Shown here one piece after another: positions 1 to 64,000 of a stretch of 64,000 nt of DNA (within the stretch, counting starts at the first letter, position 1; each line of letters begins with the position of its first letter). This DNA comes from Kalmusia sp. IMI 367209 (taxonomy: Eukaryota; Ascomycota; Dothideomycetes; Pleosporales; Didymosphaeriaceae): contig JAPEUQ010000007.1 in the NCBI GenBank assembly GCA_027946365.1, positions 744,001-808,000 on the forward strand. The letters run 5' to 3'. The notes beneath the pieces were generated by a model. That model did not search any database and was not told the origin of the DNA. It saw nothing but the letters and a program-made list of their open reading frames with translations. The translations under genes and the position numbers were made by a program.

Positions 1-125
1 CTCTGTGAATTTATAACGATAGTATATATACCTTATATATACTATACAATCTCATTCATACCTACTTTTCTCACAGCTCTTCCTTGCTCTACTCTCTATC
101 GCTTAGTCGATAATTTCAGTCCATC

Positions 126-2827
126 TCAATTAAACAAGTGCCTCTCATACCGTCCCATACGGGGTGGTGTCTCATTCATCACATCCGCTCTTCCCTCTTC
201 CGCATATCTATAGTTCATTCCCACATTCTCAACCCTCATTTCCTCCTCATCTCTCCCTTCAGAATTTTCCTGTTCGTGTAGTAACATCCGCCTAGACATC
301 GCCAGCCTTGCAGTCTGCGCCCTGCGACTCGTCACCCCGTTCGCGCTATCCAACGTCATTGACGTGGACGGCAGACCCCGCTCAGACTGGCGGCTGAATG
401 GCAGGGGAGCAGGCATGGGAGTGACTGCGCGCCTTGGGGGCTGACGCTGGGGTGGATCAGATGGGAAGTCTTGGCGTGAGGTGTAGCGCGGTGGAATCCG
501 TGGACCGTGGATGGAGTTGAGAGGGTTTGGAACAGCGAGGCGAGCGTTATTCTGGACCGGGGTGAGATTGTCAGAGCCGGAAGGGTCGTCATCGGATGAG
601 TGAAGAAGGGGGTGAGGGGAGTGCATGTGCGGGCGGTTGGACATGTCTCGCGGTCTGGGCACTTGCGGCATGCTGAAGCGTGCAGGAACGGGAGATACGG
701 AGAGCTCACCACCTCTCATGGCGGCGCCTGAGCCTGAATGGGTCGCTCGTGTGGCTTGGCTTGCCCTCTGTCCTGGGCCTCGGGTGGTGCGTCTAGGACG
801 GCCTTCTTGAGTAGATTGGCCTACAGGCACGTTCTCGCTTGAGCGTTGTCCGGCCCTGGCATTTGGCACTGCCCTACGCATACCCTGGGGAACTCTTCCA
901 TGTATAGAGGGCTGTTCCTGCTGTGGATGTGTATGTGGTAGGAGTGGGATAGGATGATGTGTCCACTGGCGAGCTTGTGCGCTCAAGTGACTGAGGGCGC
1001 TATTACCGGAGTCGTGCCGTAAGCTTCCAGAACCCGATGACCTCCTTTGGCGATCAAGTAAATCTTCCGAATTCCTCGCATGGTGATGTGACCTAGATTC
1101 TGCGGCTCGGCTCGGCTGTGAAGCATTCTGCATCCTTGTTGAAATCCGATGGAAATAGGCACTTGCACGCTCCTGAATGAGCTCCAAGGGCGAAGAAAGA
1201 TCGCGGTGGATGGCTCTTGTGGCACCCTGATCCCCACCAACGAAGTCGGCATCACTGAGCAGACCAACAGAGGGCACTAGAGAATGCTGGGTACTTGGCA
1301 TACGCGTGTACGGCCTCGCAGGGAGCGGTGAGAAGCCATGCTGAATCAGAGCAGTGAGATCAGGTGAAGAAAGGCTTGGAGCTCGAGAAGGTGTAGGTGG
1401 TCGTAGAGATGCTCCGTTGGCTGCCCGATTTTGAGGTAGACGAATTGAATAATAGGCTCCGCGGCTGATCTGGCGAGAGGGCGCAGCACCGTCGTATTGC
1501 GATTTTTCAAGGGAATCTTTGTGAGAATAATTACTACTAGAGTATCGAGAGTCAGGAAGCTCATATAAAGAATATGGCTGGCTGATAGTTGATGCTTCAC
1601 TGTGTTCACCCGATACAGATCTCAAAGTCATTCGATAGCCCATGGCATCTGGACCAAAGGGTGACCAGTAGCGATCGTTCAAGGATTCCGCACCAGTTTG
1701 AACACCCTCTTCATCTTGATTGAATGGAGGTCCAGGTTCTGAAGTGTTCCAAAAGACATCCTCTATCGACGAGCTGGAAAGACCCGGACGTTGCAGCTGA
1801 CGCTGATATGACGGCTCGCTGCTTGAGGACACGGTCCGACTACGTCTGTATGGCTGCGTCCGAATGCGTGGTTCGGTCCGTGGAGCGCGTTCTACGAACC
1901 TGTACCTCTGGTGAGAGTCCCAGTACCCTTGAATGAATCGTGGTACCGAAGGATCTCCTGTCACAGCTCGTGGGCTCCTAGGCGTGCATGGAGGGTTGTT
2001 GCTGTCGCTAAATTGTCACCATCTCTGTGTCGAAGGGCACACTGACGGGTCCAGACTTACCCCGTGATTCCTTCTTCGAGATCATGGTCCTGCTGCCTCG
2101 GCGAGCCGATCCTCTGCACATACTGTAAAGGAGACGGCACATGAATGCTGTGTTGACGAAGGGAGTGGTTTCGGTTCCGTGTAGGTGTTTCAAGTGTATG
2201 TGCACTCTCAACCAGCCCGTCGGTAGCTACGTGCATTAGAGAAGGTGATGTCTCGTCATTGCTAGTTTCCGACGAGTTGGTTCTCGCTTGGCAGAGTCGA
2301 GGGGGACTGAGGTGCTGCTCTACTGGTGATGAGGTAACACCTTCGCTAGTCTCTCCCTGAGATGCTGTACGGTCGGGTTCTTGATGCCGGGGAGCAGGTC
2401 TGAAAGGAAGCTGCATGTCGCCAGCTAAAAGTGGCACCACAAGTCTCTTCATAGGAGAACTTGGACCTGGCTGTGTCTGATCATCTGGGAAGGAGAGGCT
2501 CGCTGATTCGCTGGACATGGTTTCGCTGCTTTGCATGAAGCTGTCCTGCGTGGGTTGACGAGGGTCTCCTATATCATCGACGGGGGAGTGGACAGCTTGT
2601 TGAGGCCTGAGAATGGGAATGTTACCGAGACTGGCAATAGCATCATCGCGGGATCGCATGGGTCCACGCCTTAGTCGTGCTCCAGGGCCAGCCGGCAGAG
2701 AAGGCCGGTGGATGCGTGCTGGCATCGTTGCGGGAAGATTTGTAGCTTGCCTGCGTTCCATGCGTCGACGGGTTTCCTCAACATCGGCTGGTGTTAGAGT
2801 AATCTCCGAAGGCTTTAGTCGTAGCAT
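126..2827 (-). CDS. Large disordered protein of unknown function, two exons
   Basis: I do not recognise this gene. Exon 1 runs 2827-2061 and exon 2 runs 2007-126, giving about 882 aa. The 53-nt intron (2008-2060) has a GTAAGT donor and a TTTAG acceptor, and the two exons join in frame. The product is rich in Ser, Pro, Arg and Gln with no membrane segment or known catalytic motif, so it is probably largely disordered. The N-terminal part, around SEITLTPADVEETRRRMERR, looks like the only ordered conserved block. That block seems to continue upstream of the chosen ATG (AYTLPLLDLLPVHHFN, without an ATG) until an in-frame TGA at 2906-2908. A missed 5' exon or a different start is therefore possible. 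The gene is transcribed away from the kinase gene at 3.8 kb. Confidence 0.6.
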
Positions 2828-3818
2828 GTTGAAATGGTGTACCGGTAACAAATCAAGGAGTGGTAAAGTGTAAGCAAGAACTCGTTCCAAAATGAACCCA
2901 AATGGTCAAATTGAGCGCTTGAGCGCCCTCACGTTCGCATGGACAGGCAGCTAAAGGTGAGAGACAAAGAGAGGAAGTATACAAACAACAGACGAAAGGG
3001 AACGATGGCGGGCGACGCCCTCCTACCTTGCCAACTCATATCGCGACTGCTGGTCGGGCAATGTGTTTGAGCAGAGTGGCTGCTGCCAGTGAGTGGGGGA
3101 GGGCATGCGCAGCCAACGCGACACAGCATGGTAAAGTACCTTGCGGGAGCTGCATGAAGATAATTTTGATGGTACATGGCGCCGCATTCGGGTCACGTGT
3201 GGAGGAGCGAGGACGGAGAGCTTGATGTCCATTGAAGCTTTTAGCGGCTTGTAGAGAGAGGCGGTCAATGACATGTCCAATGTCTCAAGACGGAACGCGG
3301 CATGCCCTGAGATGGACGTCTCGCCAGGTAGAAAGGACTAGATGGGACGCGCAACAGGGCGCTCTGCATGGCGGGATATTGATTGTGCGTAACAAGGAAC
3401 GCATGTATGGGTTATAGGCGCGATGGCATGCATACATGCAAGCAAGCCCGGTCGCACGAGGCCGGGAAGCCTTCGGAAAGGACACAGCAGTCGGTCGAGG
3501 GGCAATTCAGTGCCTGGCGGCGGTCGCATGTGCGCATGGCCACGATGAATTGGCAGTGTTGGGGCGCGGCAGGGTGATTCACGAGGAGTCGTCAGCACTG
3601 GGACTACTGACACTACTAGAACTATAGCGAGAAGGCTACGCTAGCCTCCGCTCCGCCAGACAGCCTCACCGCGTCCCGCGCGCTGCTGTCATCGTCTGCT
3701 CTGCGACGCAACTCTGCCCTGGCCTTTGCGGCCCCACGCCATCACCCCAGTCTGCTCTCGCACACTGCACCCACACTGACTCCAGTCTGCCCACGCTCGC
3801 TACCCGGCGCCCGCCACC
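2828..3818. other. Intergenic, divergent promoter region
   Basis: This is the region between the disordered-protein gene (minus) and the Pkh-type kinase gene (plus). It holds only short overlapping open frames with no recognisable protein. It probably carries both promoters and 5' leaders. The stretch 3660-3818, just before the kinase ATG, is C-rich, as expected of a leader. Confidence 0.5.
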
Positions 3819-3897
3819 ATGGAAGGCGACCTGAGCCTGTCGCAGTCGCTCGGCGGCCTGCGCATCGCCAACCCAGACACTGATACACACCCGTCGT

Positions 3898-3933
<36 letters not shown>

Positions 3934-6521
3934 TGCAGCCGTCTGCACACTCTGCACCCACAGAGCCCGAGGACACCGGCCGGCCGTCTTCCCCCCTCTC
4001 AGGCCTCGACGTCGAGTACCATCACCGACAAGCCGAAGCCACAGGCACCCCCACACCTGCTGCCAGAGCCTCAAGCGCCCACAGGTTCCTTGGGATTCAA
4101 TGCGAATAGCTTCACCACCGCTTCACCTTCCTCCTCGCTTGGCGACCAGCCGTCCCCGCTAGCAGCCACCGACGCCGCGCCCTCGTATCCATCTCGTCTC
4201 ACGCACAGGCAGTCGATGCCCTTTGTGCACCAGGCGCAGCAGCAGGCCTCATACCCACCGTACGCCGCTGCACCTGCCACGCAGCAGGTCCGCAATGTTC
4301 CTCCGCTGCAGAGCATAGCTGGGCGACCCATGTCTACCAGCATGTATAGCCATCCCAATCTCTCCTCAAGCTCGGCTGTTGCTGCAATGCCTGGAACGTA
4401 TCGCTACAACGACAGTGTCACGACAGACATACGGCGGACAAGTAGCTCGAGGGTGGCTCCGAAAGGGATGCCGTCGCGGGAGCCCAGCCGGAGTAGCAGA
4501 GGGTACCCCCCAGAAATAGCGGCTGGAAACGGGCCCTTCCCCCCGCGGAGGAGTTCACGGCGCATTCCGATGGAGGGGGAATCTTTCATCGAGCATGCCC
4601 GTCGGGAGCCACTTGTCGACCTCACCGTATGGCCTGGAAGGCGGTCCCCTGCCCAGCAGTGAGGAGTGGAAGGACAAAGGGGCGGCCACGGGCATAAGAC
4701 AGGAGATGGACCAGAACGGCAGACCTGTGACAAGAGTCGTGAAGAAAGGCGTCAAAGACTTCAACTTTGGCAGGACCCTTGGAGAGGGCTCATACAGCAC
4801 GGTTCTAGCTGCCACGGACCGCCAGACGCTGCGGGAGTACGCTATCAAGGTGCTCGACAAGCGCCACATCATCAAGGAGAAGAAGGTCAAATACGTGAAC
4901 ATCGAGAAGGATACCCTCAATCGCCTGACTGAACATCCTGGCATTGTTCGCCTCTACTATACTTTCCAAGACGAGAGGTCTTTGTACTTTGTCTTAGATT
5001 TGGCTGCTGGAGGAGAATTGCTCGGGTTCCTCAAGAAAATGACGACATTTGATGTGGAATGTACACGATTCTACGGCGCTCAGATACTCGATGCAATCGA
5101 CTACATGCACTCCCGAGGCGTCATCCATCGCGATTTGAAGCCGGAGAACGTGCTGCTTGACGACCAAATGCACGTCAAGATAACCGATTTCGGCACAGCC
5201 AAGATATTAGACCAGAAGAGGTCAAATGGTGTCGGCTCGACAGCCGGTGACCCGCTGGAGGGCATGGACTCAGACCGAGCGCAGTCGTTTGTCGGTACTG
5301 CTGAATACGTCTCGCCAGAGTTGCTTACAGATAAGAATGCTTGCAAAGCGAGCGATTTGTGGGCTTTTGGCTGCATAATCTACCAGCTACTTGCTGGTCG
5401 GCCTCCATTCAAGGCGGCTAATGAATATCAGACCTTTCAGAAGATTGTTGGCTTAGAGTATACCTTTCCTGATGGATTCCCACCACTGGCAAAAGATTTG
5501 GTCGAGAGGTTGCTTGTGTTAGATCCGTTGACACGTCTTCCAATTGAGCACATCAAAAGTCACCAGTTCTTTGACGGCATAACCTGGGGCAAAGGCCTGT
5601 GGAAACAGAAAGCTCCGCGACTGAAAGCTTACGTTCCGCCAGCCCACGAACCCATAAGGCTCAACGGTAATTACAACTCCCACCCGTCGAAAGAGCTCCT
5701 TGTCGATAACACAGCACCAGGCCCAGCAGCACCTGCCGCATCCGCTCCAAATTTGCGAGTACCGCCGCGGCTAATTACTGAACTACCTCCTCCAAGTCAG
5801 CTAGACATTGATTGGTCACCAGTATTAACAAAAAGAGACGAACGTATTTTAAAGCTTGGAAATATGTTTGTGACACATCACCCAGCGGGACATCCTGTCG
5901 GTGGAAATGCCGATGCAGCCGTCGAAACACCAAAGAAGTTTTCGCGCTTCTTTGGTGGCAACACTGTCAAGAAACGGCAAAGACTTGTAATGATCACTTC
6001 TAATGCCCGAGTGCTTATGTGCGCTGCAGGCACGAATGACAAAAAGTTGAAGGAAGAGGTTTCACTGCTATCCCAAGGGTGCACCTGGAGAAGCTTCCAG
6101 GATTCGAAAGGCCTGACTGCTTGGCTTGTCGAAACCGTACGTATCACTAACCCGTCACAATAATCCGGCTAACACGTTGCAGCGAGACAAGCAGTACGTT
6201 TTTGAAGACCCGAAAAGCACGACAAGTGATCCGAACGGCAGCAAATTTTACACGCAAGAATGGCTCGACAGCATAGAGCAAGCGCGAGACTACGCCATAT
6301 CGCAAAGCATGACTAATTCCTACTCGGGCGACTCGACACTGAATGATTTAAACTCTGCTCTCTCAAGCCCTACTAGTACGTTAGGTGGTGACTCTGCCCT
6401 AGATGGGGTCAACATCCCAACTACACGTATGCTTCGCAAAGAGCACGCTGATTCTGACTCGCTGAAGGGCAGGAAGAGATTCAGCAAGCGCCACTCGAAA
6501 AATGGACTCGCAAACTTTTGA
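3819..6521 (+). CDS. PKH1: PDK1/Pkh-type AGC protein kinase with C-terminal PH-like domain
   Basis: AGC-family Ser/Thr kinase of the 3-phosphoinositide-dependent kinase (PDK1/Pkh1-2) type, which activates other AGC kinases and acts in sphingolipid and cell-integrity signalling. The start ATG at 3819 has a perfect GCCACCATGG context. The N-terminus is low complexity (poly-Pro from a CCG repeat). The kinase domain shows the glycine loop GEGSYSTV, the VAIK-like lysine in YAIKVLDK, HRDLKPEN (about 5126), DFGTAK and the T-loop SFVGTAEYVSPELL. A PDK1-type PH-like domain follows (RQRLVMITSNARVLM, then after the intron RDKQYVFEDP). The last intron, 6137-6182, has GTACGT and GCAG ends and joins in frame. 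The N-terminal region needs two frame changes: near the C6 run 3991-3996, and near the G5 run 4575-4579, or else via an intron 4503-4593. See findings. Kinase identity is firm; the exact N-terminus is not. Confidence 0.88.
3903..3935 (+). repeat. CCG trinucleotide microsatellite
   Basis: An uninterrupted run of CCG/GCC units inside the first coding part of the kinase gene, read as poly-proline in the kinase frame. Confidence 0.9.
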
Positions 6522-7648
6522 GACGCGGATCGACGTATTTTGTCAGTGGGCGCTCATTCCCACCATGAAGGCATTTGTTTCTTTTCGACGTTTGTTTCTT
6601 GCCTTGTGAGGCGATTTCATTGTACCGACTTTTCATAGTATCGGCATCACAACCATCCAGCGATCGGCGTTGGGGCGTCTCTTACTACTTACTCATACGG
6701 TACGTTCTTGTCGCTGTTTTAGCATCATACACCCCCTTTCCTATGTTTGTTACTTTATCTGCACTCTCTTGGAGGAAAACACTTCTGGTTCAAAGCTTTG
6801 CATCTACCGGCTTCGGCTTCGGCTTTTACGACATTTTCTTTTGGTGGAGGACACCGGCCGCTTGGCTTTTGAGGAGTCCGCTTTCAGCACGAGACTTTAT
6901 GTTCGCTTCGAAACAACTACTATCTACTTTTCTTTTCGAATGGCTCAGGCGCAGGAAGACTATCGAAAGATCAAAGATTTCCTTTGGCGTACAGCGTACG
7001 TTCTCTTCGTGTACTTATTGGCCTGAGATGAGGGGTGCCTGGCATAGACGTATGGCTTCGCTCTCGAGTAATAGGCGGCTTTCTGCATTGTCAGCATTAA
7101 GATATTAGGCTGCAATCAAAGCGTTTGAATGATCCCCAATCACAAATTCATGTGCATGGGCCGTCTCAATGCGGGCCAATGCCTACTAATGATGGCTGTC
7201 CTATGATCATGGTAGTCGCCGTCTACACTTTGCAGTCGCCTGCGCTTGATAGACGCGGCAGCTATCCTACGAATTCAACGAACCATCTGCTTCGTAATAG
7301 GTCTTAGCTGATTGCGCAGATATATGGATGTCTAACTGCAGCTCCAGTCAATAGGTATGTGCGGAGGCCACCCACGTGAAAAGCAACTTTCATCAACAAC
7401 ACTTCATCAATACGGTCGACAACATTGAGCTCAATATTCTCGAGCTTGTCAAAGTATTCTTCGCTTGAGAAATAGTAGATAATATTCTTGACCCTTACCA
7501 TCTCGCGATCGTGTACGCACAACACCATGTGCGATACTCACCTTTGCACATTATCGATCGGTGGGACATTGTTCTGGACGAGCCGGCCTTGAGGTGCACT
7601 GGGGCTTACACGTTCTTGGTCTTGAAACTTTATCTCTCAGTTACCTTT

Positions 7649-7848
7649 GGGCGGATAGTTGTGTTTACATATGGGATTAGACAGAAAAAATGAGGACGCG
7701 TGTGCGGGCTGTAAGCATTCCTAATGTAGTAATATACGAGAGATGTGGGCGGATAGTTGTGTTCATGTATGGGAATAGACTAAAAAAAATTAGGATGCGT
7801 GTACTGGCTGTAAGCGATCCCAATGTAGTAGGATACGAGGGATGTGGG
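7649..7848. repeat. Two-copy tandem repeat, unit about 98-100 bp
   Basis: Unit 1 starts at 7649 and unit 2 at 7747, both with GGGCGGATAGTTGTGTT. Both continue with a homologous A-rich run, GGCTGTAAGC, AATGTAGTA and ATACGAG, with scattered substitutions. The start of a third, degenerate copy (GATGTGGGAGGA) follows at 7842. Confidence 0.85.
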
Positions 7849-8519
7849 AGGATGGGTAGCACGGGCCAAGTGGATGCTAAGGAGTCAAAGCGAGCATTTC
7901 TTGGCAGTTATACAATCTAAAAAAACTACGACACATTTTCAGGCACTTGTTGAGACCTGAATGATCCTTTCTTTCAAAAGCAAGTAGGATTTGATGAAAT
8001 TTCGAGCAAGCCCGTTGGGACATTTCTCTCAACAAATAATTGTGAGGATACTTAGAAAGAAGCATATTTCTTTAGACATATGGGATTTGTGTATAGCAAC
8101 GACTTGCCATATCGGAGGTGCCCCCTAAATCCAACGGAATAATGAACCACAGGGCTGGTAATGTCTGTTTCAAAACTTGCAGGAACAAGAAACTTCGATG
8201 CCCAGAAACATCCGAATATACCGACTCTATTACCTGGCCAATAGCAGGTACCATTTAAAATTTGCTTCCCCTTTCCATCATGTACGCTTGTCCCCATTGA
8301 GCCACTGCCTTGTACGGAGCCCCAAACGCCACGCGTACCCCTGCTTGTTTCATCCTGGTCCAAACCTCGCATTTTATCGACTGATCTCATTGTACTCGAA
8401 TCTGTATGCTCCTTCAATAAATCACGTGAAAGCTCGCACTGCGTCAACTTTGAGAGGTCAAGCGACAAGGAACTCGGGTTAACACTGCCTGGACCCGAGT
8501 TTCAATGGTCAACAGAGAT

Positions 8520-8531
8520 GAATATATAAAG
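8520..8531 (+). promoter_or_regulatory. TATA-like element of the lipase gene
   Basis: AATATATAAAG lies about 85 bases upstream of the chosen ATG at 8612, a plausible TATA box position for a gene with a short leader. This is a sequence match only. Confidence 0.4.
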
Positions 8532-8611
8532 AAGAAAGAAAACCTACCATAGTTTTAGAAACACCATTGAAGCTAACGTGTTACTCACTCACCTTATACA
8601 CTATACCTAAG

Positions 8612-9796
8612 ATGCAAAGCCTTTTCACCACTGTCTTGCGCTCTGGCCTTCTCATCTCTTCCATCTTTACATCGGTCATTTCTGCAGAGACAGTCCTTCC
8701 GCTCCCAAGTGGTCCATATGCCGTAACTTATACCACACTCAACCTCACCGATGAATCTCGCGTCGACCCTCTCGAACCCAGTTTTGGAAAGCGACAGCTG
8801 ATGTTCTCTTTCTTCTATCCTGTGGAGCAATCCACGTGCGAACAGACATGCACTATTCCATACATACCCCCTAAAACAGCGCCTTATATCGACGAGTGGT
8901 TGGTCTCGCTCGGAATTAAAGATATTCCTAGCGGCGACCTGGGGAGGATACAGATGCAAGTCTGCTGCAAGACAAACGGTAAAGAGAACACAGACGTCAG
9001 TAAAGTCCCGCTCGTATTCGTCTTGCAAGGCTTCACTGGTACACGGTTCCTCCACGGTGCTCTCGCGCAAGCGCTGGCTAGCAATGGCTTCGCGGTCGTC
9101 ACTTTGGATCATACCTTTGAGTCTGCCGCGGTCGAATTCCCTGATGGAACTATCGCTCACTCACACAACAATACATCCTGGGACCCGACTATCCCCGGAC
9201 GACTGGACCCTCTACAAGTCATCCGAGTCGAAGACGTCAGCTTTGTCTTGTCGCAGCTTGGGAGCAAAGAAGTTGCAGCGAAATTGGTACCTGGCGCATC
9301 GTGTGGCTTCAACAATGAGAGTGCAGCGGCCCTGGGCCACTCATTCGGGGGCAGCACTTCCATCGCGATGCTCATGAACGACACTCGCTTCGTTGGAGGC
9401 CTCAACCTGGACGGTGCACAGTTCGGAGAGATCACCGATACGCAACAGGCCGGTGTCCTGTTTGGAACCACAGGCGTAACTCCGTATCCACACAACTCGA
9501 CGGTCGATCCTACGTGGGCGGAGACGTTGCAGCATCTGAAGGGATGGAAGGCGGAGATCGGCTTGAAAAACATTTCGCATTTCGGATTTACTGACATGGC
9601 GTATCTTTATAAATCAGGCGGGCTAGGAATCTCGAGGGAGTATGCTGATACTTTGATTGGACCCCTGGATGGAGGCAGGAGTTCTTCAATCGTCAGGGCA
9701 TACGCGACAGCATTTTTGAACTTTGTGCTGAGAGGAAAGAACACTACGCTTTTCGATGAACCAAGTGAGGAGTTCCCCGAAATCGTTGTGTTGTAA
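8612..9796 (+). CDS. Secreted PAF-acetylhydrolase-like lipase/esterase
   Basis: Intronless 394-aa alpha/beta hydrolase of the fungal platelet-activating-factor acetylhydrolase (PAF-AH, group VII phospholipase) type, expected to hydrolyse short or oxidised acyl chains from phospholipids outside the cell. The N-terminus MQSLFTTVLRSGLLISSIF is a good signal peptide with a likely cut after VISA. The catalytic set is visible: nucleophile elbow GHSFGG (Ser about 244), acid in NLDGAQFG (Asp about 267) and His in ISHFGFTD (about 323). An oxyanion motif QGFTGTR precedes it. Several N-glycosylation sequons (NLT, NNT, NES, NST, NIS) fit secretion. The start at 8612 was chosen because it begins the signal peptide. 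The next gene is convergent. Confidence 0.88.
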   Translation: MQSLFTTVLRSGLLISSIFTSVISAETVLPLPSGPYAVTYTTLNLTDESRVDPLEPSFGKRQLMFSFFYPVEQSTCEQTCTIPYIPPKTAPYIDEWLVSLGIKDIPSGDLGRIQMQVCCKTNGKENTDVSKVPLVFVLQGFTGTRFLHGALAQALASNGFAVVTLDHTFESAAVEFPDGTIAHSHNNTSWDPTIPGRLDPLQVIRVEDVSFVLSQLGSKEVAAKLVPGASCGFNNESAAALGHSFGGSTSIAMLMNDTRFVGGLNLDGAQFGEITDTQQAGVLFGTTGVTPYPHNSTVDPTWAETLQHLKGWKAEIGLKNISHFGFTDMAYLYKSGGLGISREYADTLIGPLDGGRSSSIVRAYATAFLNFVLRGKNTTLFDEPSEEFPEIVVL

Positions 9797-10070
9797 GATC
9801 TGGCTTGCGGCAATATAATATAAGTATCCCTGATCAGTGGACCTTACATCTTTACTGTCACCACCTTTTAACACGCCTTTCAAGTTGAAAAGCTGGAGGG
9901 AACGCTGCTATCTTTTTCAGTTCATTATCCTTTACACTACATACGTTCTTTCGATGATTATTAATACATGTATATATCACTTGACCCTCGAATTTGGAAT
10001 CATATACTCATCGATTGGAAGTCGAGTCCGACCTGTCTTATGTGCCCTTCTTGTACCTTACCTTTACTCA

Positions 10071-11647
10071 TCACTCTATCCCACAAACCTTCTTCAGCCT
10101 CTTTACCCCCTCTCTAATCAATCTTTCCTCCTTCGTAAACACGAACCGAAACCATCCCGGCTCCTCAGCCGCTTGCATCCTTCCACCTGCAATGAACACC
10201 TCTCTTCCACTAACCGGCGCATCAGCTTCCCTCCTCTCCCACCCATCCACTCCGTCCTCCTCTCTCAACCACGGCTCCAAACAAATCCACAGAAAGAACC
10301 CCGCGTTCGCAGGCAAATACCGTATCCCTGCCTCATCTAGCAAGCCCCTTGCCAGTAGACTAGCATCTGCAATGCGCTGTCTCGCCTTCCCCAAGAAACT
10401 CGCAGTGAATTCATCATCCTCGAGGATTGTATACGTCAGCAGCGAATTGACAGGCCCCGAATAATGAAAGTTCGACAACGCAGTCACCGCCCGCTGTAGC
10501 TCGGCGTTCAACGTCCACAGACTGCCAATCCGGAGCCCGCCGCACGAAAAGTCCTTACTCATGCCGTACACGTGGTGGAAGTACTGCGGGTCAATATGCT
10601 CCTGCCAATTAAGGCTCAGGACGGATGTGAAGGGTGTTGTGGCTTCATTGTTGGGAAGGGAGTAGACCGACATGGCATAAATCTCGTCGGCGATGAGGTG
10701 GATCTTGTGCGTGTTGCAGAATTTGAGGAGGGACAAGAGGGACGAGGGAGGGTAACAGCGGCCGAGAGGGTTATGTGGGTTGCATAGTATCATGATCTTT
10801 ATATCGATGCCTTCTTGCTTTGCGGAGGCGAGTGCGGATTCGTAGCAAGGAAACGCTTCTGAACCGAATTGGTCAATACCATTGAATGGTGTGAAGATTG
10901 GTCTCATTCTGGATATGCACATTAGTATTGATTCGTTGGAGTTGCTCTGTCGATGTCTTGCATATTGCATTGGCGAGGAAGAGTCACATTTTAAAGAGAA
11001 AAGCGAACTGACGTACCCAGCCGACAGGCCAAAATCCGGAGGGAACGCAACATATGACGGCATGGACAGAAGTACTCCGTCGCCTGGATCTGAGAGAGCT
11101 TGTGCCATAGCATTGAAGATGGAAGAACAGCCATTCGTTATGGTCATATTCTCTGCTTTCGTGGGAGCAGACGGATTGAAGTAACTGTAATATGTCAAAT
11201 AAAGAATGGAAAGGGAAGATATAACTCACCTATTGATGAACCCCGAAACAGCCTTCCTCAGACGCGGCGATCCCCAAGCGCCCTCGCCATAATCGAAAAT
11301 CTCTCCTTTTAATTCAATCTGCAACAGTCATTAGTACTCAAGACCATTCGTTGGCCTTGTATAAAACATCAGCTTAAACGTACTTTCTCCTCCTTGATGA
11401 ACTCAGCGATATCGCTCAGCATCAAAGTCTGCATCGATTCACCCGTGTTAGCCAAAAGTCCGGTCCTTGCGCGAGTGAGACATACATTCTCCGCTGTCCC
11501 TAGATTCACCAATCCATCAGGGTTCAGCACAGGATCCCAGGGCCCATCATAAAACCCAATCTTCTCTGTTGCCTCTCTGTTGTTTGGCCCAAGGCGATCG
11601 GAGGCAAGATCCCTGCCGCGCTTGCTAAGGCTTGATGTAGCATGCAT
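10071..11647 (-). CDS. PLP-dependent aminotransferase, ACC-synthase-like
   Basis: Class I/II fold-type I aminotransferase resembling fungal 1-aminocyclopropane-1-carboxylate-synthase-like proteins; 452 aa in four exons (11647-11384, 11318-11230, 11184-11017, 10908-10071). All three introns have GT/AG ends and the sum closes exactly in frame. The third (10909-11016) is a multiple of three and has no stop, so it could be mistaken for coding sequence. Visible landmarks are VNLGTAEN near the N-terminus, FDYGEGAWGSPRLRKAV, the CNPHNPLGRCYPP motif that binds PLP, DEIYAMSVY with the PLP-pyridine Asp and Tyr, and the Schiff-base lysine in YGMSKDFSCGGLRIGSL. The C-terminus has GFFLWICLEPWL and a conserved Arg in WFRFVF. 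The substrate cannot be told from sequence; true ethylene-type ACC synthase activity is not proven. Confidence 0.87.
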
Positions 11648-12148
11648 CTCTGTGGAACATGCGATCCGGATCTTGTATGCCAGTATAGAAGAGAAACAGG
11701 GCACTTAGCGAAGAAAACGTCAAAAGTCTGAAGGTGGAATTTTCTAAGTACTAGAGGCTGATTCACGGCCATGCGAAAGCCTTGACTCATATCATGAGTA
11801 CCTAAGAAGGATCGAGGGGGAGATCTACGCTCATTGGCGCGTCTGCTGACACAGGTATCGCGTGTGACTTGGTTGCAACAAGAGATCATTTGCATGTCTT
11901 TTTACTGCTTATTTTTTTCTACCTAGCCAATCTAGCCGCAAAAGAGCATTGCCTGGCCGTAGGCGTAGTCCACTTCGCTGTATGCTAGCCATACGTCATA
12001 CCTATAGTCTTACAAAGCAAACAAAAAAACCCTACCAACCCCTCGACTGCCATGAACGTCGAGAGGATACGAAAGCGAGAGTAGGAGTTGCTGTATTTAA
12101 CGCCGTTCGCCTCGCATGCATGCTATAAGCATTTTCCAATTACCCAAT
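11648..12148. other. Intergenic, no gene seen
   Basis: This is the upstream region of the aminotransferase gene and the 3' flank of YME1. Short open frames here are without recognisable content. Confidence 0.5.
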
Positions 12149-14735
<2,587 letters not shown>

Positions 14736-15365
14736 AGAGTTGCGGCGCAAGCCGCGATGTATATTAGGAGTACCTCAGATGTGGAAAGAATGAGGGCGCA
14801 TTGGTTGAAGTGATCGGGGGCGATGACAGCCCGTATGATGTCGCTAGAAGCAGATGGTGTTGAGTCGAACTTGAATGCGGCGGACGAGCGAGTCCGGCGC
14901 CGATCACGCTTGGCACTGGCTATCACGTGAATGGCAGCATTCACCAATGACTAATCGCTCCGATTGGGAAAGAGCTCACGGTGTCGTGCTACGTATTCAT
15001 TGAAGCAAAGTAGATGGATATGAGATTTATGAATGACAGCAGGGCATTCGCGATCGTATACTTTTGTTGTTGAGTCTATGGTAAGGGAATTATCTATTAA
15101 AATCCGTCTCTCTCAGTCCTTCTGTTTGACCATGTTGACTGCACTGGAGAAATATTGAGCGATTGACCAATTCTTGATCGAGATCACAGTGGAGTTTGTT
15201 AAATCAGAGATTAGATTTAGATCTCGGTCCCATAGGAATGATTCCAATACCTCGGATGGCGGGGCTGGAGAACCCCACTAGAGCTTCATCGGTACCTTGG
15301 ACCCAATGTAGTAGACATTCCTGATTACATTTTTGCATCGTCCTACGCGACGAACAGTGAGCACA
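14736..15365. promoter_or_regulatory. Shared upstream region of YME1 and the RraA-like gene
   Basis: A 630-bp interval between two divergent genes; no coding content was recognised, and no specific motif can be assigned. Confidence 0.4.
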
Positions 15366-16184
15366 ATGTCTTCTCCCAAATGGAAAGAACTATCACGATA
15401 TGCCGCATGCGACGTGTGTCAATTCCATAGCTGACATTTCCAAGCTAAGCTAAACAGATTGCGGATGCCCTCTTGAAACTGAACATCTCGGGAGCTGGCT
15501 TTTTGCCAGACATCAGTATGTCTCCCAGCATAGAAAGTGCGCGCGATTCCATATGTCAATTGACCTTGCGTAGCCCCAATGCCGCAGACATTGAGCGCAC
15601 CTAGACCTGAGCCTAAGAAGATCCTCGCGCCAGCGTCTACGTTCCTCATGGCACCAAAAGCGACGCCATCATTCCCAAACCCCATAGTGTTATCCAAAGA
15701 GCTTGCAGAATCCAACCTGACTGAGTCAGGCCCGTACGCCGACTACACAGAACGCGATACCATTGTCATTATCGGCCAACCCCCGGGCCAATCTTGTGCG
15801 GTCATGGGCGGTATAATGGCAGCTCGCATGAAGCATCTTGGGGCTCAAGGCGTGGTAGTCGACGGTCGTGTACGAGACCTGGTCACATTAGCAGAGACGG
15901 GTCTCCCTATCTGGTCCAAAGGCACATCAATAATCGGCGCGGGCGCAGAAACAAAGTTCCATGCGCGAAACGTGCCTATACGGGTAGGTGAGACAGTAGT
16001 CGAGCCTGGAGATATAGTTATGATAGATCCGTTTGAGAACGGGGTCGTTGCAGTGCCGCAGGGCAAGATCAACGAGGTGATGGAGCTGTTGCCGAAGCTT
16101 GTGGTAGCTGATGAAAAGGTGATCAAGGATGTAGAGGATGGCGTGAGCGTCAAGGAAGCATTTCAGCGTCATAGAAATGCGTGA
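15366..16184 (+). CDS. RraA-like / 4-hydroxy-4-methyl-2-oxoglutarate aldolase-like protein
   Basis: Member of the RraA-like superfamily (formerly annotated dimethylmenaquinone methyltransferase); fungal members are likely HMG/CHA-type aldolases or oxaloacetate decarboxylases. Exons 15366-15413, 15458-15515 and 15574-16184 give 238 aa; both introns are canonical and the sum is in frame. Exon 1 begins MSSPKWKELSRYAACD; exon 2 gives IADALLKLNISGAGFLPDI. The family signature is visible as GGIMAARMKHLGAQGVVVDG followed by RVRDL, which includes the Arg and Asp used for substrate and metal binding. The IMIDPFENGV-like segment VEPGDIVMIDPFENGVVAVP is typical of the C-terminal half. The exon 3 acceptor at 15573, not 15587, is required by the frame. 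Confidence 0.85.
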
Positions 16185-16428
16185 ACATGTCGAATGGATC
16201 GAAATTGTTATGCTCAAGTTTTTGCAGCTCGGATTTGAGGAATAGCGAAGGAATTGTCGTCCAGTCCACTCAGCTCACAGCTCAATCTGATGACTGATGA
16301 CATAATCTCTCAATTCTGCTTGGCACGCAATTCCCTCGCCCTCAACCCGGGCCAACCTCACCAGCTCCCAAACCCTATCAACCCACGCCCACGCCTCCGC
16401 ACCGGCCAATTGTCCTCCATCAGCAACA

Positions 16429-17103
16429 ATGGGCATCACTGACTTCTTCTCCGACGTCTGGGAAACCTTCTCCCACCCGTCGCCCGACGCCGAAGCGCCG
16501 CCCCAGGGTGGTACCTCGACCGACAGCCCAGCCTCCGGCACCGATGAGCAATCCGACGATGAAGCCGAGGTCAACAAGCAGGATGCCAAGGAGGATGGCG
16601 AGAGCGAGGAAGGACACAAGCCAAGTGGTGATGATGACGAAGAGGAAGAGGAAGAGGAGGAGGAGGCTCAGGATCCTAAGGACGTGTTGGAAAAGGGTGA
16701 GTTACACCGCATAGCTTTGCCTGAAAGAGACGAGTGGTCATGGAGCTGTTGAGCTACGGCAATGAACCTTTTGGATGGATTCGGATGCCTAATTGTGTTT
16801 GATGCGCAGATGGATTCTCAGCGGCATGTCATTGATAGCCGAGAACGATGCTGATTAGTGTTACTACAGAGTGCGCGGAGTCAAAGCAGTGTCATGGACC
16901 TAAGCACCACTACGACGAGTGCGTCGAGCGCGTGACAGGCCAGATCGAGAACGATGGCAAGGCAAACGAGGACTGTGTCGAAGAATGTATGCTGCGAACT
17001 CCGCAATCTATTAACACAGCTAGCTGACGCTCTTCTAGTCTTCCATCTCGCCCACTGCGCAACCGCATGCGCCGCACCCAAGCTCTTCGCTCAGCTCAAG
17101 TAA
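16429..17103 (+). CDS. QCR6: Ubiquinol-cytochrome c reductase hinge protein (complex III subunit 6)
   Basis: Small acidic subunit of the mitochondrial bc1 complex that helps dock cytochrome c. Exons 16429-16696, 16870-16986 and 17039-17103 give 149 aa, exactly in frame. The N-terminal half is a long acidic region with runs of Glu and Asp (DDDEEEEEEEEEAQDPKD). The hinge domain follows with the conserved cysteines in ECAESKQCHGPKHHYDECV and NEDCVEE, ending FHLAHCATACAAPKLFAQLK. The pattern of two disulphide pairs in a helical hairpin is characteristic of the UCRH family. The first intron is 173 nt, longer than most here. The gene is convergent with the MFS transporter. Confidence 0.93.
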
Positions 17104-17493
17104 ACCTGCGAACACAAACCAAGCCAACTCATCCACCATCAATGCCGTACAAGTGGTCAGAGTGGGTGGGAAGCAAGGATGAATCAATGAAAACCACATC
17201 CGAACGCAATGAGACAACTGTAAATACCACCAAAGACTTGTTTAGAATATCACTGTACTATTTTCTCCACAAGTCTTACCAATGCTTCTGCTCTTGAGAT
17301 GTCAGGTCATTCCAGATCATACATTTCCAAATCGAACTAGGCTACGTAGCCCGAGTGTAGACTGCAAATAGAGTTGTGTGTAACTAACGCCGAGCCCTGC
17401 CCAAAGTAACCATAAATCCAATTCCCTGTGGTATCACAATTAACTCAGATCCTGTCCCAACTCGGTCCGATGAATTTCACTGTGCACTAATAG
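17104..17493. other. Convergent 3' flanks, no gene
   Basis: This is the interval between the ends of QCR6 and the MFS gene; it carries only 3' UTR-like sequence. Confidence 0.5.
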
Positions 17494-19269
17494 TCAAGCG
17501 CCCTCTTCGCCCTCCGCATCACTATTGTTCCTGTGCTCGTCGACTCTCAATCGCCCCTTTCCATGCGCTAGACCGAGCCGCTTGATGCCCAGCATCAGTG
17601 GCAAAGGTAGCACCGCCAAAGATAATGCCCCTTGGAAAACCAGCGCCCTGAACATGTTTCCTGGTGGCCTCGAATCGCCTCCCTGGCCCCTGCCCATCTC
17701 TCTGACCTGTGCAAGGTCCACAGGCCTTTGATCCTTCAATGCATTCGAGATGACAATGAACATTCCACCAAAAAGCTGTCCACCTGCCCAGCAGATCGTG
17801 GAGCTTACTTCAGGTGACCCAGGGAATGTAATTTCGACTAGGTATTCGAGAGCGATAGGGAGGAGAGAAAAGGATGCCGCACCCTCAATAGCAGAAAGGA
17901 CGTATGGAGCAGCCAATCCACGCGTCTGGGGTGCCCATATCAAACCGAGGTATGCAACTGCAATCAGAGTGCAGAGAATCTTGATACCCGTCAAGTATGC
18001 ATGTGTACGATCGAAAATTGGAGACGTGATGGCTGCAGCTACTAGTCCAACAACGATCAGGATGGCGCCGCAGATTCCGGCTTCGTCTTCGGAGTACGCA
18101 TAGGGATAGAGGATCTGATTGAGGAGCGAGGAGAAGGAATTGAAAAAGCCGACGTAGACGGAGAAGGTGATGAAAACGATATAGAAGGGCGGTGAGCGTA
18201 GGCATTCCTTCAGAGATTGTAGGAGAGCGATCTTGGGTACTGCCGAGGAGGCGGAAGGAGGGGTTGGAGGGGCGGCCGGGATAAACAAGGATGGTATGGT
18301 CGCTACAGTCGCAATGATAGAGACATAGAGGACGATGTCAGGGACAGAACCCAAGAAGGGGTTGACCAATTGCGCGAGCTGTGTATTGTTAGCAATGTAT
18401 ACGTGATATACGAGCGGTGCAGGTAGCTTACAGCACCACCGAAGGGGTTGGCCAGCGAGGCTAGGGCTGTGGCGCTCACGCGTCCAGATTCGGTGAACCA
18501 AAGATCGGAGTAGCGAGTGGGCGCCGCAAGTACAAATGGTTGGGCCAATCCTGTTAAGATTTGGCCAAACATTACGAGCCCAAAAATGCCATGATCAGCT
18601 TTGGTGCCTGCATATCTGATCCAGTTCCCGAGAAGCAGTAAGACGCTGGCAACAATGATGCTTTCTTTAGGGCTGCGATTCAAAGTCCAGATAGTGACCC
18701 TTCTCGAATGTCAGTAGGAGGGTAAATCTGCATGATAAGAAACATACGGGGTGATCACCACGAAAGAGAACAAAAATGCCGTCGTCAGCCAATTGATCGC
18801 CGTCTCGCTGACCTGAAAGTATTCCGCGGCTGTGGTTGATATTGGTGCAAAGGTAAGCCACTATATTCCATTAGCTCTCAGCCTCGCATGTTGCATCTCG
18901 CACCATTATGCATGATGCAGCCAGCCATAAATGACTTACATCCCAAGAAACCACAATATTTAAAAGGACCAGCTGCGCCAGGCCAAACCACCTCCTCTTG
19001 TACACTTTGAAGTGCGTATGGCTGTACGTCCCTCTTTGGCGGCGATTCCACCACCCACGGCCACCCTCGTGTGCCTCTCGTTCATTCACATCTTCTACCT
19101 CTTCATCTCTTTGCGCCGAGCTCGATTCCCCATTTCGAACTGTTTCTCGCTCCGCGACACGTTCCCGAAAACTCGTTTTGTCTTTACCGGTACTCCCCTC
19201 ACTGTTTCTATGCGTTGCGTCGTCCATTTCGATCCAGGATCCGCGCAACTTCAGACGCTCGAGTCGCAT
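17494..19269 (-). CDS. MFS transporter, FLVCR-like
   Basis: Major facilitator superfamily membrane protein, most like the FLVCR group (haem/choline-type exporters in animals; the substrate in fungi is unknown). Exons 19269-18940, 18860-18748, 18699-18432 and 18378-17494 give 531 aa, closing in frame with four canonical splice pairs. About 110 hydrophilic residues precede the first membrane helix at RRWFGLAQLVLLNIVVSWDW. The FLVCR-like early motif is seen in AEYFQVSETAINWLTTAFLF. Helices such as IIVASVLLLLGNWI and IFGLVMFGQILTGLAQPFVL, and the NPFGGALAQLVNPFLG segment spanning an intron, support a 12-helix fold. The start ATG at 19269 is the first in the open frame; an ATG at 19224 (MDDATHRN) is an alternative. 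The substrate is not deducible. Confidence 0.82.
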
Positions 19270-20286
19270 GGACGTGAATGAGAAGGGAACGGGCACTGAG
19301 TGCCTTGTTATCGCTATCGACGTGTCCCGCAGTTCATGTGATTGATGGGCGCGTGTATCCTCGGTGCTGGCTTGAAAGGGAAAGGGATCACACGCTTGCA
19401 CGGACCTCCTTCCTCTTTCTCTAGCTCGGTTACAGGGTGTACTGTGACGGAGACTGCAGATGAATATTGATCTTGCTTGATCGCGAGGTTGTTTTCATGT
19501 ACTTGACACGTCGTCAGAGGTGAGCCGGTTGTTTATACAATCTCATCAGGGGTGTCTAGGGCGTTCTGGAACGGATCATCACGGGCGCACACGGGCGTAG
19601 GCTGAGAGATTGGATGGATCTCACGCAGGGGTCATCCAATCCAACGGGCGCAAACCCAGCTGGCAACAATCGCCGAGTGGGCTACCTTGATCAAAGCCAC
19701 CAACGCCTCGATGTCTTGCCTTTTTCAAGGCCGTCTTCACCCTTTCTACACCAGTCACGTGCCAATTCCTACCATAGGGCTGGCTGAGGTCGTCTTGAAG
19801 TTGGAACATCCTTGACACAAATGTATACGTAACTTCGTCTAGATACGCTAGGGCAAGTTTCCGAGATATACGAGCCTTAGAGAGGGAGAAAATACAGAGA
19901 TGACACGAGTGCCCAGACTGTTACAACAATAGCTACAATTCCACAACGCTTTAGCCTTACAGCTCTATCTCCAACCCATTACTTTATTCCCAGCTTTCTG
20001 CACATATTCATCATGCCTCCTGACTCTTTACACAAACTTGCGTCTGCGGAATCGAAATTAGATATGGAAGGTCATCAACTTGTGCCTAGCCAGCCATCAC
20101 GAGCTCGACGCTCATTCAAAGCGGGGTAAGATTCTCCCTTTTTCCACATGCAATTGCGGGATACAGATCTATGGACAGCCCAGTCTATGTAACATGCATC
20201 CTAGTGCAACTAGGTCTGCGAGCCGTATGAAGGCTTCCAGTCGAGTACCAATCTGCTAATTCACGCGTTATATAGAACCACCGGAG
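19270..20286. other. Intergenic with a possible small 5' exon
   Basis: Upstream region of the divergent MFS and F-box-like genes. An ATG frame at 20013-20125 (MPPDSLHKLASAESKLDMEG...) ends in a good GTAAGA donor. I could not splice it in frame to the F-box exon, so it may be a leader exon or chance. Confidence 0.35.
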
Positions 20287-21065
20287 ATGACACATATATA
20301 CGACCTCTCAGACGAGCTACTGGCTTCCATTATCGAGAATGCGGCATTCAACCAGGAAAACCGGTATAACAGCTGTTCGGACTGTGCTCGCCATCCCAAC
20401 ATTTCACCCATCAAAGCTCTCACATTAGTTTCTCACCGGTTTCACCACATTACCCAACCGTACGTAAGCCCCGAACTCAGCCTTGGTTTCCTCACTTGCT
20501 CAAACTGATCTCCGATATATTTGGGATCATTCAATTCTAGAGCCTTTGCTCGTCCAACTGAACATGACTGACCTGTATCTCCATAGGTAGGGATCCTCTT
20601 CTACACTCCTCTCTTGAAGGACCGCGATCAGATTGTTCCTCCCACCGGGAGCGCCACTCAGTTCCATCAAATTTTCAATTGAAGCCAGAAGTGCGCTCGC
20701 ATGTGAAAGTGCTCACAGTCCTCATCAACGATCACGGCGACGCCCATATTGATGAAGAATATGCCATCGCGAACGATCTTGTCAGTTGGGTGATTAGAGC
20801 ACGTTGCGTGTCAATTCGCGGCGGGTTCCTCGATTATGGAAGGGGCCGATTAGAGAGTAGCGAGTTGACTTGGGCTTTAGTTAAGTCTGCCAGCAAGTAC
20901 ATGACAGACGTAAGGCATTGCTTCCTCACAAATGACTTCACGGACCAATACATGAAGCCATCGTTCGTGAATGTGAAGTGGGAGACCACGAGTAGCCTGA
21001 GTCCAACAGAGCTTCCAATTGACCAAGGCCAAGTGCTCAGACCTAGTGGACGAGACAATGACTAG
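20287..21065 (+). CDS. F-box-like protein, short
   Basis: Putative F-box protein, which would link substrates to an SCF ubiquitin ligase through Skp1. The N-terminus IYDLSDELLASIIENAAF followed by LTLVSHRFHHITQPY matches the fungal F-box pattern (LP/SxELLxxIhxxh...LxxVSRxFxxh). The model uses exon 1, 20287-20459, and exon 2, 20591-21065, joined by a GTACGT donor and GTAG acceptor; this gives 215 aa in frame. After the F-box, the segment RSHVKVLTVLIND and the ELTWALVKSASKYM region resemble the body of small fungal F-box proteins without clear leucine-rich repeats. Intron borders and start are less certain than in other genes here. Confidence 0.5.
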
Positions 21066-21552
21066 CCATGCGCGTCGAGGGAGGCGTGGCAGAGAGACTT
21101 CACGGCAACGGTCAAGGAGAGGGTGGATCAAATGAGGCGAGAATATAGTGCGCAAAGTATGAGCCTATAGGTCATGACACACCTGGACAAACAGTCTTCT
21201 TGCGTTATTTTCAAAAGATTGTCTTCCACAGCATCAGGTTGACGGTATTTCTCTAATCTACAAAGCGTCGCTGGACTTTCCTCTGTGCATCGTAACGTAC
21301 GACAATTCACCATGTACCTACTTGTGGCTTGAATTGCAACGAGCTTGTTTGCTCGCAAGCATCGCCTACTTGGTATGCATAGAAATTGAATGTATTATCC
21401 TATCCTGCCCGCCTTATGCGAGCAATTTTGGTATCAGTTCAGCCAACACCTTAATACTCCAAGTCTCTGTGGTCTACACAATGTGATCACCCAAACTCCA
21501 GCCCATACTATTACAAAGAGACGGCACACAAAATGCCTATCCAGTACTCAAG
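21066..21552. other. Convergent interval, no gene
   Basis: This is the 3' flank between the F-box-like gene and the SWIB gene; nothing further was seen. Confidence 0.4.
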
Positions 21553-23043
21553 TTAGTGCGCCTTTGGAACATTCGGGCGCGCCAACCACAGTGCCACACT
21601 CTCCCTCGCTGTCTCGCTCGCCCAAACGCTATCTGCACCCCCCTGCTTCCATTCTTCGCCCGACGCATCCTCGCCGCCGCCACGCGCTGCATCCCCAAGA
21701 ATGACTTCTAAATCGCGCTTCTGCGATGAGAACCAGCGCTTGACGAAGGCAACAGGGTCGGTCGCCATACTGGTAAAGAAGGCATGCTTGGCTTTCGAGC
21801 GGCTGATGGCACTCATGAGAAGCACGATCTGGTCGTCGATGTTGTGGATTTGCTGGAGCGTCTCGGTGCTCTGCTTGGAGCGGAGGATGCTATGGAGCAG
21901 CGGCTGGAGGGGGTCGTCAAGAGTGACTTGTACGTCGTAGACGGTAGGTTCGGAGGGCGACTTGCCGGATTCGGGGGACGGCGCTAGATAGTCCTTGTCG
22001 ACGCGGATCGTGTACTGGAGCTGAACTGGCGGAAGTGTGGTTAGGTGGGGCTTAATGAGCTGCGGGAGACTGGGGAAGTAGAATGAGTCTGCGCCGCCGA
22101 AGAGGGCTTTTAGCTTGGAGTCGCACGCGAATTTGCGCTCGTCTTCGTCCTGCTGCAGATTCTGTGCTCGTGCGTATTCCCAGACTCCCATTAGCACGCT
22201 GGCACGGTCCTCCTCATCGGTGTCTAAGAGCTCTGCCATGGGCTTGCTCAGGCGAAAGATCTCGGGTGATTGGTGGCGCTGCAGGTTGATTGTGATGTTG
22301 ATGTTTTCGTCGCCCTTGCGCTCGAACTCGATCTGGCTGAACGGATTGTCTTGCGGGTTGGCGCCCTCTGGCCGCTTCCACTCGATCTGGGTGAAGTTGT
22401 CAGGCTGTAGGCTCTTGGCACGGTCGAAGTCGATGGTAATGGCTGAGAAAAACTGCGAAAACGGCTTCGGCTTCTCCGTAGAGTCCGTCTTCTCATCGAC
22501 GTCGGCGTCGGCGTCCATGGCATCCGGGTCCTTCTCGTCGTCGTCCTCTTCCAGGCCCTCGTCGTTGAGCTCATCGAGCAGGCGGCCCTGGATCTTGACG
22601 CGGTATGTCGCATTGGTGTCGCTATCGAAGTCGAACGCGTCGGCGTCCAAGCCGCTGCTCTGCCAGGGCTGATTCTCGGCGGTATTAGAGATCCATATGC
22701 GCATGGTGCCGCTACGGCCGCTGCGCGTGTGGAAGACGGAGTCGGAGGCCTCGAGCTTTTTACGCATCATGGTCGCATCTAGGATGCGCTCGACCTCGCG
22801 CAGCTCCTTGTAGCGGGCCACGCCGTCGCCGATGCAGACATCCTCGACGCCCTCGGGCACGTTCTTGTTGGTGGGTGTCTTCGCCATGCGGCGCAGGCGG
22901 TCGCGCTTCTCCTGGTCGGCGCGCTGCTGGGCGATGAGGTGGGCATTGCTATGCTGCTGCTGCTGCGGTGGCGGGTACTGGGACGGGTGCGCTATAGGGG
23001 CTGGTTTGCGGAACATATGCTCCAGGTCAGCCTTCCTGATCAT
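21553..23043 (-). CDS. RSC6: SWI/SNF-RSC complex SWIB-domain subunit
   Basis: Orthologue of Snf12/Rsc6 (S. pombe Ssr3; BAF60 in animals), a core subunit of SWI/SNF-type chromatin remodellers in the nucleus. It is a single exon of 496 aa from MIRKADLEHMFRK. Conserved parts are the N-terminal RELREVERILDATMMRKK-like segment (KELREVERILDATMMRKKLE), the beta-rich TMRIWISNTAENQPW block, and the FTQIEWKRPEG segment. The SWIB/MDM2-type domain runs from about SPEIFRLSKPMAELLDTDEE to DSKLKALFGGADSFYFPSLP. The C-terminal part (HNIDDQIVLLMSAI, DPVAFVKRWFSSQKRDLEVI) is also typical. A GTACGT site 5' of the chosen ATG leaves room for a short first exon. The neighbour upstream is divergent. Confidence 0.88.
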   Translation of the reverse strand: MIRKADLEHMFRKPAPIAHPSQYPPPQQQQHSNAHLIAQQRADQEKRDRLRRMAKTPTNKNVPEGVEDVCIGDGVARYKELREVERILDATMMRKKLEASDSVFHTRSGRSGTMRIWISNTAENQPWQSSGLDADAFDFDSDTNATYRVKIQGRLLDELNDEGLEEDDDEKDPDAMDADADVDEKTDSTEKPKPFSQFFSAITIDFDRAKSLQPDNFTQIEWKRPEGANPQDNPFSQIEFERKGDENINITINLQRHQSPEIFRLSKPMAELLDTDEEDRASVLMGVWEYARAQNLQQDEDERKFACDSKLKALFGGADSFYFPSLPQLIKPHLTTLPPVQLQYTIRVDKDYLAPSPESGKSPSEPTVYDVQVTLDDPLQPLLHSILRSKQSTETLQQIHNIDDQIVLLMSAISRSKAKHAFFTSMATDPVAFVKRWFSSQKRDLEVILGDAARGGGEDASGEEWKQGGADSVWASETARESVALWLARPNVPKAH

Positions 23044-23889
23044 CTTGCGTGTGGTGAAGTGGGCAGCGGGCGTGGTGAGGGTACGGGTGTGGGTGCTGGC
23101 GCGGGCTGTGGAAGGTACGTACCGGGCCCTCGCCGTGTAGGCGTTGCGTGATGGCCCGCTTGGGCAGCGAGCGGGTAATTCCGATACTGTGGTTGCATTG
23201 CTGCTCGTGTGTGATGCAAGCGACGATGGAAAACTACGATTCCACGATGCGCGCAAGTGGCCGACGATGCGATGAAGGAAGTCTGGAGGGACGTGCACTT
23301 TTTCCAGAGACGCGTCCGTCCCAGCGCTGCAGGGCTGAGATGGGCGAATCAAGCCCCTTTTCCCTGCCCCGCCATCGGTTGCTACCCCGCGACCAGCGTG
23401 CGACACCTTCGTCCTGGGCGCCTCTCTTCATCTGACTCGGCCGGGGAATGCGTGGCGACATGGGGCGGGTGGGTGCCGTCCACATCAGTCTCGACGACGC
23501 GCGACGCCATTCACCGCTTCCCTCGTCTTGATGATCCTTGGCTATACGCGACGACGCGCCCTCCCAGCGAGTCCATCTGATCTGCGCACGCAAACATCAC
23601 TTAGCGTCATCGATTCATTGAAAACCCATCTCCTAGTGCCTGTCTCTTTCGTTCTGTACATCCTTCTGCACATCGTCCATCTCAAAAAGTTCTATTGCAT
23701 TGTACAAGGGACCTGAGAGAGCCATCAATAGAGGACAGTTCACAGCCAGAGACTGGTACACTTCATACAGTTCTGCTCAGCTATATGGTTAGGTGTGTTG
23801 ACCCAGGATCTACGATACAAAAGCGGATTGCGTAGAGACTGCCAGCTGCGAGGCGTACGTGGACGACCAACGCAGAGGACGCTGGGAAA
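23044..23889. promoter_or_regulatory. Divergent upstream region of RSC6 and amidohydrolase
   Basis: 846 bp with no supported gene; it is GC-rich near RSC6 and more AT-rich near the amidohydrolase. Confidence 0.35.
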
Positions 23890-25444
23890 ATGGACCAAGA
23901 CACTGTGAAGACTCAATTAGCACAAGCTGCAGGAGATGGACAAACAAAATTCGACAAAAAATTCTCAGTGCCCTTCAACAAGATTGTTGCGGTGCGTCTT
24001 CCTAAAAAACCATCTAACTCTCTCTGGGATATATCGATTGAGGAGGGGAGGGTATCATCCATTGACCCGCACGAAGCAGACCAGGAGCACATGCAAGACT
24101 CTTTGGGCATATTACAAGGAGCAGGTCGTCTACTCGCTCCGTCACTATGTCACGCCCATATACACCTGGACAAATGCTTCCTCCTTCAGGATCCAAAGTA
24201 TGAGGATTTGCAAATTGAGAGCGGCGACTTTCAGGAAGCCATGGAGCTGACAGGGAAGGCCAAGGCACGTTTTGCGGAAGACGATCTGCTTAGGCGAGGC
24301 CGCCAGCTAGTTGAAGAGAGTATACAACACGGGGTGACAGTGATGAGGGCATTTGTGGAAGTCGACGGCGGTGTGCAATTCAAGTGTTTAGACGCTGGCC
24401 TGCAATTGAAAGCTGAATTCACAGATCGCTGCGAGATCCAATTATGTGCCTTCGCGCAGTTACCGCTATTTTCTGGGTCTGACAGAGGCGAAGAGATCCG
24501 GAAGTTAATGAACAAGGCCGCCCGTGTGGAAGGCATCGATGTGCTAGGAAGTACGCCGTACGTTGAAGAAGATGAGAGTTTGCAAGAAAAGAACGTGCAC
24601 TGGATCACCTCATTGGCAGTAGCCCGAGGGAAGCATCTTGACCTACACTTGGACTATTTCCTAGAGGAGCATAGAAAGCCTTTGATATGGACTACCTTGG
24701 AAATTATCAAAGAAGAGAATTGGGCGCAAAATCAAGGGCAGCAAGTCACCTTGGGCCATTGCACACGCCTGACCAGATTCGATACTAAGCAATGGACAGC
24801 TTTGAGGCAACGCATTGACAGCCTTCCAGTGTCGTTCGTTGGTCTCCCGACTTCGGACCTCTTCATGATGCGTACACCCGATAATGTACGCGGAACGCTA
24901 CCCGTAGTGGAGTTAATACAGCGACACAGCTTGAATGCTGCGATCGCGATCAACAATGTTGGGAACGCGTTCACGCCGCAAGGGAGTTGCGACCCACTTA
25001 GCATTGCCAGCCTTGGTGTAGGTATCTACCAAGCCGGGACTAAACAAGGTGCGGAGATACTCTATGTGAGTCGCCTTCTCCTTCTCCAACGCGGGCAAAC
25101 ACCTGAGTACCGTGATCACGTCTTTGATCTTCCGTGCATATATAATAATAGACCTTAATAAACGGTACCACACGGGAAGTATGAGATGTGACAGCTCACC
25201 GTTTGACTTCGCCTTCGGATATGCAGCTGACCTCACAACGCAGGAAACCGTCTCGTCCAGAGCGAAGACGGTTATTGGCTGCGAGCCCACGTCTATCGGC
25301 TTGAATGTCGGAGAACCTGCCGATTTTGTGCTATTTGATGGAAAGGATTCGGGTTGGCGGTGTAGAAAGAGCATTGCGGAAGTGGTGTATGACGCTGGGC
25401 CAAACAGACAGACTATCCGACGCGGAAGGCTGACGGCTCCGTGA
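23890..25444 (+). CDS. Cytosine-deaminase-like metal-dependent amidohydrolase
   Basis: Amidohydrolase-superfamily enzyme of the cytosine deaminase (CodA/AtzB-like) group; predicted to hydrolyse a C-N bond of a cyclic nitrogen compound in the cytosol. Exon 1 is 23890-25065 and exon 2 is 25244-25444, joined in frame to give 458 aa. Metal-site motifs are CHAHIHLDKCF (the HxH site with the HLDK signature), HLDLHLDYFLEEH, the HCTRL histidine in VTLGHCTRLT, and the LPTSDLFM aspartate. The last exon (ETVSSRAKTVIG...GEPADFVLFDGK) is the usual C-terminal beta-sandwich end. The intron is 178 nt, the longest I place inside a conserved domain here, and its acceptor (ACAACGCAG) was chosen by frame and by homology to the family's LYExVSxRA pattern. 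Confidence 0.83.
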
Positions 25445-25863
25445 ATGAAACACGCTCATACGGCCATGTCATGTGTCTGACTTAAGTGATGTGATGAGGA
25501 GCTGCCGTTCTGCGGCCAGCGCTCACAGCGCCGCATTCTAGTGGGTCTTGTCGTCTACGTGCAGCTACCCTGGCCTCATATGCGGTGCGACAAACTTCAC
25601 GGCGGCCTGTCTTCGCATTCCGGTCCAATACTCAACAATTGTCAGGCGAGCGGTTTCGGTCTAGCCACTCATCTCCCGCTTCCCCAGAACACGTTGCTGA
25701 GACGTCACTCACGTGCTTTCCGTTCACTGAGTGGCGGCTGCCAAGCCCTTCTATAAAGCACACGCCCGCCCCAATCATAGCCTTGTCCCATCTCGCAGTC
25801 ACGACGGCCGATTGATCTTTTCGTGTCAACTGCAACGGATCCTGCAATAGCCGCACGGCCGCC
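25445..25863. other. Intergenic, no gene
   Basis: 3' flank of the amidohydrolase and promoter of the next gene; no supported feature. Confidence 0.4.
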
Positions 25864-28248
25864 ATGGAGCCCCCTGGAGCTGCCAATGCGCCTAGGTAAG
25901 CCACGCTGCCGTGTATTTGCTTCTGCCCCAAACACTGACCATTGATTCACATCAGCCCGCCACACACTCCTCTCTTTACTAACCATTCTGACCCTGTCTC
26001 GCCGAAATCAAGTGACCCGGCTCGGCACCCGCCACTTACACCAACCGATGACTCCCAGAATGAAGGTGCGCACGGTCGCCCGTCTCAGGGTATCCGCGCC
26101 CTCTGTGTCGATCTTCGCGACAGGATCCAGGTACATCTATCTCACTTTAATCTACATTCACGGTTGTTAATTATAGGCAGCAAGCTTTCGGCGAGGATTC
26201 ACCAGAGTGGACGTCTATCCGCCGCGCACTCGATAACTTTATGAAGGGACACTTGAGTAAGAAAGAAGCTTACAGTACTATGGCTCAAGTTTTAGGGGAC
26301 CACGATGATCTCTACCAGGGTCTTTACGATATTCTATATCACAAAGACGCGCGTTGGGGGCCTAGGGACTGGTATCAGCCCACCGACACTCGTGCCCATC
26401 CGCAAGTCATCAACCCGACTTCTCCAGAGTTCTTGGAGCCGCAACATGAACCGCAGTTTCGACTGCCATCAATTTCGCAGACACTGCGCTCTGGCGCATA
26501 CGCGTTCCAGTCACAACCATCGATCAATCCTGCACTTCTTCGATCGCCATCGTCGCAATACACTCCCGACCAGGTCGTTCTTTCCCAATATCAAGGATTC
26601 CAAGGACTACCCGGCCATGACACGACAGGTTGCGAAGATCATGACAGATACGATAGACGTCAGGCTCAACCTTACCAGATCTCTCCGTGCAGCACAAATA
26701 CGTCCGCGAATTGGAATCCTTTTATGCCAATTGGCCAAACATCTCCAGCTTCTTCAATGCCAGTTGCGACTTCGCTACCACCATACGCATCGCCTCCTCT
26801 AGGTCAACACCCGAATCTACAGTCGTATAACAATCTTGAATATGGCGCAGGGTCCAACCCAGCTGGGTTCACTGGTGAGCGTTTCCATCAAACTTACCAT
26901 CATGGCAGACACTGGCAGGATGTCAATACCATGAGCAATTGGGATAATATAGGACAAGAGTATCAGGATGGAGAGGATAGATCGACGGCTGGACATCAGC
27001 GGTCACATCTTGCCATCAGTCCTTACCAGCAGACAACTCAGCAGTTGGTTCCAGGACAGCCTTCCGTGCATAGAACACCCATGGCAGTACCTTTGGGGCA
27101 ACTTACACCTGAGGCAGTGGTGTTTGAACAGCACGACCGCAATAACACGCAAGCGAACTCGTCTATGGTAGGACAGGAGATCAAGCTTGAGTTTCACTTG
27201 GATGAACTTTCCAACCAAGGCGACACAAAGCTTTTTACGGCTCCACCAACTGCCGACTCGGGACCGTTCATCCACGCTCTCTGTGGAAGAGGCTTCTCCT
27301 CTAGGAGTTCCGTGAGAAAGCATCATTGGGGGCCTAAAATTGGAGATACTTCAACGACTCGAGGCTGTTGGGCAAAACACAAGAAGCCAGATCAGGCTTG
27401 GTGAGTGAAATATATTGCTCCTACCTGCTCACTGCATCACTGACACTTGGAGGGACGAGCATCCTTCTTGCAAACCGGATGCCAGCAAGACGACCGGTAG
27501 GAAGGCTAAGCGCACAGCCTCTGAAGAGGATGACTCTATGCCGGCGAGCTCCGAATTCAAGGCGCCACAAGCACCAATCATGGTACCAAAACCAGAGAAC
27601 ATTATCCCTGGGTTTCCCACTCTAGATGAGCTGCCAAGGACTGTAGCTGAAGCTGTGCAGCCCATACCAGGCTTTTCCGGCACAACGACTCGGCATGTCA
27701 ATGCCACAATGTTGTCCTCAGCACTGTTGACTGCGGCCAATGTTGCGTCAAAGGTAGAGGCACCCAAACCGCACGACGGTCGCAACGACTCTCTCGTATC
27801 GCATCTTGATGCTCACGTCGCGGCCGCCGAACGCACCCGTCAGAAGCTCCCGACCTGGATGGGCTCGAGTGGACTTGGAGGAACCATTATCGGGAACGAG
27901 TTTCAATACAACGTAGCGCGCGCCCCTACTATTGGCCTGGGTATCATTCCCGAGGAGCCTCATCGAGTTCCTCCGAACATGGTACTTGCCTCGCAGAGCG
28001 GGGAGCCAAGCGGCATGCTCGCTTTCGCACCTACAAAGTATATCAACAATTACGCTCAAGGCTCCCGGGACGGGGACGACATGAAGAAAAGCCCGACCGC
28101 GAGCTCTGCTCAATCTAGCGGCAGCAACGAGGGATATGGGAAGCGTCGACGTATATCAAGCAGGAAGTCCGCCGCCTCGAAGCAGGAGCAGAAGCAGGAG
28201 CAGCCGGAGGTGTCTGCCAGCCCGGACAAGAAGAGAACAAAGGTATGA
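25864..28248 (+). CDS. Nuclear-type protein with atypical Cys/His zinc-finger block
   Basis: Four exons (25864-25895, 25956-26130, 26181-27400, 27453-28248) give 740 aa, with the frame closing exactly and an ATG in GCCATGG context. The long middle is Gln/Ser/Pro-rich and low in order, as in transcription factors. Around 27280-27470 is a conserved-looking block: ALCGRGFSSRSSVRKHHWG, then TTRGCWAKHKKPDQAW, then across the intron DEHPSCK. It contains Cys and His residues spaced like a C2H2-type or CCH-type finger but not a standard one. The C-terminus is basic (KRRRISSRKSAASK and DKKRTKV), fitting nuclear import. I infer a DNA- or chromatin-associated role; no gene name is justified. Confidence 0.6.
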
Positions 28249-29617
28249 GTATTCCCCTGCACTAGGTCCCCCATCCCTTTCCTTGACGTTCTCGGATATC
28301 TTAAGGCATTGGTAAGTGTTTGTTTGCTGGGGTGAGGAGCATATAGGACGGGTCAAGAGCATGTCTCGATCATGCCTACCACTTGTTTGTTGTGGGATGA
28401 TAGATAGCTTTGTTTTATCACGGCATTCGAGGAATATGTGTACCATAGAGTATCCGCAGCAGCTCACCCTCGAAGGAATATTATGTGGGGTGTTTTTTTC
28501 TGGGATGTACGTGGTGTGTAGACATCCCGCGATAACTCGATAGTAGTGTACTGTTCATCTCCCCGTTGGCAGCAACTGCGGCTGCAAGTCTAGATCAATG
28601 GAATACTTTGGAACAACAAGTCTAAACCAAAGCAGCCTTCGACAGTGGTGCACGACAGTGGTGCATGACAAATACGGTCCCTGTGTATCCTAGGGAAGGC
28701 GTGTTCCCGTGTGCGGTGAAGCATGTTTTCTCGACGCGAAGAAAGGCGAGACTGGAGTCAATTTCCACATGGTGAGAGGTACGTACCACCACTCATCTCC
28801 AGATGCAAGCTTCCCACGCCCCCCTCCGCCGCGCAAAAACAAGCTCCACGAGATGCGAGAAGGAAACGGCGGGCGCACAGGCCGCCATCAGCCCCAGCCG
28901 CGGGTGGTCTCCACATTTGCAATCAACTGACCCTGGGGCGAGCTGCCATCACGGTGCAGCTGTGAGATAAATCCTCCAATCGGGGCGCGGGTCGGTGTTT
29001 TCTCCGCTGCGTTTGCGCGACTTGCGTGCATGCGGTGGCAGGGGAGAGCTTGGAGCTGGAGCTTCTGGAGCTTCGGGAGCTTCTGGAAGAGATGAGCCGG
29101 AGATGATTTCGACGCCCTGCGCTCGCGAAGCGCAAGAGAGGCCAGAAACACAGAAGACGGCGAGCGTGAAGAGAGAGAGAGTGTGTGTGTGTGTGTGTGT
29201 TTGTGTGTTGGGCGAGCTAGAGGCTGGGGAATCGACCCCATGGGGTATCGCATCCGCCCGCGGCCATGCGTCATATATGGCTTTTGGTGTTCCTGAACGC
29301 CATGGCTTTCCTTCCCCAGGCTGCGGGGAAATGAGGGCTAACCCCAGCACGGAAGCTTCGTGCGTTCGCGCGTGGAGCTTGACCCGGGACAAGGTAAGAC
29401 AGGGTCATATTTGCACTTGGGCTACCAGCTAATCCACATGGCGAATCGCAGAGGGCAATGGGTGACATTTACCAGGCCGTGGGATCAGGATCCGCGTCCA
29501 TCGTGCGTCGGCGTATAAAGCTGCGGCGCGCCTGCTGTTTGCGCGGTACCACTCCTGCCTCTCCCACCGTCAATTGAGTCAATTGAGTCGCTCCAAGGTC
29601 AATTGAGAGGATTCAGC
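28249..29617. other. 1.37-kb intergenic interval
   Basis: It contains a GA/GT microsatellite, a short run of GGAGCTT-like repeats at about 29045-29090, and the promoter of the epimerase gene. No open frame here looks like protein. Confidence 0.5.
29171..29210. repeat. GA then GT dinucleotide microsatellite
   Basis: About five GA units followed by about ten GT units and a degenerate TTGTGTG tail. Confidence 0.9.
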
Positions 29618-31027
29618 ATGATGTGGGCTTCAGCTGTGCTTCCGCTCTTCGCGGCGTCTGCTCTCGCGCAGTACTCGACCCCATCGTCGCCGTCCCCGTC
29701 ATCCGCTCCTACCCCGGACGATGATGGCAAGTACGAGATCTCGGCGGAGGGCATTCGCGGACTCTTCATCCCGTACGGCGCGTCCATTGCCAATTTGTTC
29801 ATCAACGATACCAATGGCATTGAGCGCGACATTGTGCTGGGCTTCGACAATGCCAGTCACTATTCTGTTGACCCGTTCCATCCTCACTTGGGAGGTGTGC
29901 CTGGTATGTTGCTCTCATGAAATGAGCTTGCATGAAAGATGCGACGGGAGACTGACTGGGCCAGGTCGCTACGCGAACCGCATCAAGAATTCGACCTTCA
30001 ACATCGACGGCGTAGATTACCACGTCGAGCCAAACGAGAACGCTGGTGCTGACACACTGCACGGTGGACCCGACGGTTGGGATTTCGTACGTTGCTAGTG
30101 TGAACAGTGCCGACAAATGTTAACATGATGGCAGCGCAACTTCACCGTCGTCGCACACACGGCCGACTCAATTACCTTCTCCATCGTCGACCCTGATGGC
30201 AAAGAAGGTTTCCCCGGTGAGGTTGTAAGCTATATTACGTACACAGTGACGCCGTACACCTGGCACATCAAGATGGTCGCCCTTGCGACTACCAAGAAGA
30301 CTCCTATCATGTTGAGCTCTCACGTAAGAAACTCTGCCTTTGTAGTTTGAAGAACATGTCGCTGAGCAAAGCAGACGTACTGGAATCTTGATGCCTTCGC
30401 CAATCCTGACACCCCCACTACGCACAACCACACGCTTCACCTCCCCTACTCTGGCCAACGCATCGGCGTCGACAACATCCTAATCCCCGATGGCACAATC
30501 CTGCCCAACAAGAAGTACTCCGTCAACGACTTCTGGTCATCACCCAAGCAGCTCGGTGCCAATCTCACTGCTCCTGAGCTCCTCGGTAACTGCGGCTTCA
30601 ACTGCACTGGCTATGACAACGCATGGCTCGTGAACCGCGCTCAGAATGGACCATATGACTGGCGTACGGATGGACCGGTTGCCACGCTTGCTAGCAACTT
30701 CACCGGCATCCAGATTGACATCTTCACGGACCAGGACGCATTCCAGGTGTATAGCTGCCCTGGCCAGAATGGTATGTTGCACTTCAGCTACCCACGTTGC
30801 AAGATGAGTGGCTTATGACGTGATTAGGTTCTCTTCCCATCAAGTCCACGCAAGGATACGAGGGCCGCCCACGTGTTGTTGAGAAGTACGGATGCGTCGT
30901 CATGGAGGTGGAGGACTGGATCGACGGTATCAATCACCCAGAATGGGGCCGCGAGAAGAAGCAGATCTTTGGACCGGGCGACGAGCCCTACGTACTCGAG
31001 GCAAAGTATGTGTTCTCGGTAAACTAA
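29618..31027 (+). CDS. Secreted aldose 1-epimerase (mutarotase)
   Basis: Galactose-mutarotase-like enzyme interconverting alpha and beta anomers of aldoses, probably extracellular. Five exons (29618-29903, 29965-30086, 30135-30323, 30375-30771, 30828-31027) give 397 aa, exactly in frame. It starts with a signal peptide (MMWASAVLPLFAASALA, then a Ser/Pro linker). Conserved sites are GRYANRIKNSTF, the histidine in TLHGGPDGWDF (substrate base), the second histidine in LSSHTYWNLDAF, DNAWLVN, and the C-terminal glutamate region VVMEVEDWIDGINHPEW. Multiple N-glycosylation sequons (NDT, NAS, NST, NFT, NLT, NCT) agree with export. Compared with cytosolic GALM it has a secretory extension. Confidence 0.9.
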
Positions 31028-31754
31028 AGCGGAAGAGGTTGTGAGACTGGGTTGGTAGAGGAATAGAGAACCAGTGTCGTAATGAATAATTGTAATACCA
31101 GTCAGTCCACGTGAAGTCTTCCTCTTTGCATTTTTATGTCGAATCAATCCAGCTGTAGATATACGCTGTGAGTTCCCTTTGCTAAGTGGTCCTCACATAC
31201 ATCTCATGCAATAGAAGACCCAATCAAGCATGGAAGGACAGGTAGGGTGATGAGCAATTCTGACACAGGTCTACCTAATGGAATTGAACCTCGTGCAAAA
31301 TGTCTCTGCTGATTGGCTATCCTACTCACTACCAATATGCAGGATGCCAGACACCGTTTGCAAAGCGGTAACTTACATGTGGCGCTGAGACATGCTGCAG
31401 CTTGCCTAGTGTACCACTTCCGGATACCTCACACATTGTTCCACCTTTCACTTTCACTCTTATCACGCGCTCGTCATGCGCCACTTGAGCATGTCGCCTC
31501 AAATAATCAGGGCGCGCTCAAAAAGTCGCGGCAAGCTACACTTCCTTCACATTTGGTTCCGTTCCCACTTCTTTTCCCAACAATACACACATACTCGTCC
31601 CGGACAAAGTGAGCCTAGGTCTCAACGATAGACTGCAAATAAATTACTACGTCTACTTATTCTCGCGATCGTGTAGTCGTTCTTACGTCCCGTTGCTTGT
31701 ATAGTGTACATCTCGTAAGCCGACAGTGTATTTCAATTTCTACAAACATTTACT
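31028..31754. other. Intergenic, no gene seen
   Basis: 3' flank of the epimerase and upstream region of the next gene; a 99-codon frame at 31313-31612 has no features of a protein. Confidence 0.4.
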
Positions 31755-33205
31755 ATGGAGCGGCGCCGTCCCCCCTCCTCCCTGCATACCCTGCGCCCGC
31801 TTCTGTCCCCATTAACTCCTCGAGCATCCCTCTTGCCGAATCACAAACCACAGTAGGCGTCAGAAAGAGGCCCGGTCTACCCTACGACCGCATAGGAGAC
31901 GCAAATGACTGGGAGGATCTTGAATTCGTTGTCCGAGCACACAACCAGACGCCATTTGACCACGAGCTGCGTTACAGCTGGTCTAAGAGGATTGACGATG
32001 CTTCTGGTCCACTACTGTACATGTCACATGCCATGGGAACGGCCATGGAGTCCATCGTGGGTCCACCGAAGATGCCCGAGAGCTTAGCGGAGGCGTTTGA
32101 AGAGGGCCTGAAAACCCCTAATCTGGTGAAGAGTACTGTGAGGAGGACGGGAAGGCAGTCAGATCCAACACCCCAAGACTTTATCCTATCTCTCTTCTCT
32201 GAACTTCCGCCAGTAAGCAGCCTGCCGAAGATCACCTCCATTGCTCGTCCGAGATGCAAGCGCAACGCAGCAGCGGCAAAGGACCGCCCACAGAAGAACC
32301 CGCTGAAGCGACTGCGAGAAGAGTCTGGAACCTTCGATGTGCAGCCCGCTCCGCCGACACAAGAGAAGGAAGCCCGCAAGCACAGCAGCACCGGCATCGA
32401 TATCGAAGCGCTTCCCATCTCTAAGAACGACTCTTTCCCCTTCCACACAGCTCCAGGAGGACGATTTCTAAGATCCCAATGGCTTGACCGGGGCCACGTC
32501 GTCGGCCTCCTCAACAGACTCCTAACCTGGCACAACACCATGTCGAGCTTCTACAACCGTTTCCCGAACCCCCAGGTCGTCGTACCGTCCAACCCCGTGT
32601 TCCCCTACGCACCCACCGCACCCACCGACGCCACACTGCTCGGCCTATCCCTCCTAGACACGCGGACGACGCCACACAGGGAAATCGCTCTCTTTCACTC
32701 CAGCGAGGTAGCGCACCTATGGTACGGCGAAGTCGACACCTTCCCCGGCGATCCAATACAACACGAAGGCATGCGCTACGTCGACATGAGGAGCCGCAAC
32801 GCCCTCGGCTGGGGCCGCTGGTGCTTCCTCGTCGTCCAAGGCCACGCCGTACCCGGCAGCCCGCAGCCGCCCTTTGCGTGTGCTGCGTGGCATTCCTGCA
32901 TGTGCACCGAGACCAGCGCCTGGACGACTGTTCTCGATGCCCAAGATGGCGTCCGCGAGACGCTGCGTAAGGTGGCGGCAGAGGGACTGGCATCTGCGGA
33001 GGCGCCGCGTAGCTTCTTCTCCAAGGAGGGCCCGTGTGAAAATCATTGGGTTAGGAGTGCGCGGCGTGATGCGTTGAGTCTTGGGGTGGAAGGGAATTAT
33101 CCGCTGTTCGAGGTGCAGGGTTTGGATAAGGGGGTTTGGGAAGATTTCGCGTTTGCCGCTGCGCAGGGCGGTGCGCGGGTCGTCATGTTCCGCGGTGTGT
33201 GGTAG
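31755..33205 (+). CDS. Hypothetical protein, about 480 aa
   Basis: I do not recognise this gene. The body is one long open frame with good coding character (VGVRKRPGLPYDRIGDANDW, later TWHNTMSSFYNRF, RALGWGRW-like NALGWGRWCFLVVQGHA, ending ARVVMFRGVW). The frame has no ATG until 32021. An ATG at 31755 starts MERRRPP in another frame, and would join the body if the C6 run 31770-31775 had one more base. Alternatively the gene starts at 32021 or has a missed upstream exon. It contains no membrane helices. Cysteines cluster in FACAAWHSCMCTETSAW. It may be specific to this fungal group. Confidence 0.55.
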
Positions 33206-33947
33206 GAGCAGGAAGATGGCGATGTTAGATCTGAAAAGTGAGACGAAATGAACCTGGCGGGGCAAGTTTTTGTTGTTGTGCTGATTGAAGATTATGGATT
33301 AGGATCGAGAAGAGCAAGTGTAAGACGTGGAGAATGGACAAGAGTCAATGTTGAGTTGGTTATGACATGGTTCTGTCTGATGAAGGAGATGTAATATCTG
33401 TGCGATTAGAAGTTTGTAACGGACCATGCCTTCAACACTTCAGCGGTCACCACCCCAGTGCACTTAGCACGTCACTCGCTGGTAGATTGGTAGAATTCCC
33501 ATTTATGGACTCGGTAACGAAATGAATCCAGCTTATACGACAAGGTGTTCCATATGTGCAAATCGAGAGAAAGCAAATGCGTACAGGTACCTTCCGTGCG
33601 ACGTCATCGAGTAGGGCTGCTAGATCCGAGTTTCTACACTTATTTACGCTATGCTGATTATTTATCGGCGAGACGATCTAGTATTGTGTTTAACTGGGGC
33701 GCTTGAAAGCATTAGAAGCAAAAGCGCGTCGATGACTCAAAGCTTAGTCTTCCGAAGCGGTTCTGCGGCCACACTAACGGCGCTTTTGAGGGGGCCCCCC
33801 GCTCGCTAAAACGCCACCCTAGCCATCGACCACCATCACTCACAAGCACTTGTGCACCCCGAACATTTGATACCAGCGCATTTGCAAGCTATATAAATGT
33901 ATTACGAATGACGTCTTTCATCAATCAAGTATCTCAGAGAGATCATC
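33206..33947. other. Intergenic with GC palindrome
   Basis: No gene seen. At about 33790-33806 there is a GGGGGCCCCCC palindrome in the sequence between the hypothetical gene and the tRNA. Confidence 0.45.
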
Positions 33948-34032
33948 GGCTTCATGGTCTAGTGGTATGATTCCTGCTTTGGGTTACACTCAAGTCTGCA
34001 GGAGGCCCCGCGTTCGAATCGCGGTGGAGCCC
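33948..34032 (+). tRNA. tRNA-Pro (TGG anticodon) with a short intron
   Basis: Cloverleaf: acceptor stem GGCTTCA pairs with TGGAGCC (one G-T pair); the D-arm has GGTCTAGTGGT (A box). The anticodon stem CCTGC/GCAGG carries the loop TTTGGGT with anticodon TGG. About 13 nt (TTACACTCAAGTC) lie directly after position 37, where nuclear tRNA introns sit. The T-arm CCGCG TTCGAAT CGCGG gives the B box. A T-run follows. Confidence 0.9.
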
Positions 34033-34033
34033 C

Positions 34034-34041
34034 TTCTTTTT
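34034..34041 (+). terminator. RNA polymerase III T-run terminator
   Basis: TTCTTTTT follows the tRNA end directly, as expected for Pol III termination. Confidence 0.65.
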
Positions 34042-34483
34042 CGCGATCTTTTTGCTTCCTCTGATGTAGGTGTTGTTGGCCTTTGTTTGGCACTGCGATC
34101 TTTTTTCTCTTTTATATCGGTGCACCGGGGTACACTTGCTTCCTTTAGCTTTTGTCCATTAGGTTAAGATGGATAACACGCTTCGATTGGAAGCTCGTAC
34201 TGGAAGGTGCAAGTCTTCTAGGCAGTAAAATGGGTCCGTCTTGATTTTCACCACCAAGAATACAGGGGACTGCTGCAATGGCTGTAGCATGCTTTCTGGA
34301 TTTGGACGATTGGTACTGAGAGCATCGTATTCCTACCAAGCAGACCATAGAGGAGTTCAAATGGAGTACAAATTTATGTTCATAGTCTCGAAACAGCAGT
34401 AGACCACAGGTATACCGCCTGTCCACATTCCGGAAAGCCTCCATCTACCGCTTGAGTGGCTCATTACTAATTCGACAGATACC
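34042..34483. other. Intergenic, no gene
   Basis: Between the tRNA and the 3' end of the receptor gene; nothing supported. Confidence 0.4.
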
Positions 34484-35624
34484 TCAAGAGCTATCTGCCT
34501 TGTCAATTCTCGTAAGCACCAAGCTCTCTCTATCTCCGGCGTGGCTTGACGGGGTTAGTGAATGCACAGAGAAGAAAGTCTGGATGCTCCTCAGAACAGG
34601 ATCTACGGATTCCCTCCGCAGTAGGCCCCTAAGAACCGGAATACAAGCTGCTAGCAATCCAAGAGTGATCTCCATCAAGCACCAATACAATTCCGACGTG
34701 ATAAGAACTGCAAAATATTAGGAACAGAATGATCCGCTTAAAGTTTTGTTTGACATACGTTTTTCGTCCATCGTTACGTATCCAACCTTCGTTGCCCATA
34801 TCATCCAAAGCATGCGAATTAAGGATGCAGCAGATGCAAGTATTCCAAGAAGGAATACGCCTATTACTGCAAGCTTGGTTGTGGGGGGAAGATGGAGTCT
34901 CGAGATCTGCAGTTGTAAGTCGCTTGACCATGGGTAAAGCTCAATCAGACTCACAATCGGGATGGGAACCAAAAGAATCAGCACGTCGCTAATGAAATCC
35001 GAAATAGAGCATGAATATCCAACCATAAAAGTGTCTACGCATTCCTCCGCTGTCATTACTAGGTCGTAAAAAAGTATTTCAAATTTTCCTTTGCACATGA
35101 ACATGAACGCGAATGTGTACGATGCAGACCACAAAGCGACCAGAGTAATTGCCGTGTTAAAGAACATGTTATCTCCGTTCCACCAATTCTTGTCAACGAC
35201 AAAGAGACGGCGGTACAGAAATAACACACTAAGTTTGACCAAGCCGTTCGCGGTCGCAAAGATGACCAAGAAAGAGTACTCCAACTACAATGGTCAGCTT
35301 GAAGAGCTCCCAAGGGACCTTCACCCATACTTTTCTTGCGGTTACAATGGTCCAGTCGGTGGCAGATACATCATATCTCGCAGTCACTTGAGGTGTGGGC
35401 GGTGCTGGGTACCCGAGAGACTTCGTACCAATGCCATAGAACATGATCGATGCAAGACAAAGAATCAAAGCCAGACTGGGCAACGTAAGCCAATCGTCTA
35501 CATGCAACTGCTGTCGCCGCTGTCGACGGGAGTAGAAACGAAGTGACACCGCCACGATATCAAGGAGAAGCAGAGCTATAAGCGAGCCCAAAATGGCTGC
35601 AGGGCTTGGGATTGACATAAACAT
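34484..35624 (-). CDS. Pth11-like rhodopsin-domain membrane receptor
   Basis: Integral membrane protein with the fungal 'rhodopsin domain' typical of Pth11-like G-protein-coupled receptors, which sense surface or host cues. Exons 35624-35331, 35284-34955, 34906-34759 and 34707-34484 give 331 aa, in frame. Seven hydrophobic segments can be followed: AILGSLIALLLLDIVAVSL, LPSLALILCLASIMFYGIG, FLVIFATANGLVKLSVLFLY, ITLVALWSASYTFAFMFM, FISDVLILLVPIPII, LAVIGVFLLGILASAASLI and LYWCLMEITLGLLAACIPVL. Family hallmarks are LRFYSRR after helix 1, HVDDW, a KLSVLFLYRRLF turn and the LHLPPTTKLAV loop. It has no N-terminal CFEM domain. An ATG at 35618 is an equal alternative start. Confidence 0.85.
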
Positions 35625-37434
35625 GATGCAGAAAATTTGCCTGCTCTTGTCGAAGCGCAAACAGTAGTTTTGACGCGAAGGATAGCTTTGGCGGAGATTG
35701 CGTTGCGAGGATGGTTTCGAGCGTGCCGTTGTTTATCGGTCTCAATGCTGCAAGGCCCAGTCATCACCATATGCCGTGGACCATTCCCTCGTCCATGAAT
35801 TACGTAGACCCGGTAAAAAATGCACAACGTAGAAGCGGCTTTACAATCGATTTAAACGGCAATGTGATACCCTGTCCAAAGGGTAGCATATTGGGCTTGA
35901 GGATTGCGCAGCATTGCATATTCATTATCAGCAACACGAGCTACCCTATATAATACCTTCCCATGCCAAGGTGGTCTGACTCTCCTCCAAGCAAATAAGG
36001 AAGTCCGTCAGGCGAATCCCGCAAAACTACGAATAAGATCTCGCGGGATAGCCACTGATATGCACGTATATTAAAGTCCGGACAAGATAGGGGCCAAATG
36101 CAAGGCCTTACCACCATTGCCGAGCCGGCCCAATAACACCAAGATCTATGCAAAGAAGATCCAATTCAGCAAGTCCAAATATAGGGTCTTCTTCTGCAAA
36201 TTCCTTGTCTTATGAGGGTAGCTCGACAGAAGTGAGTGTTTGGAGGTTGTACTTTAATCCCATAGATTCTATAACGCATCTTATTAGCGACATCCTTGGC
36301 GTAATTGATACGCGTTAAAAAGTAGTCCTTAGCAAAATTCGCCCCTGAACAATCCGAAGCACATCGTAGAAAATGCAAAATGGTTGCTGCGAGAAAGCAG
36401 GAACCAAAATTTGCAAACTACGGTGGCTGGCCCATCCTTGACCTCCCGATGCAGCCAGACAACCAGTTTACCACACTTTGCACGCCATCGTAGTGGTCCA
36501 AAAACTGCATCAAGCAGTACCTGAATAGGTGACCCTGAATATAGTTGTAAATAGCGTGGGAACGCCTCCACGAACAACATCAAACCTGTTGAGAGGCTAC
36601 TTGATTTCTCTGAGTCGTGTTTGACATGGATTTCATCGCTTGCACACTTTGCGCAATGTGGGGTAGTTCGGCACTACCCTCAGTGCACAAATTCAGAAGG
36701 TCCTGGGTGTATTATAGTTGAGGATGTGTCAGATATGGCGCGCTAATGTGTAGAGGAAAACACGGTATTCTTCTGAGGTATGGGAGAATATTTTTAAATT
36801 CACCATTATTTTTGCCTTTGGGTATATAAGCTCTATCATACTATGACAGCCTCCATGACTTGATCGTAGCCGTTGTCGAGTAAGGCTAAGAAACCAGAAG
36901 CGCTTGACGTACTGGGTGACTATTGCCGTCTACAAGAAGTGGAACATCCCTTGCGGTATGTGGTAGATTGGTGCGAGGGAGACTATTATGAATTCATGTT
37001 ACCGCGCATTTGCGGGATTAGGATTTTAGTGAGTACATATGTGTTTTAAAGCCGCATCGCTGGTTGTGGTTTCTCACCGACCCCTAACAGTGTTTTACCT
37101 GAATAGGTTAACGATTGTCTTCATGGCGAGCTCCTCCCTGAGTTGCGTCTCTTAAATTTACCCTAGAATACGTAATATAGAAGACATATAATTGGGGTAA
37201 TAACGAGCGATGAGTATGCACGCTCTTGAAACCATGCTAGTCAGCTTCAGAATTTGCTCTATTTTTGCTTTCTACCTTCACCATGGCTGTTTGCAAACAA
37301 GGAGGTGCAAAAGCGCCTCTTACCTTACCGTGCCTGCCTCAGCAACTATATCTACCTCTTGCCACAAACGACTTTTCCTCTACACCACACTTTCCGAATA
37401 TCGCTTACCACAGCAAAATCTAGACGCAGCTAAA
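35625..37434. other. 1.8-kb AT-rich interval with possible gene remnant
   Basis: No intact gene. On the minus strand, frames at 36583-36329, 36378-36166 and 36153-35941 together read like pieces of a broken gene (for example PRYLQLYSGSPIQVLLDAVF and YFLTRINYAKDVANKMRYRI). I could not join them or recognise a family. The stretch 36600-37000 is very AT-rich. Confidence 0.3.
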
Positions 37435-37683
37435 ATGCGACCCGTCCTTCTCCTCACCATCTTCGGCTCTGTCTCACTCGGATGCAGATGCTTCGGTACG
37501 CGCGATGTTGACTCGGAGCAGACTGCGCGCTGCTGCACCCGTATCACCGGCGCTCAGTACTTCCTCACCACAAACGACTGCAACAAGCATTCTATCATCG
37601 CACACATTCGCGACTTCTCCAACTGCTGCCAGGAGGCGGGGGGTTGGTCAGGCTGTGGGCCTGGTCGTAACCCTCCTCAGTAG
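37435..37683 (+). CDS. Small secreted cysteine-rich protein
   Basis: 82 aa with signal peptide MRPVLLLTIFGSVSLG and a mature part of about 66 residues containing eight cysteines, arranged C-x-C, CC, C, CC, C (…GCRCFG, RCCTRI, TNDC, NCCQEAGGWSGCG). This composition is typical of small secreted fungal proteins, some of which are effectors or antimicrobial peptides; that role is not shown here. It sits alone in an AT-rich, gene-poor stretch. The frame is open upstream to another ATG at 37210, but only the start at 37435 yields a clean signal peptide. No homologue is recognised. Confidence 0.6.
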   Translation: MRPVLLLTIFGSVSLGCRCFGTRDVDSEQTARCCTRITGAQYFLTTNDCNKHSIIAHIRDFSNCCQEAGGWSGCGPGRNPPQ

Positions 37684-38181
37684 TATGAGCGCGAACAAGG
37701 TGATTTTACGAATAGAGTGTGGTGAATTTGGGGATAACATCGCTGACTGTGACCACCAGAATCGAGAGTCTGACTGTCTTCATACTTGCTGAGTAGGTGG
37801 TCCATCTCGATGGGATACAGAGGTTTGAGGGGATCTCACGGTGAATTTTGGCATCTTTACTTCTTAACTGTAGGAATTCAAAAGTAGCCACCTGAGGTAG
37901 GACTCTGATTCAGTTTAGCTCGACGGTAGCTTCAATAGCCTATCTATCAGCAATCATATGGGTGGCGGCTTCTTGAACTGAACTGCTGGTCTGAAGTAGG
38001 TTAAAAGACCAACTTCGGTTAAGGGTTTCTATCCCTGGTATTTTTGGTGAGAGAACAATGCACCAATTCCCTTACTTTGACGTGACCCTTCATCCGTGTA
38101 ACTTGGGGAGAAGCAGTCCACACCACCGGCGTATTGGTTATCCGGATGTAATCTGATTTTTCACCACGTGTCACAAGGTCA
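37684..38181. other. Intergenic, no gene
   Basis: Flanks of the small secreted protein gene and the 3' side of the metallophosphoesterase; nothing supported. Confidence 0.4.
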
Positions 38182-40291
38182 TCAGGCTAGAAGTATAGAG
38201 CGAGGTCTTACATACTCTATGATCTCTTGACCTCTTTTATCCTTCCCTCCAATCGTGGCGCAATGGCCCCTTGTCCAGTCTACTCTCAACTCGTCTACGC
38301 CCATCTCATCCGCGCACCGCGGCGTCTCCTTCAGCCCGGCTAGTCTCCACCATTTCCGCATTGCCCTCCTCAGCAGTCCTAGCTCGTACTCATTGAATTT
38401 GATAAGCTCGCTGTCGTCGTACTCGTAATCCTCATCGTCAGTATCAGGGTCCTCTTGGGCACCGGCATGGTGACTCTGGGATGACGGTCTCGCAATGCTG
38501 GAGCGTCTTGGGAGTGGGCGTGATGAGGAGGCAGATGGTGACGTGGGTTCGTGGAAGTTGTGCTTGCGCTGAAGGGAGGACTGGATATTGGAAAACTTTT
38601 GCGACATGTCGGGCGCCCAATTTTTCCATTTGCCGAGAATCTTTAGAGACATGAAGTATTGGCGGAGAATAGTGGAGATGAGCACGCCATTCTCCTCGCT
38701 CACTATCTCTTTCGCTGTACCACCTTCTTCCTCGATGAGCAGCGAAGTGTAGCCGTCTGGAAGGATTGTTAGTCGTTAGGCTAGGGTAGTCTATGAAGAT
38801 AGCAATATACCTTTTCCACGGCCCATATATCCCCGAGTTGCGAGGCGGTACTCTTTCTTCTCGTCTAGTGGATCTTCGCCAATCAAGACGCTCAGTATTC
38901 GCTTCTGTGGCGGCTGGGAGTAATCGGTCTCAAATGTAATGTTCGATACCTGCGGAAAGCGACCCTCGAGCGCGGGGTAATTTGATACACCATTTTCTAA
39001 TGCGTCCCAGATTTGCCTACCAGTGACCTGCATCACGACCACCGGGTCTTCGAATGGGAAACAGTTGACTATATCGCGTACCCTTAGCACGCCAGGTGGA
39101 TAGATTTGATCGCCGCGGATGGTGCCCGCCGCCATGATGCAGCAATCAGCCTCGTAGTAAAATCGCATGAGATCGCAGACAAAATTGCCGAGGTTTGACT
39201 CCCTCGTGCGGACGGTGGTGAAGCGTGCATCCAGGGGCGCAGCAGTGTATCCTATAGGCTTGTCCAATTTTTCGTTCAGCTTCTTCGTCAGACCTTCGAC
39301 CGTTGACACAGCCTCCCGGTCCTGAGGTATGCTACTGACAATGTCTCTCCTTGTTATCTTGAAGTCCCATCCTCGACCGCCCTGCTTCCGCCACGCTTCG
39401 ATGTGGGAGAGCTGTTTGAAATCGGTGCCCGAGCGTAGAACGTGGGTACCGTTGATGAAGCTGTGCGCGTAGTAGTGATCGTGCCCGCCTAGTATTATGT
39501 CGATTAAATCACCTCCAGTCTTTTCCGCCAGCTTATTGTCATTGGGTTCCCTTTGGTGTGACACGGCAACGATGATCTCTGCGCCCTGCCGCTTTAACTC
39601 TGGTATCAATTCCTTCGCCGTGGCACTCGCACTCTTGTATATTATGTTCGGGGGCAATGAGTTGATCGTGTCCAACCATTCCCGTTCTGCTAATCCAATG
39701 ACGCCAATCTTGATACCATTCGAGGATGTGAGCATGCATGTCTTTCCTGCATTACCGAGGGGTACGTTGTCGCCAAGCGCGGGATCCAGAACGTTCGCGA
39801 GTAGCCAAGGGAATGTACATTGTTCAGTGAGATTCCGGTATTGCTTTACGCCGAAGTCGAGGTCGTGGTTCTGTTCTCCTTAGCTCTCGTTGAAACGGGG
39901 AGCATGATCGCCTACCCCCACGCAAGCTACATCTGTGCCAATGCCATTCAAAATTGGTACCATATGGCTTCCTACGGGCCTCGATTAGTTCTTGTCTTCT
40001 CTCATTCGCCTTCTTGGACAGACCTTTTGTCACACTGCTCTCCAAGCTCGGATTGAAGGCATCCCCCGAGAAAAAGGTAACCAGCTTCGGCTGATCTCGA
40101 AACTTCTCATCTTCCCTGTAGTGTCTGACCAACGTCTGGAATCTTGCTACGCCTCCTACAGGCTCTGCCGAGCCAGCTTCAACATGGTATACGTCGTTGT
40201 AATGGAGAAATCGTAAATCTGGTGGGGTGGTCGGCGCGGGGCTTGGTTGGAACACCGTCTGCTCGTCTGCGGGGATATCCTTCGGCGCCAT
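38182..40291 (-). CDS. 5'-nucleotidase-type metallophosphoesterase
   Basis: Calcineurin-like phosphoesterase with a 5'-nucleotidase C-terminal domain (UshA/NT5E architecture). Exons 40291-40024, 39971-39916, 39870-38811 and 38756-38182 give 652 aa in frame; the small 56-nt exon 2 is supported by both splice sites and by the protein. Metal motifs occur in order: LRFLHYNDVYHVE, TFFSGDAFNPS, then CVGNHDLDFG formed across intron 2, VAVSHQ and GGHDHYYAH. The C-terminal domain shows ESNLGNFVCDLMRFYYEAD, AAGTIRGD and CFPFEDPVVVMQVTG. A roughly 170-aa acidic and Ser-rich extension follows the nucleotidase domain (DPDTDDEDYEYDDSE). No signal peptide is seen, so it is probably intracellular. The start at 40291 is preferred to an in-frame ATG at 40483. 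Confidence 0.87.
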
Positions 40292-40977
40292 GGCCGCAAT
40301 TGCTGCTGCCGAAGTGTGGACAGAGACCGGAATTGCAGGCGAAGACTGATCGACGAAGAAAGGTATAATTGAAGAGGACCACTGTGTGTTTGTGTTTGTG
40401 TCGCGTGTGCAGAGTGGGCGGTGAATCTCACTTGCATCTTGGCAGAGAGCTGAATCCAGGGTCCAACTGTAGCTCTTCGTCATGGGACCAATTATGGACC
40501 TTGATTAGCAAGGCAAACTGGGGCAAAAAGTGGACATGTCTCGATTGCTCTGACCGCCTTTCGCGGCTGTCTAGATGAAACATGAGGCAAAAACAATAAC
40601 TTGTCCGGTTTGAATGTAGAAGCTGAATGATGAAGTTTTCTAGCTGTGCATGGCATTCGCCATGCGGTGAAGACTATATGAATAACGGAGAGCGTTGGGA
40701 CGCTGTACGTTCGTTCCCAAATCCAATGTCTCCAACCCCTCTACCAAGGGTTGCAGAATCGTTCATTCAATCCCGTCCCAGGCTATTGTAACATCGCACA
40801 GCCTCCCAAAATCGCAGAGGCCAAACGCCGCCATGCCCAGAACCCAAAAGCAGACCGACGTCAAAGAGCATCCCAGCCGTCCCATAAACCCAACTTAGCC
40901 CGGCCCTTCCCCTTTGGACCCGGCCTAGACCCAGATGATGGACCCGACAGTGAACGCCTTGAACTCCGTCCTAATTC
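40292..40977. other. Intergenic, no gene
   Basis: Upstream region of the metallophosphoesterase and 3' flank of the ING gene. Confidence 0.4.
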
Positions 40978-43119
40978 CTATTGTCGACTGCTTCCTGGTC
41001 GTCCTCCCTTGCCAGCCCTGCCCTTTGCGTATGCCTCTTTGCATTCGTCGCTGCAAAACCATTTTGTCCTAGCCGTCGGTGCTCTGTCAAGGTTTACGCA
41101 CGGCAGATGGAACCATTCGCGTGGACAAGAGTCGTTATCACACGCGATCATGTTTCCATACGACACTTGGTTGCAGTAGCAGTACCGCGGCTCATCACCA
41201 TCCTCATCGGATTCTGCTTCCTGCGACTCCTGCTCTGGGGCAACGGAGCTAGCTCTGGACGACTGTGGGTTTGATTTGGGTTCCGGGGCTGACTCCAATG
41301 CAGGAGACTGCATAGTCGCGCTGTTGGTTGTTGCAGTCTTCTTGCTTCCTCGTTTAGAGACGGTCCCTGTTGTGGTGCTGTTGTTTTCTGAAGAGGTGTT
41401 CGAATGACCATTCCCGTTGTTCGCCTTGCGCGTACTCCTACTGCGAGCCATAGGAATCTCCGGAAACGTTCCAACGATAGGTGTCGCGGTCTTAGAGGTC
41501 CGCCCAGCTCGGGTTGTCACAGGCGCCGGTGCTGGTATGTCAATCTCCATGCTCTCGGGCTCTTGTGGCTCTACATCTTCGTGTTTCAGAGCTGAGGTGG
41601 TTGTGTCGAAAAGTGGAAGCTCAGTGGTGTCCTTCGGGGTTGACGCTCCTTTGGTGGAAACATTGTCACGGCTTGCACCGGCCGCTTGCTCAAGCTCAGT
41701 GATGGTGTTGCTGCTCGTAGGCTGCTGTACTGAATGCGATGACGAAGGACGGCGAACGATAGGTGGTTCCGGGGCTGCAGATGCGATGGAATTAGCAGTA
41801 GAGTTCTTACGCACGCGGGAGGCTGCCGGACGCTCTGCGTTAGCGGCCGTGGCTTTGGGCAGCGAGAAGTTACCGATTAACGGCGAAGAGGCTGGCTGGG
41901 GCGAGTACGCGGGTAGAGCATGCTTGCGCTGTGCCTGCGCCGGGGGTGCTCGAGGTTTCCGCTTGCCCGTCCCGCCCTCAATGCTTGGTGTTGCACGTGG
42001 GCTCGTCCCGCTCCGCCCACCGGCTCCGGCAGCCTTGAGCGCACCACTCAGCGACCGCTCCATGAGCGGAGCCGCAGCTGCTGCCGCCAGTGCCTTCTCC
42101 GTCTTCTTCCTTTTGCCTTGGGGTGGCGCGCCGTTGCTCGAGATGCCCAGGCCGATGCTGCGCGCATCAATACTGGCTGCCTCTGCTGCGATGGCCTTGC
42201 GTTTGTGTGGTTTCTTCGTCGGTCGGTCATCGAAGTCGGAGTCAACGTGCTGGTGTCGGCTGCGCTTGTTCGCCAGCATAGCCTCTCGTCGTGCCTCACT
42301 TTTGGCAGCTATAGAGTCAGCATCGTGTACATGCTGGGCAGCCGCGGCCAAGTTGTTGGCCGAAACTACCTCTCGTCTCTGCCGCTCGTGCGCGCCACCC
42401 TTCTTCTTTTCCTCCTTGTCCGCATATGCCCAATGCGAGAGGCTGCCGTAACGCGCCTCCTCACTGACTTCGTCGTCCAGGTGTGCCCACGAATCGTTCA
42501 TGCGCGCAAGACCCTTGTCTTTGGTTGTTTGAGCTCCTCCAAGCACCACCAGCTTCTCGTCTAGTGCAGGGAGTATGTTCACGATATGCATGCGCAATCG
42601 GCAGAATGCCTGGCGCCTCTTTAGGTCGGCCTGTTCTCTTGGCGAGAGGGTATCCGGGTCGATCGCTGCGAGCTGTTGCCAGAGAACAGCTGGGTCCTGC
42701 ATCGCGCCGCCATTGGGGCCCGGACCTGCGTTATTATCGACTGCCGTGCCATTGTGGGGGGTGTCGCGGCGCTCTGCCCTAGTCGGAACGGGCATGTGGT
42801 CGATCTCGTCGAACATAAGCCCCAGACTGTGTTCAGGGTCGTGAATCTTCGCTTCGACTTCCTTGAACATGGAGAAGTGCCGAATAAGTTCTTTCGGAAA
42901 GGCGTCTACTGCCTGGGTGAAATGTGTGAGCGCGGGACAGAACCCGACGGCTCTATTGGCAGCTTCGGGTGTCTGCTCCAGACCGCTGGCTGTGAGCCGG
43001 CCTGCAAAGGTGCGCGCATAGTAGTTGGTCGGTCGCACGGTGGTGCGGCCCTGTCGCGTCGGCCGGCGATCGGGAGCTGTAGCAGTGCCAGCGGTACGAG
43101 AACCTGCTGCCGGGGGCAT
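40978..43119 (-). CDS. ING-family PHD-finger chromatin protein
   Basis: Inhibitor-of-growth protein, 713 aa in one exon, most like yeast Pho23 of the Rpd3L histone deacetylase complex by its long middle region. The N-terminal ING coiled-coil domain is recognisable ([49 protein letters not shown]). A long basic, Ala/Ser/Pro-rich linker with patches such as [10 protein letters not shown] follows. The C-terminal PHD finger has the C4HC3 pattern: [20 protein letters not shown], then WFHLPCV, then KWFCSDEC, expected to read H3K4me3. An opposite-strand open frame of 344 codons overlaps it and is an artefact of GC-rich codons. The start ATG at 43119 begins the conserved part. Confidence 0.9.
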
Positions 43120-44987
43120 GGTGGAATCGCAGAGCTGCGCGCGGCAGTAAATGGAGCGTTGGTAGGGTCCTACAAGAGGAAAATGTAGAAAACGAGAAGT
43201 CTCAAAGTGTGGAAACTGCGCGAATTGCGTGGAGGCGCATCTCAAACAACAAGCAGGTGGCTGCTTGCGTGTCTAGCAGTCCTTGTGTGTTGAAGCGTGA
43301 GTGACGAGCTGGCCCTCTCCTCGTCGGCAGAGCGTTCACCGCCCGCATCACGTGTGCGGCAATCGGCGGAAGGATTCACCGTTCCGTACCGATGACTCAG
43401 CGGCCTTGTCCCATTTCGTACGGCAACGTTCATGCTTAAAAAAAATAGCCTTTTCGCCACATTGGCCGAGCAATGGAGAATGTCGCTTCTGTTCAACGTC
43501 ATGATGACTTACAAGAGGGTCACAACCTTAGAGCCTGCCTCTATCCTTCACTGCTTCTCCAACCCACATTGCTACACTATTTGTCCACTGTCAAATCCTA
43601 ATGGCAGTGCCACAGCCAAATGATTAATTCGTGCCATACCCTAAAACCATGATTCGATTCTTAGGGTATTTCCTGTGGATAGGTTTGATCACCAGAATAA
43701 GATCACTAGAATAAGAGCAGTCTTGATAGGGATCCGGTCACCTAACAACTTTATATTGAACCTCTAGCACTGGTGGGATGCATGTTCGAGATTTTCATCG
43801 AAGACATTGCCATCTTACCACCAAATCTTTTGGTCGCATTCCAGAGCATCCACTGGAATGACTCGATAGCATTGTCAGGAGAGCTTTTATTCTTTCTACG
43901 GCCGTGATAGTAAAGAAAAGCATCTATGGGATATGGCGGTCCACAGTGAAATCTATAGTCGATATGGGGTCAGCCGATGGCAAGCCTTACAGACGATTGT
44001 GCGCATCTCCCAAGTAGACGTTTTGGAACATGGTCAGACCTGTGCTGTGCCAATACGCCTACGCAGGAAATCAAGACCTCGATGTCGAGACACAAATTAC
44101 GCCGGGGTAATCGGCATAGCCGGCTTACCCCCGATCCAGTTTGTGCCTCCTGCTCTACCTGTCAACCCTTCTCCTGACTCTGTTTGCATGCCTTCTACTT
44201 GGTCAATCTACTGCTTCAAATTGTAGAAGTTCTGTACCTGATGTTCTACCTATTAATCCTGCTTCTCAACCCACTACTGATTCCTCTATCCTTTCCGTTC
44301 ATTCCACATATCCTTATTCCCAAGTTCCATCGGTTCGATGGACAACCACTCCCCACCATTGATTCTATCTCTGTTCCTTATATTCCACTTCAACTGGAAT
44401 TCGATAGTGAATTAGCAATCCTAAACGGAGGACGTGTGGGCTACGGAACTCTTACAAATGGGTCTGTAAGCAAGAAAACCTTAACATTGGATGAACACGC
44501 GTGATGATAAAAAATTCTAAGTAAACTTAGATTGGAAGCATTGCATTATAGACTTAATCGAATATAGGCAGGTCACCGTTGACCGCCTCAGTATCGTGCC
44601 GGGTATTCTGAATGGTGCAGAGTACCTGGTAAGCAACTGGCCTTTTGTGAGCTTTTGCAGTGAGCCTTCGTCACTTATGGGGAAGAAGAAAAGAAGAATC
44701 TAGCCGTGCCTAAAAGACAAGAACATTTGCCGCAAAATGAACCAGGGAAGGTGCCCATTGAATTCCTGATGCCCTCCCTAGATCCTATATACTCCAAACT
44801 CGTTATATTCATATAGACCAGAACGGAAGATCATGTACTTGGTATATCCAGATGCCTCCGTGCATGCATTTCGAGAGCATCTGCATGCAATAAATCTAGG
44901 CGGAAATCAGCATGCAATCTAAGCACGAAGTCTACATTATTGTGAAATTACCTTAATCTCGTATGGACCCTGATCAATGGCAATCCT
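43120..44987. other. 1.9-kb gene-free boundary of the Hsp70-like cluster
   Basis: No intact gene is supported. The GC content falls here from the ING gene toward the module cluster. A hairpin with perfect 9-bp arms (ATACCCTAA/TTAGGGTAT) lies at 43636-43669. Short frames at 43933-44504 are Ser/Pro-rich and might be a mobile-element relic, but nothing diagnostic is visible. Confidence 0.4.
43636..43669. repeat. Short inverted repeat
   Basis: ATACCCTAA at 43636-43644 and its exact reverse complement TTAGGGTAT at 43661-43669, with a 16-nt spacer. Confidence 0.7.
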
Positions 44988-46703
44988 CTACTTATCACTG
45001 CCTTCAACAAAAACCAAGGCTGGTACCAAGTCAAGGCGCTTGTCGAAGTTTTTCCCACAAGCATCGCCCCACTTCGCGAGCCCCGGGTTCACGATGAATC
45101 CCACCTTTGCCTATCGGAACAGCAGAGCTCTCTGGGACGCTCTTCAGCTCTGGATAGGGGCTTTCACTTGCTATGTAAATGTCTTCAAGGCTGGGGAAGA
45201 TGACCTGAATGCGGCATTGCTGGAGCGCCATTTGTAAGGCAAGGTTGAAAGCAGTGTCAATGATGAGAGTAATGCGCACCAAGTCGAGTTGTGGCCACAG
45301 AAGCAAGAGCGTTCCCTCGATAAGCTTAAGGATATGCTCTCGATGACTATCAATACTGCTCTCAAGAAGTGGATCTTCACTTGTTATCAAGCTGGATACG
45401 CCGTCGCCCTTACGAATCGAAGCTACGAAATGCTCCATTGTAGTGTATCGCCAGCATTCGCTTGATGACGAGGGAATGGGCCAGTCGAAATAGTGGTCTG
45501 TTCCAAAAATTCGTCCGAATAACGCTCGTAACTCCTCATAATCGGAACCAAGTACATGAACTAAACATTTAGTAGATGTTCATTTTGCAGACAAGAGAAG
45601 AATGAAACTTACATGGAGAACAGAAAACATTTTCGTAGAGCGTGGACCAAATGTATGCCTCAATTATGTCTTCCCTGCGAATACTCTTTTCCAAGAGCGC
45701 AGTGTCTACGTCTTTCAATAGCAGGGCGTTCAAAATTCCGTTGACCTCAAGAACACTTGGTCTACGTGGTAGATCAGAGTACCGACCTAAGGACTTGATT
45801 TCTCCTGCCAAGGCATTGAAGTCTTGTTGGAACTGCCAATCTTCAATAGCTTGGATTTTTTCGGGCCCAGAGAACAGCTTCTCCCTCATGAGCCATTGTA
45901 TTTGTTTCTTATTCAATTGAGCTTGAACTTGAAGTGAAGCCGCACTTTGTGCATCCTTGAGGGAGTGCGTCGCTAATCTGATTGATAGAAGTAAGATTGT
46001 TTATATTGAGCTTGATGCTCTTATCCGAAGCATAAGGCAAAAGACATCTTTCGTAAATGCTCTGTAAGAGCGTAGTCGTGCCACTAAGATTGGTCGATTG
46101 TTGTTGCTTCTCAGCGAGGTTGTTCTTAACTTCTACCTCGAGCTCATACTGCATGGCGTACATCCTTTGCCCCTCGGCAGCAAGCTCTTGAATTTGCGAG
46201 CTTTTCCTCTGGTCCTCATCGTGCAACTCCGAGATGACCGCCTTGAGGCTTAGTTTCTCGTTCTCGAGCTGGGTAATCTCCTGGTTCATGTCGTACAGTC
46301 GGGCAAACATTTCTTTGTTCTCTAAATCGACATCCTTCATTCGCACACGGAGTTGCCGGATTTGCTCAGCCTGCACTTCGCTCTGCTGTGAAAGGCTCTT
46401 GTTGTCATTCTTCAGCTCCCGATTATGGCGCTTGAGGTTTTGAGCCCAACCGTTATTTTTGTTCCGGGTTGACCGCATCTCCCATATCTGGTTCTGTAAA
46501 TATTGGGGACGGTTTGTGCCTTTCTGTGCAGCTAATCGTGGATCCTGGTTGGCGGTCATTGCGAGGGGCATCTTTGGCATATGAGAGGCATCGAGCTTTG
46601 ATGATTTGTCTCGCTGCATTGTTTGCGCCGATTGCCGCATCGAGACCAACGCACGAGCGGCTTCGTTATCAGTTTCGGCGCTTCCGTAAGGAACGGACGT
46701 CAT
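44988..46703 (-). CDS. Module A partner: coiled-coil protein, frame broken twice
   Basis: Paralogue of the two other coiled-coil partners in this window. Exon 1 (46703-45613) and exon 2 (45560-44988) are joined by a 52-nt intron at the same position and phase as in copies B and C. The central part is a long coiled coil (for example LRVRMKDVDLENKEMFARL, LHDEDQRKSSQIQELAAEGQ). The first-exon end, IIEAYIWSTLYENVFCSP, and second-exon WRYTTMEHFV, AFNLALQMALQQCRIQV and NPGLAKWGDACGKNFDKR are shared with B and C. Continuous reading needs one base removed at the G3 run 45961-45963 (restoring INQISDALLKDAQSAA, matching INQMLGLLLEDALASY of C). A second base must go near 45104 (restoring GKVGFIVNPG). 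The implied length is about 553 aa. It is either a decayed copy or a sequence error. Function unknown. Confidence 0.6.
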
Positions 46704-47261
46704 GCCTTCATGTTGATATCCAGAAAGGTAAGTCTTTAATAGTCTAAAGCAATTGTTGAAAATTTCGCCGACCTGTGAGGTCGTCAGTGTTTTGTTGACT
46801 AAATTCCATAAGTGATAGTACGTACAATAGGCATCATCAGCGCAGTTGGCAAAGCTAAAGAACCCCCACAGAGTGATAGGGTTTGTGGAAAGGTTGCAGG
46901 GCTTGGAGCAAAGATTTGCTCGCGGAACTGAACGAGGTACCAAACGCACTCCAATAGGTGAGCGAGTCTGAGCAACATAAGCATGTGTACCGGTAGTTCA
47001 TAATGAAAGGTTGCGAGATAGACACGTGTAAAGGTGAAAAGACTTCTATCACAAAATTCTAGCCGCTGTTTATTCCTTCACTTCAAATTTCCCTTAGAGC
47101 TTGTCGTTAGCAGGGTCGTATAAATTACCTGGTAATATACCAACTTCGCTCCCTACTCCCACAACACCTACCTCTGCAGTCTTTTTTGAGTGATTCTCAC
47201 AACCTGAATTTAGACCGTCACAACCAAACCAAATTTCGGCGCTACGCCAACACACGCAATC
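46704..47261. promoter_or_regulatory. Bidirectional promoter region, module A
   Basis: 558 bp between the divergent partner A and Hsp70-like A genes. The same arrangement and nearly the same length recur in modules B and C. No specific binding site is claimed. Confidence 0.4.
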
Positions 47262-49413
47262 ATGTCGGACTTTGGCATGGTTTGGGGTTAGTTTTTCACG
47301 CCATTCTATAGTAGTTCAGTGCTCACAAGCTTATCTAGCAGTCGATTTTGGTACCACCTTCACCGGTATTTAGCTCTGTCCGTTGGTCTTGCATATTCTG
47401 ACTAGCACAGGAGTCGCTTACTCTGAATACTGTGATTCGAACGACAAAGACGGAAGCATTGACGTCGTGACAGACTGGCCACTAGCCCAAAGTTCGAACG
47501 GCACAAGTCACAAGGTCCCTAGCATCATCGAATATACCACCGAACAGTCTAAAAACCTCGAAAAGGTCGAAAAGCCGCACAGGATTGGTTATGAAATCCC
47601 ACCGGCGAATTTTAGCTACAAGTGGATGAAGCTTGGGCTCGAAGGCTATTTGACAGGCGAAGCGGCAAAATTACAAAGAGAGCAATCGTCCAAGAAACAT
47701 CCACCTCACAGTGCGGAGTCCCTCGTTGCAGATTATCTTGCTCAGATCTTAGAACATCTCATCTTGAATCTCGAAAAGAGATATCCGGAAGAGCTCTGGA
47801 AGATGCTGCCCACCACACTCGTAGTTACATTCCCTGCCGTCTGGTCCGATTCGGCAAAGCACAAGACACTAGAAGCATTCCGCATAGCAGGGTTCAACAC
47901 TATCAGGCTTCCTCAGCTCAAGAAGACTCTGACTATTACAGAGCCCGAGGCGGCTGCCATGCATACTCTGAAGTGGCTCTCGCGAAGTGTCATGATGACA
48001 AAGTTAGACGTAGGCGATGGTTTCACCGTTTGCGACATGGGCGGCGGAACAGTCGACCTCATATCATACGTAATAACAGGACTCAACCCAACCACGCTAG
48101 AGGAAGCGACTATTGGAACCGGTGAGCAGTGTGGTTTCACTTTCGCGGAGAGGCATTGTTTCATATGGCTTGAGGAGAGGATCGGGGTCGAAAACTTCCG
48201 AAAACTTTCTGAGAATACTCTCGCAAAAAACTTGTCTCGTTCCAGGTTTCCACCGAAGCTAGCAGACATGATGGTTCATTTCTTCCGTCCGGTACTATGG
48301 GCTTTTCGCGAGGGCGAGTTTCAAAGCAGATTTCTCACACTACCTCACCCATTGATTGGACTTAACATCAAAAAGAAGGGCATCAAGAATGGTGAATTGC
48401 GAGTAACGCGGTGAGTTACATGCAAGATTCATCATAGAGTAAAGGACCTTGATTTCTTCAATGCAATTTACGGTCACACATTATCTTTTGCTAATCGCCT
48501 CAAGGGCTGATCTTGGAGAGATGTTCGACTTCTCTCTAAAGCAAACCCGCGCCCTCGTCGAAGGACAGCTAAGACAGGCTGACCGCAACCAAGCGGTGAA
48601 GACCAAGGTATATGCTCCAAGGTTCCCTCAGATCATGTGTCAAAGTTGGTTAATTGGTCATAGTACATCTTTTTAGTTGGAGGTTTCGCTAACTCAGAAT
48701 ATATGAAACATCACATCGGCATAGCTGCGAGCGGATTTGGAGTTCATGTGCTTTCTCCACAGGACGCGTAAGTATATGAATCTGCCTATGTAGACTAATG
48801 CTTATCATTGGTCTCAGGTGGTCAGCCGTAGTCCAGGGAGCCGTAATCAAAGGCCTCGAAGACAATGGAAAAATGACAGTGAAGGCCCGCAAGTGCAGAC
48901 GCCATTACGGAACCAGTATCAGCAGCCCCTTTGATCCAAGCAAGCATAGTGAGACAGATGCATACATCTGCCCGTATACGGGAGACAAGAGAGCAACGAA
49001 TACTATGGCGTGGCATATCTCGATGGGTGAAGATCTATCAACTTTAGCACTCTTCCACGGAAAATGTGCCCTCTGTTCAAAATTCTGGCCTGGAGAACGG
49101 AGACACGTCACCTTATCGCTCTTCGCATCTGACGAGAACTCAGCACCTATCTCATCACGATCAAAGGTCAGTCGCCAAAGGACTTAACGAAAACGTGGGC
49201 TAAATGATAGAATAGGGTGTCTATCGAGTCGCCGAGTTGGCTGTAGATGTAAGCATGACACCTCATAGTGCGTGGCGAAAGCAGCGCAACCGCACCGACA
49301 AGCTGTTTCATAGCTTGGATTTTGATATGGAGCTCTTGGTGAGGTCTCATATCGAATACTCGCTGTCTGTAGATGGTGCTAGGTATGGATCCGTGAGAGC
49401 AGAGTATGTTTGA
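47262..49413 (+). CDS. Module A: divergent Hsp70-like ATPase (HSPA12-like)
   Basis: Actin-fold ATPase of the divergent Hsp70/HSPA12 type. Seven exons (47262-47286, 47339-47365, 47411-48410, 48505-48607, 48664-48767, 48818-49166, 49216-49413) give 601 aa exactly in frame, the only complete Hsp70-like copy of the three. Phosphate 1 is VDFGTTFTGVAYS, the connect region ITEPEAAAMHT, phosphate 2 VCDMGGGTVDLISY and the adenosine motif FLVGGFANSEYM. A typical fungal insertion follows with ARKCRRHYGTS and a DAYICPYTGDKRA segment. It lacks the long substrate-binding domain and lid, and there is no EEVD or HDEL end; the C-terminus is YSLSVDGARYGSVRAEYV. The gene is divergently paired with the coiled-coil partner. 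Substrate and role are unknown. Confidence 0.82.
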
Positions 49414-50267
49414 GACAGCCGTGTGACATGCACTTCTTTCTTGGGTTAAGGCGATATGTTACATTGAAGGACACCACAGCGACTCTGACTTGGACAAGAG
49501 AAGTAGCATTTAGTCTAGTACTACTTTACTGATTCATATGGTTATCGATGTAGAATCAAGATAACATTTCATCTTCCTGAGATGTATTTGATCAGCGGCG
49601 ATTTCACAGAACTGATTGGCATGACTCAGCAACTTGCATTGATTCTTCTCTACATATATGTGGACATATAGATTGCCTCAGGATGATCTCTTTCTTTCAA
49701 GGACTAAATTTCTGGATTATCTATGACAACGTACTTAGCAGTATCAAAGCCTAGTGATTCATTTTACAATATGAAAAAGATGCATAGTTGATGCCATGGC
49801 CCACCAGATCTTGCCGCATTCTTGCACCAACAACACACTTGCCATTACAATGGCCTAACAGCTACTTTTATTACTAATTCTACACCTGCTCACCAAAAGC
49901 CGTATTAGCTGACTGTAGAGTCTGATAAGTCTATACGGGAACGATAACATTTGCATGTTGGTCACATGCATAGGAAGTTGGGATTTGTAAGTAGACTTTA
50001 GACTCATCCGCTTTTCTTTTTGAGTATTTCATTCACCCTCGAACAAGGCATACACAAGTTGTTGACCATGTTTGTCACGAACACAAGTAATGAACCTAGG
50101 AGATAATTTTTATTTTCGATATCAGTCTACAGTCGTCTTAATGTAGAGCCACTCGATGAACGCATGCAGCGTGAAAGCTACTCATTGTTAATCAAAAGAG
50201 TTGTTGAACGAGATAAAGATCATCCAATACCAACAGATTGGTGTCGAGGAACGTAGACACCAACATC
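49414..50267. other. Intergenic between modules A and B
   Basis: AT-rich, no gene. The stretch 49735-49925 is related to 55737-55930 between modules B and C, so this spacer was duplicated with the modules. Confidence 0.5.
49735..49925. repeat. Intermodule repeat, copy 1
   Basis: It shares with 55737-55930, in order, GTATCAAxGCCTAGTGA, GATCTTGCC, AATxGCCTxACAxCTACT, a degenerate AGCCxTAT and TGTAGAGT. Reading only; identity was not computed. Confidence 0.6.
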
Positions 50268-51845
50268 TCATGTTGCAACATCGTCACCGGAGCAATCGGA
50301 AAGTAATCCCAAAGCGTTATTGGATAGCGCCTTCACAACTGCCTCCTTGTCCGGCATCTCAGCGAGTACCTTTTTCGGTGGCTCCGTTACGAAGACCTCA
50401 GCAGGGACGATTTCGCAACGTTGGTCCAACTTCTTGCCGTGAGCATCACCCCACTTTGCTAGGCCAGGCTTAACGATGAACGCCACGTTTCCCTCCTCAA
50501 TGTCTTCGTTATCTAAAACGCTCCTCAGATGTGACGTCTCACCGAGCACGTACTGCTCACCAATCTTCGGAATGACAATTTGGACACGGCATCGACGAAG
50601 CGCCATTTGGAGAGCAAGGGAGAATGCTTTGTCGATGATATCAGGTATCTGCATAAGCGGCACGCCCGGTGAGAGTGTCTGCAAGGTAGCAAGGATGTGG
50701 TCGATGGTATCCTTTCGGGCTTGCAAGATGCTCTCCTGCATGTCGATCTCATTGTCGCCTACGAGCCCGTCCGTAATAACTTCGTTGCCGCTCATTTCGA
50801 CGAGTCGCTCGACAGTAGTGTATCGCCAGCGCTCTGCCAACTCTGTTGGAATAGGCGAGCGATTGGCATGGCCATCGCCAAAAATTTGCGTCCAGCCAAC
50901 GAAGTAGGCAGCATACTTCCGACCCCAGATCGAGGCTATTAAGTGAATGGCATGTTAGTGCAATTCGTAGGCTATAGGAAATGGCATTGGCAGCGACATA
51001 CACGGAGTGCTAAATACGTCGTTGATCAGCATGGACCATATGAATGCTTCAACGATCGCTTTCTTGTGCTGACGTGTCTTCAATGATCGTTTGTCCACAT
51101 CAGCAACAAGGATACCAGGTCGAATAAAGTCAATGTCCAGAACGTGTATCTTATCCGGGATATCGACAGATCGACTAAGAGACTTGATGGCAGATGCAAG
51201 AATGCGGAAGTCCTTCGCGAAAGTGTCATCGCTCACCGTCTCCACCTTCTCCACATTTGCAAAGAGTTCGGTCTGAAGGAGCTTAACTTGGGTGCGCAGA
51301 TCCGATGTGTGTCGAGCTTCACTAGCGAGATGGTCGATCATGCGTTTGAAGCCTTTCACACTGCGATCTAGCTCAGTGAGAGATCTTCCGAAAGCATTGC
51401 CGTATCTGTTTGAAAACCGATCAAGCAGGTCAGACTGAAGATTGTATGACTCTTCCATCTTATCTTTAGCCAAAGTGACCTCCTCAAGCTGGTAGGTTGT
51501 CCACTTGAGTCTACTCTCTAGATTCAGTACAGATGCTGTCTTATGCCCCAATTCGCGAGAAACGGTATCTAGTTTCAGCAACAGATCTTTCTCATTTTGC
51601 GTGCTGTTACAGGACTTATGACCGTTTCCAATGTTACAGTCATTTCGCACATGGGATTTGAAGCTCCCAATTGCTGTTTCGACGGAATCGCCGCGGTTAC
51701 GAGATAAACCTTGCGCATCTGCAAGATCCTCTTGCGTATCCACAGTTAAGACTTTCGGTCCTACGCCAGCGGAGTTGTGTCGAGTGTGCGCCATAGTATA
51801 CTCCTTATAAGTGTCCTTCTGCATAGCAATTTTGGACCCGCGCAT
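50268..51845 (-). CDS. Module B partner: coiled-coil protein
   Basis: Intact copy, 503 aa in two exons (51845-51002 and 50935-50268); the GTATGT donor at 51001 is the one that keeps the frame. The N-terminal 120 residues are low complexity. A coiled coil follows (SRLKWTTYQLEEVTLAKDKM, FKRMIDHLASEARH), then the conserved block VETVSDDTFAKDF and IVEAFIWSMLINDVFSTP at the exon end. Exon 2 holds the shared C-terminal domain: WRYTTVERLVEM, IDKAFSLALQMALRRCRVQI, then KPGLAKWGDAHGKKLDQR and EIVPAEVFVTEP. No known domain is recognised and no membrane helix is seen. It is divergent from the Hsp70-like B gene 556 bp away; repeated pairing suggests that it acts with that protein, perhaps as cofactor or client-binding subunit (inference). 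Confidence 0.75.
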
Positions 51846-52401
51846 CGTCTCTTATTGCTTAGACTTCTCGTCACCCTTAACGTTATAAAGTCTCTCCTCT
51901 CCCAACAGTGATTGTATCATCGCTCAGGGTTAATACAGCTGTCGTGGCGGCTGTGTATATTTCTTCAGCCCTGCCCAACTCAAAATCTACTGGCAGAATT
52001 AGTGAGCTGACTATAGTATAGTAAATTATTTAGTTTAATCTTACCCCGTCAATGATCGGCATCAGAGAGTGCGAGAAGGGCAAAGTGCGAGCATTCACAA
52101 AAAGGAGTATAGTAGTCGTGTGCGGCTGTCGACTAAAGAAGAGGGAAGATAAGAGGGGAAGATACGTTCGATATACTACTCGCTAAAGCAGAGCGGTAAT
52201 GCTGCTCTTACAGCGGACATTTTTATTAATAAGGCAGGCGCGTCTAATAACTGATGAAACAACAAACACTCACTGCTATGATCACCTTCACCCACGCCAG
52301 CTTTACCAGGTAAAGCCTTTCAGTGGCTAAACCTTAACTTTAGGTGATTAGCTCAATCTGTCTACAGCCCTACACCTCCGACTTGCCAAACATCACTCAT
52401 T
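51846..52401. promoter_or_regulatory. Bidirectional promoter region, module B
   Basis: 556 bp between divergent starts, matching module A in length; AT-rich, no coding content. Confidence 0.4.
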
Positions 52402-54500
52402 ATGCTAAGTAATCGACTTGTGATCGGTTTATACTGCTCCTAATGTATATGGGACTCAGATCTAATTTGTTATAGGACTGGATTATGGAACTACGTATAT
52501 AGGCGTATCCTTCTGCGAGACGACCGATACAAATCTCGACGACTATTGCATCCAAATTGTGCAGAATTGGCTATATCTCCACTCATTCGTTGGAATGAAG
52601 GATAAGGTACCGAGTGAGATTGCATACGTGAAAGGGGAGAAACAATGGGGCAGTAGGATCTATGTAAATACTCCCCGTTATATTTGGATGAAGCTTGAGC
52701 TTGAAGGTCTGATGCCAGGCGAAGCCGCAATTATTTGTGAGGAGCTGTCCATGCTTTCGATTAGCTCTGATATGATGGGAAAGCGACCTGTGGACATCGT
52801 CGCAGATTTTCTCACGGAAGTGAAGAAGGTGCTCATCGAGAATCTCGACAATCACTACGGTCGGCAGCTTTGGCGCACACTCCCCATCACCCTCGTGGTT
52901 ACTGTTCCTGCAGTCTGGACAGATGCAGCAAAGGCTCGGACAATGCAGGCTGTTCGCCAAGCTGGATTCAAATCCGGTAAGTAGCCCCATGTATAAAACA
53001 CGATAGAGCCTAAACTTATCGCTCCATTCGGTGCAGCCGAATTCCCCGAGTTGAAGCGAACTATCACCACCACTGAGCCGGAAGCTGCGGCATTATACAC
53101 CATGTCATCCATGAAAGGAAGCACGCAAGACAATCAACTTTCTGTTGGCGATGGCTTCATCGTCTGTGACATGGGCGGAGGCACCGTGGATCTGATTTCT
53201 TATCGAGTTGCTGAGACCGAGCCTACCTCTATCGAGGAGGCAACTATTGGCACAGGCGATCAGTGTGGCGGCAGTTTCGTGGATCGAGCCTTCATTCAAT
53301 GGTTAGAGATGAAGTTGGGTGATGCAGATTTCCAAAAGATCGCCGGTGGTAGTGCTGATAGCCTATCACGTACCTCACTTCCTACCAAGTTAGGGAAGAT
53401 GGTGCAACAATTCAGCTTGACTGCAAAGAGTGGCTTCACTGGAAGCGAGGATTTCGACTTGGACCTTCCAGCGTTCCTTGGTGAAATTCAAGACCCGGAG
53501 CGAGGAATGTTCGACGGAGAGCTTCGGATCACTGCGTGAGTTTGCACTTCACCTTTCAACATGAAGTGTCTTTTCAGCACTAATGCCATGCCATACAGGT
53601 CAGAGATGATTACCATGTTTGAATTCCCACTTCGCCGTACGCAACAGCTCTTGGTCGATCAATAGCGGCAGGCAGTTCAGGACGGGAAAGTGGCATTGAA
53701 AGTAAGTGTCTTATGAGAATCTTACGGCCTAGAAACTTACGAAGGATAGTATGTCTTCATGGTGGGAGGGTTTGCGGAATCACCATACATGTACCATCAA
53801 CTCAAGACACTAGCCGAGGGCCTCAATCTTCAAGCTATAAAGCCTAACAATGCGTACGTCTCTTCTTTACATGGGATTATGTGTACTAACATAATATTTA
53901 GATGGACCGCAATCGTTCGTGGTGCGACGGCTAAAGGTCTTGAGGGCGACGGTCGTACTACGATCAAGTTCCGTAAATGTAGACGCCACTACGGCACTTC
54001 ATGTACGTTACCATTTCAACCTGGAGTGCATCGCGAGTCGGATTCCTACATGTGTATGTACCAAGGCCACAAGCGCGCTGATAATCAGATGTCTTGGATT
54101 GTCAAGAAGGGACAACAACTCGGAACCGCCGACCTCTCCCATGGAAAGATTCCGATACATCGCAATTTCTGGACCGATGAACGTCGTGTAGCAAGTCTCA
54201 GACTTCTCGCGGCCGACTGCGACCTAGCCCCGAATCGATCAAAGCACACAGTAAGAACCCGAAAACGTCATAGTCCAAAACTATAGAGCTAACCATGTCT
54301 AGGCGGTATACACGGTGGCAGATATTGTTATTGATCTAAGTCCCGTACCTGACAGCGAGTTTAAGCGGCATTATAGCCCTTCTGGTCTTCCGTATGACCG
54401 TCTGACCTACGCTCTCGAGATCTCCATTCAGTCTTCTCTTGAGTTCTCATTCTTGGTCAACGGTACTAGGTACGGTTTGGTCACAACTGCGTATGCTTAG
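52402..54500 (+). pseudogene. Module B: Hsp70-like ATPase with in-frame TAG
   Basis: Second copy of the HSPA12-like ATPase. Exons are 52402-52408 (weak), 52476-52976, 53037-53535, 53599-53701, 53750-53853, 53902-54250 and 54303-54500. The last four exons have lengths 103, 104, 349 and 198, identical to module A. Motifs are LDYGTTYIGVSF, TEPEAAALYT, VCDMGGGTVDLISY, FMVGGFAESPYM and FRKCRRHYGTS. A TAG at 53663-53665 replaces a leucine conserved in A and C (…LLVDQ, stop, RQAVQ…), which would remove the last 40 percent of the protein. The rest of the frame is clean, so the loss is recent, or the codon is an error or read through. It lacks the A/C intron after the first TG motif and has an extra intron at 52977-53036. 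The start codon is uncertain. Confidence 0.7.
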
Positions 54501-54504
54501 GCTG

Positions 54505-54557
54505 GTGAGTAATCCCACACTATGGAGTACATATGTAACATACTAACTGTACTCTAG
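54505..54557 (+). other. Probable 3' UTR intron of Hsp70-like B
   Basis: Directly after the stop TAG there is a GTGAGT donor, a perfect TACTAAC branch site at 54541-54547 and a CTCTAG acceptor, 53 nt in all. This was recognised by signals only. Confidence 0.6.
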
Positions 54558-55736
54558 CTCCCGAGAAACACCGCATTGACACGCAATGTGATTCATACGA
54601 ACGGTATTATGGGCTGCGAAGAATCGCGAATGGTCTTCTTACTTGTCGACTCTGGACTAGCGTGGCGAATATTACACGTTATGTGTGGGTGGCTTGGTCA
54701 GCCATGAGATGTAACGCCGCTTTCACATTTCACAGTCTGAGTAGTCTAGATCTCTTTCAGACATGGACGTTCATGAACTCGAACTCTCCCGTCACTGTCT
54801 CTTTCTCTCAAAGACCACTTAGATAATCCGTGATGCTGCACTTGTTGATCGTAACATTGATGATTTACTCCACAGTAGATAGAGTATACATCACCGATTT
54901 CCTGTCTATAGCTAGAATAAGTGAAAATTCCTTACTCAAACAAGAGTATAATATACAAGCGCCAACGTCCGCCCTGCACAAGAAACCCCTCTCACTTCAT
55001 AAAGGGTAAGATCTCGCCATCTCAAGGATATTCCACGGCCACCTTGACATGACTGAAGACTTTTAGTCAGGGGAAAGAAGAAAGACAACGTTCGATCTCT
55101 TAGCTGCCGACATAAATGACGCCACCTCCCGTTCTCCAGATCTGATGGGTTGTGGTATTTGTGGTATTTTTTCTTTGATTGATTGCTCACTATTTCAGTG
55201 TATTTACGAAATCATTCAGCTCGATATTGATCTAAACTTCGGTCCCTAATACCGAGTGGCAGCTGCGCCGCATCTCTCCGGGCCGGAAATACTATCGTAT
55301 AAAATACGACGTGGAGATCGGATTTCAATCGTAGCTTGAGTTCTCGGTGTCCATGAATCGCAAACGATATGGATACATAAAAGCGAAACATCCTTAATGT
55401 GCATTGAGCCGATCTTCCCTTTCAGCAGAAAATTCAGACACAGTCGAAGTCTACAATTACTATGCAATCCCTTTCACTACATGAATCCGTCATGTGGCGA
55501 CGGATTGATCTATGTTTTGGAGATATAGTTCCCGAAATTGATCCAAGAGATATTTTCCGACGCTCGATATGGGGTTCTTTGGCCGGGACGTGACTTTTCT
55601 GAGAAGGAGCGATATCTTCCATATCTGACGATCCCACATAATTGAACCGAGGTAGATATCTTGAATTATGCGGAGATATCCTTGGTATATCTATTTCTCC
55701 TTGCCCACATTCTTAGATAATCTGTGACACCATTGT

Positions 55737-55930
55737 CGGTATCAAGGCCTAGTGACGTAATCTACAGCATATAGAACATACGTGACTGATTCCATAACTC
55801 ACTAGGTCCCAGCGCGATCTTGCCCCACAAACTATACTAGCTGGTTCAATAGCCTGACAACTACTCCTACCACTGACTCTGAACCTGGTCTTCGTAAGCC
55901 ATATCAACGAAATGTAGAGTACGATAGTGA
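55737..55930. repeat. Intermodule repeat, copy 2
   Basis: Degenerate relative of 49735-49925 (see copy 1); same orientation and same position before a minus-strand partner gene. Confidence 0.6.
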
Positions 55931-56450
55931 GAAAGAAAATTTGAACGATGGGATGCGAGCTGTCAACCTGAAATTGATATGGATACGAGAACAAGATTTC
56001 TAAATATTGGTCAATCGCAAATGACGTTAGGGTTTGTAAGTAGGATTCTCTATATCGTGTTATTTGCTCCGATCAAGTTCTGAACAAGCTCGTCGCTGAC
56101 TATGATCACTAGGAGACCGGATCTCGAAAATACTAGCCAGCCAAAAAAAAAAAGAAAAAGGAGAGGTCATTGATTTGTATACTCCAACTGGCCCGACCTT
56201 GACATAATCATAAGTGGAAGGAATAACAGGACACGCCTGCCAGTTTCTCGGAAATCCAGTATGAAAGATCCAGTCAACTTTATGATGGAAAAGGGAAACA
56301 TTATAGGCTTTGAGAGAGCTATAGGCAAATTCATGCATGATCTGCAGTTGGAACGTGACCTTAGTGCAGCGTCTTATATCTGTGCACACGTTTAGTAGGG
56401 GTCGGATAAAGACCTTCTGGGAACTCACCGCTGTCGAGTTGACAACTTGG

Positions 56451-58023
56451 CTAGAGCTCCTCCATCTTAACCGCAATCTCTTTTTTTACGAGAGGCTCCA
56501 CGAGAACCATAGCAGGAACAAGGTCCAAACGCTGGTCTAAGTGTTCTCCTTGAGCATCCCCCCATTTCGCGAATCCCGGACTAGCGATGAGGGCAACCTT
56601 CCCCTCTTCAACTGTATCACTCTCTGCGATGCTCGTGAGGTCCACTTGGCCATTTAGGTATATGTCTCCTACCTCGGGGTAGACAACTTGCATACGACAT
56701 CGTTGAAGAGACATCCGCAAGCTGAGAGTAAATGCTTTATTCACGATAGTGTCGACCCGGGAGAAGTCCGTGCCAGGAGAAATGCGGCAGAGAGGGCCTA
56801 TGATGCTGTCTTTGACTCGGGACCGGGCACTTCGAATATTTTCCTCGAGTTGCGGGGACGCTCCCATCATTCTCCCGTGTGTCACGGCTTGTTCTCCTAC
56901 GCAGCCCAGAAGCTGTTCTGTAGTGATTAGGCGCCATTGCTCCGATAAACTGGTTGGAGTTGGCCACTCATGCTTGTGGTTTTCGCCGAATACATCAAGA
57001 AAATTCATTGCCAGGTCATCAAGTTGGTAGATGTAGACTGGATAAGTGTCAGTCAGAATTTTATGAATTTAAGGAGTGAGATTTTTAGTAACATAATCAC
57101 TTACAAGGACTACTAAAGACCCACGTGTACAGAACAGACCAGACGAATGATTCGATGATACTTCTGACGCGTACCGAGGGAATCAAACGTTCTCTTCCCA
57201 CACGGCCCAATAATACGCATTGCCTGATTTCGTCGGTGCGTAATATGGCAGACGTATCGACATTCCTGATAGGGCGAGTAAGAGATTTGATCGAAGAGAC
57301 CAGAGAGCGAAATTCTGTTGAGAAGTCTGCATCGGAGACCGGCTCGATTTTCTTGACATTTTGGAGCAACTGTCGTTGCAGAGACTTCGTCTGACCTTCT
57401 AGTTTCTCCACAAGAGCTTTTTGGGAATATGAGGCTAAAGCGTCCTCGAGGAGCAGGCCAAGCATTTGATTGATGGAGTCTGTGGTGCGATCATCGTACT
57501 TTCTGTTTTTGGAAGAAGCAAACGGCTTGAGAAGATACTTCACTACATAGTCGTATCGGCTGGCTACGAAGTCGTTCTTGTCCTTCAGCTCGAGGAAGTC
57601 CTTTTCCAAGCTACCATTGTCAGCTGCAATGGTTCTCATCTTTACACGAAGGGCCTTGTTCTCGGTTGCAAGAGTTCTTATATCCGCCTGAAGGACTTTG
57701 ATCTCCTCGCGGGACTTGTCGCTCTCAGTCCGAAGCTCTTTAGCTTTGAGAAGAAGTTTGTGAACACGAGTATTCATATCGTCGCGATCGCGATTCGCAC
57801 TCCTCAGTTCCATAGCCAGTTGTCTTCTCGTTTTTTGTAGTCCCTCTTCCATGTGAGGATTGTGAATTTCGTTTCTGGGGTCTTTCGGCTTATACTCGTT
57901 TCGAGGGGAGTGATGGGTGGGACGGAAATCATTGTTGGAGGTAGGTGCCTGGCCGCGTAATGGGTTTGCAGATATGAGGGGAAGCCTGCCGGCTCTGTCA
58001 TTGCCACGCTGCCACGAACGCAT
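56451..58023 (-). CDS. Module C partner: coiled-coil protein
   Basis: Intact copy, 501 aa in two exons (58023-57105, 57037-56451) with a 67-nt intron at the conserved position (after VFSSP). A charged N-terminus leads into a strong coiled coil (ELRSANRDRDDMNTRVHKLL, LRTESDKSREEIKVLQADI, ENKALRVKMRTIAADNGSLE). The conserved middle is INQMLGLLLEDALASYSQK and VKKIEPVSDADFSTEFRSLV, then IIESFVWSVLYTWVFSSP. Exon 2 has WRLITTEQLLGCVGEQ, VNKAFTLSLRMSLQRCRMQV, SPGFAKWGDAQGEHLDQR and DLVPAMVLVEP. The frame continues open upstream of the ATG at 58023, so a short 5' exon is possible. The C-terminus is shorter than in B. No known domain. Confidence 0.75.
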
Positions 58024-58620
58024 GTCTTGAGGGTAAGTCGAGTCGCTCGGTGTACTAGCGTCTCTAGATTTGGTGAACAGAGACCCGACCTAGAAAGGAA
58101 ATCAGCATAGTATAAGACGAGGGGCACTCTAATTCAACATACTGCTTGAAACATTGGGATGGCAAAGGCAAACAAATTTGAAGTAGAAGAGAAATGATAC
58201 GGTTATGAGAGGGAAGGACCACAAATATAGGTGGAGAAGGTGAAAGCAATTGAAGTTAGAAGGTGGCACCAGGGAGTGCTGCTATAAACTCAAAGCGGTG
58301 AAGGTGAGAATTGTCAGTAGCTCAGATGAAGTAATAGTGAGAAAGGTGATAGGTTTCACGTGAAATGCAGTGTCTACGAGTTGTCGCAATTGCGCTGTAA
58401 GTGAGAGGTCATTGCAGGCCGCAAACTTATCAAGCTTCCGCCCCTCTATATGTACATAGCCCACTCCTTTCCTCTAATCACCAACCGCTCCACGGCATCT
58501 GCTGCACCATCGTCCTGGCTGCACCATTGTAGTCTTTCCCGAGTAGCTATGGTTGGACATGGCTTAGTGATCGATTAGTTTCATTGGCCATTGGCGGAAC
58601 ATTGTATCTAATTCTGACAG
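58024..58620. promoter_or_regulatory. Bidirectional promoter region, module C
   Basis: Nearly 600 bp between the divergent genes. It must also hold the unidentified first exon of Hsp70-like C. Confidence 0.35.
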
Positions 58621-60653
58621 GCGTCGACTTGGGCACTACCTTCACTGGTATGTAGAATTCCACATTTGCTATCTACGATGGGTCGCTCAGTAACCATAGG
58701 TGTAAGTTTTTGTGACACTTCACAGAACGACAATATCGAGAACGGCATCCAGTTAATCACAAACTGGCCCTCTGTCCACTCAATGGTCGGTACAAAAGAG
58801 AAGACACCTACCGAGATCACATATCTAGGAGGTGCTATCAAGTGGGGTGCAGCCATTCCGCCGAACATCCAGCGGCATATCTGGACAAAACTAGAGCTGG
58901 ATGCTCCTAGAACGGGTGAGGCCGCGAGGATTCGTCAAGAACTGCTCAGTTCCGCGTATGGTGGGGTAGCTGGTGTAAAGCGCCCAGTCGACATCATCGC
59001 GGATTTTCTCGCACAAGTCTTGGCCCATCTCATTAAGAACCTAAATGATCAGTACACGGAGAAACTTTGGAAGACATTCTCCATCACTCTCGTTATTACT
59101 TACCCTGCTGTCTGGAGCGATGCGGCCAAAGCACTTACCTTCAAAGCTTTTGAACAGGCTGGCTTTAATGCAAAAAACCTACCGACGCTAAAGAAAACAA
59201 TGACAGCAACCGAGCCAGAAGCTGCAGCGTTATACACGATCACTTCTATGCGTGGCAGTGCCCAGGATCAGCAATTCGCTGTTGGCGATGGCTTTGTCGT
59301 CTGTGACATGGGAGGTGGGACTGTAGATCTGATCTCATACAAGATCGTAGGCGTCAATCCTACTGCTATTGAGGAAGCGACGGTGGGCACAGGAGACCAG
59401 TGCGGTGGAAGCTTTGTAGAGAGAGCTTTCCTTCAGTGGTTAGAAGACAAATTGGGTGCTGCTGACTTCCGCGATATTGCGGGATGTTCGGTAGCTGAGT
59501 TATCTCGCACTTCACTGCCGCCTAGGCTGGGAAAGATGATGCAGGAATTTACTGCCACTGCGAAGTCCGGGTTTAGAGGCAGGGATAGCGATGACTACGA
59601 AGTGAGACTGCCTGCGCCACTGAATGCTATTGTCGAGGACCAGGCTCGCAGTATCTCGAACGGAGAGATACTGATCACACCGTAAGTCCTCTTTCTAAGC
59701 CAGTTAATATCGCGTTGCTGGATTGGATCCTAATTGTTTTCAAACAGAGAAGACCTGGAACAAATGTTCAGTTTTCCTCTTCGTAGAACACGACATCTCG
59801 TCATGCAGCAGCTCAAGGAAGCTCGACGAAATGGGAAGGCTAAAATCAAGGTACGAAGTTCTGATCCTAAACTCTGCATCCAGTGTTAACATTATTGTGG
59901 CACGTAATCCTGGTTGGTGGCTTCGCCGAATCTCAATACATGCGATCGCAACTTCAGGAATCATTGAAAGATCATGATGTTCAGGTCATCAAGCCCCGCC
60001 ATGCGTACGTATCTCGTATAGGCAGACACTTGGTGAACATCGCTGATAATTGTCATAGTTGGTCTGCTATTGCACGAGGTGCCACCGCGAAAGGACTTGA
60101 GCAACATGAATCGACACCGATCAAAGCTCGTAAATGTCGGCGTCACTATGGAACGCCGTGTAGTCAAGTATTTCAGCGCAAGAAGCATCGCGAACAGGAC
60201 TCATACATAAATGAGTACACCGGCGAGAAGTATGCTGGAAACCAAGTAGAATGGCTGATTAATAAAGGCCAAGATCTTTCGACCGTAGCAAACGTCCATG
60301 GCAAGATATCTATGCGTTCGCTTTTCTGGCTTCACGAGGCCAGGGTAGCGAAAACGCCATTGTTGGCCGCAGACGTGGACGATGCTCCCCCCCGTTCGAA
60401 TGAGGATGTTAGTATTTGCCCACAACCAAATTGATTCATCACTAATGTATACGAGGCGGTCTATGAGGTGGCCCAGTTGCACGTCGATCTCGGCTCAGTA
60501 CCTCAGGGAGAGTTCCGGAAGCGACGTAATGATTCTGGCACGTTGTTCTACGAGCTCAACTACGAGATTCACATCTCCGTCCAGTCCTCCCTCGAGTACT
60601 CTTTCTGGGTGGATGGAAAGCGGTATGGTTCCGTGAAGGCGGAGTATGTTTAA
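58621..60653 (+). CDS. Module C: Hsp70-like ATPase, one noncanonical splice site
   Basis: Third copy. Supported exons are 58621-58647, 58700-59681, 59748-59850, 59901-60004, 60059-60407 and 60456-60653; lengths 27, 103, 104, 349 and 198 equal those of module A. Motifs are VDLGTTFTGVSF, TATEPEAAALYT, VCDMGGGTVDLISY, ILVGGFAESQYM and ARKCRRHYGTP, with the end YSFWVDGKRYGSVKAEYV. The intron before the ILVGG motif should end at 59900, but the bases there are GG, where A and B have AG; reading through that intron meets a TAA. The first coding exon is not resolved: it must end in phase 1, and only weak candidates lie upstream (for example an ATG frame from about 58449 to a GTAGTC donor). It is probably a real or recently damaged gene, divergent from partner C. 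Confidence 0.68.
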
Positions 60654-61635
60654 GATCGACCTTACGTATGGAATGCACACAATTTTGCATTGAGGCGACA
60701 TATCACGACGACATCCAATTTATGGACACCACGAAGACATTTCTTTTGGAGATAGCATTGAGTTCACTTTTATATATGCGGACAGGTAAATGTCTATTGC
60801 CCTATTAACCACGGGACAAATCCTTACTGAAAAGAAAAAAAGTACAAAAACACAAGCGTCAACGGCCGCCCTTCACACTTCCCAAGCCCCACCACGACAC
60901 CCCCTTTGCTCAACCAGCCAATCACCAATTCCCAACATCACATGATCACCAGCCTATGCGCGTCATCCGCGCGCTAACCCCTTCGACGCTCGTGGCGTCG
61001 CCCCGGCCAAAACTCTATCTGCATGCCCTACTACAAATACACAACGCCACAAAGGCCCTTGTCTGGACACCGGCACCCCCCGTCCTTTACACACGCCCCT
61101 CCCTCTCTTCCCATCCACGGCTCACTGACGGGCACACGCGCCTTTCCGAGCCCGACCGCATCCCCTCCCCGAGCGGTCGCGCTGGGGCTAGCGCATGTGC
61201 GGTGCGGCCTTCACATGCTTGCGGGCGGGTGCATGGGTTTAGCGCGGGGATGCTCCTGGCACCGGAGCGTTGTTCCGATGGTGGGGAGAGGTTTTTTAAC
61301 GTGAGCTGAGCGTATAGTAGTAGGCCGGAGAATTTTCAAATTGGGAGGCGCTGAGGTCAGCGAGGCTGCTGGCCCGATGATCGGCACTTGTGGGGGTGTG
61401 TCTCATTTGTGAGATGCGCGCACATTACACATTCGAAGCCTGAGCTGTAAGATTGAGCACATTGTTCGATACCCAGGGTTACAGTTATTAAAACTAGTCT
61501 ATCTCCTGGAATCACTTTCCGAAAACAGGTTCAACTCCAATACCCATCCGTCTCTACTAGGCGCAAACACCCAAGACAGTCCTGATACGTATTATATATA
61601 TGTGTTATCTTTGCGCACGATTGAGTCTTTCGACT
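60654..61635. other. Intergenic, edge of the module cluster
   Basis: The first 100 bases resemble the 3' flank of Hsp70-like A (GGCGAxAT..., GACACCAC). After about 60870 the sequence becomes C-rich and holds two overlapping Pro-rich frames without protein character. Confidence 0.45.
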
Positions 61636-62892
61636 CTAGTATGGGGGCCCTGAACTGGGCGGTTGTCGCCACCATATATCCGGTGGGAGACCTATGCTGT
61701 TGGAGGTGTTGTTATTAGGGTTACTGTTGGTGTTTGTGTTGCTATTGCTGGCGGCGTTTGGGGGGGCATATTGCGCAATAGCATAGCCCGCTGGGTATGA
61801 GGCATACGTCGTCGGGTAGCTCGACCGAAGATCCGAAGGGAAACGTTTGAGGGCCTGTGCAGCGTCTCCTGGGTATGACGGGTAATTCGGGGGGTAGCTG
61901 ACCGGTATGTCTGCATGGTACCGTTTAGGAGCCTGGACACTGTCGTCCTCGTCGGCAGAGTATTGCCGCTTTTGACCGCCAAATGCTCGTGGCTCCTTAC
62001 GTAGACGTAAACGAACGCCCTGATCAGAAAACGCCCGCGAGAGGTAGGTAGACTCCTCCATACCCTTGAAATCCTTTGGAAGCGAGACTGTGGCGTGTTA
62101 GGCACGTACGTAATCAGACATCTACATCAATCTTACCCTTGAACGGTTTCGAGATGATAGAACCTAAGAAGGCTGCTTCAGCATTCTCCCTATTGAAAGT
62201 CAGTCTTGAATTCGACAAAGTCTTGGAGGCGAGCAACATACTTCTGATAATCGAAGAGGCTGAAGTGAAGGCGGAAGTTTCCAGCGGTCTTGACCGAAAT
62301 GTCGCCAAAGACGAAGAAGCCACCAGTCTTGTTGTTAGTGTCCTTTAGGCGATGCAGAGACGAACAGAGTGTTCCGCAGAGGGACTTTTCGCTGCGCCCG
62401 TGCCAGGGTTCATCCTGATCGAGCTTCCATAAGTTCGTAACCATAAAGAGATACGGGCTCTGTAGAAAGTTGTCGCCAGAATTGACGGTGAGTTGGATAA
62501 TGGGCGGGGGGTCGACGGGTTTACGGCCTACACTTGAGTTAGTAGTTGCTTCTCTAGGAGCACAGCTATAGACCAAGAGATTGAGGACTGGAGTGTGTAA
62601 CTTGGTTACATTCGGTTCATAGCGAGCCTCCAGACCTTTGATCTAGAACTGTTTGAGGTGGGGGAGCCGTACCCTTTTCCTTTCCGTCTATGGTCAGGAG
62701 GGCTTCCTTGGGCTCTTGTCGCATCTGCAGTGTGATGTCGGAATTTACGAGCCTTGCTGACGGATCCGGGTTGACGAGTCTCCCAGAGCTTTCGGAGTTG
62801 ACGGCCCTCTGAGTGGGCGCAAAGAAGTCTAATGGCGGCATGTAGATGCTCTCATCGTAGGGGAGGGAATACGATGGGAGAGGGCGCGCCAT
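61636..62892 (-). CDS. vosA: Velvet-family regulator, VosA-like
   Basis: Velvet-domain transcription regulator of sporulation, spore viability and secondary metabolism. Exons 62892-62673, 62527-62242, 62189-62137 and 62087-61636 give 336 aa exactly in frame; intron 1 has the branch site CTACTAAC. The velvet domain runs from [20 protein letters not shown] through [67 protein letters not shown] and [13 protein letters not shown] to [20 protein letters not shown]. The C-terminus has a basic KRQYSAD...PKRYH segment and a long Tyr/Pro/Asn-rich tail. The uninterrupted velvet domain and [11 protein letters not shown] end fit VosA better than VelB, whose domain is split. VelC is less likely. Confidence 0.85.
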
Positions 62893-64000
62893 TTTCCACG
62901 GTTCAACCGGGGTAGAACCGCCGCGGCGGCGGTTTGTCGATGATGCTCTGAAGCAATACTGTACGGTACGCTTCAGACAGAAAGAGAGAGAAAGAGGTAG
63001 AGGAGAAGGACAGCCGGAGGAACCGAAGAGAGTCGAGAGCGAGGCAGAATCTTGCTAAAAATTGGGAACAAGGGATGGAGCAATGTGTGGAGTGGCATTG
63101 GAAGCTGCTGAACTGCGAAGCGAGTGGGAGGAAATGCGATGAGAGAGAGAGCGGGCACAACCACGGAACGTAGGCAGGAGCTTTTGAGGGGCTCCGCGGC
63201 GGGCAGTGGTGGACCCAGAGAGTGGAAGGCGCTGCTGGGCCACCCCTCCCATGGAAGCTGCGCTTCGTCGAGGCCTGTGACGGAGTCGAGATTCGACGCT
63301 GAGGCCTTTTGCGAGAACGTATTGCAATTCGGCGTGCGCTGGGAGGCCCGCAGAATGCGCCGCAGCTGGTCACGCGCCGACGGCGCTTGCTCTGGTGCTT
63401 GGGAAGGGAGAGGCCGCGGGCCAGCGCTCGTTGGACGGCTCTTTGGTCTTTTGGGTTGGAAAATGGGACGGTCCTCAACGCGCAGATTGGTCTTTTTCGG
63501 ATTGGATCTTCACCACGTCGGCATAGCAGCACGGGACGGGTGGCCTCGCTCAATGCCCCAGGGAGCCGTGGTTGCCAGGCGGGATGAACAAAGAAACTTG
63601 GTCGCTACCGGGCGTGCTGGTGGGTGAGCGAAGATGGGCGTGGGGTCGTGCAATGCAGGTCGCGGACACTTGCAGAACGACGGACAGCGTGCAGCAGACG
63701 GGCGGGCGGCGTGAAGGATGATAAAGGGTTCGAAAGCGACAGTAGGGCTTCAAAGAAGCTACCGGCCACCGGCCTCTCCGCAATCGTTCTGTGGCCTGAC
63801 CCCGACCTGCCAATTGGGCGTTCCAGTTCGTAGTCGGAGCGCAACGGGCGCCGATCTGGTTCGACCTTTGGATCTCCCGCTAGGGGACGTCGCTTTCAGA
63901 GGCGCACTAAACGGCGGAGCCGCGCGACGGCTGCAGTGAAGTTACTCTTTAGTCTAGCCAGTAGCGTTCGGGAGCAGCTGGCTACTACAACTCGTCTAGC
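62893..64000. other. Upstream region of vosA, no gene supported
   Basis: It begins with a TC-rich leader on the minus strand. Long overlapping frames at 62903-63553 (minus) and 63124-63627 (plus) are low complexity without conserved content. The window ends here. Confidence 0.45.

Follow-up and report, generated by a model that had tools for sequence, protein, structure and literature searches.

Within the window, the stretch of 64,000 nucleotides of the Kalmusia sp. IMI 367209 genome analysed here, genes for an Hsp70-like ATPase and a coiled-coil protein lie side by side three times, and the question raised by this locus is what the coiled-coil partner does for its neighbour. The exchange factors of cytosolic Hsp70s in eukaryotes are BAG, Fes1/HspBP1 and Hsp110 proteins, whereas GrpE is not known outside bacteria and organelles. 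The biochemistry of HSPA12-type ATPases is poorly understood. The initial annotation had described three divergent pairs with the partner on the minus and the ATPase on the plus strand, and this layout was borne out at 44,988-49,413, 50,268-54,500 and 56,451-60,653. The features are as follows:

44988..46703, minus strand: module 1 coiled-coil partner (exon model 46703-45613 and 45560-44988; two frame breaks)
46704..47261, no strand: intergenic region common to the module 1 pair, 558 nt between the ATGs
47262..49413, plus strand: module 1 Hsp70-like ATPase, seven exons of 25, 27, 1000, 103, 104, 349 and 198 nt, open frame of 601 aa
50268..51845, minus strand: module 2 coiled-coil partner (51845-51002 and 50935-50268), open, 503 aa
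52402..54500, plus strand: module 2 Hsp70-like ATPase, seven exons of 25, 501, 499, 103, 104, 349 and 198 nt
51846-52401 and 58155-58548, no strand: intergenic regions between the paired ATGs of modules 2 and 3
54995..55391, plus strand: decayed fourth Hsp70-like 3' end in the interval between modules 2 and 3 (tblastn, 36-43% identity, E 8.4e-9)
56451..58154, minus strand: module 3 coiled-coil partner (58154-58143, 58089-57105 and 57037-56451), 527 aa
56490..56693, minus strand: residues 448-515 of the module 3 partner, a C-terminal region resembling the GrpE beta-wing (HMM-HMM comparison, model strands 447-514, VIA-align)
58549..60653, plus strand: module 3 Hsp70-like ATPase, seven exons of 19, 27, 982, 103, 104, 349 and 198 nt, 593 aa

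As annotated before, the final four exons of the ATPase gene (103, 104, 349 and 198 nt) are identical in length in all three modules, and the partner intron shares its position and phase (phase 1) in all of them. The spacing of 556-600 bp between the paired starts held for module 1 (559 nt) and module 2 (557 nt) and failed for module 3, where it is 395 nt, or 526 nt if measured to an inner ATG. The 5' parts of the ATPase genes differ among the modules, that of module 2 being without intron 2 and having an extra intron in the large exon. The modelled module 3 partner is identical to the public protein N0V90_007229 (P0001; 100% over 527 aa).

The proposal of a local expansion was right, yet the expansion is old and has been accompanied by decay. 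Among the three copies the Hsp70-like proteins are 42-54% and the partner C-termini 38-40% identical. With the module 2 and module 3 proteins as tblastn queries, the best piece per pair of modules had an E value of 1.9e-105 to 1.6e-172 (Hsp70-like protein) or 1.9e-21 to 1.7e-61 (partner), so that the resemblance between modules is not due to chance. A partner HMM matched the module 1 C-terminal pieces at E 4.8e-38, 6.8e-22 and 4.4e-20 and the module 2 partner at 2.2e-66 and 2.7e-36. Each module contains one damaged gene: the frame of the module 1 partner, probably a pseudogene in this assembly, breaks at about 45,960-46,000 and about 45,110, the module 2 ATPase gene has an in-frame TAG at 53,663-53,665 within the 103-nt exon, and the acceptor before the 104-nt exon of module 3 (59,899-59,900) reads GG, not AG. 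The fourth Hsp70-like remnant carries internal stops and was also obtained as a genome match (C28:799236-799391). According to the part of the genome report available, the assembly is nanopore-based and was polished with short reads (PMC10027605); residual assembly errors may lie behind some of the apparent damage.

Pfam and NCBIfam place the Hsp70-like protein in the Hsp70 superfamily only. In the PF00012 scan, which covered module 3 and the first 351 aa of module 1, the former scored 32.5 bits, above the gathering cut-off of 20.6, and the latter 20.4 bits (E 1.8e-4), just below it. Module 3 also matched DnaK and HscA models, with E values of 3.4e-11 to 6.2e-9 and scores far short of the cut-offs of those models. 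The module 3 protein contains VDLGTTFTGV, CDMGGGTVDL and LVGGFAES, which we take to be the phosphate 1, phosphate 2 and adenosine motifs, and modules 1 and 2 have equivalents. PF00012 aligns with residues 121-422 only, and judged by eye the protein apparently ends where a putative SBD-beta sits, a possible sign that it has no alpha-helical lid. A PDB relative was not found at E <= 0.001. A mitochondrial presequence would hardly fit in, since the modelled frame starts only about 7-9 residues ahead of the first phosphate loop.

For the partner, a long helix (residues 82-197), another helical part and, at the C-terminus, a beta domain are predicted. Compared with the GrpE profile, the C-terminal region scored 37.3 (P 5.5e-5), exceeding 500 of 500 shuffles, and the match was stable in 12 of 12 resamplings; the score falls to 22.4-33.4 in wider profiles and to 15.9-20.5 without the window family. 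GrpE was also the first-ranked structural match of the partner model, again at the C-terminal region. With a limit of E <= 10, PF01025 itself gave a row for two of 16 partner-family members, the better one at E 0.3; the two rows examined have 11.2 and 10.1 bits against a cut-off of 25.8 and are located in the coiled coil, and no Pfam domain above cut-off was found in the partner rows examined. Searched with PF01025, the genome contains one GrpE gene, which lies elsewhere and is Mge1-like. One partner, at locus L059, carries a membrane-span-like stretch by eye. The beta domain at the C-terminus of the partner is most probably a GrpE-type beta-wing that has diverged strongly.

The best reading of each module is that of a dedicated ATPase with a GrpE-like exchange factor, acting outside the organelles; the data suggest this rather than prove it, and we give it an even chance. 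What has been observed is the pairing of the genes, its return at unlinked loci, the correlated divergence of the two proteins and the profile likeness of the partner's C-terminus to GrpE. Each module would encode a two-part chaperone-type machine, with one gene providing the Hsp70-superfamily ATPase and the divergent gene a long-helix protein with the beta-wing. The partner would dimerise via its coiled coil, and its wing would dock on the ATPase domain of the Hsp70-like protein encoded next to it and open that domain for the release of ADP, so that each ATPase would possess its own exchange factor, and the pair may be co-expressed from a shared bidirectional promoter. The partner might instead be a coiled-coil adaptor, scaffold or client and no exchange factor, its GrpE-like tail being convergent or a profile artefact. 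We consider this rather unlikely, as the shuffle and reversal nulls, the resampling and the top structural match agree on both the C-terminal region and GrpE.

The pairing of Hsp70-like and partner genes recurs at unlinked loci beyond the window, which is new here. Near seven of ten further Hsp70-like loci of the same genome lies a divergently oriented gene that encodes the C-terminal domain of the partner (five supported by leave-one-out profiles, two weak), and the profile search recognised no partner at the other three. At least one gene of the partner type (C12) stands without an Hsp70-like gene beside it in the 6 kb read, which sits less well with the obligate co-factor proposed in the initial annotation. 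Every named relative of the partner comes from another fungus. The distance matrices of partners and Hsp70-like proteins correlate (Mantel r 0.76, p 2e-4, 10 pairs, three from the window), also with one window pair kept (r 0.54, p 0.026, 8 pairs). The earlier suggestion of a co-inherited pair is thus upheld by very divergent members that remain close and divergently oriented at unlinked loci and by these correlated distances. Assuming about 13 partner-type genes among the 13,561 genes given in the accessible part of the genome report (PMC10027605), chance adjacency is estimated at about 1e-3 per locus, a rough figure because partner-type genes away from Hsp70-like genes are under-counted. At two loci (L058 and L060), and at no other place in a genome search, a gene for an AIG1-like GTPase lies between the two; the L058 main exon scored 22.1 bits with PF04548 (E 1.1e-4), short of the cut-off of 27, and the L060 exon gave no row, in a scan that covered exons of the two genes other than those bearing the P-loop.

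These loci could also belong to a fast-evolving recognition, immunity or selfish system, in which ATPase and partner would be sensor and executor and exchange-factor activity may be one step. The tandem copies with decay and remnant, the strong divergence of the partner paralogues (9-28% identity, nine members), the GTPase with its sub-threshold PF04548 match and the L059 membrane-span-like stretch speak for such a system, but ordinary birth and death fits decay and divergence too, the partner rows examined hold no Pfam domain above cut-off, and no link was found in the literature searched. This explanation is improbable. Least probable is that ancient linkage and a shared promoter alone keep the genes together without joint function: divergent neighbours do share promoters in compact fungal genomes, and the three loci lacking a recognised partner and the solitary C12 gene would fit, but partners only 12-40% identical between loci are still close and divergent at seven further loci, against the low chance of adjacency.

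Filamentous ascomycetes may possess an extra-organellar GrpE-type exchange-factor system, a generalisation that we hold tentatively and at somewhat less than even chance. It would comprise a mostly coiled-coil superfamily with a GrpE-like C-terminal domain, each member being divergent to and next to a non-canonical Hsp70-like ATPase of its own and in some cases accompanied by an AIG1-like GTPase, and several very divergent lineages in one genome (eight groups of paired loci, two weak ones included). A GrpE-like family paired gene by gene with non-canonical fungal Hsp70s would break the confinement of GrpE to bacteria and organelles and supply candidate cofactors for HSPA12-type ATPases, and nameless hypothetical proteins become testable partners. 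Should the GrpE link not hold, an expanded, unannotated fungal ATPase family would still gain a likely partner from the recurrent pairing.

A description of such a module was not found in the literature searched. The partner would fill the same role as the exchange factors BAG, Fes1/HspBP1 and Hsp110, for which ten partner proteins (module 2, P0001, P0002, P0003, P0005, P0008, P0009, P0010, P0012 and P0015) gave no Pfam row. The human non-canonical Hsp70s HSPA12A and HSPA12B, after which the initial annotation labelled the ATPase, presumably resemble it as divergent members of the Hsp70 superfamily. In the available part of a 2008 survey, HSPA12 homologues occur in vertebrates alone among eighteen genomes (PMC2266713), and no GrpE-like partner of HSPA12 was found in the part of the HSPA12 literature searched. 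SSE, SSZ and LHS are non-canonical Hsp70-fold proteins that cooperate with other chaperone components; as far as the accessible text goes, they are low-copy, present in 53 of 53 Ascomycota surveyed and themselves regulators (PMC3879978), whereas the present family, apparently outside the seven subfamilies of that survey, is multi-copy and paired with another gene. The DnaK-GrpE system of bacteria and mitochondria (Ssc1-Mge1, mortalin-GrpEL1) likewise joins an Hsp70-type ATPase to a protein that has a long helix and, at its C-terminus, a beta domain, the beta-wing resemblance being one of profile and structure. In contrast to GrpE, the partner has about 500 aa with a predicted helix of 116 residues and an additional helical region, stays below the PF01025 threshold and contains a KWGD..G segment absent from GrpE; it shows no organelle signal by eye, and each partner gene is matched to one gene for a non-canonical ATPase.

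Genes for an Hsp70-like ATPase are repeatedly found in divergent pairs with genes for members of a single protein superfamily; this is the sturdiest part of our result, and we regard it as robust. The initial annotation had read the three gene pairs of the window as an ATPase/partner system; this interpretation is supported in part and is extended here, as the divergent pairing recurs beyond the window. The genome searched (42.78 Mb, 30 contigs) belongs to Kalmusia sp. IMI 367209, an endophyte assigned to the Didymosphaeriaceae according to the available text of PMC10027605. With the Hsp70-like protein of module 3 as query, the best candidates at E <= 0.1 comprised modules 1-3, a remnant and 10 further loci, around each of which 10 kb was read. 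At 7/10 of these, a nearby divergent gene carries the C-terminal pattern of the partner (approximately P-x-L-x-K-x-G-D..G, with a final V-x-x-A-x-V); coiled coils were judged by eye.

Partner-type genes at further Hsp70-like loci
C26 (L056), divergent to Hsp70-like: 528-aa frame, intact
C30, L059:1048-2595, minus strand: coiled coil replaced by a membrane-span-like stretch (by eye)
C23 (L060), divergent to Hsp70-like: C-terminal pattern
C2 (L058), divergent to Hsp70-like: one frame break
C25 (L061), divergent to Hsp70-like: C-terminal pattern
C25 (L063), divergent to Hsp70-like: C-terminal pattern
C4 (L062/L144), divergent to Hsp70-like: C-terminal pattern

No partner was recognisable on either strand in the 10 kb read at C13 (L054) and at C8 (L057), and none was recognised in the 10 kb around an Hsp70-like fragment on C6. 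The C30 gene has two paralogues (C7:690361-691062 and C26:412013-413234). A further partner-type protein on C12 (L145:2912-4351, minus strand, = C12:777411-778850; an intact single frame of 480 aa) scored 67 bits against a profile built without the window family, and the 6 kb read there held no Hsp70-like neighbour.

Leave-one-out profiles were run against six-frame ORFs of at least 40 aa from the window and the further loci, together with eight loci of a PF00012 search. The left-out gene ranked first for L056 (6.1e-8), L060 (3.2e-6), L059 (4.4e-5), L058 (0.009) and L061 (0.017) and second for L063 (0.10), while L062 was not recovered; since the best false match per run reached E 0.04 to 0.58, support for L058 and L061 is modest. 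A profile lacking any window-family member retrieved that family at 3.4e-6 and 6e-5. Hsp70-like and partner distances, computed with Hsp70-like coverage of 233 to 579 of 594 positions, were correlated over 10 pairs (Mantel r 0.76, p 2e-4) and over 8 pairs with a single window pair kept (r 0.54, p 0.026).

Within the window, hand-built models of all six genes bore out the three pairs with the partner on the minus and the Hsp70-like gene on the plus strand, the last four Hsp70-like exons of 103, 104, 349 and 198 nt in 3/3 modules, and the single phase-1 partner intron common to them. The claimed start spacing of 556-600 bp held for modules 1 and 2 (559 and 557 nt) but not for module 3 (395 nt). 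The 5' exons of the Hsp70-like genes are unlike between modules (25+27+1000, 25+501+499 and 19+27+982 in modules 1, 2 and 3). Because identity among modules is 42-54% for the Hsp70-like proteins and 38-40% for the partner C-terminus, the tandem is, judged by its sequence, old. In the present assembly one gene is damaged in each of the three modules: the module-1 partner frame is broken twice, the module-2 Hsp70-like gene has an in-frame TAG, and its module-3 counterpart has the acceptor GG in place of AG. A fourth, degraded Hsp70-like 3' end with internal stops lies at 54,995-55,391, for which tblastn found no matching partner remnant. Positions 44001-60000 form a lower-GC island (mean 46.6%, 44.8-48.2% per 2 kb) without raised RIP indices; the rest of the window averages 52.4%, some 2-kb windows there also reaching 47-48%. 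A domain scan of 10 long ORFs identified ordinary neighbours.

Neighbouring genes in the window
4520-6160, plus strand: protein kinase
12152-13399, minus strand: M41/AAA protease
21556-23427, minus strand: SWIB-domain protein
38794-39879, minus strand: 5'-nucleotidase C-terminal domain

The plus-strand gene of the modules encodes, at sequence level, a divergent Hsp70-superfamily ATPase; its module-3 copy matches PF00012 at 32.5 bits. No partner protein reached a Pfam/NCBIfam cut-off among the matches listed (25 of 62 families in one scan). An alignment of four C-terminal parts retrieved 15 proteins besides P0001, the module-3 partner (identical to the public N0V90_007229); since the search scored 7,054 candidates and depended on 5-residue words in common, remoter relatives may be missed. 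The seven relatives with a named organism come from Paraphaeosphaeria (three), Karstenula, Trematosphaeria, Lophiostoma and Clohesyomyces, all of which we take to be Pleosporales. The predicted P0001 model (16-row alignment, mean pLDDT 71.5, pTM 0.53) comprises a helix of 116 residues, a helical region and, at 447-514, a C-terminal strand group. The partner would most likely dimerise through its own coiled coil, while its C-terminal domain would dock onto the ATPase domain of its neighbour and drive ADP release, so that every non-canonical ATPase would have an exchange factor of its own. The modelled ATPase frames start only some 7-9 residues ahead of the first phosphate loop, which makes a mitochondrial presequence unlikely and the system probably cytosolic or nuclear. 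It is plausible, with the chances roughly balanced, that the partner serves outside organelles as an exchange factor of the GrpE-like type.

At two loci an additional gene lies between the Hsp70-like and the partner-type gene, in identical order.

AIG1-like P-loop GTPase genes
L058:6263-7402 (C2), plus strand
L060:5573-6877 (C23), plus strand

A search of the genome at E <= 0.01 found this family at C2 and C23 only. The presence of the GTPase at C2 and C23, together with the membrane-type partner at C30, leads us to speculate that the module was attached to different outputs.

Among the literature matches listed, the available text describes no such pair, and term counts in that of a fungal-immunity paper (PMC10197012) gave 0 occurrences of Hsp70, chaperone, GTPase and AIG1. 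HSPA12 homologues are ascribed to vertebrates alone in the available part of PMC2266713. A study of the Hsp70s of 53 Ascomycota, with 0 occurrences of GrpE and Mge1 in its main text, sorts them, as far as that text goes, into seven subfamilies drawn from the S. cerevisiae set (PMC3879978).
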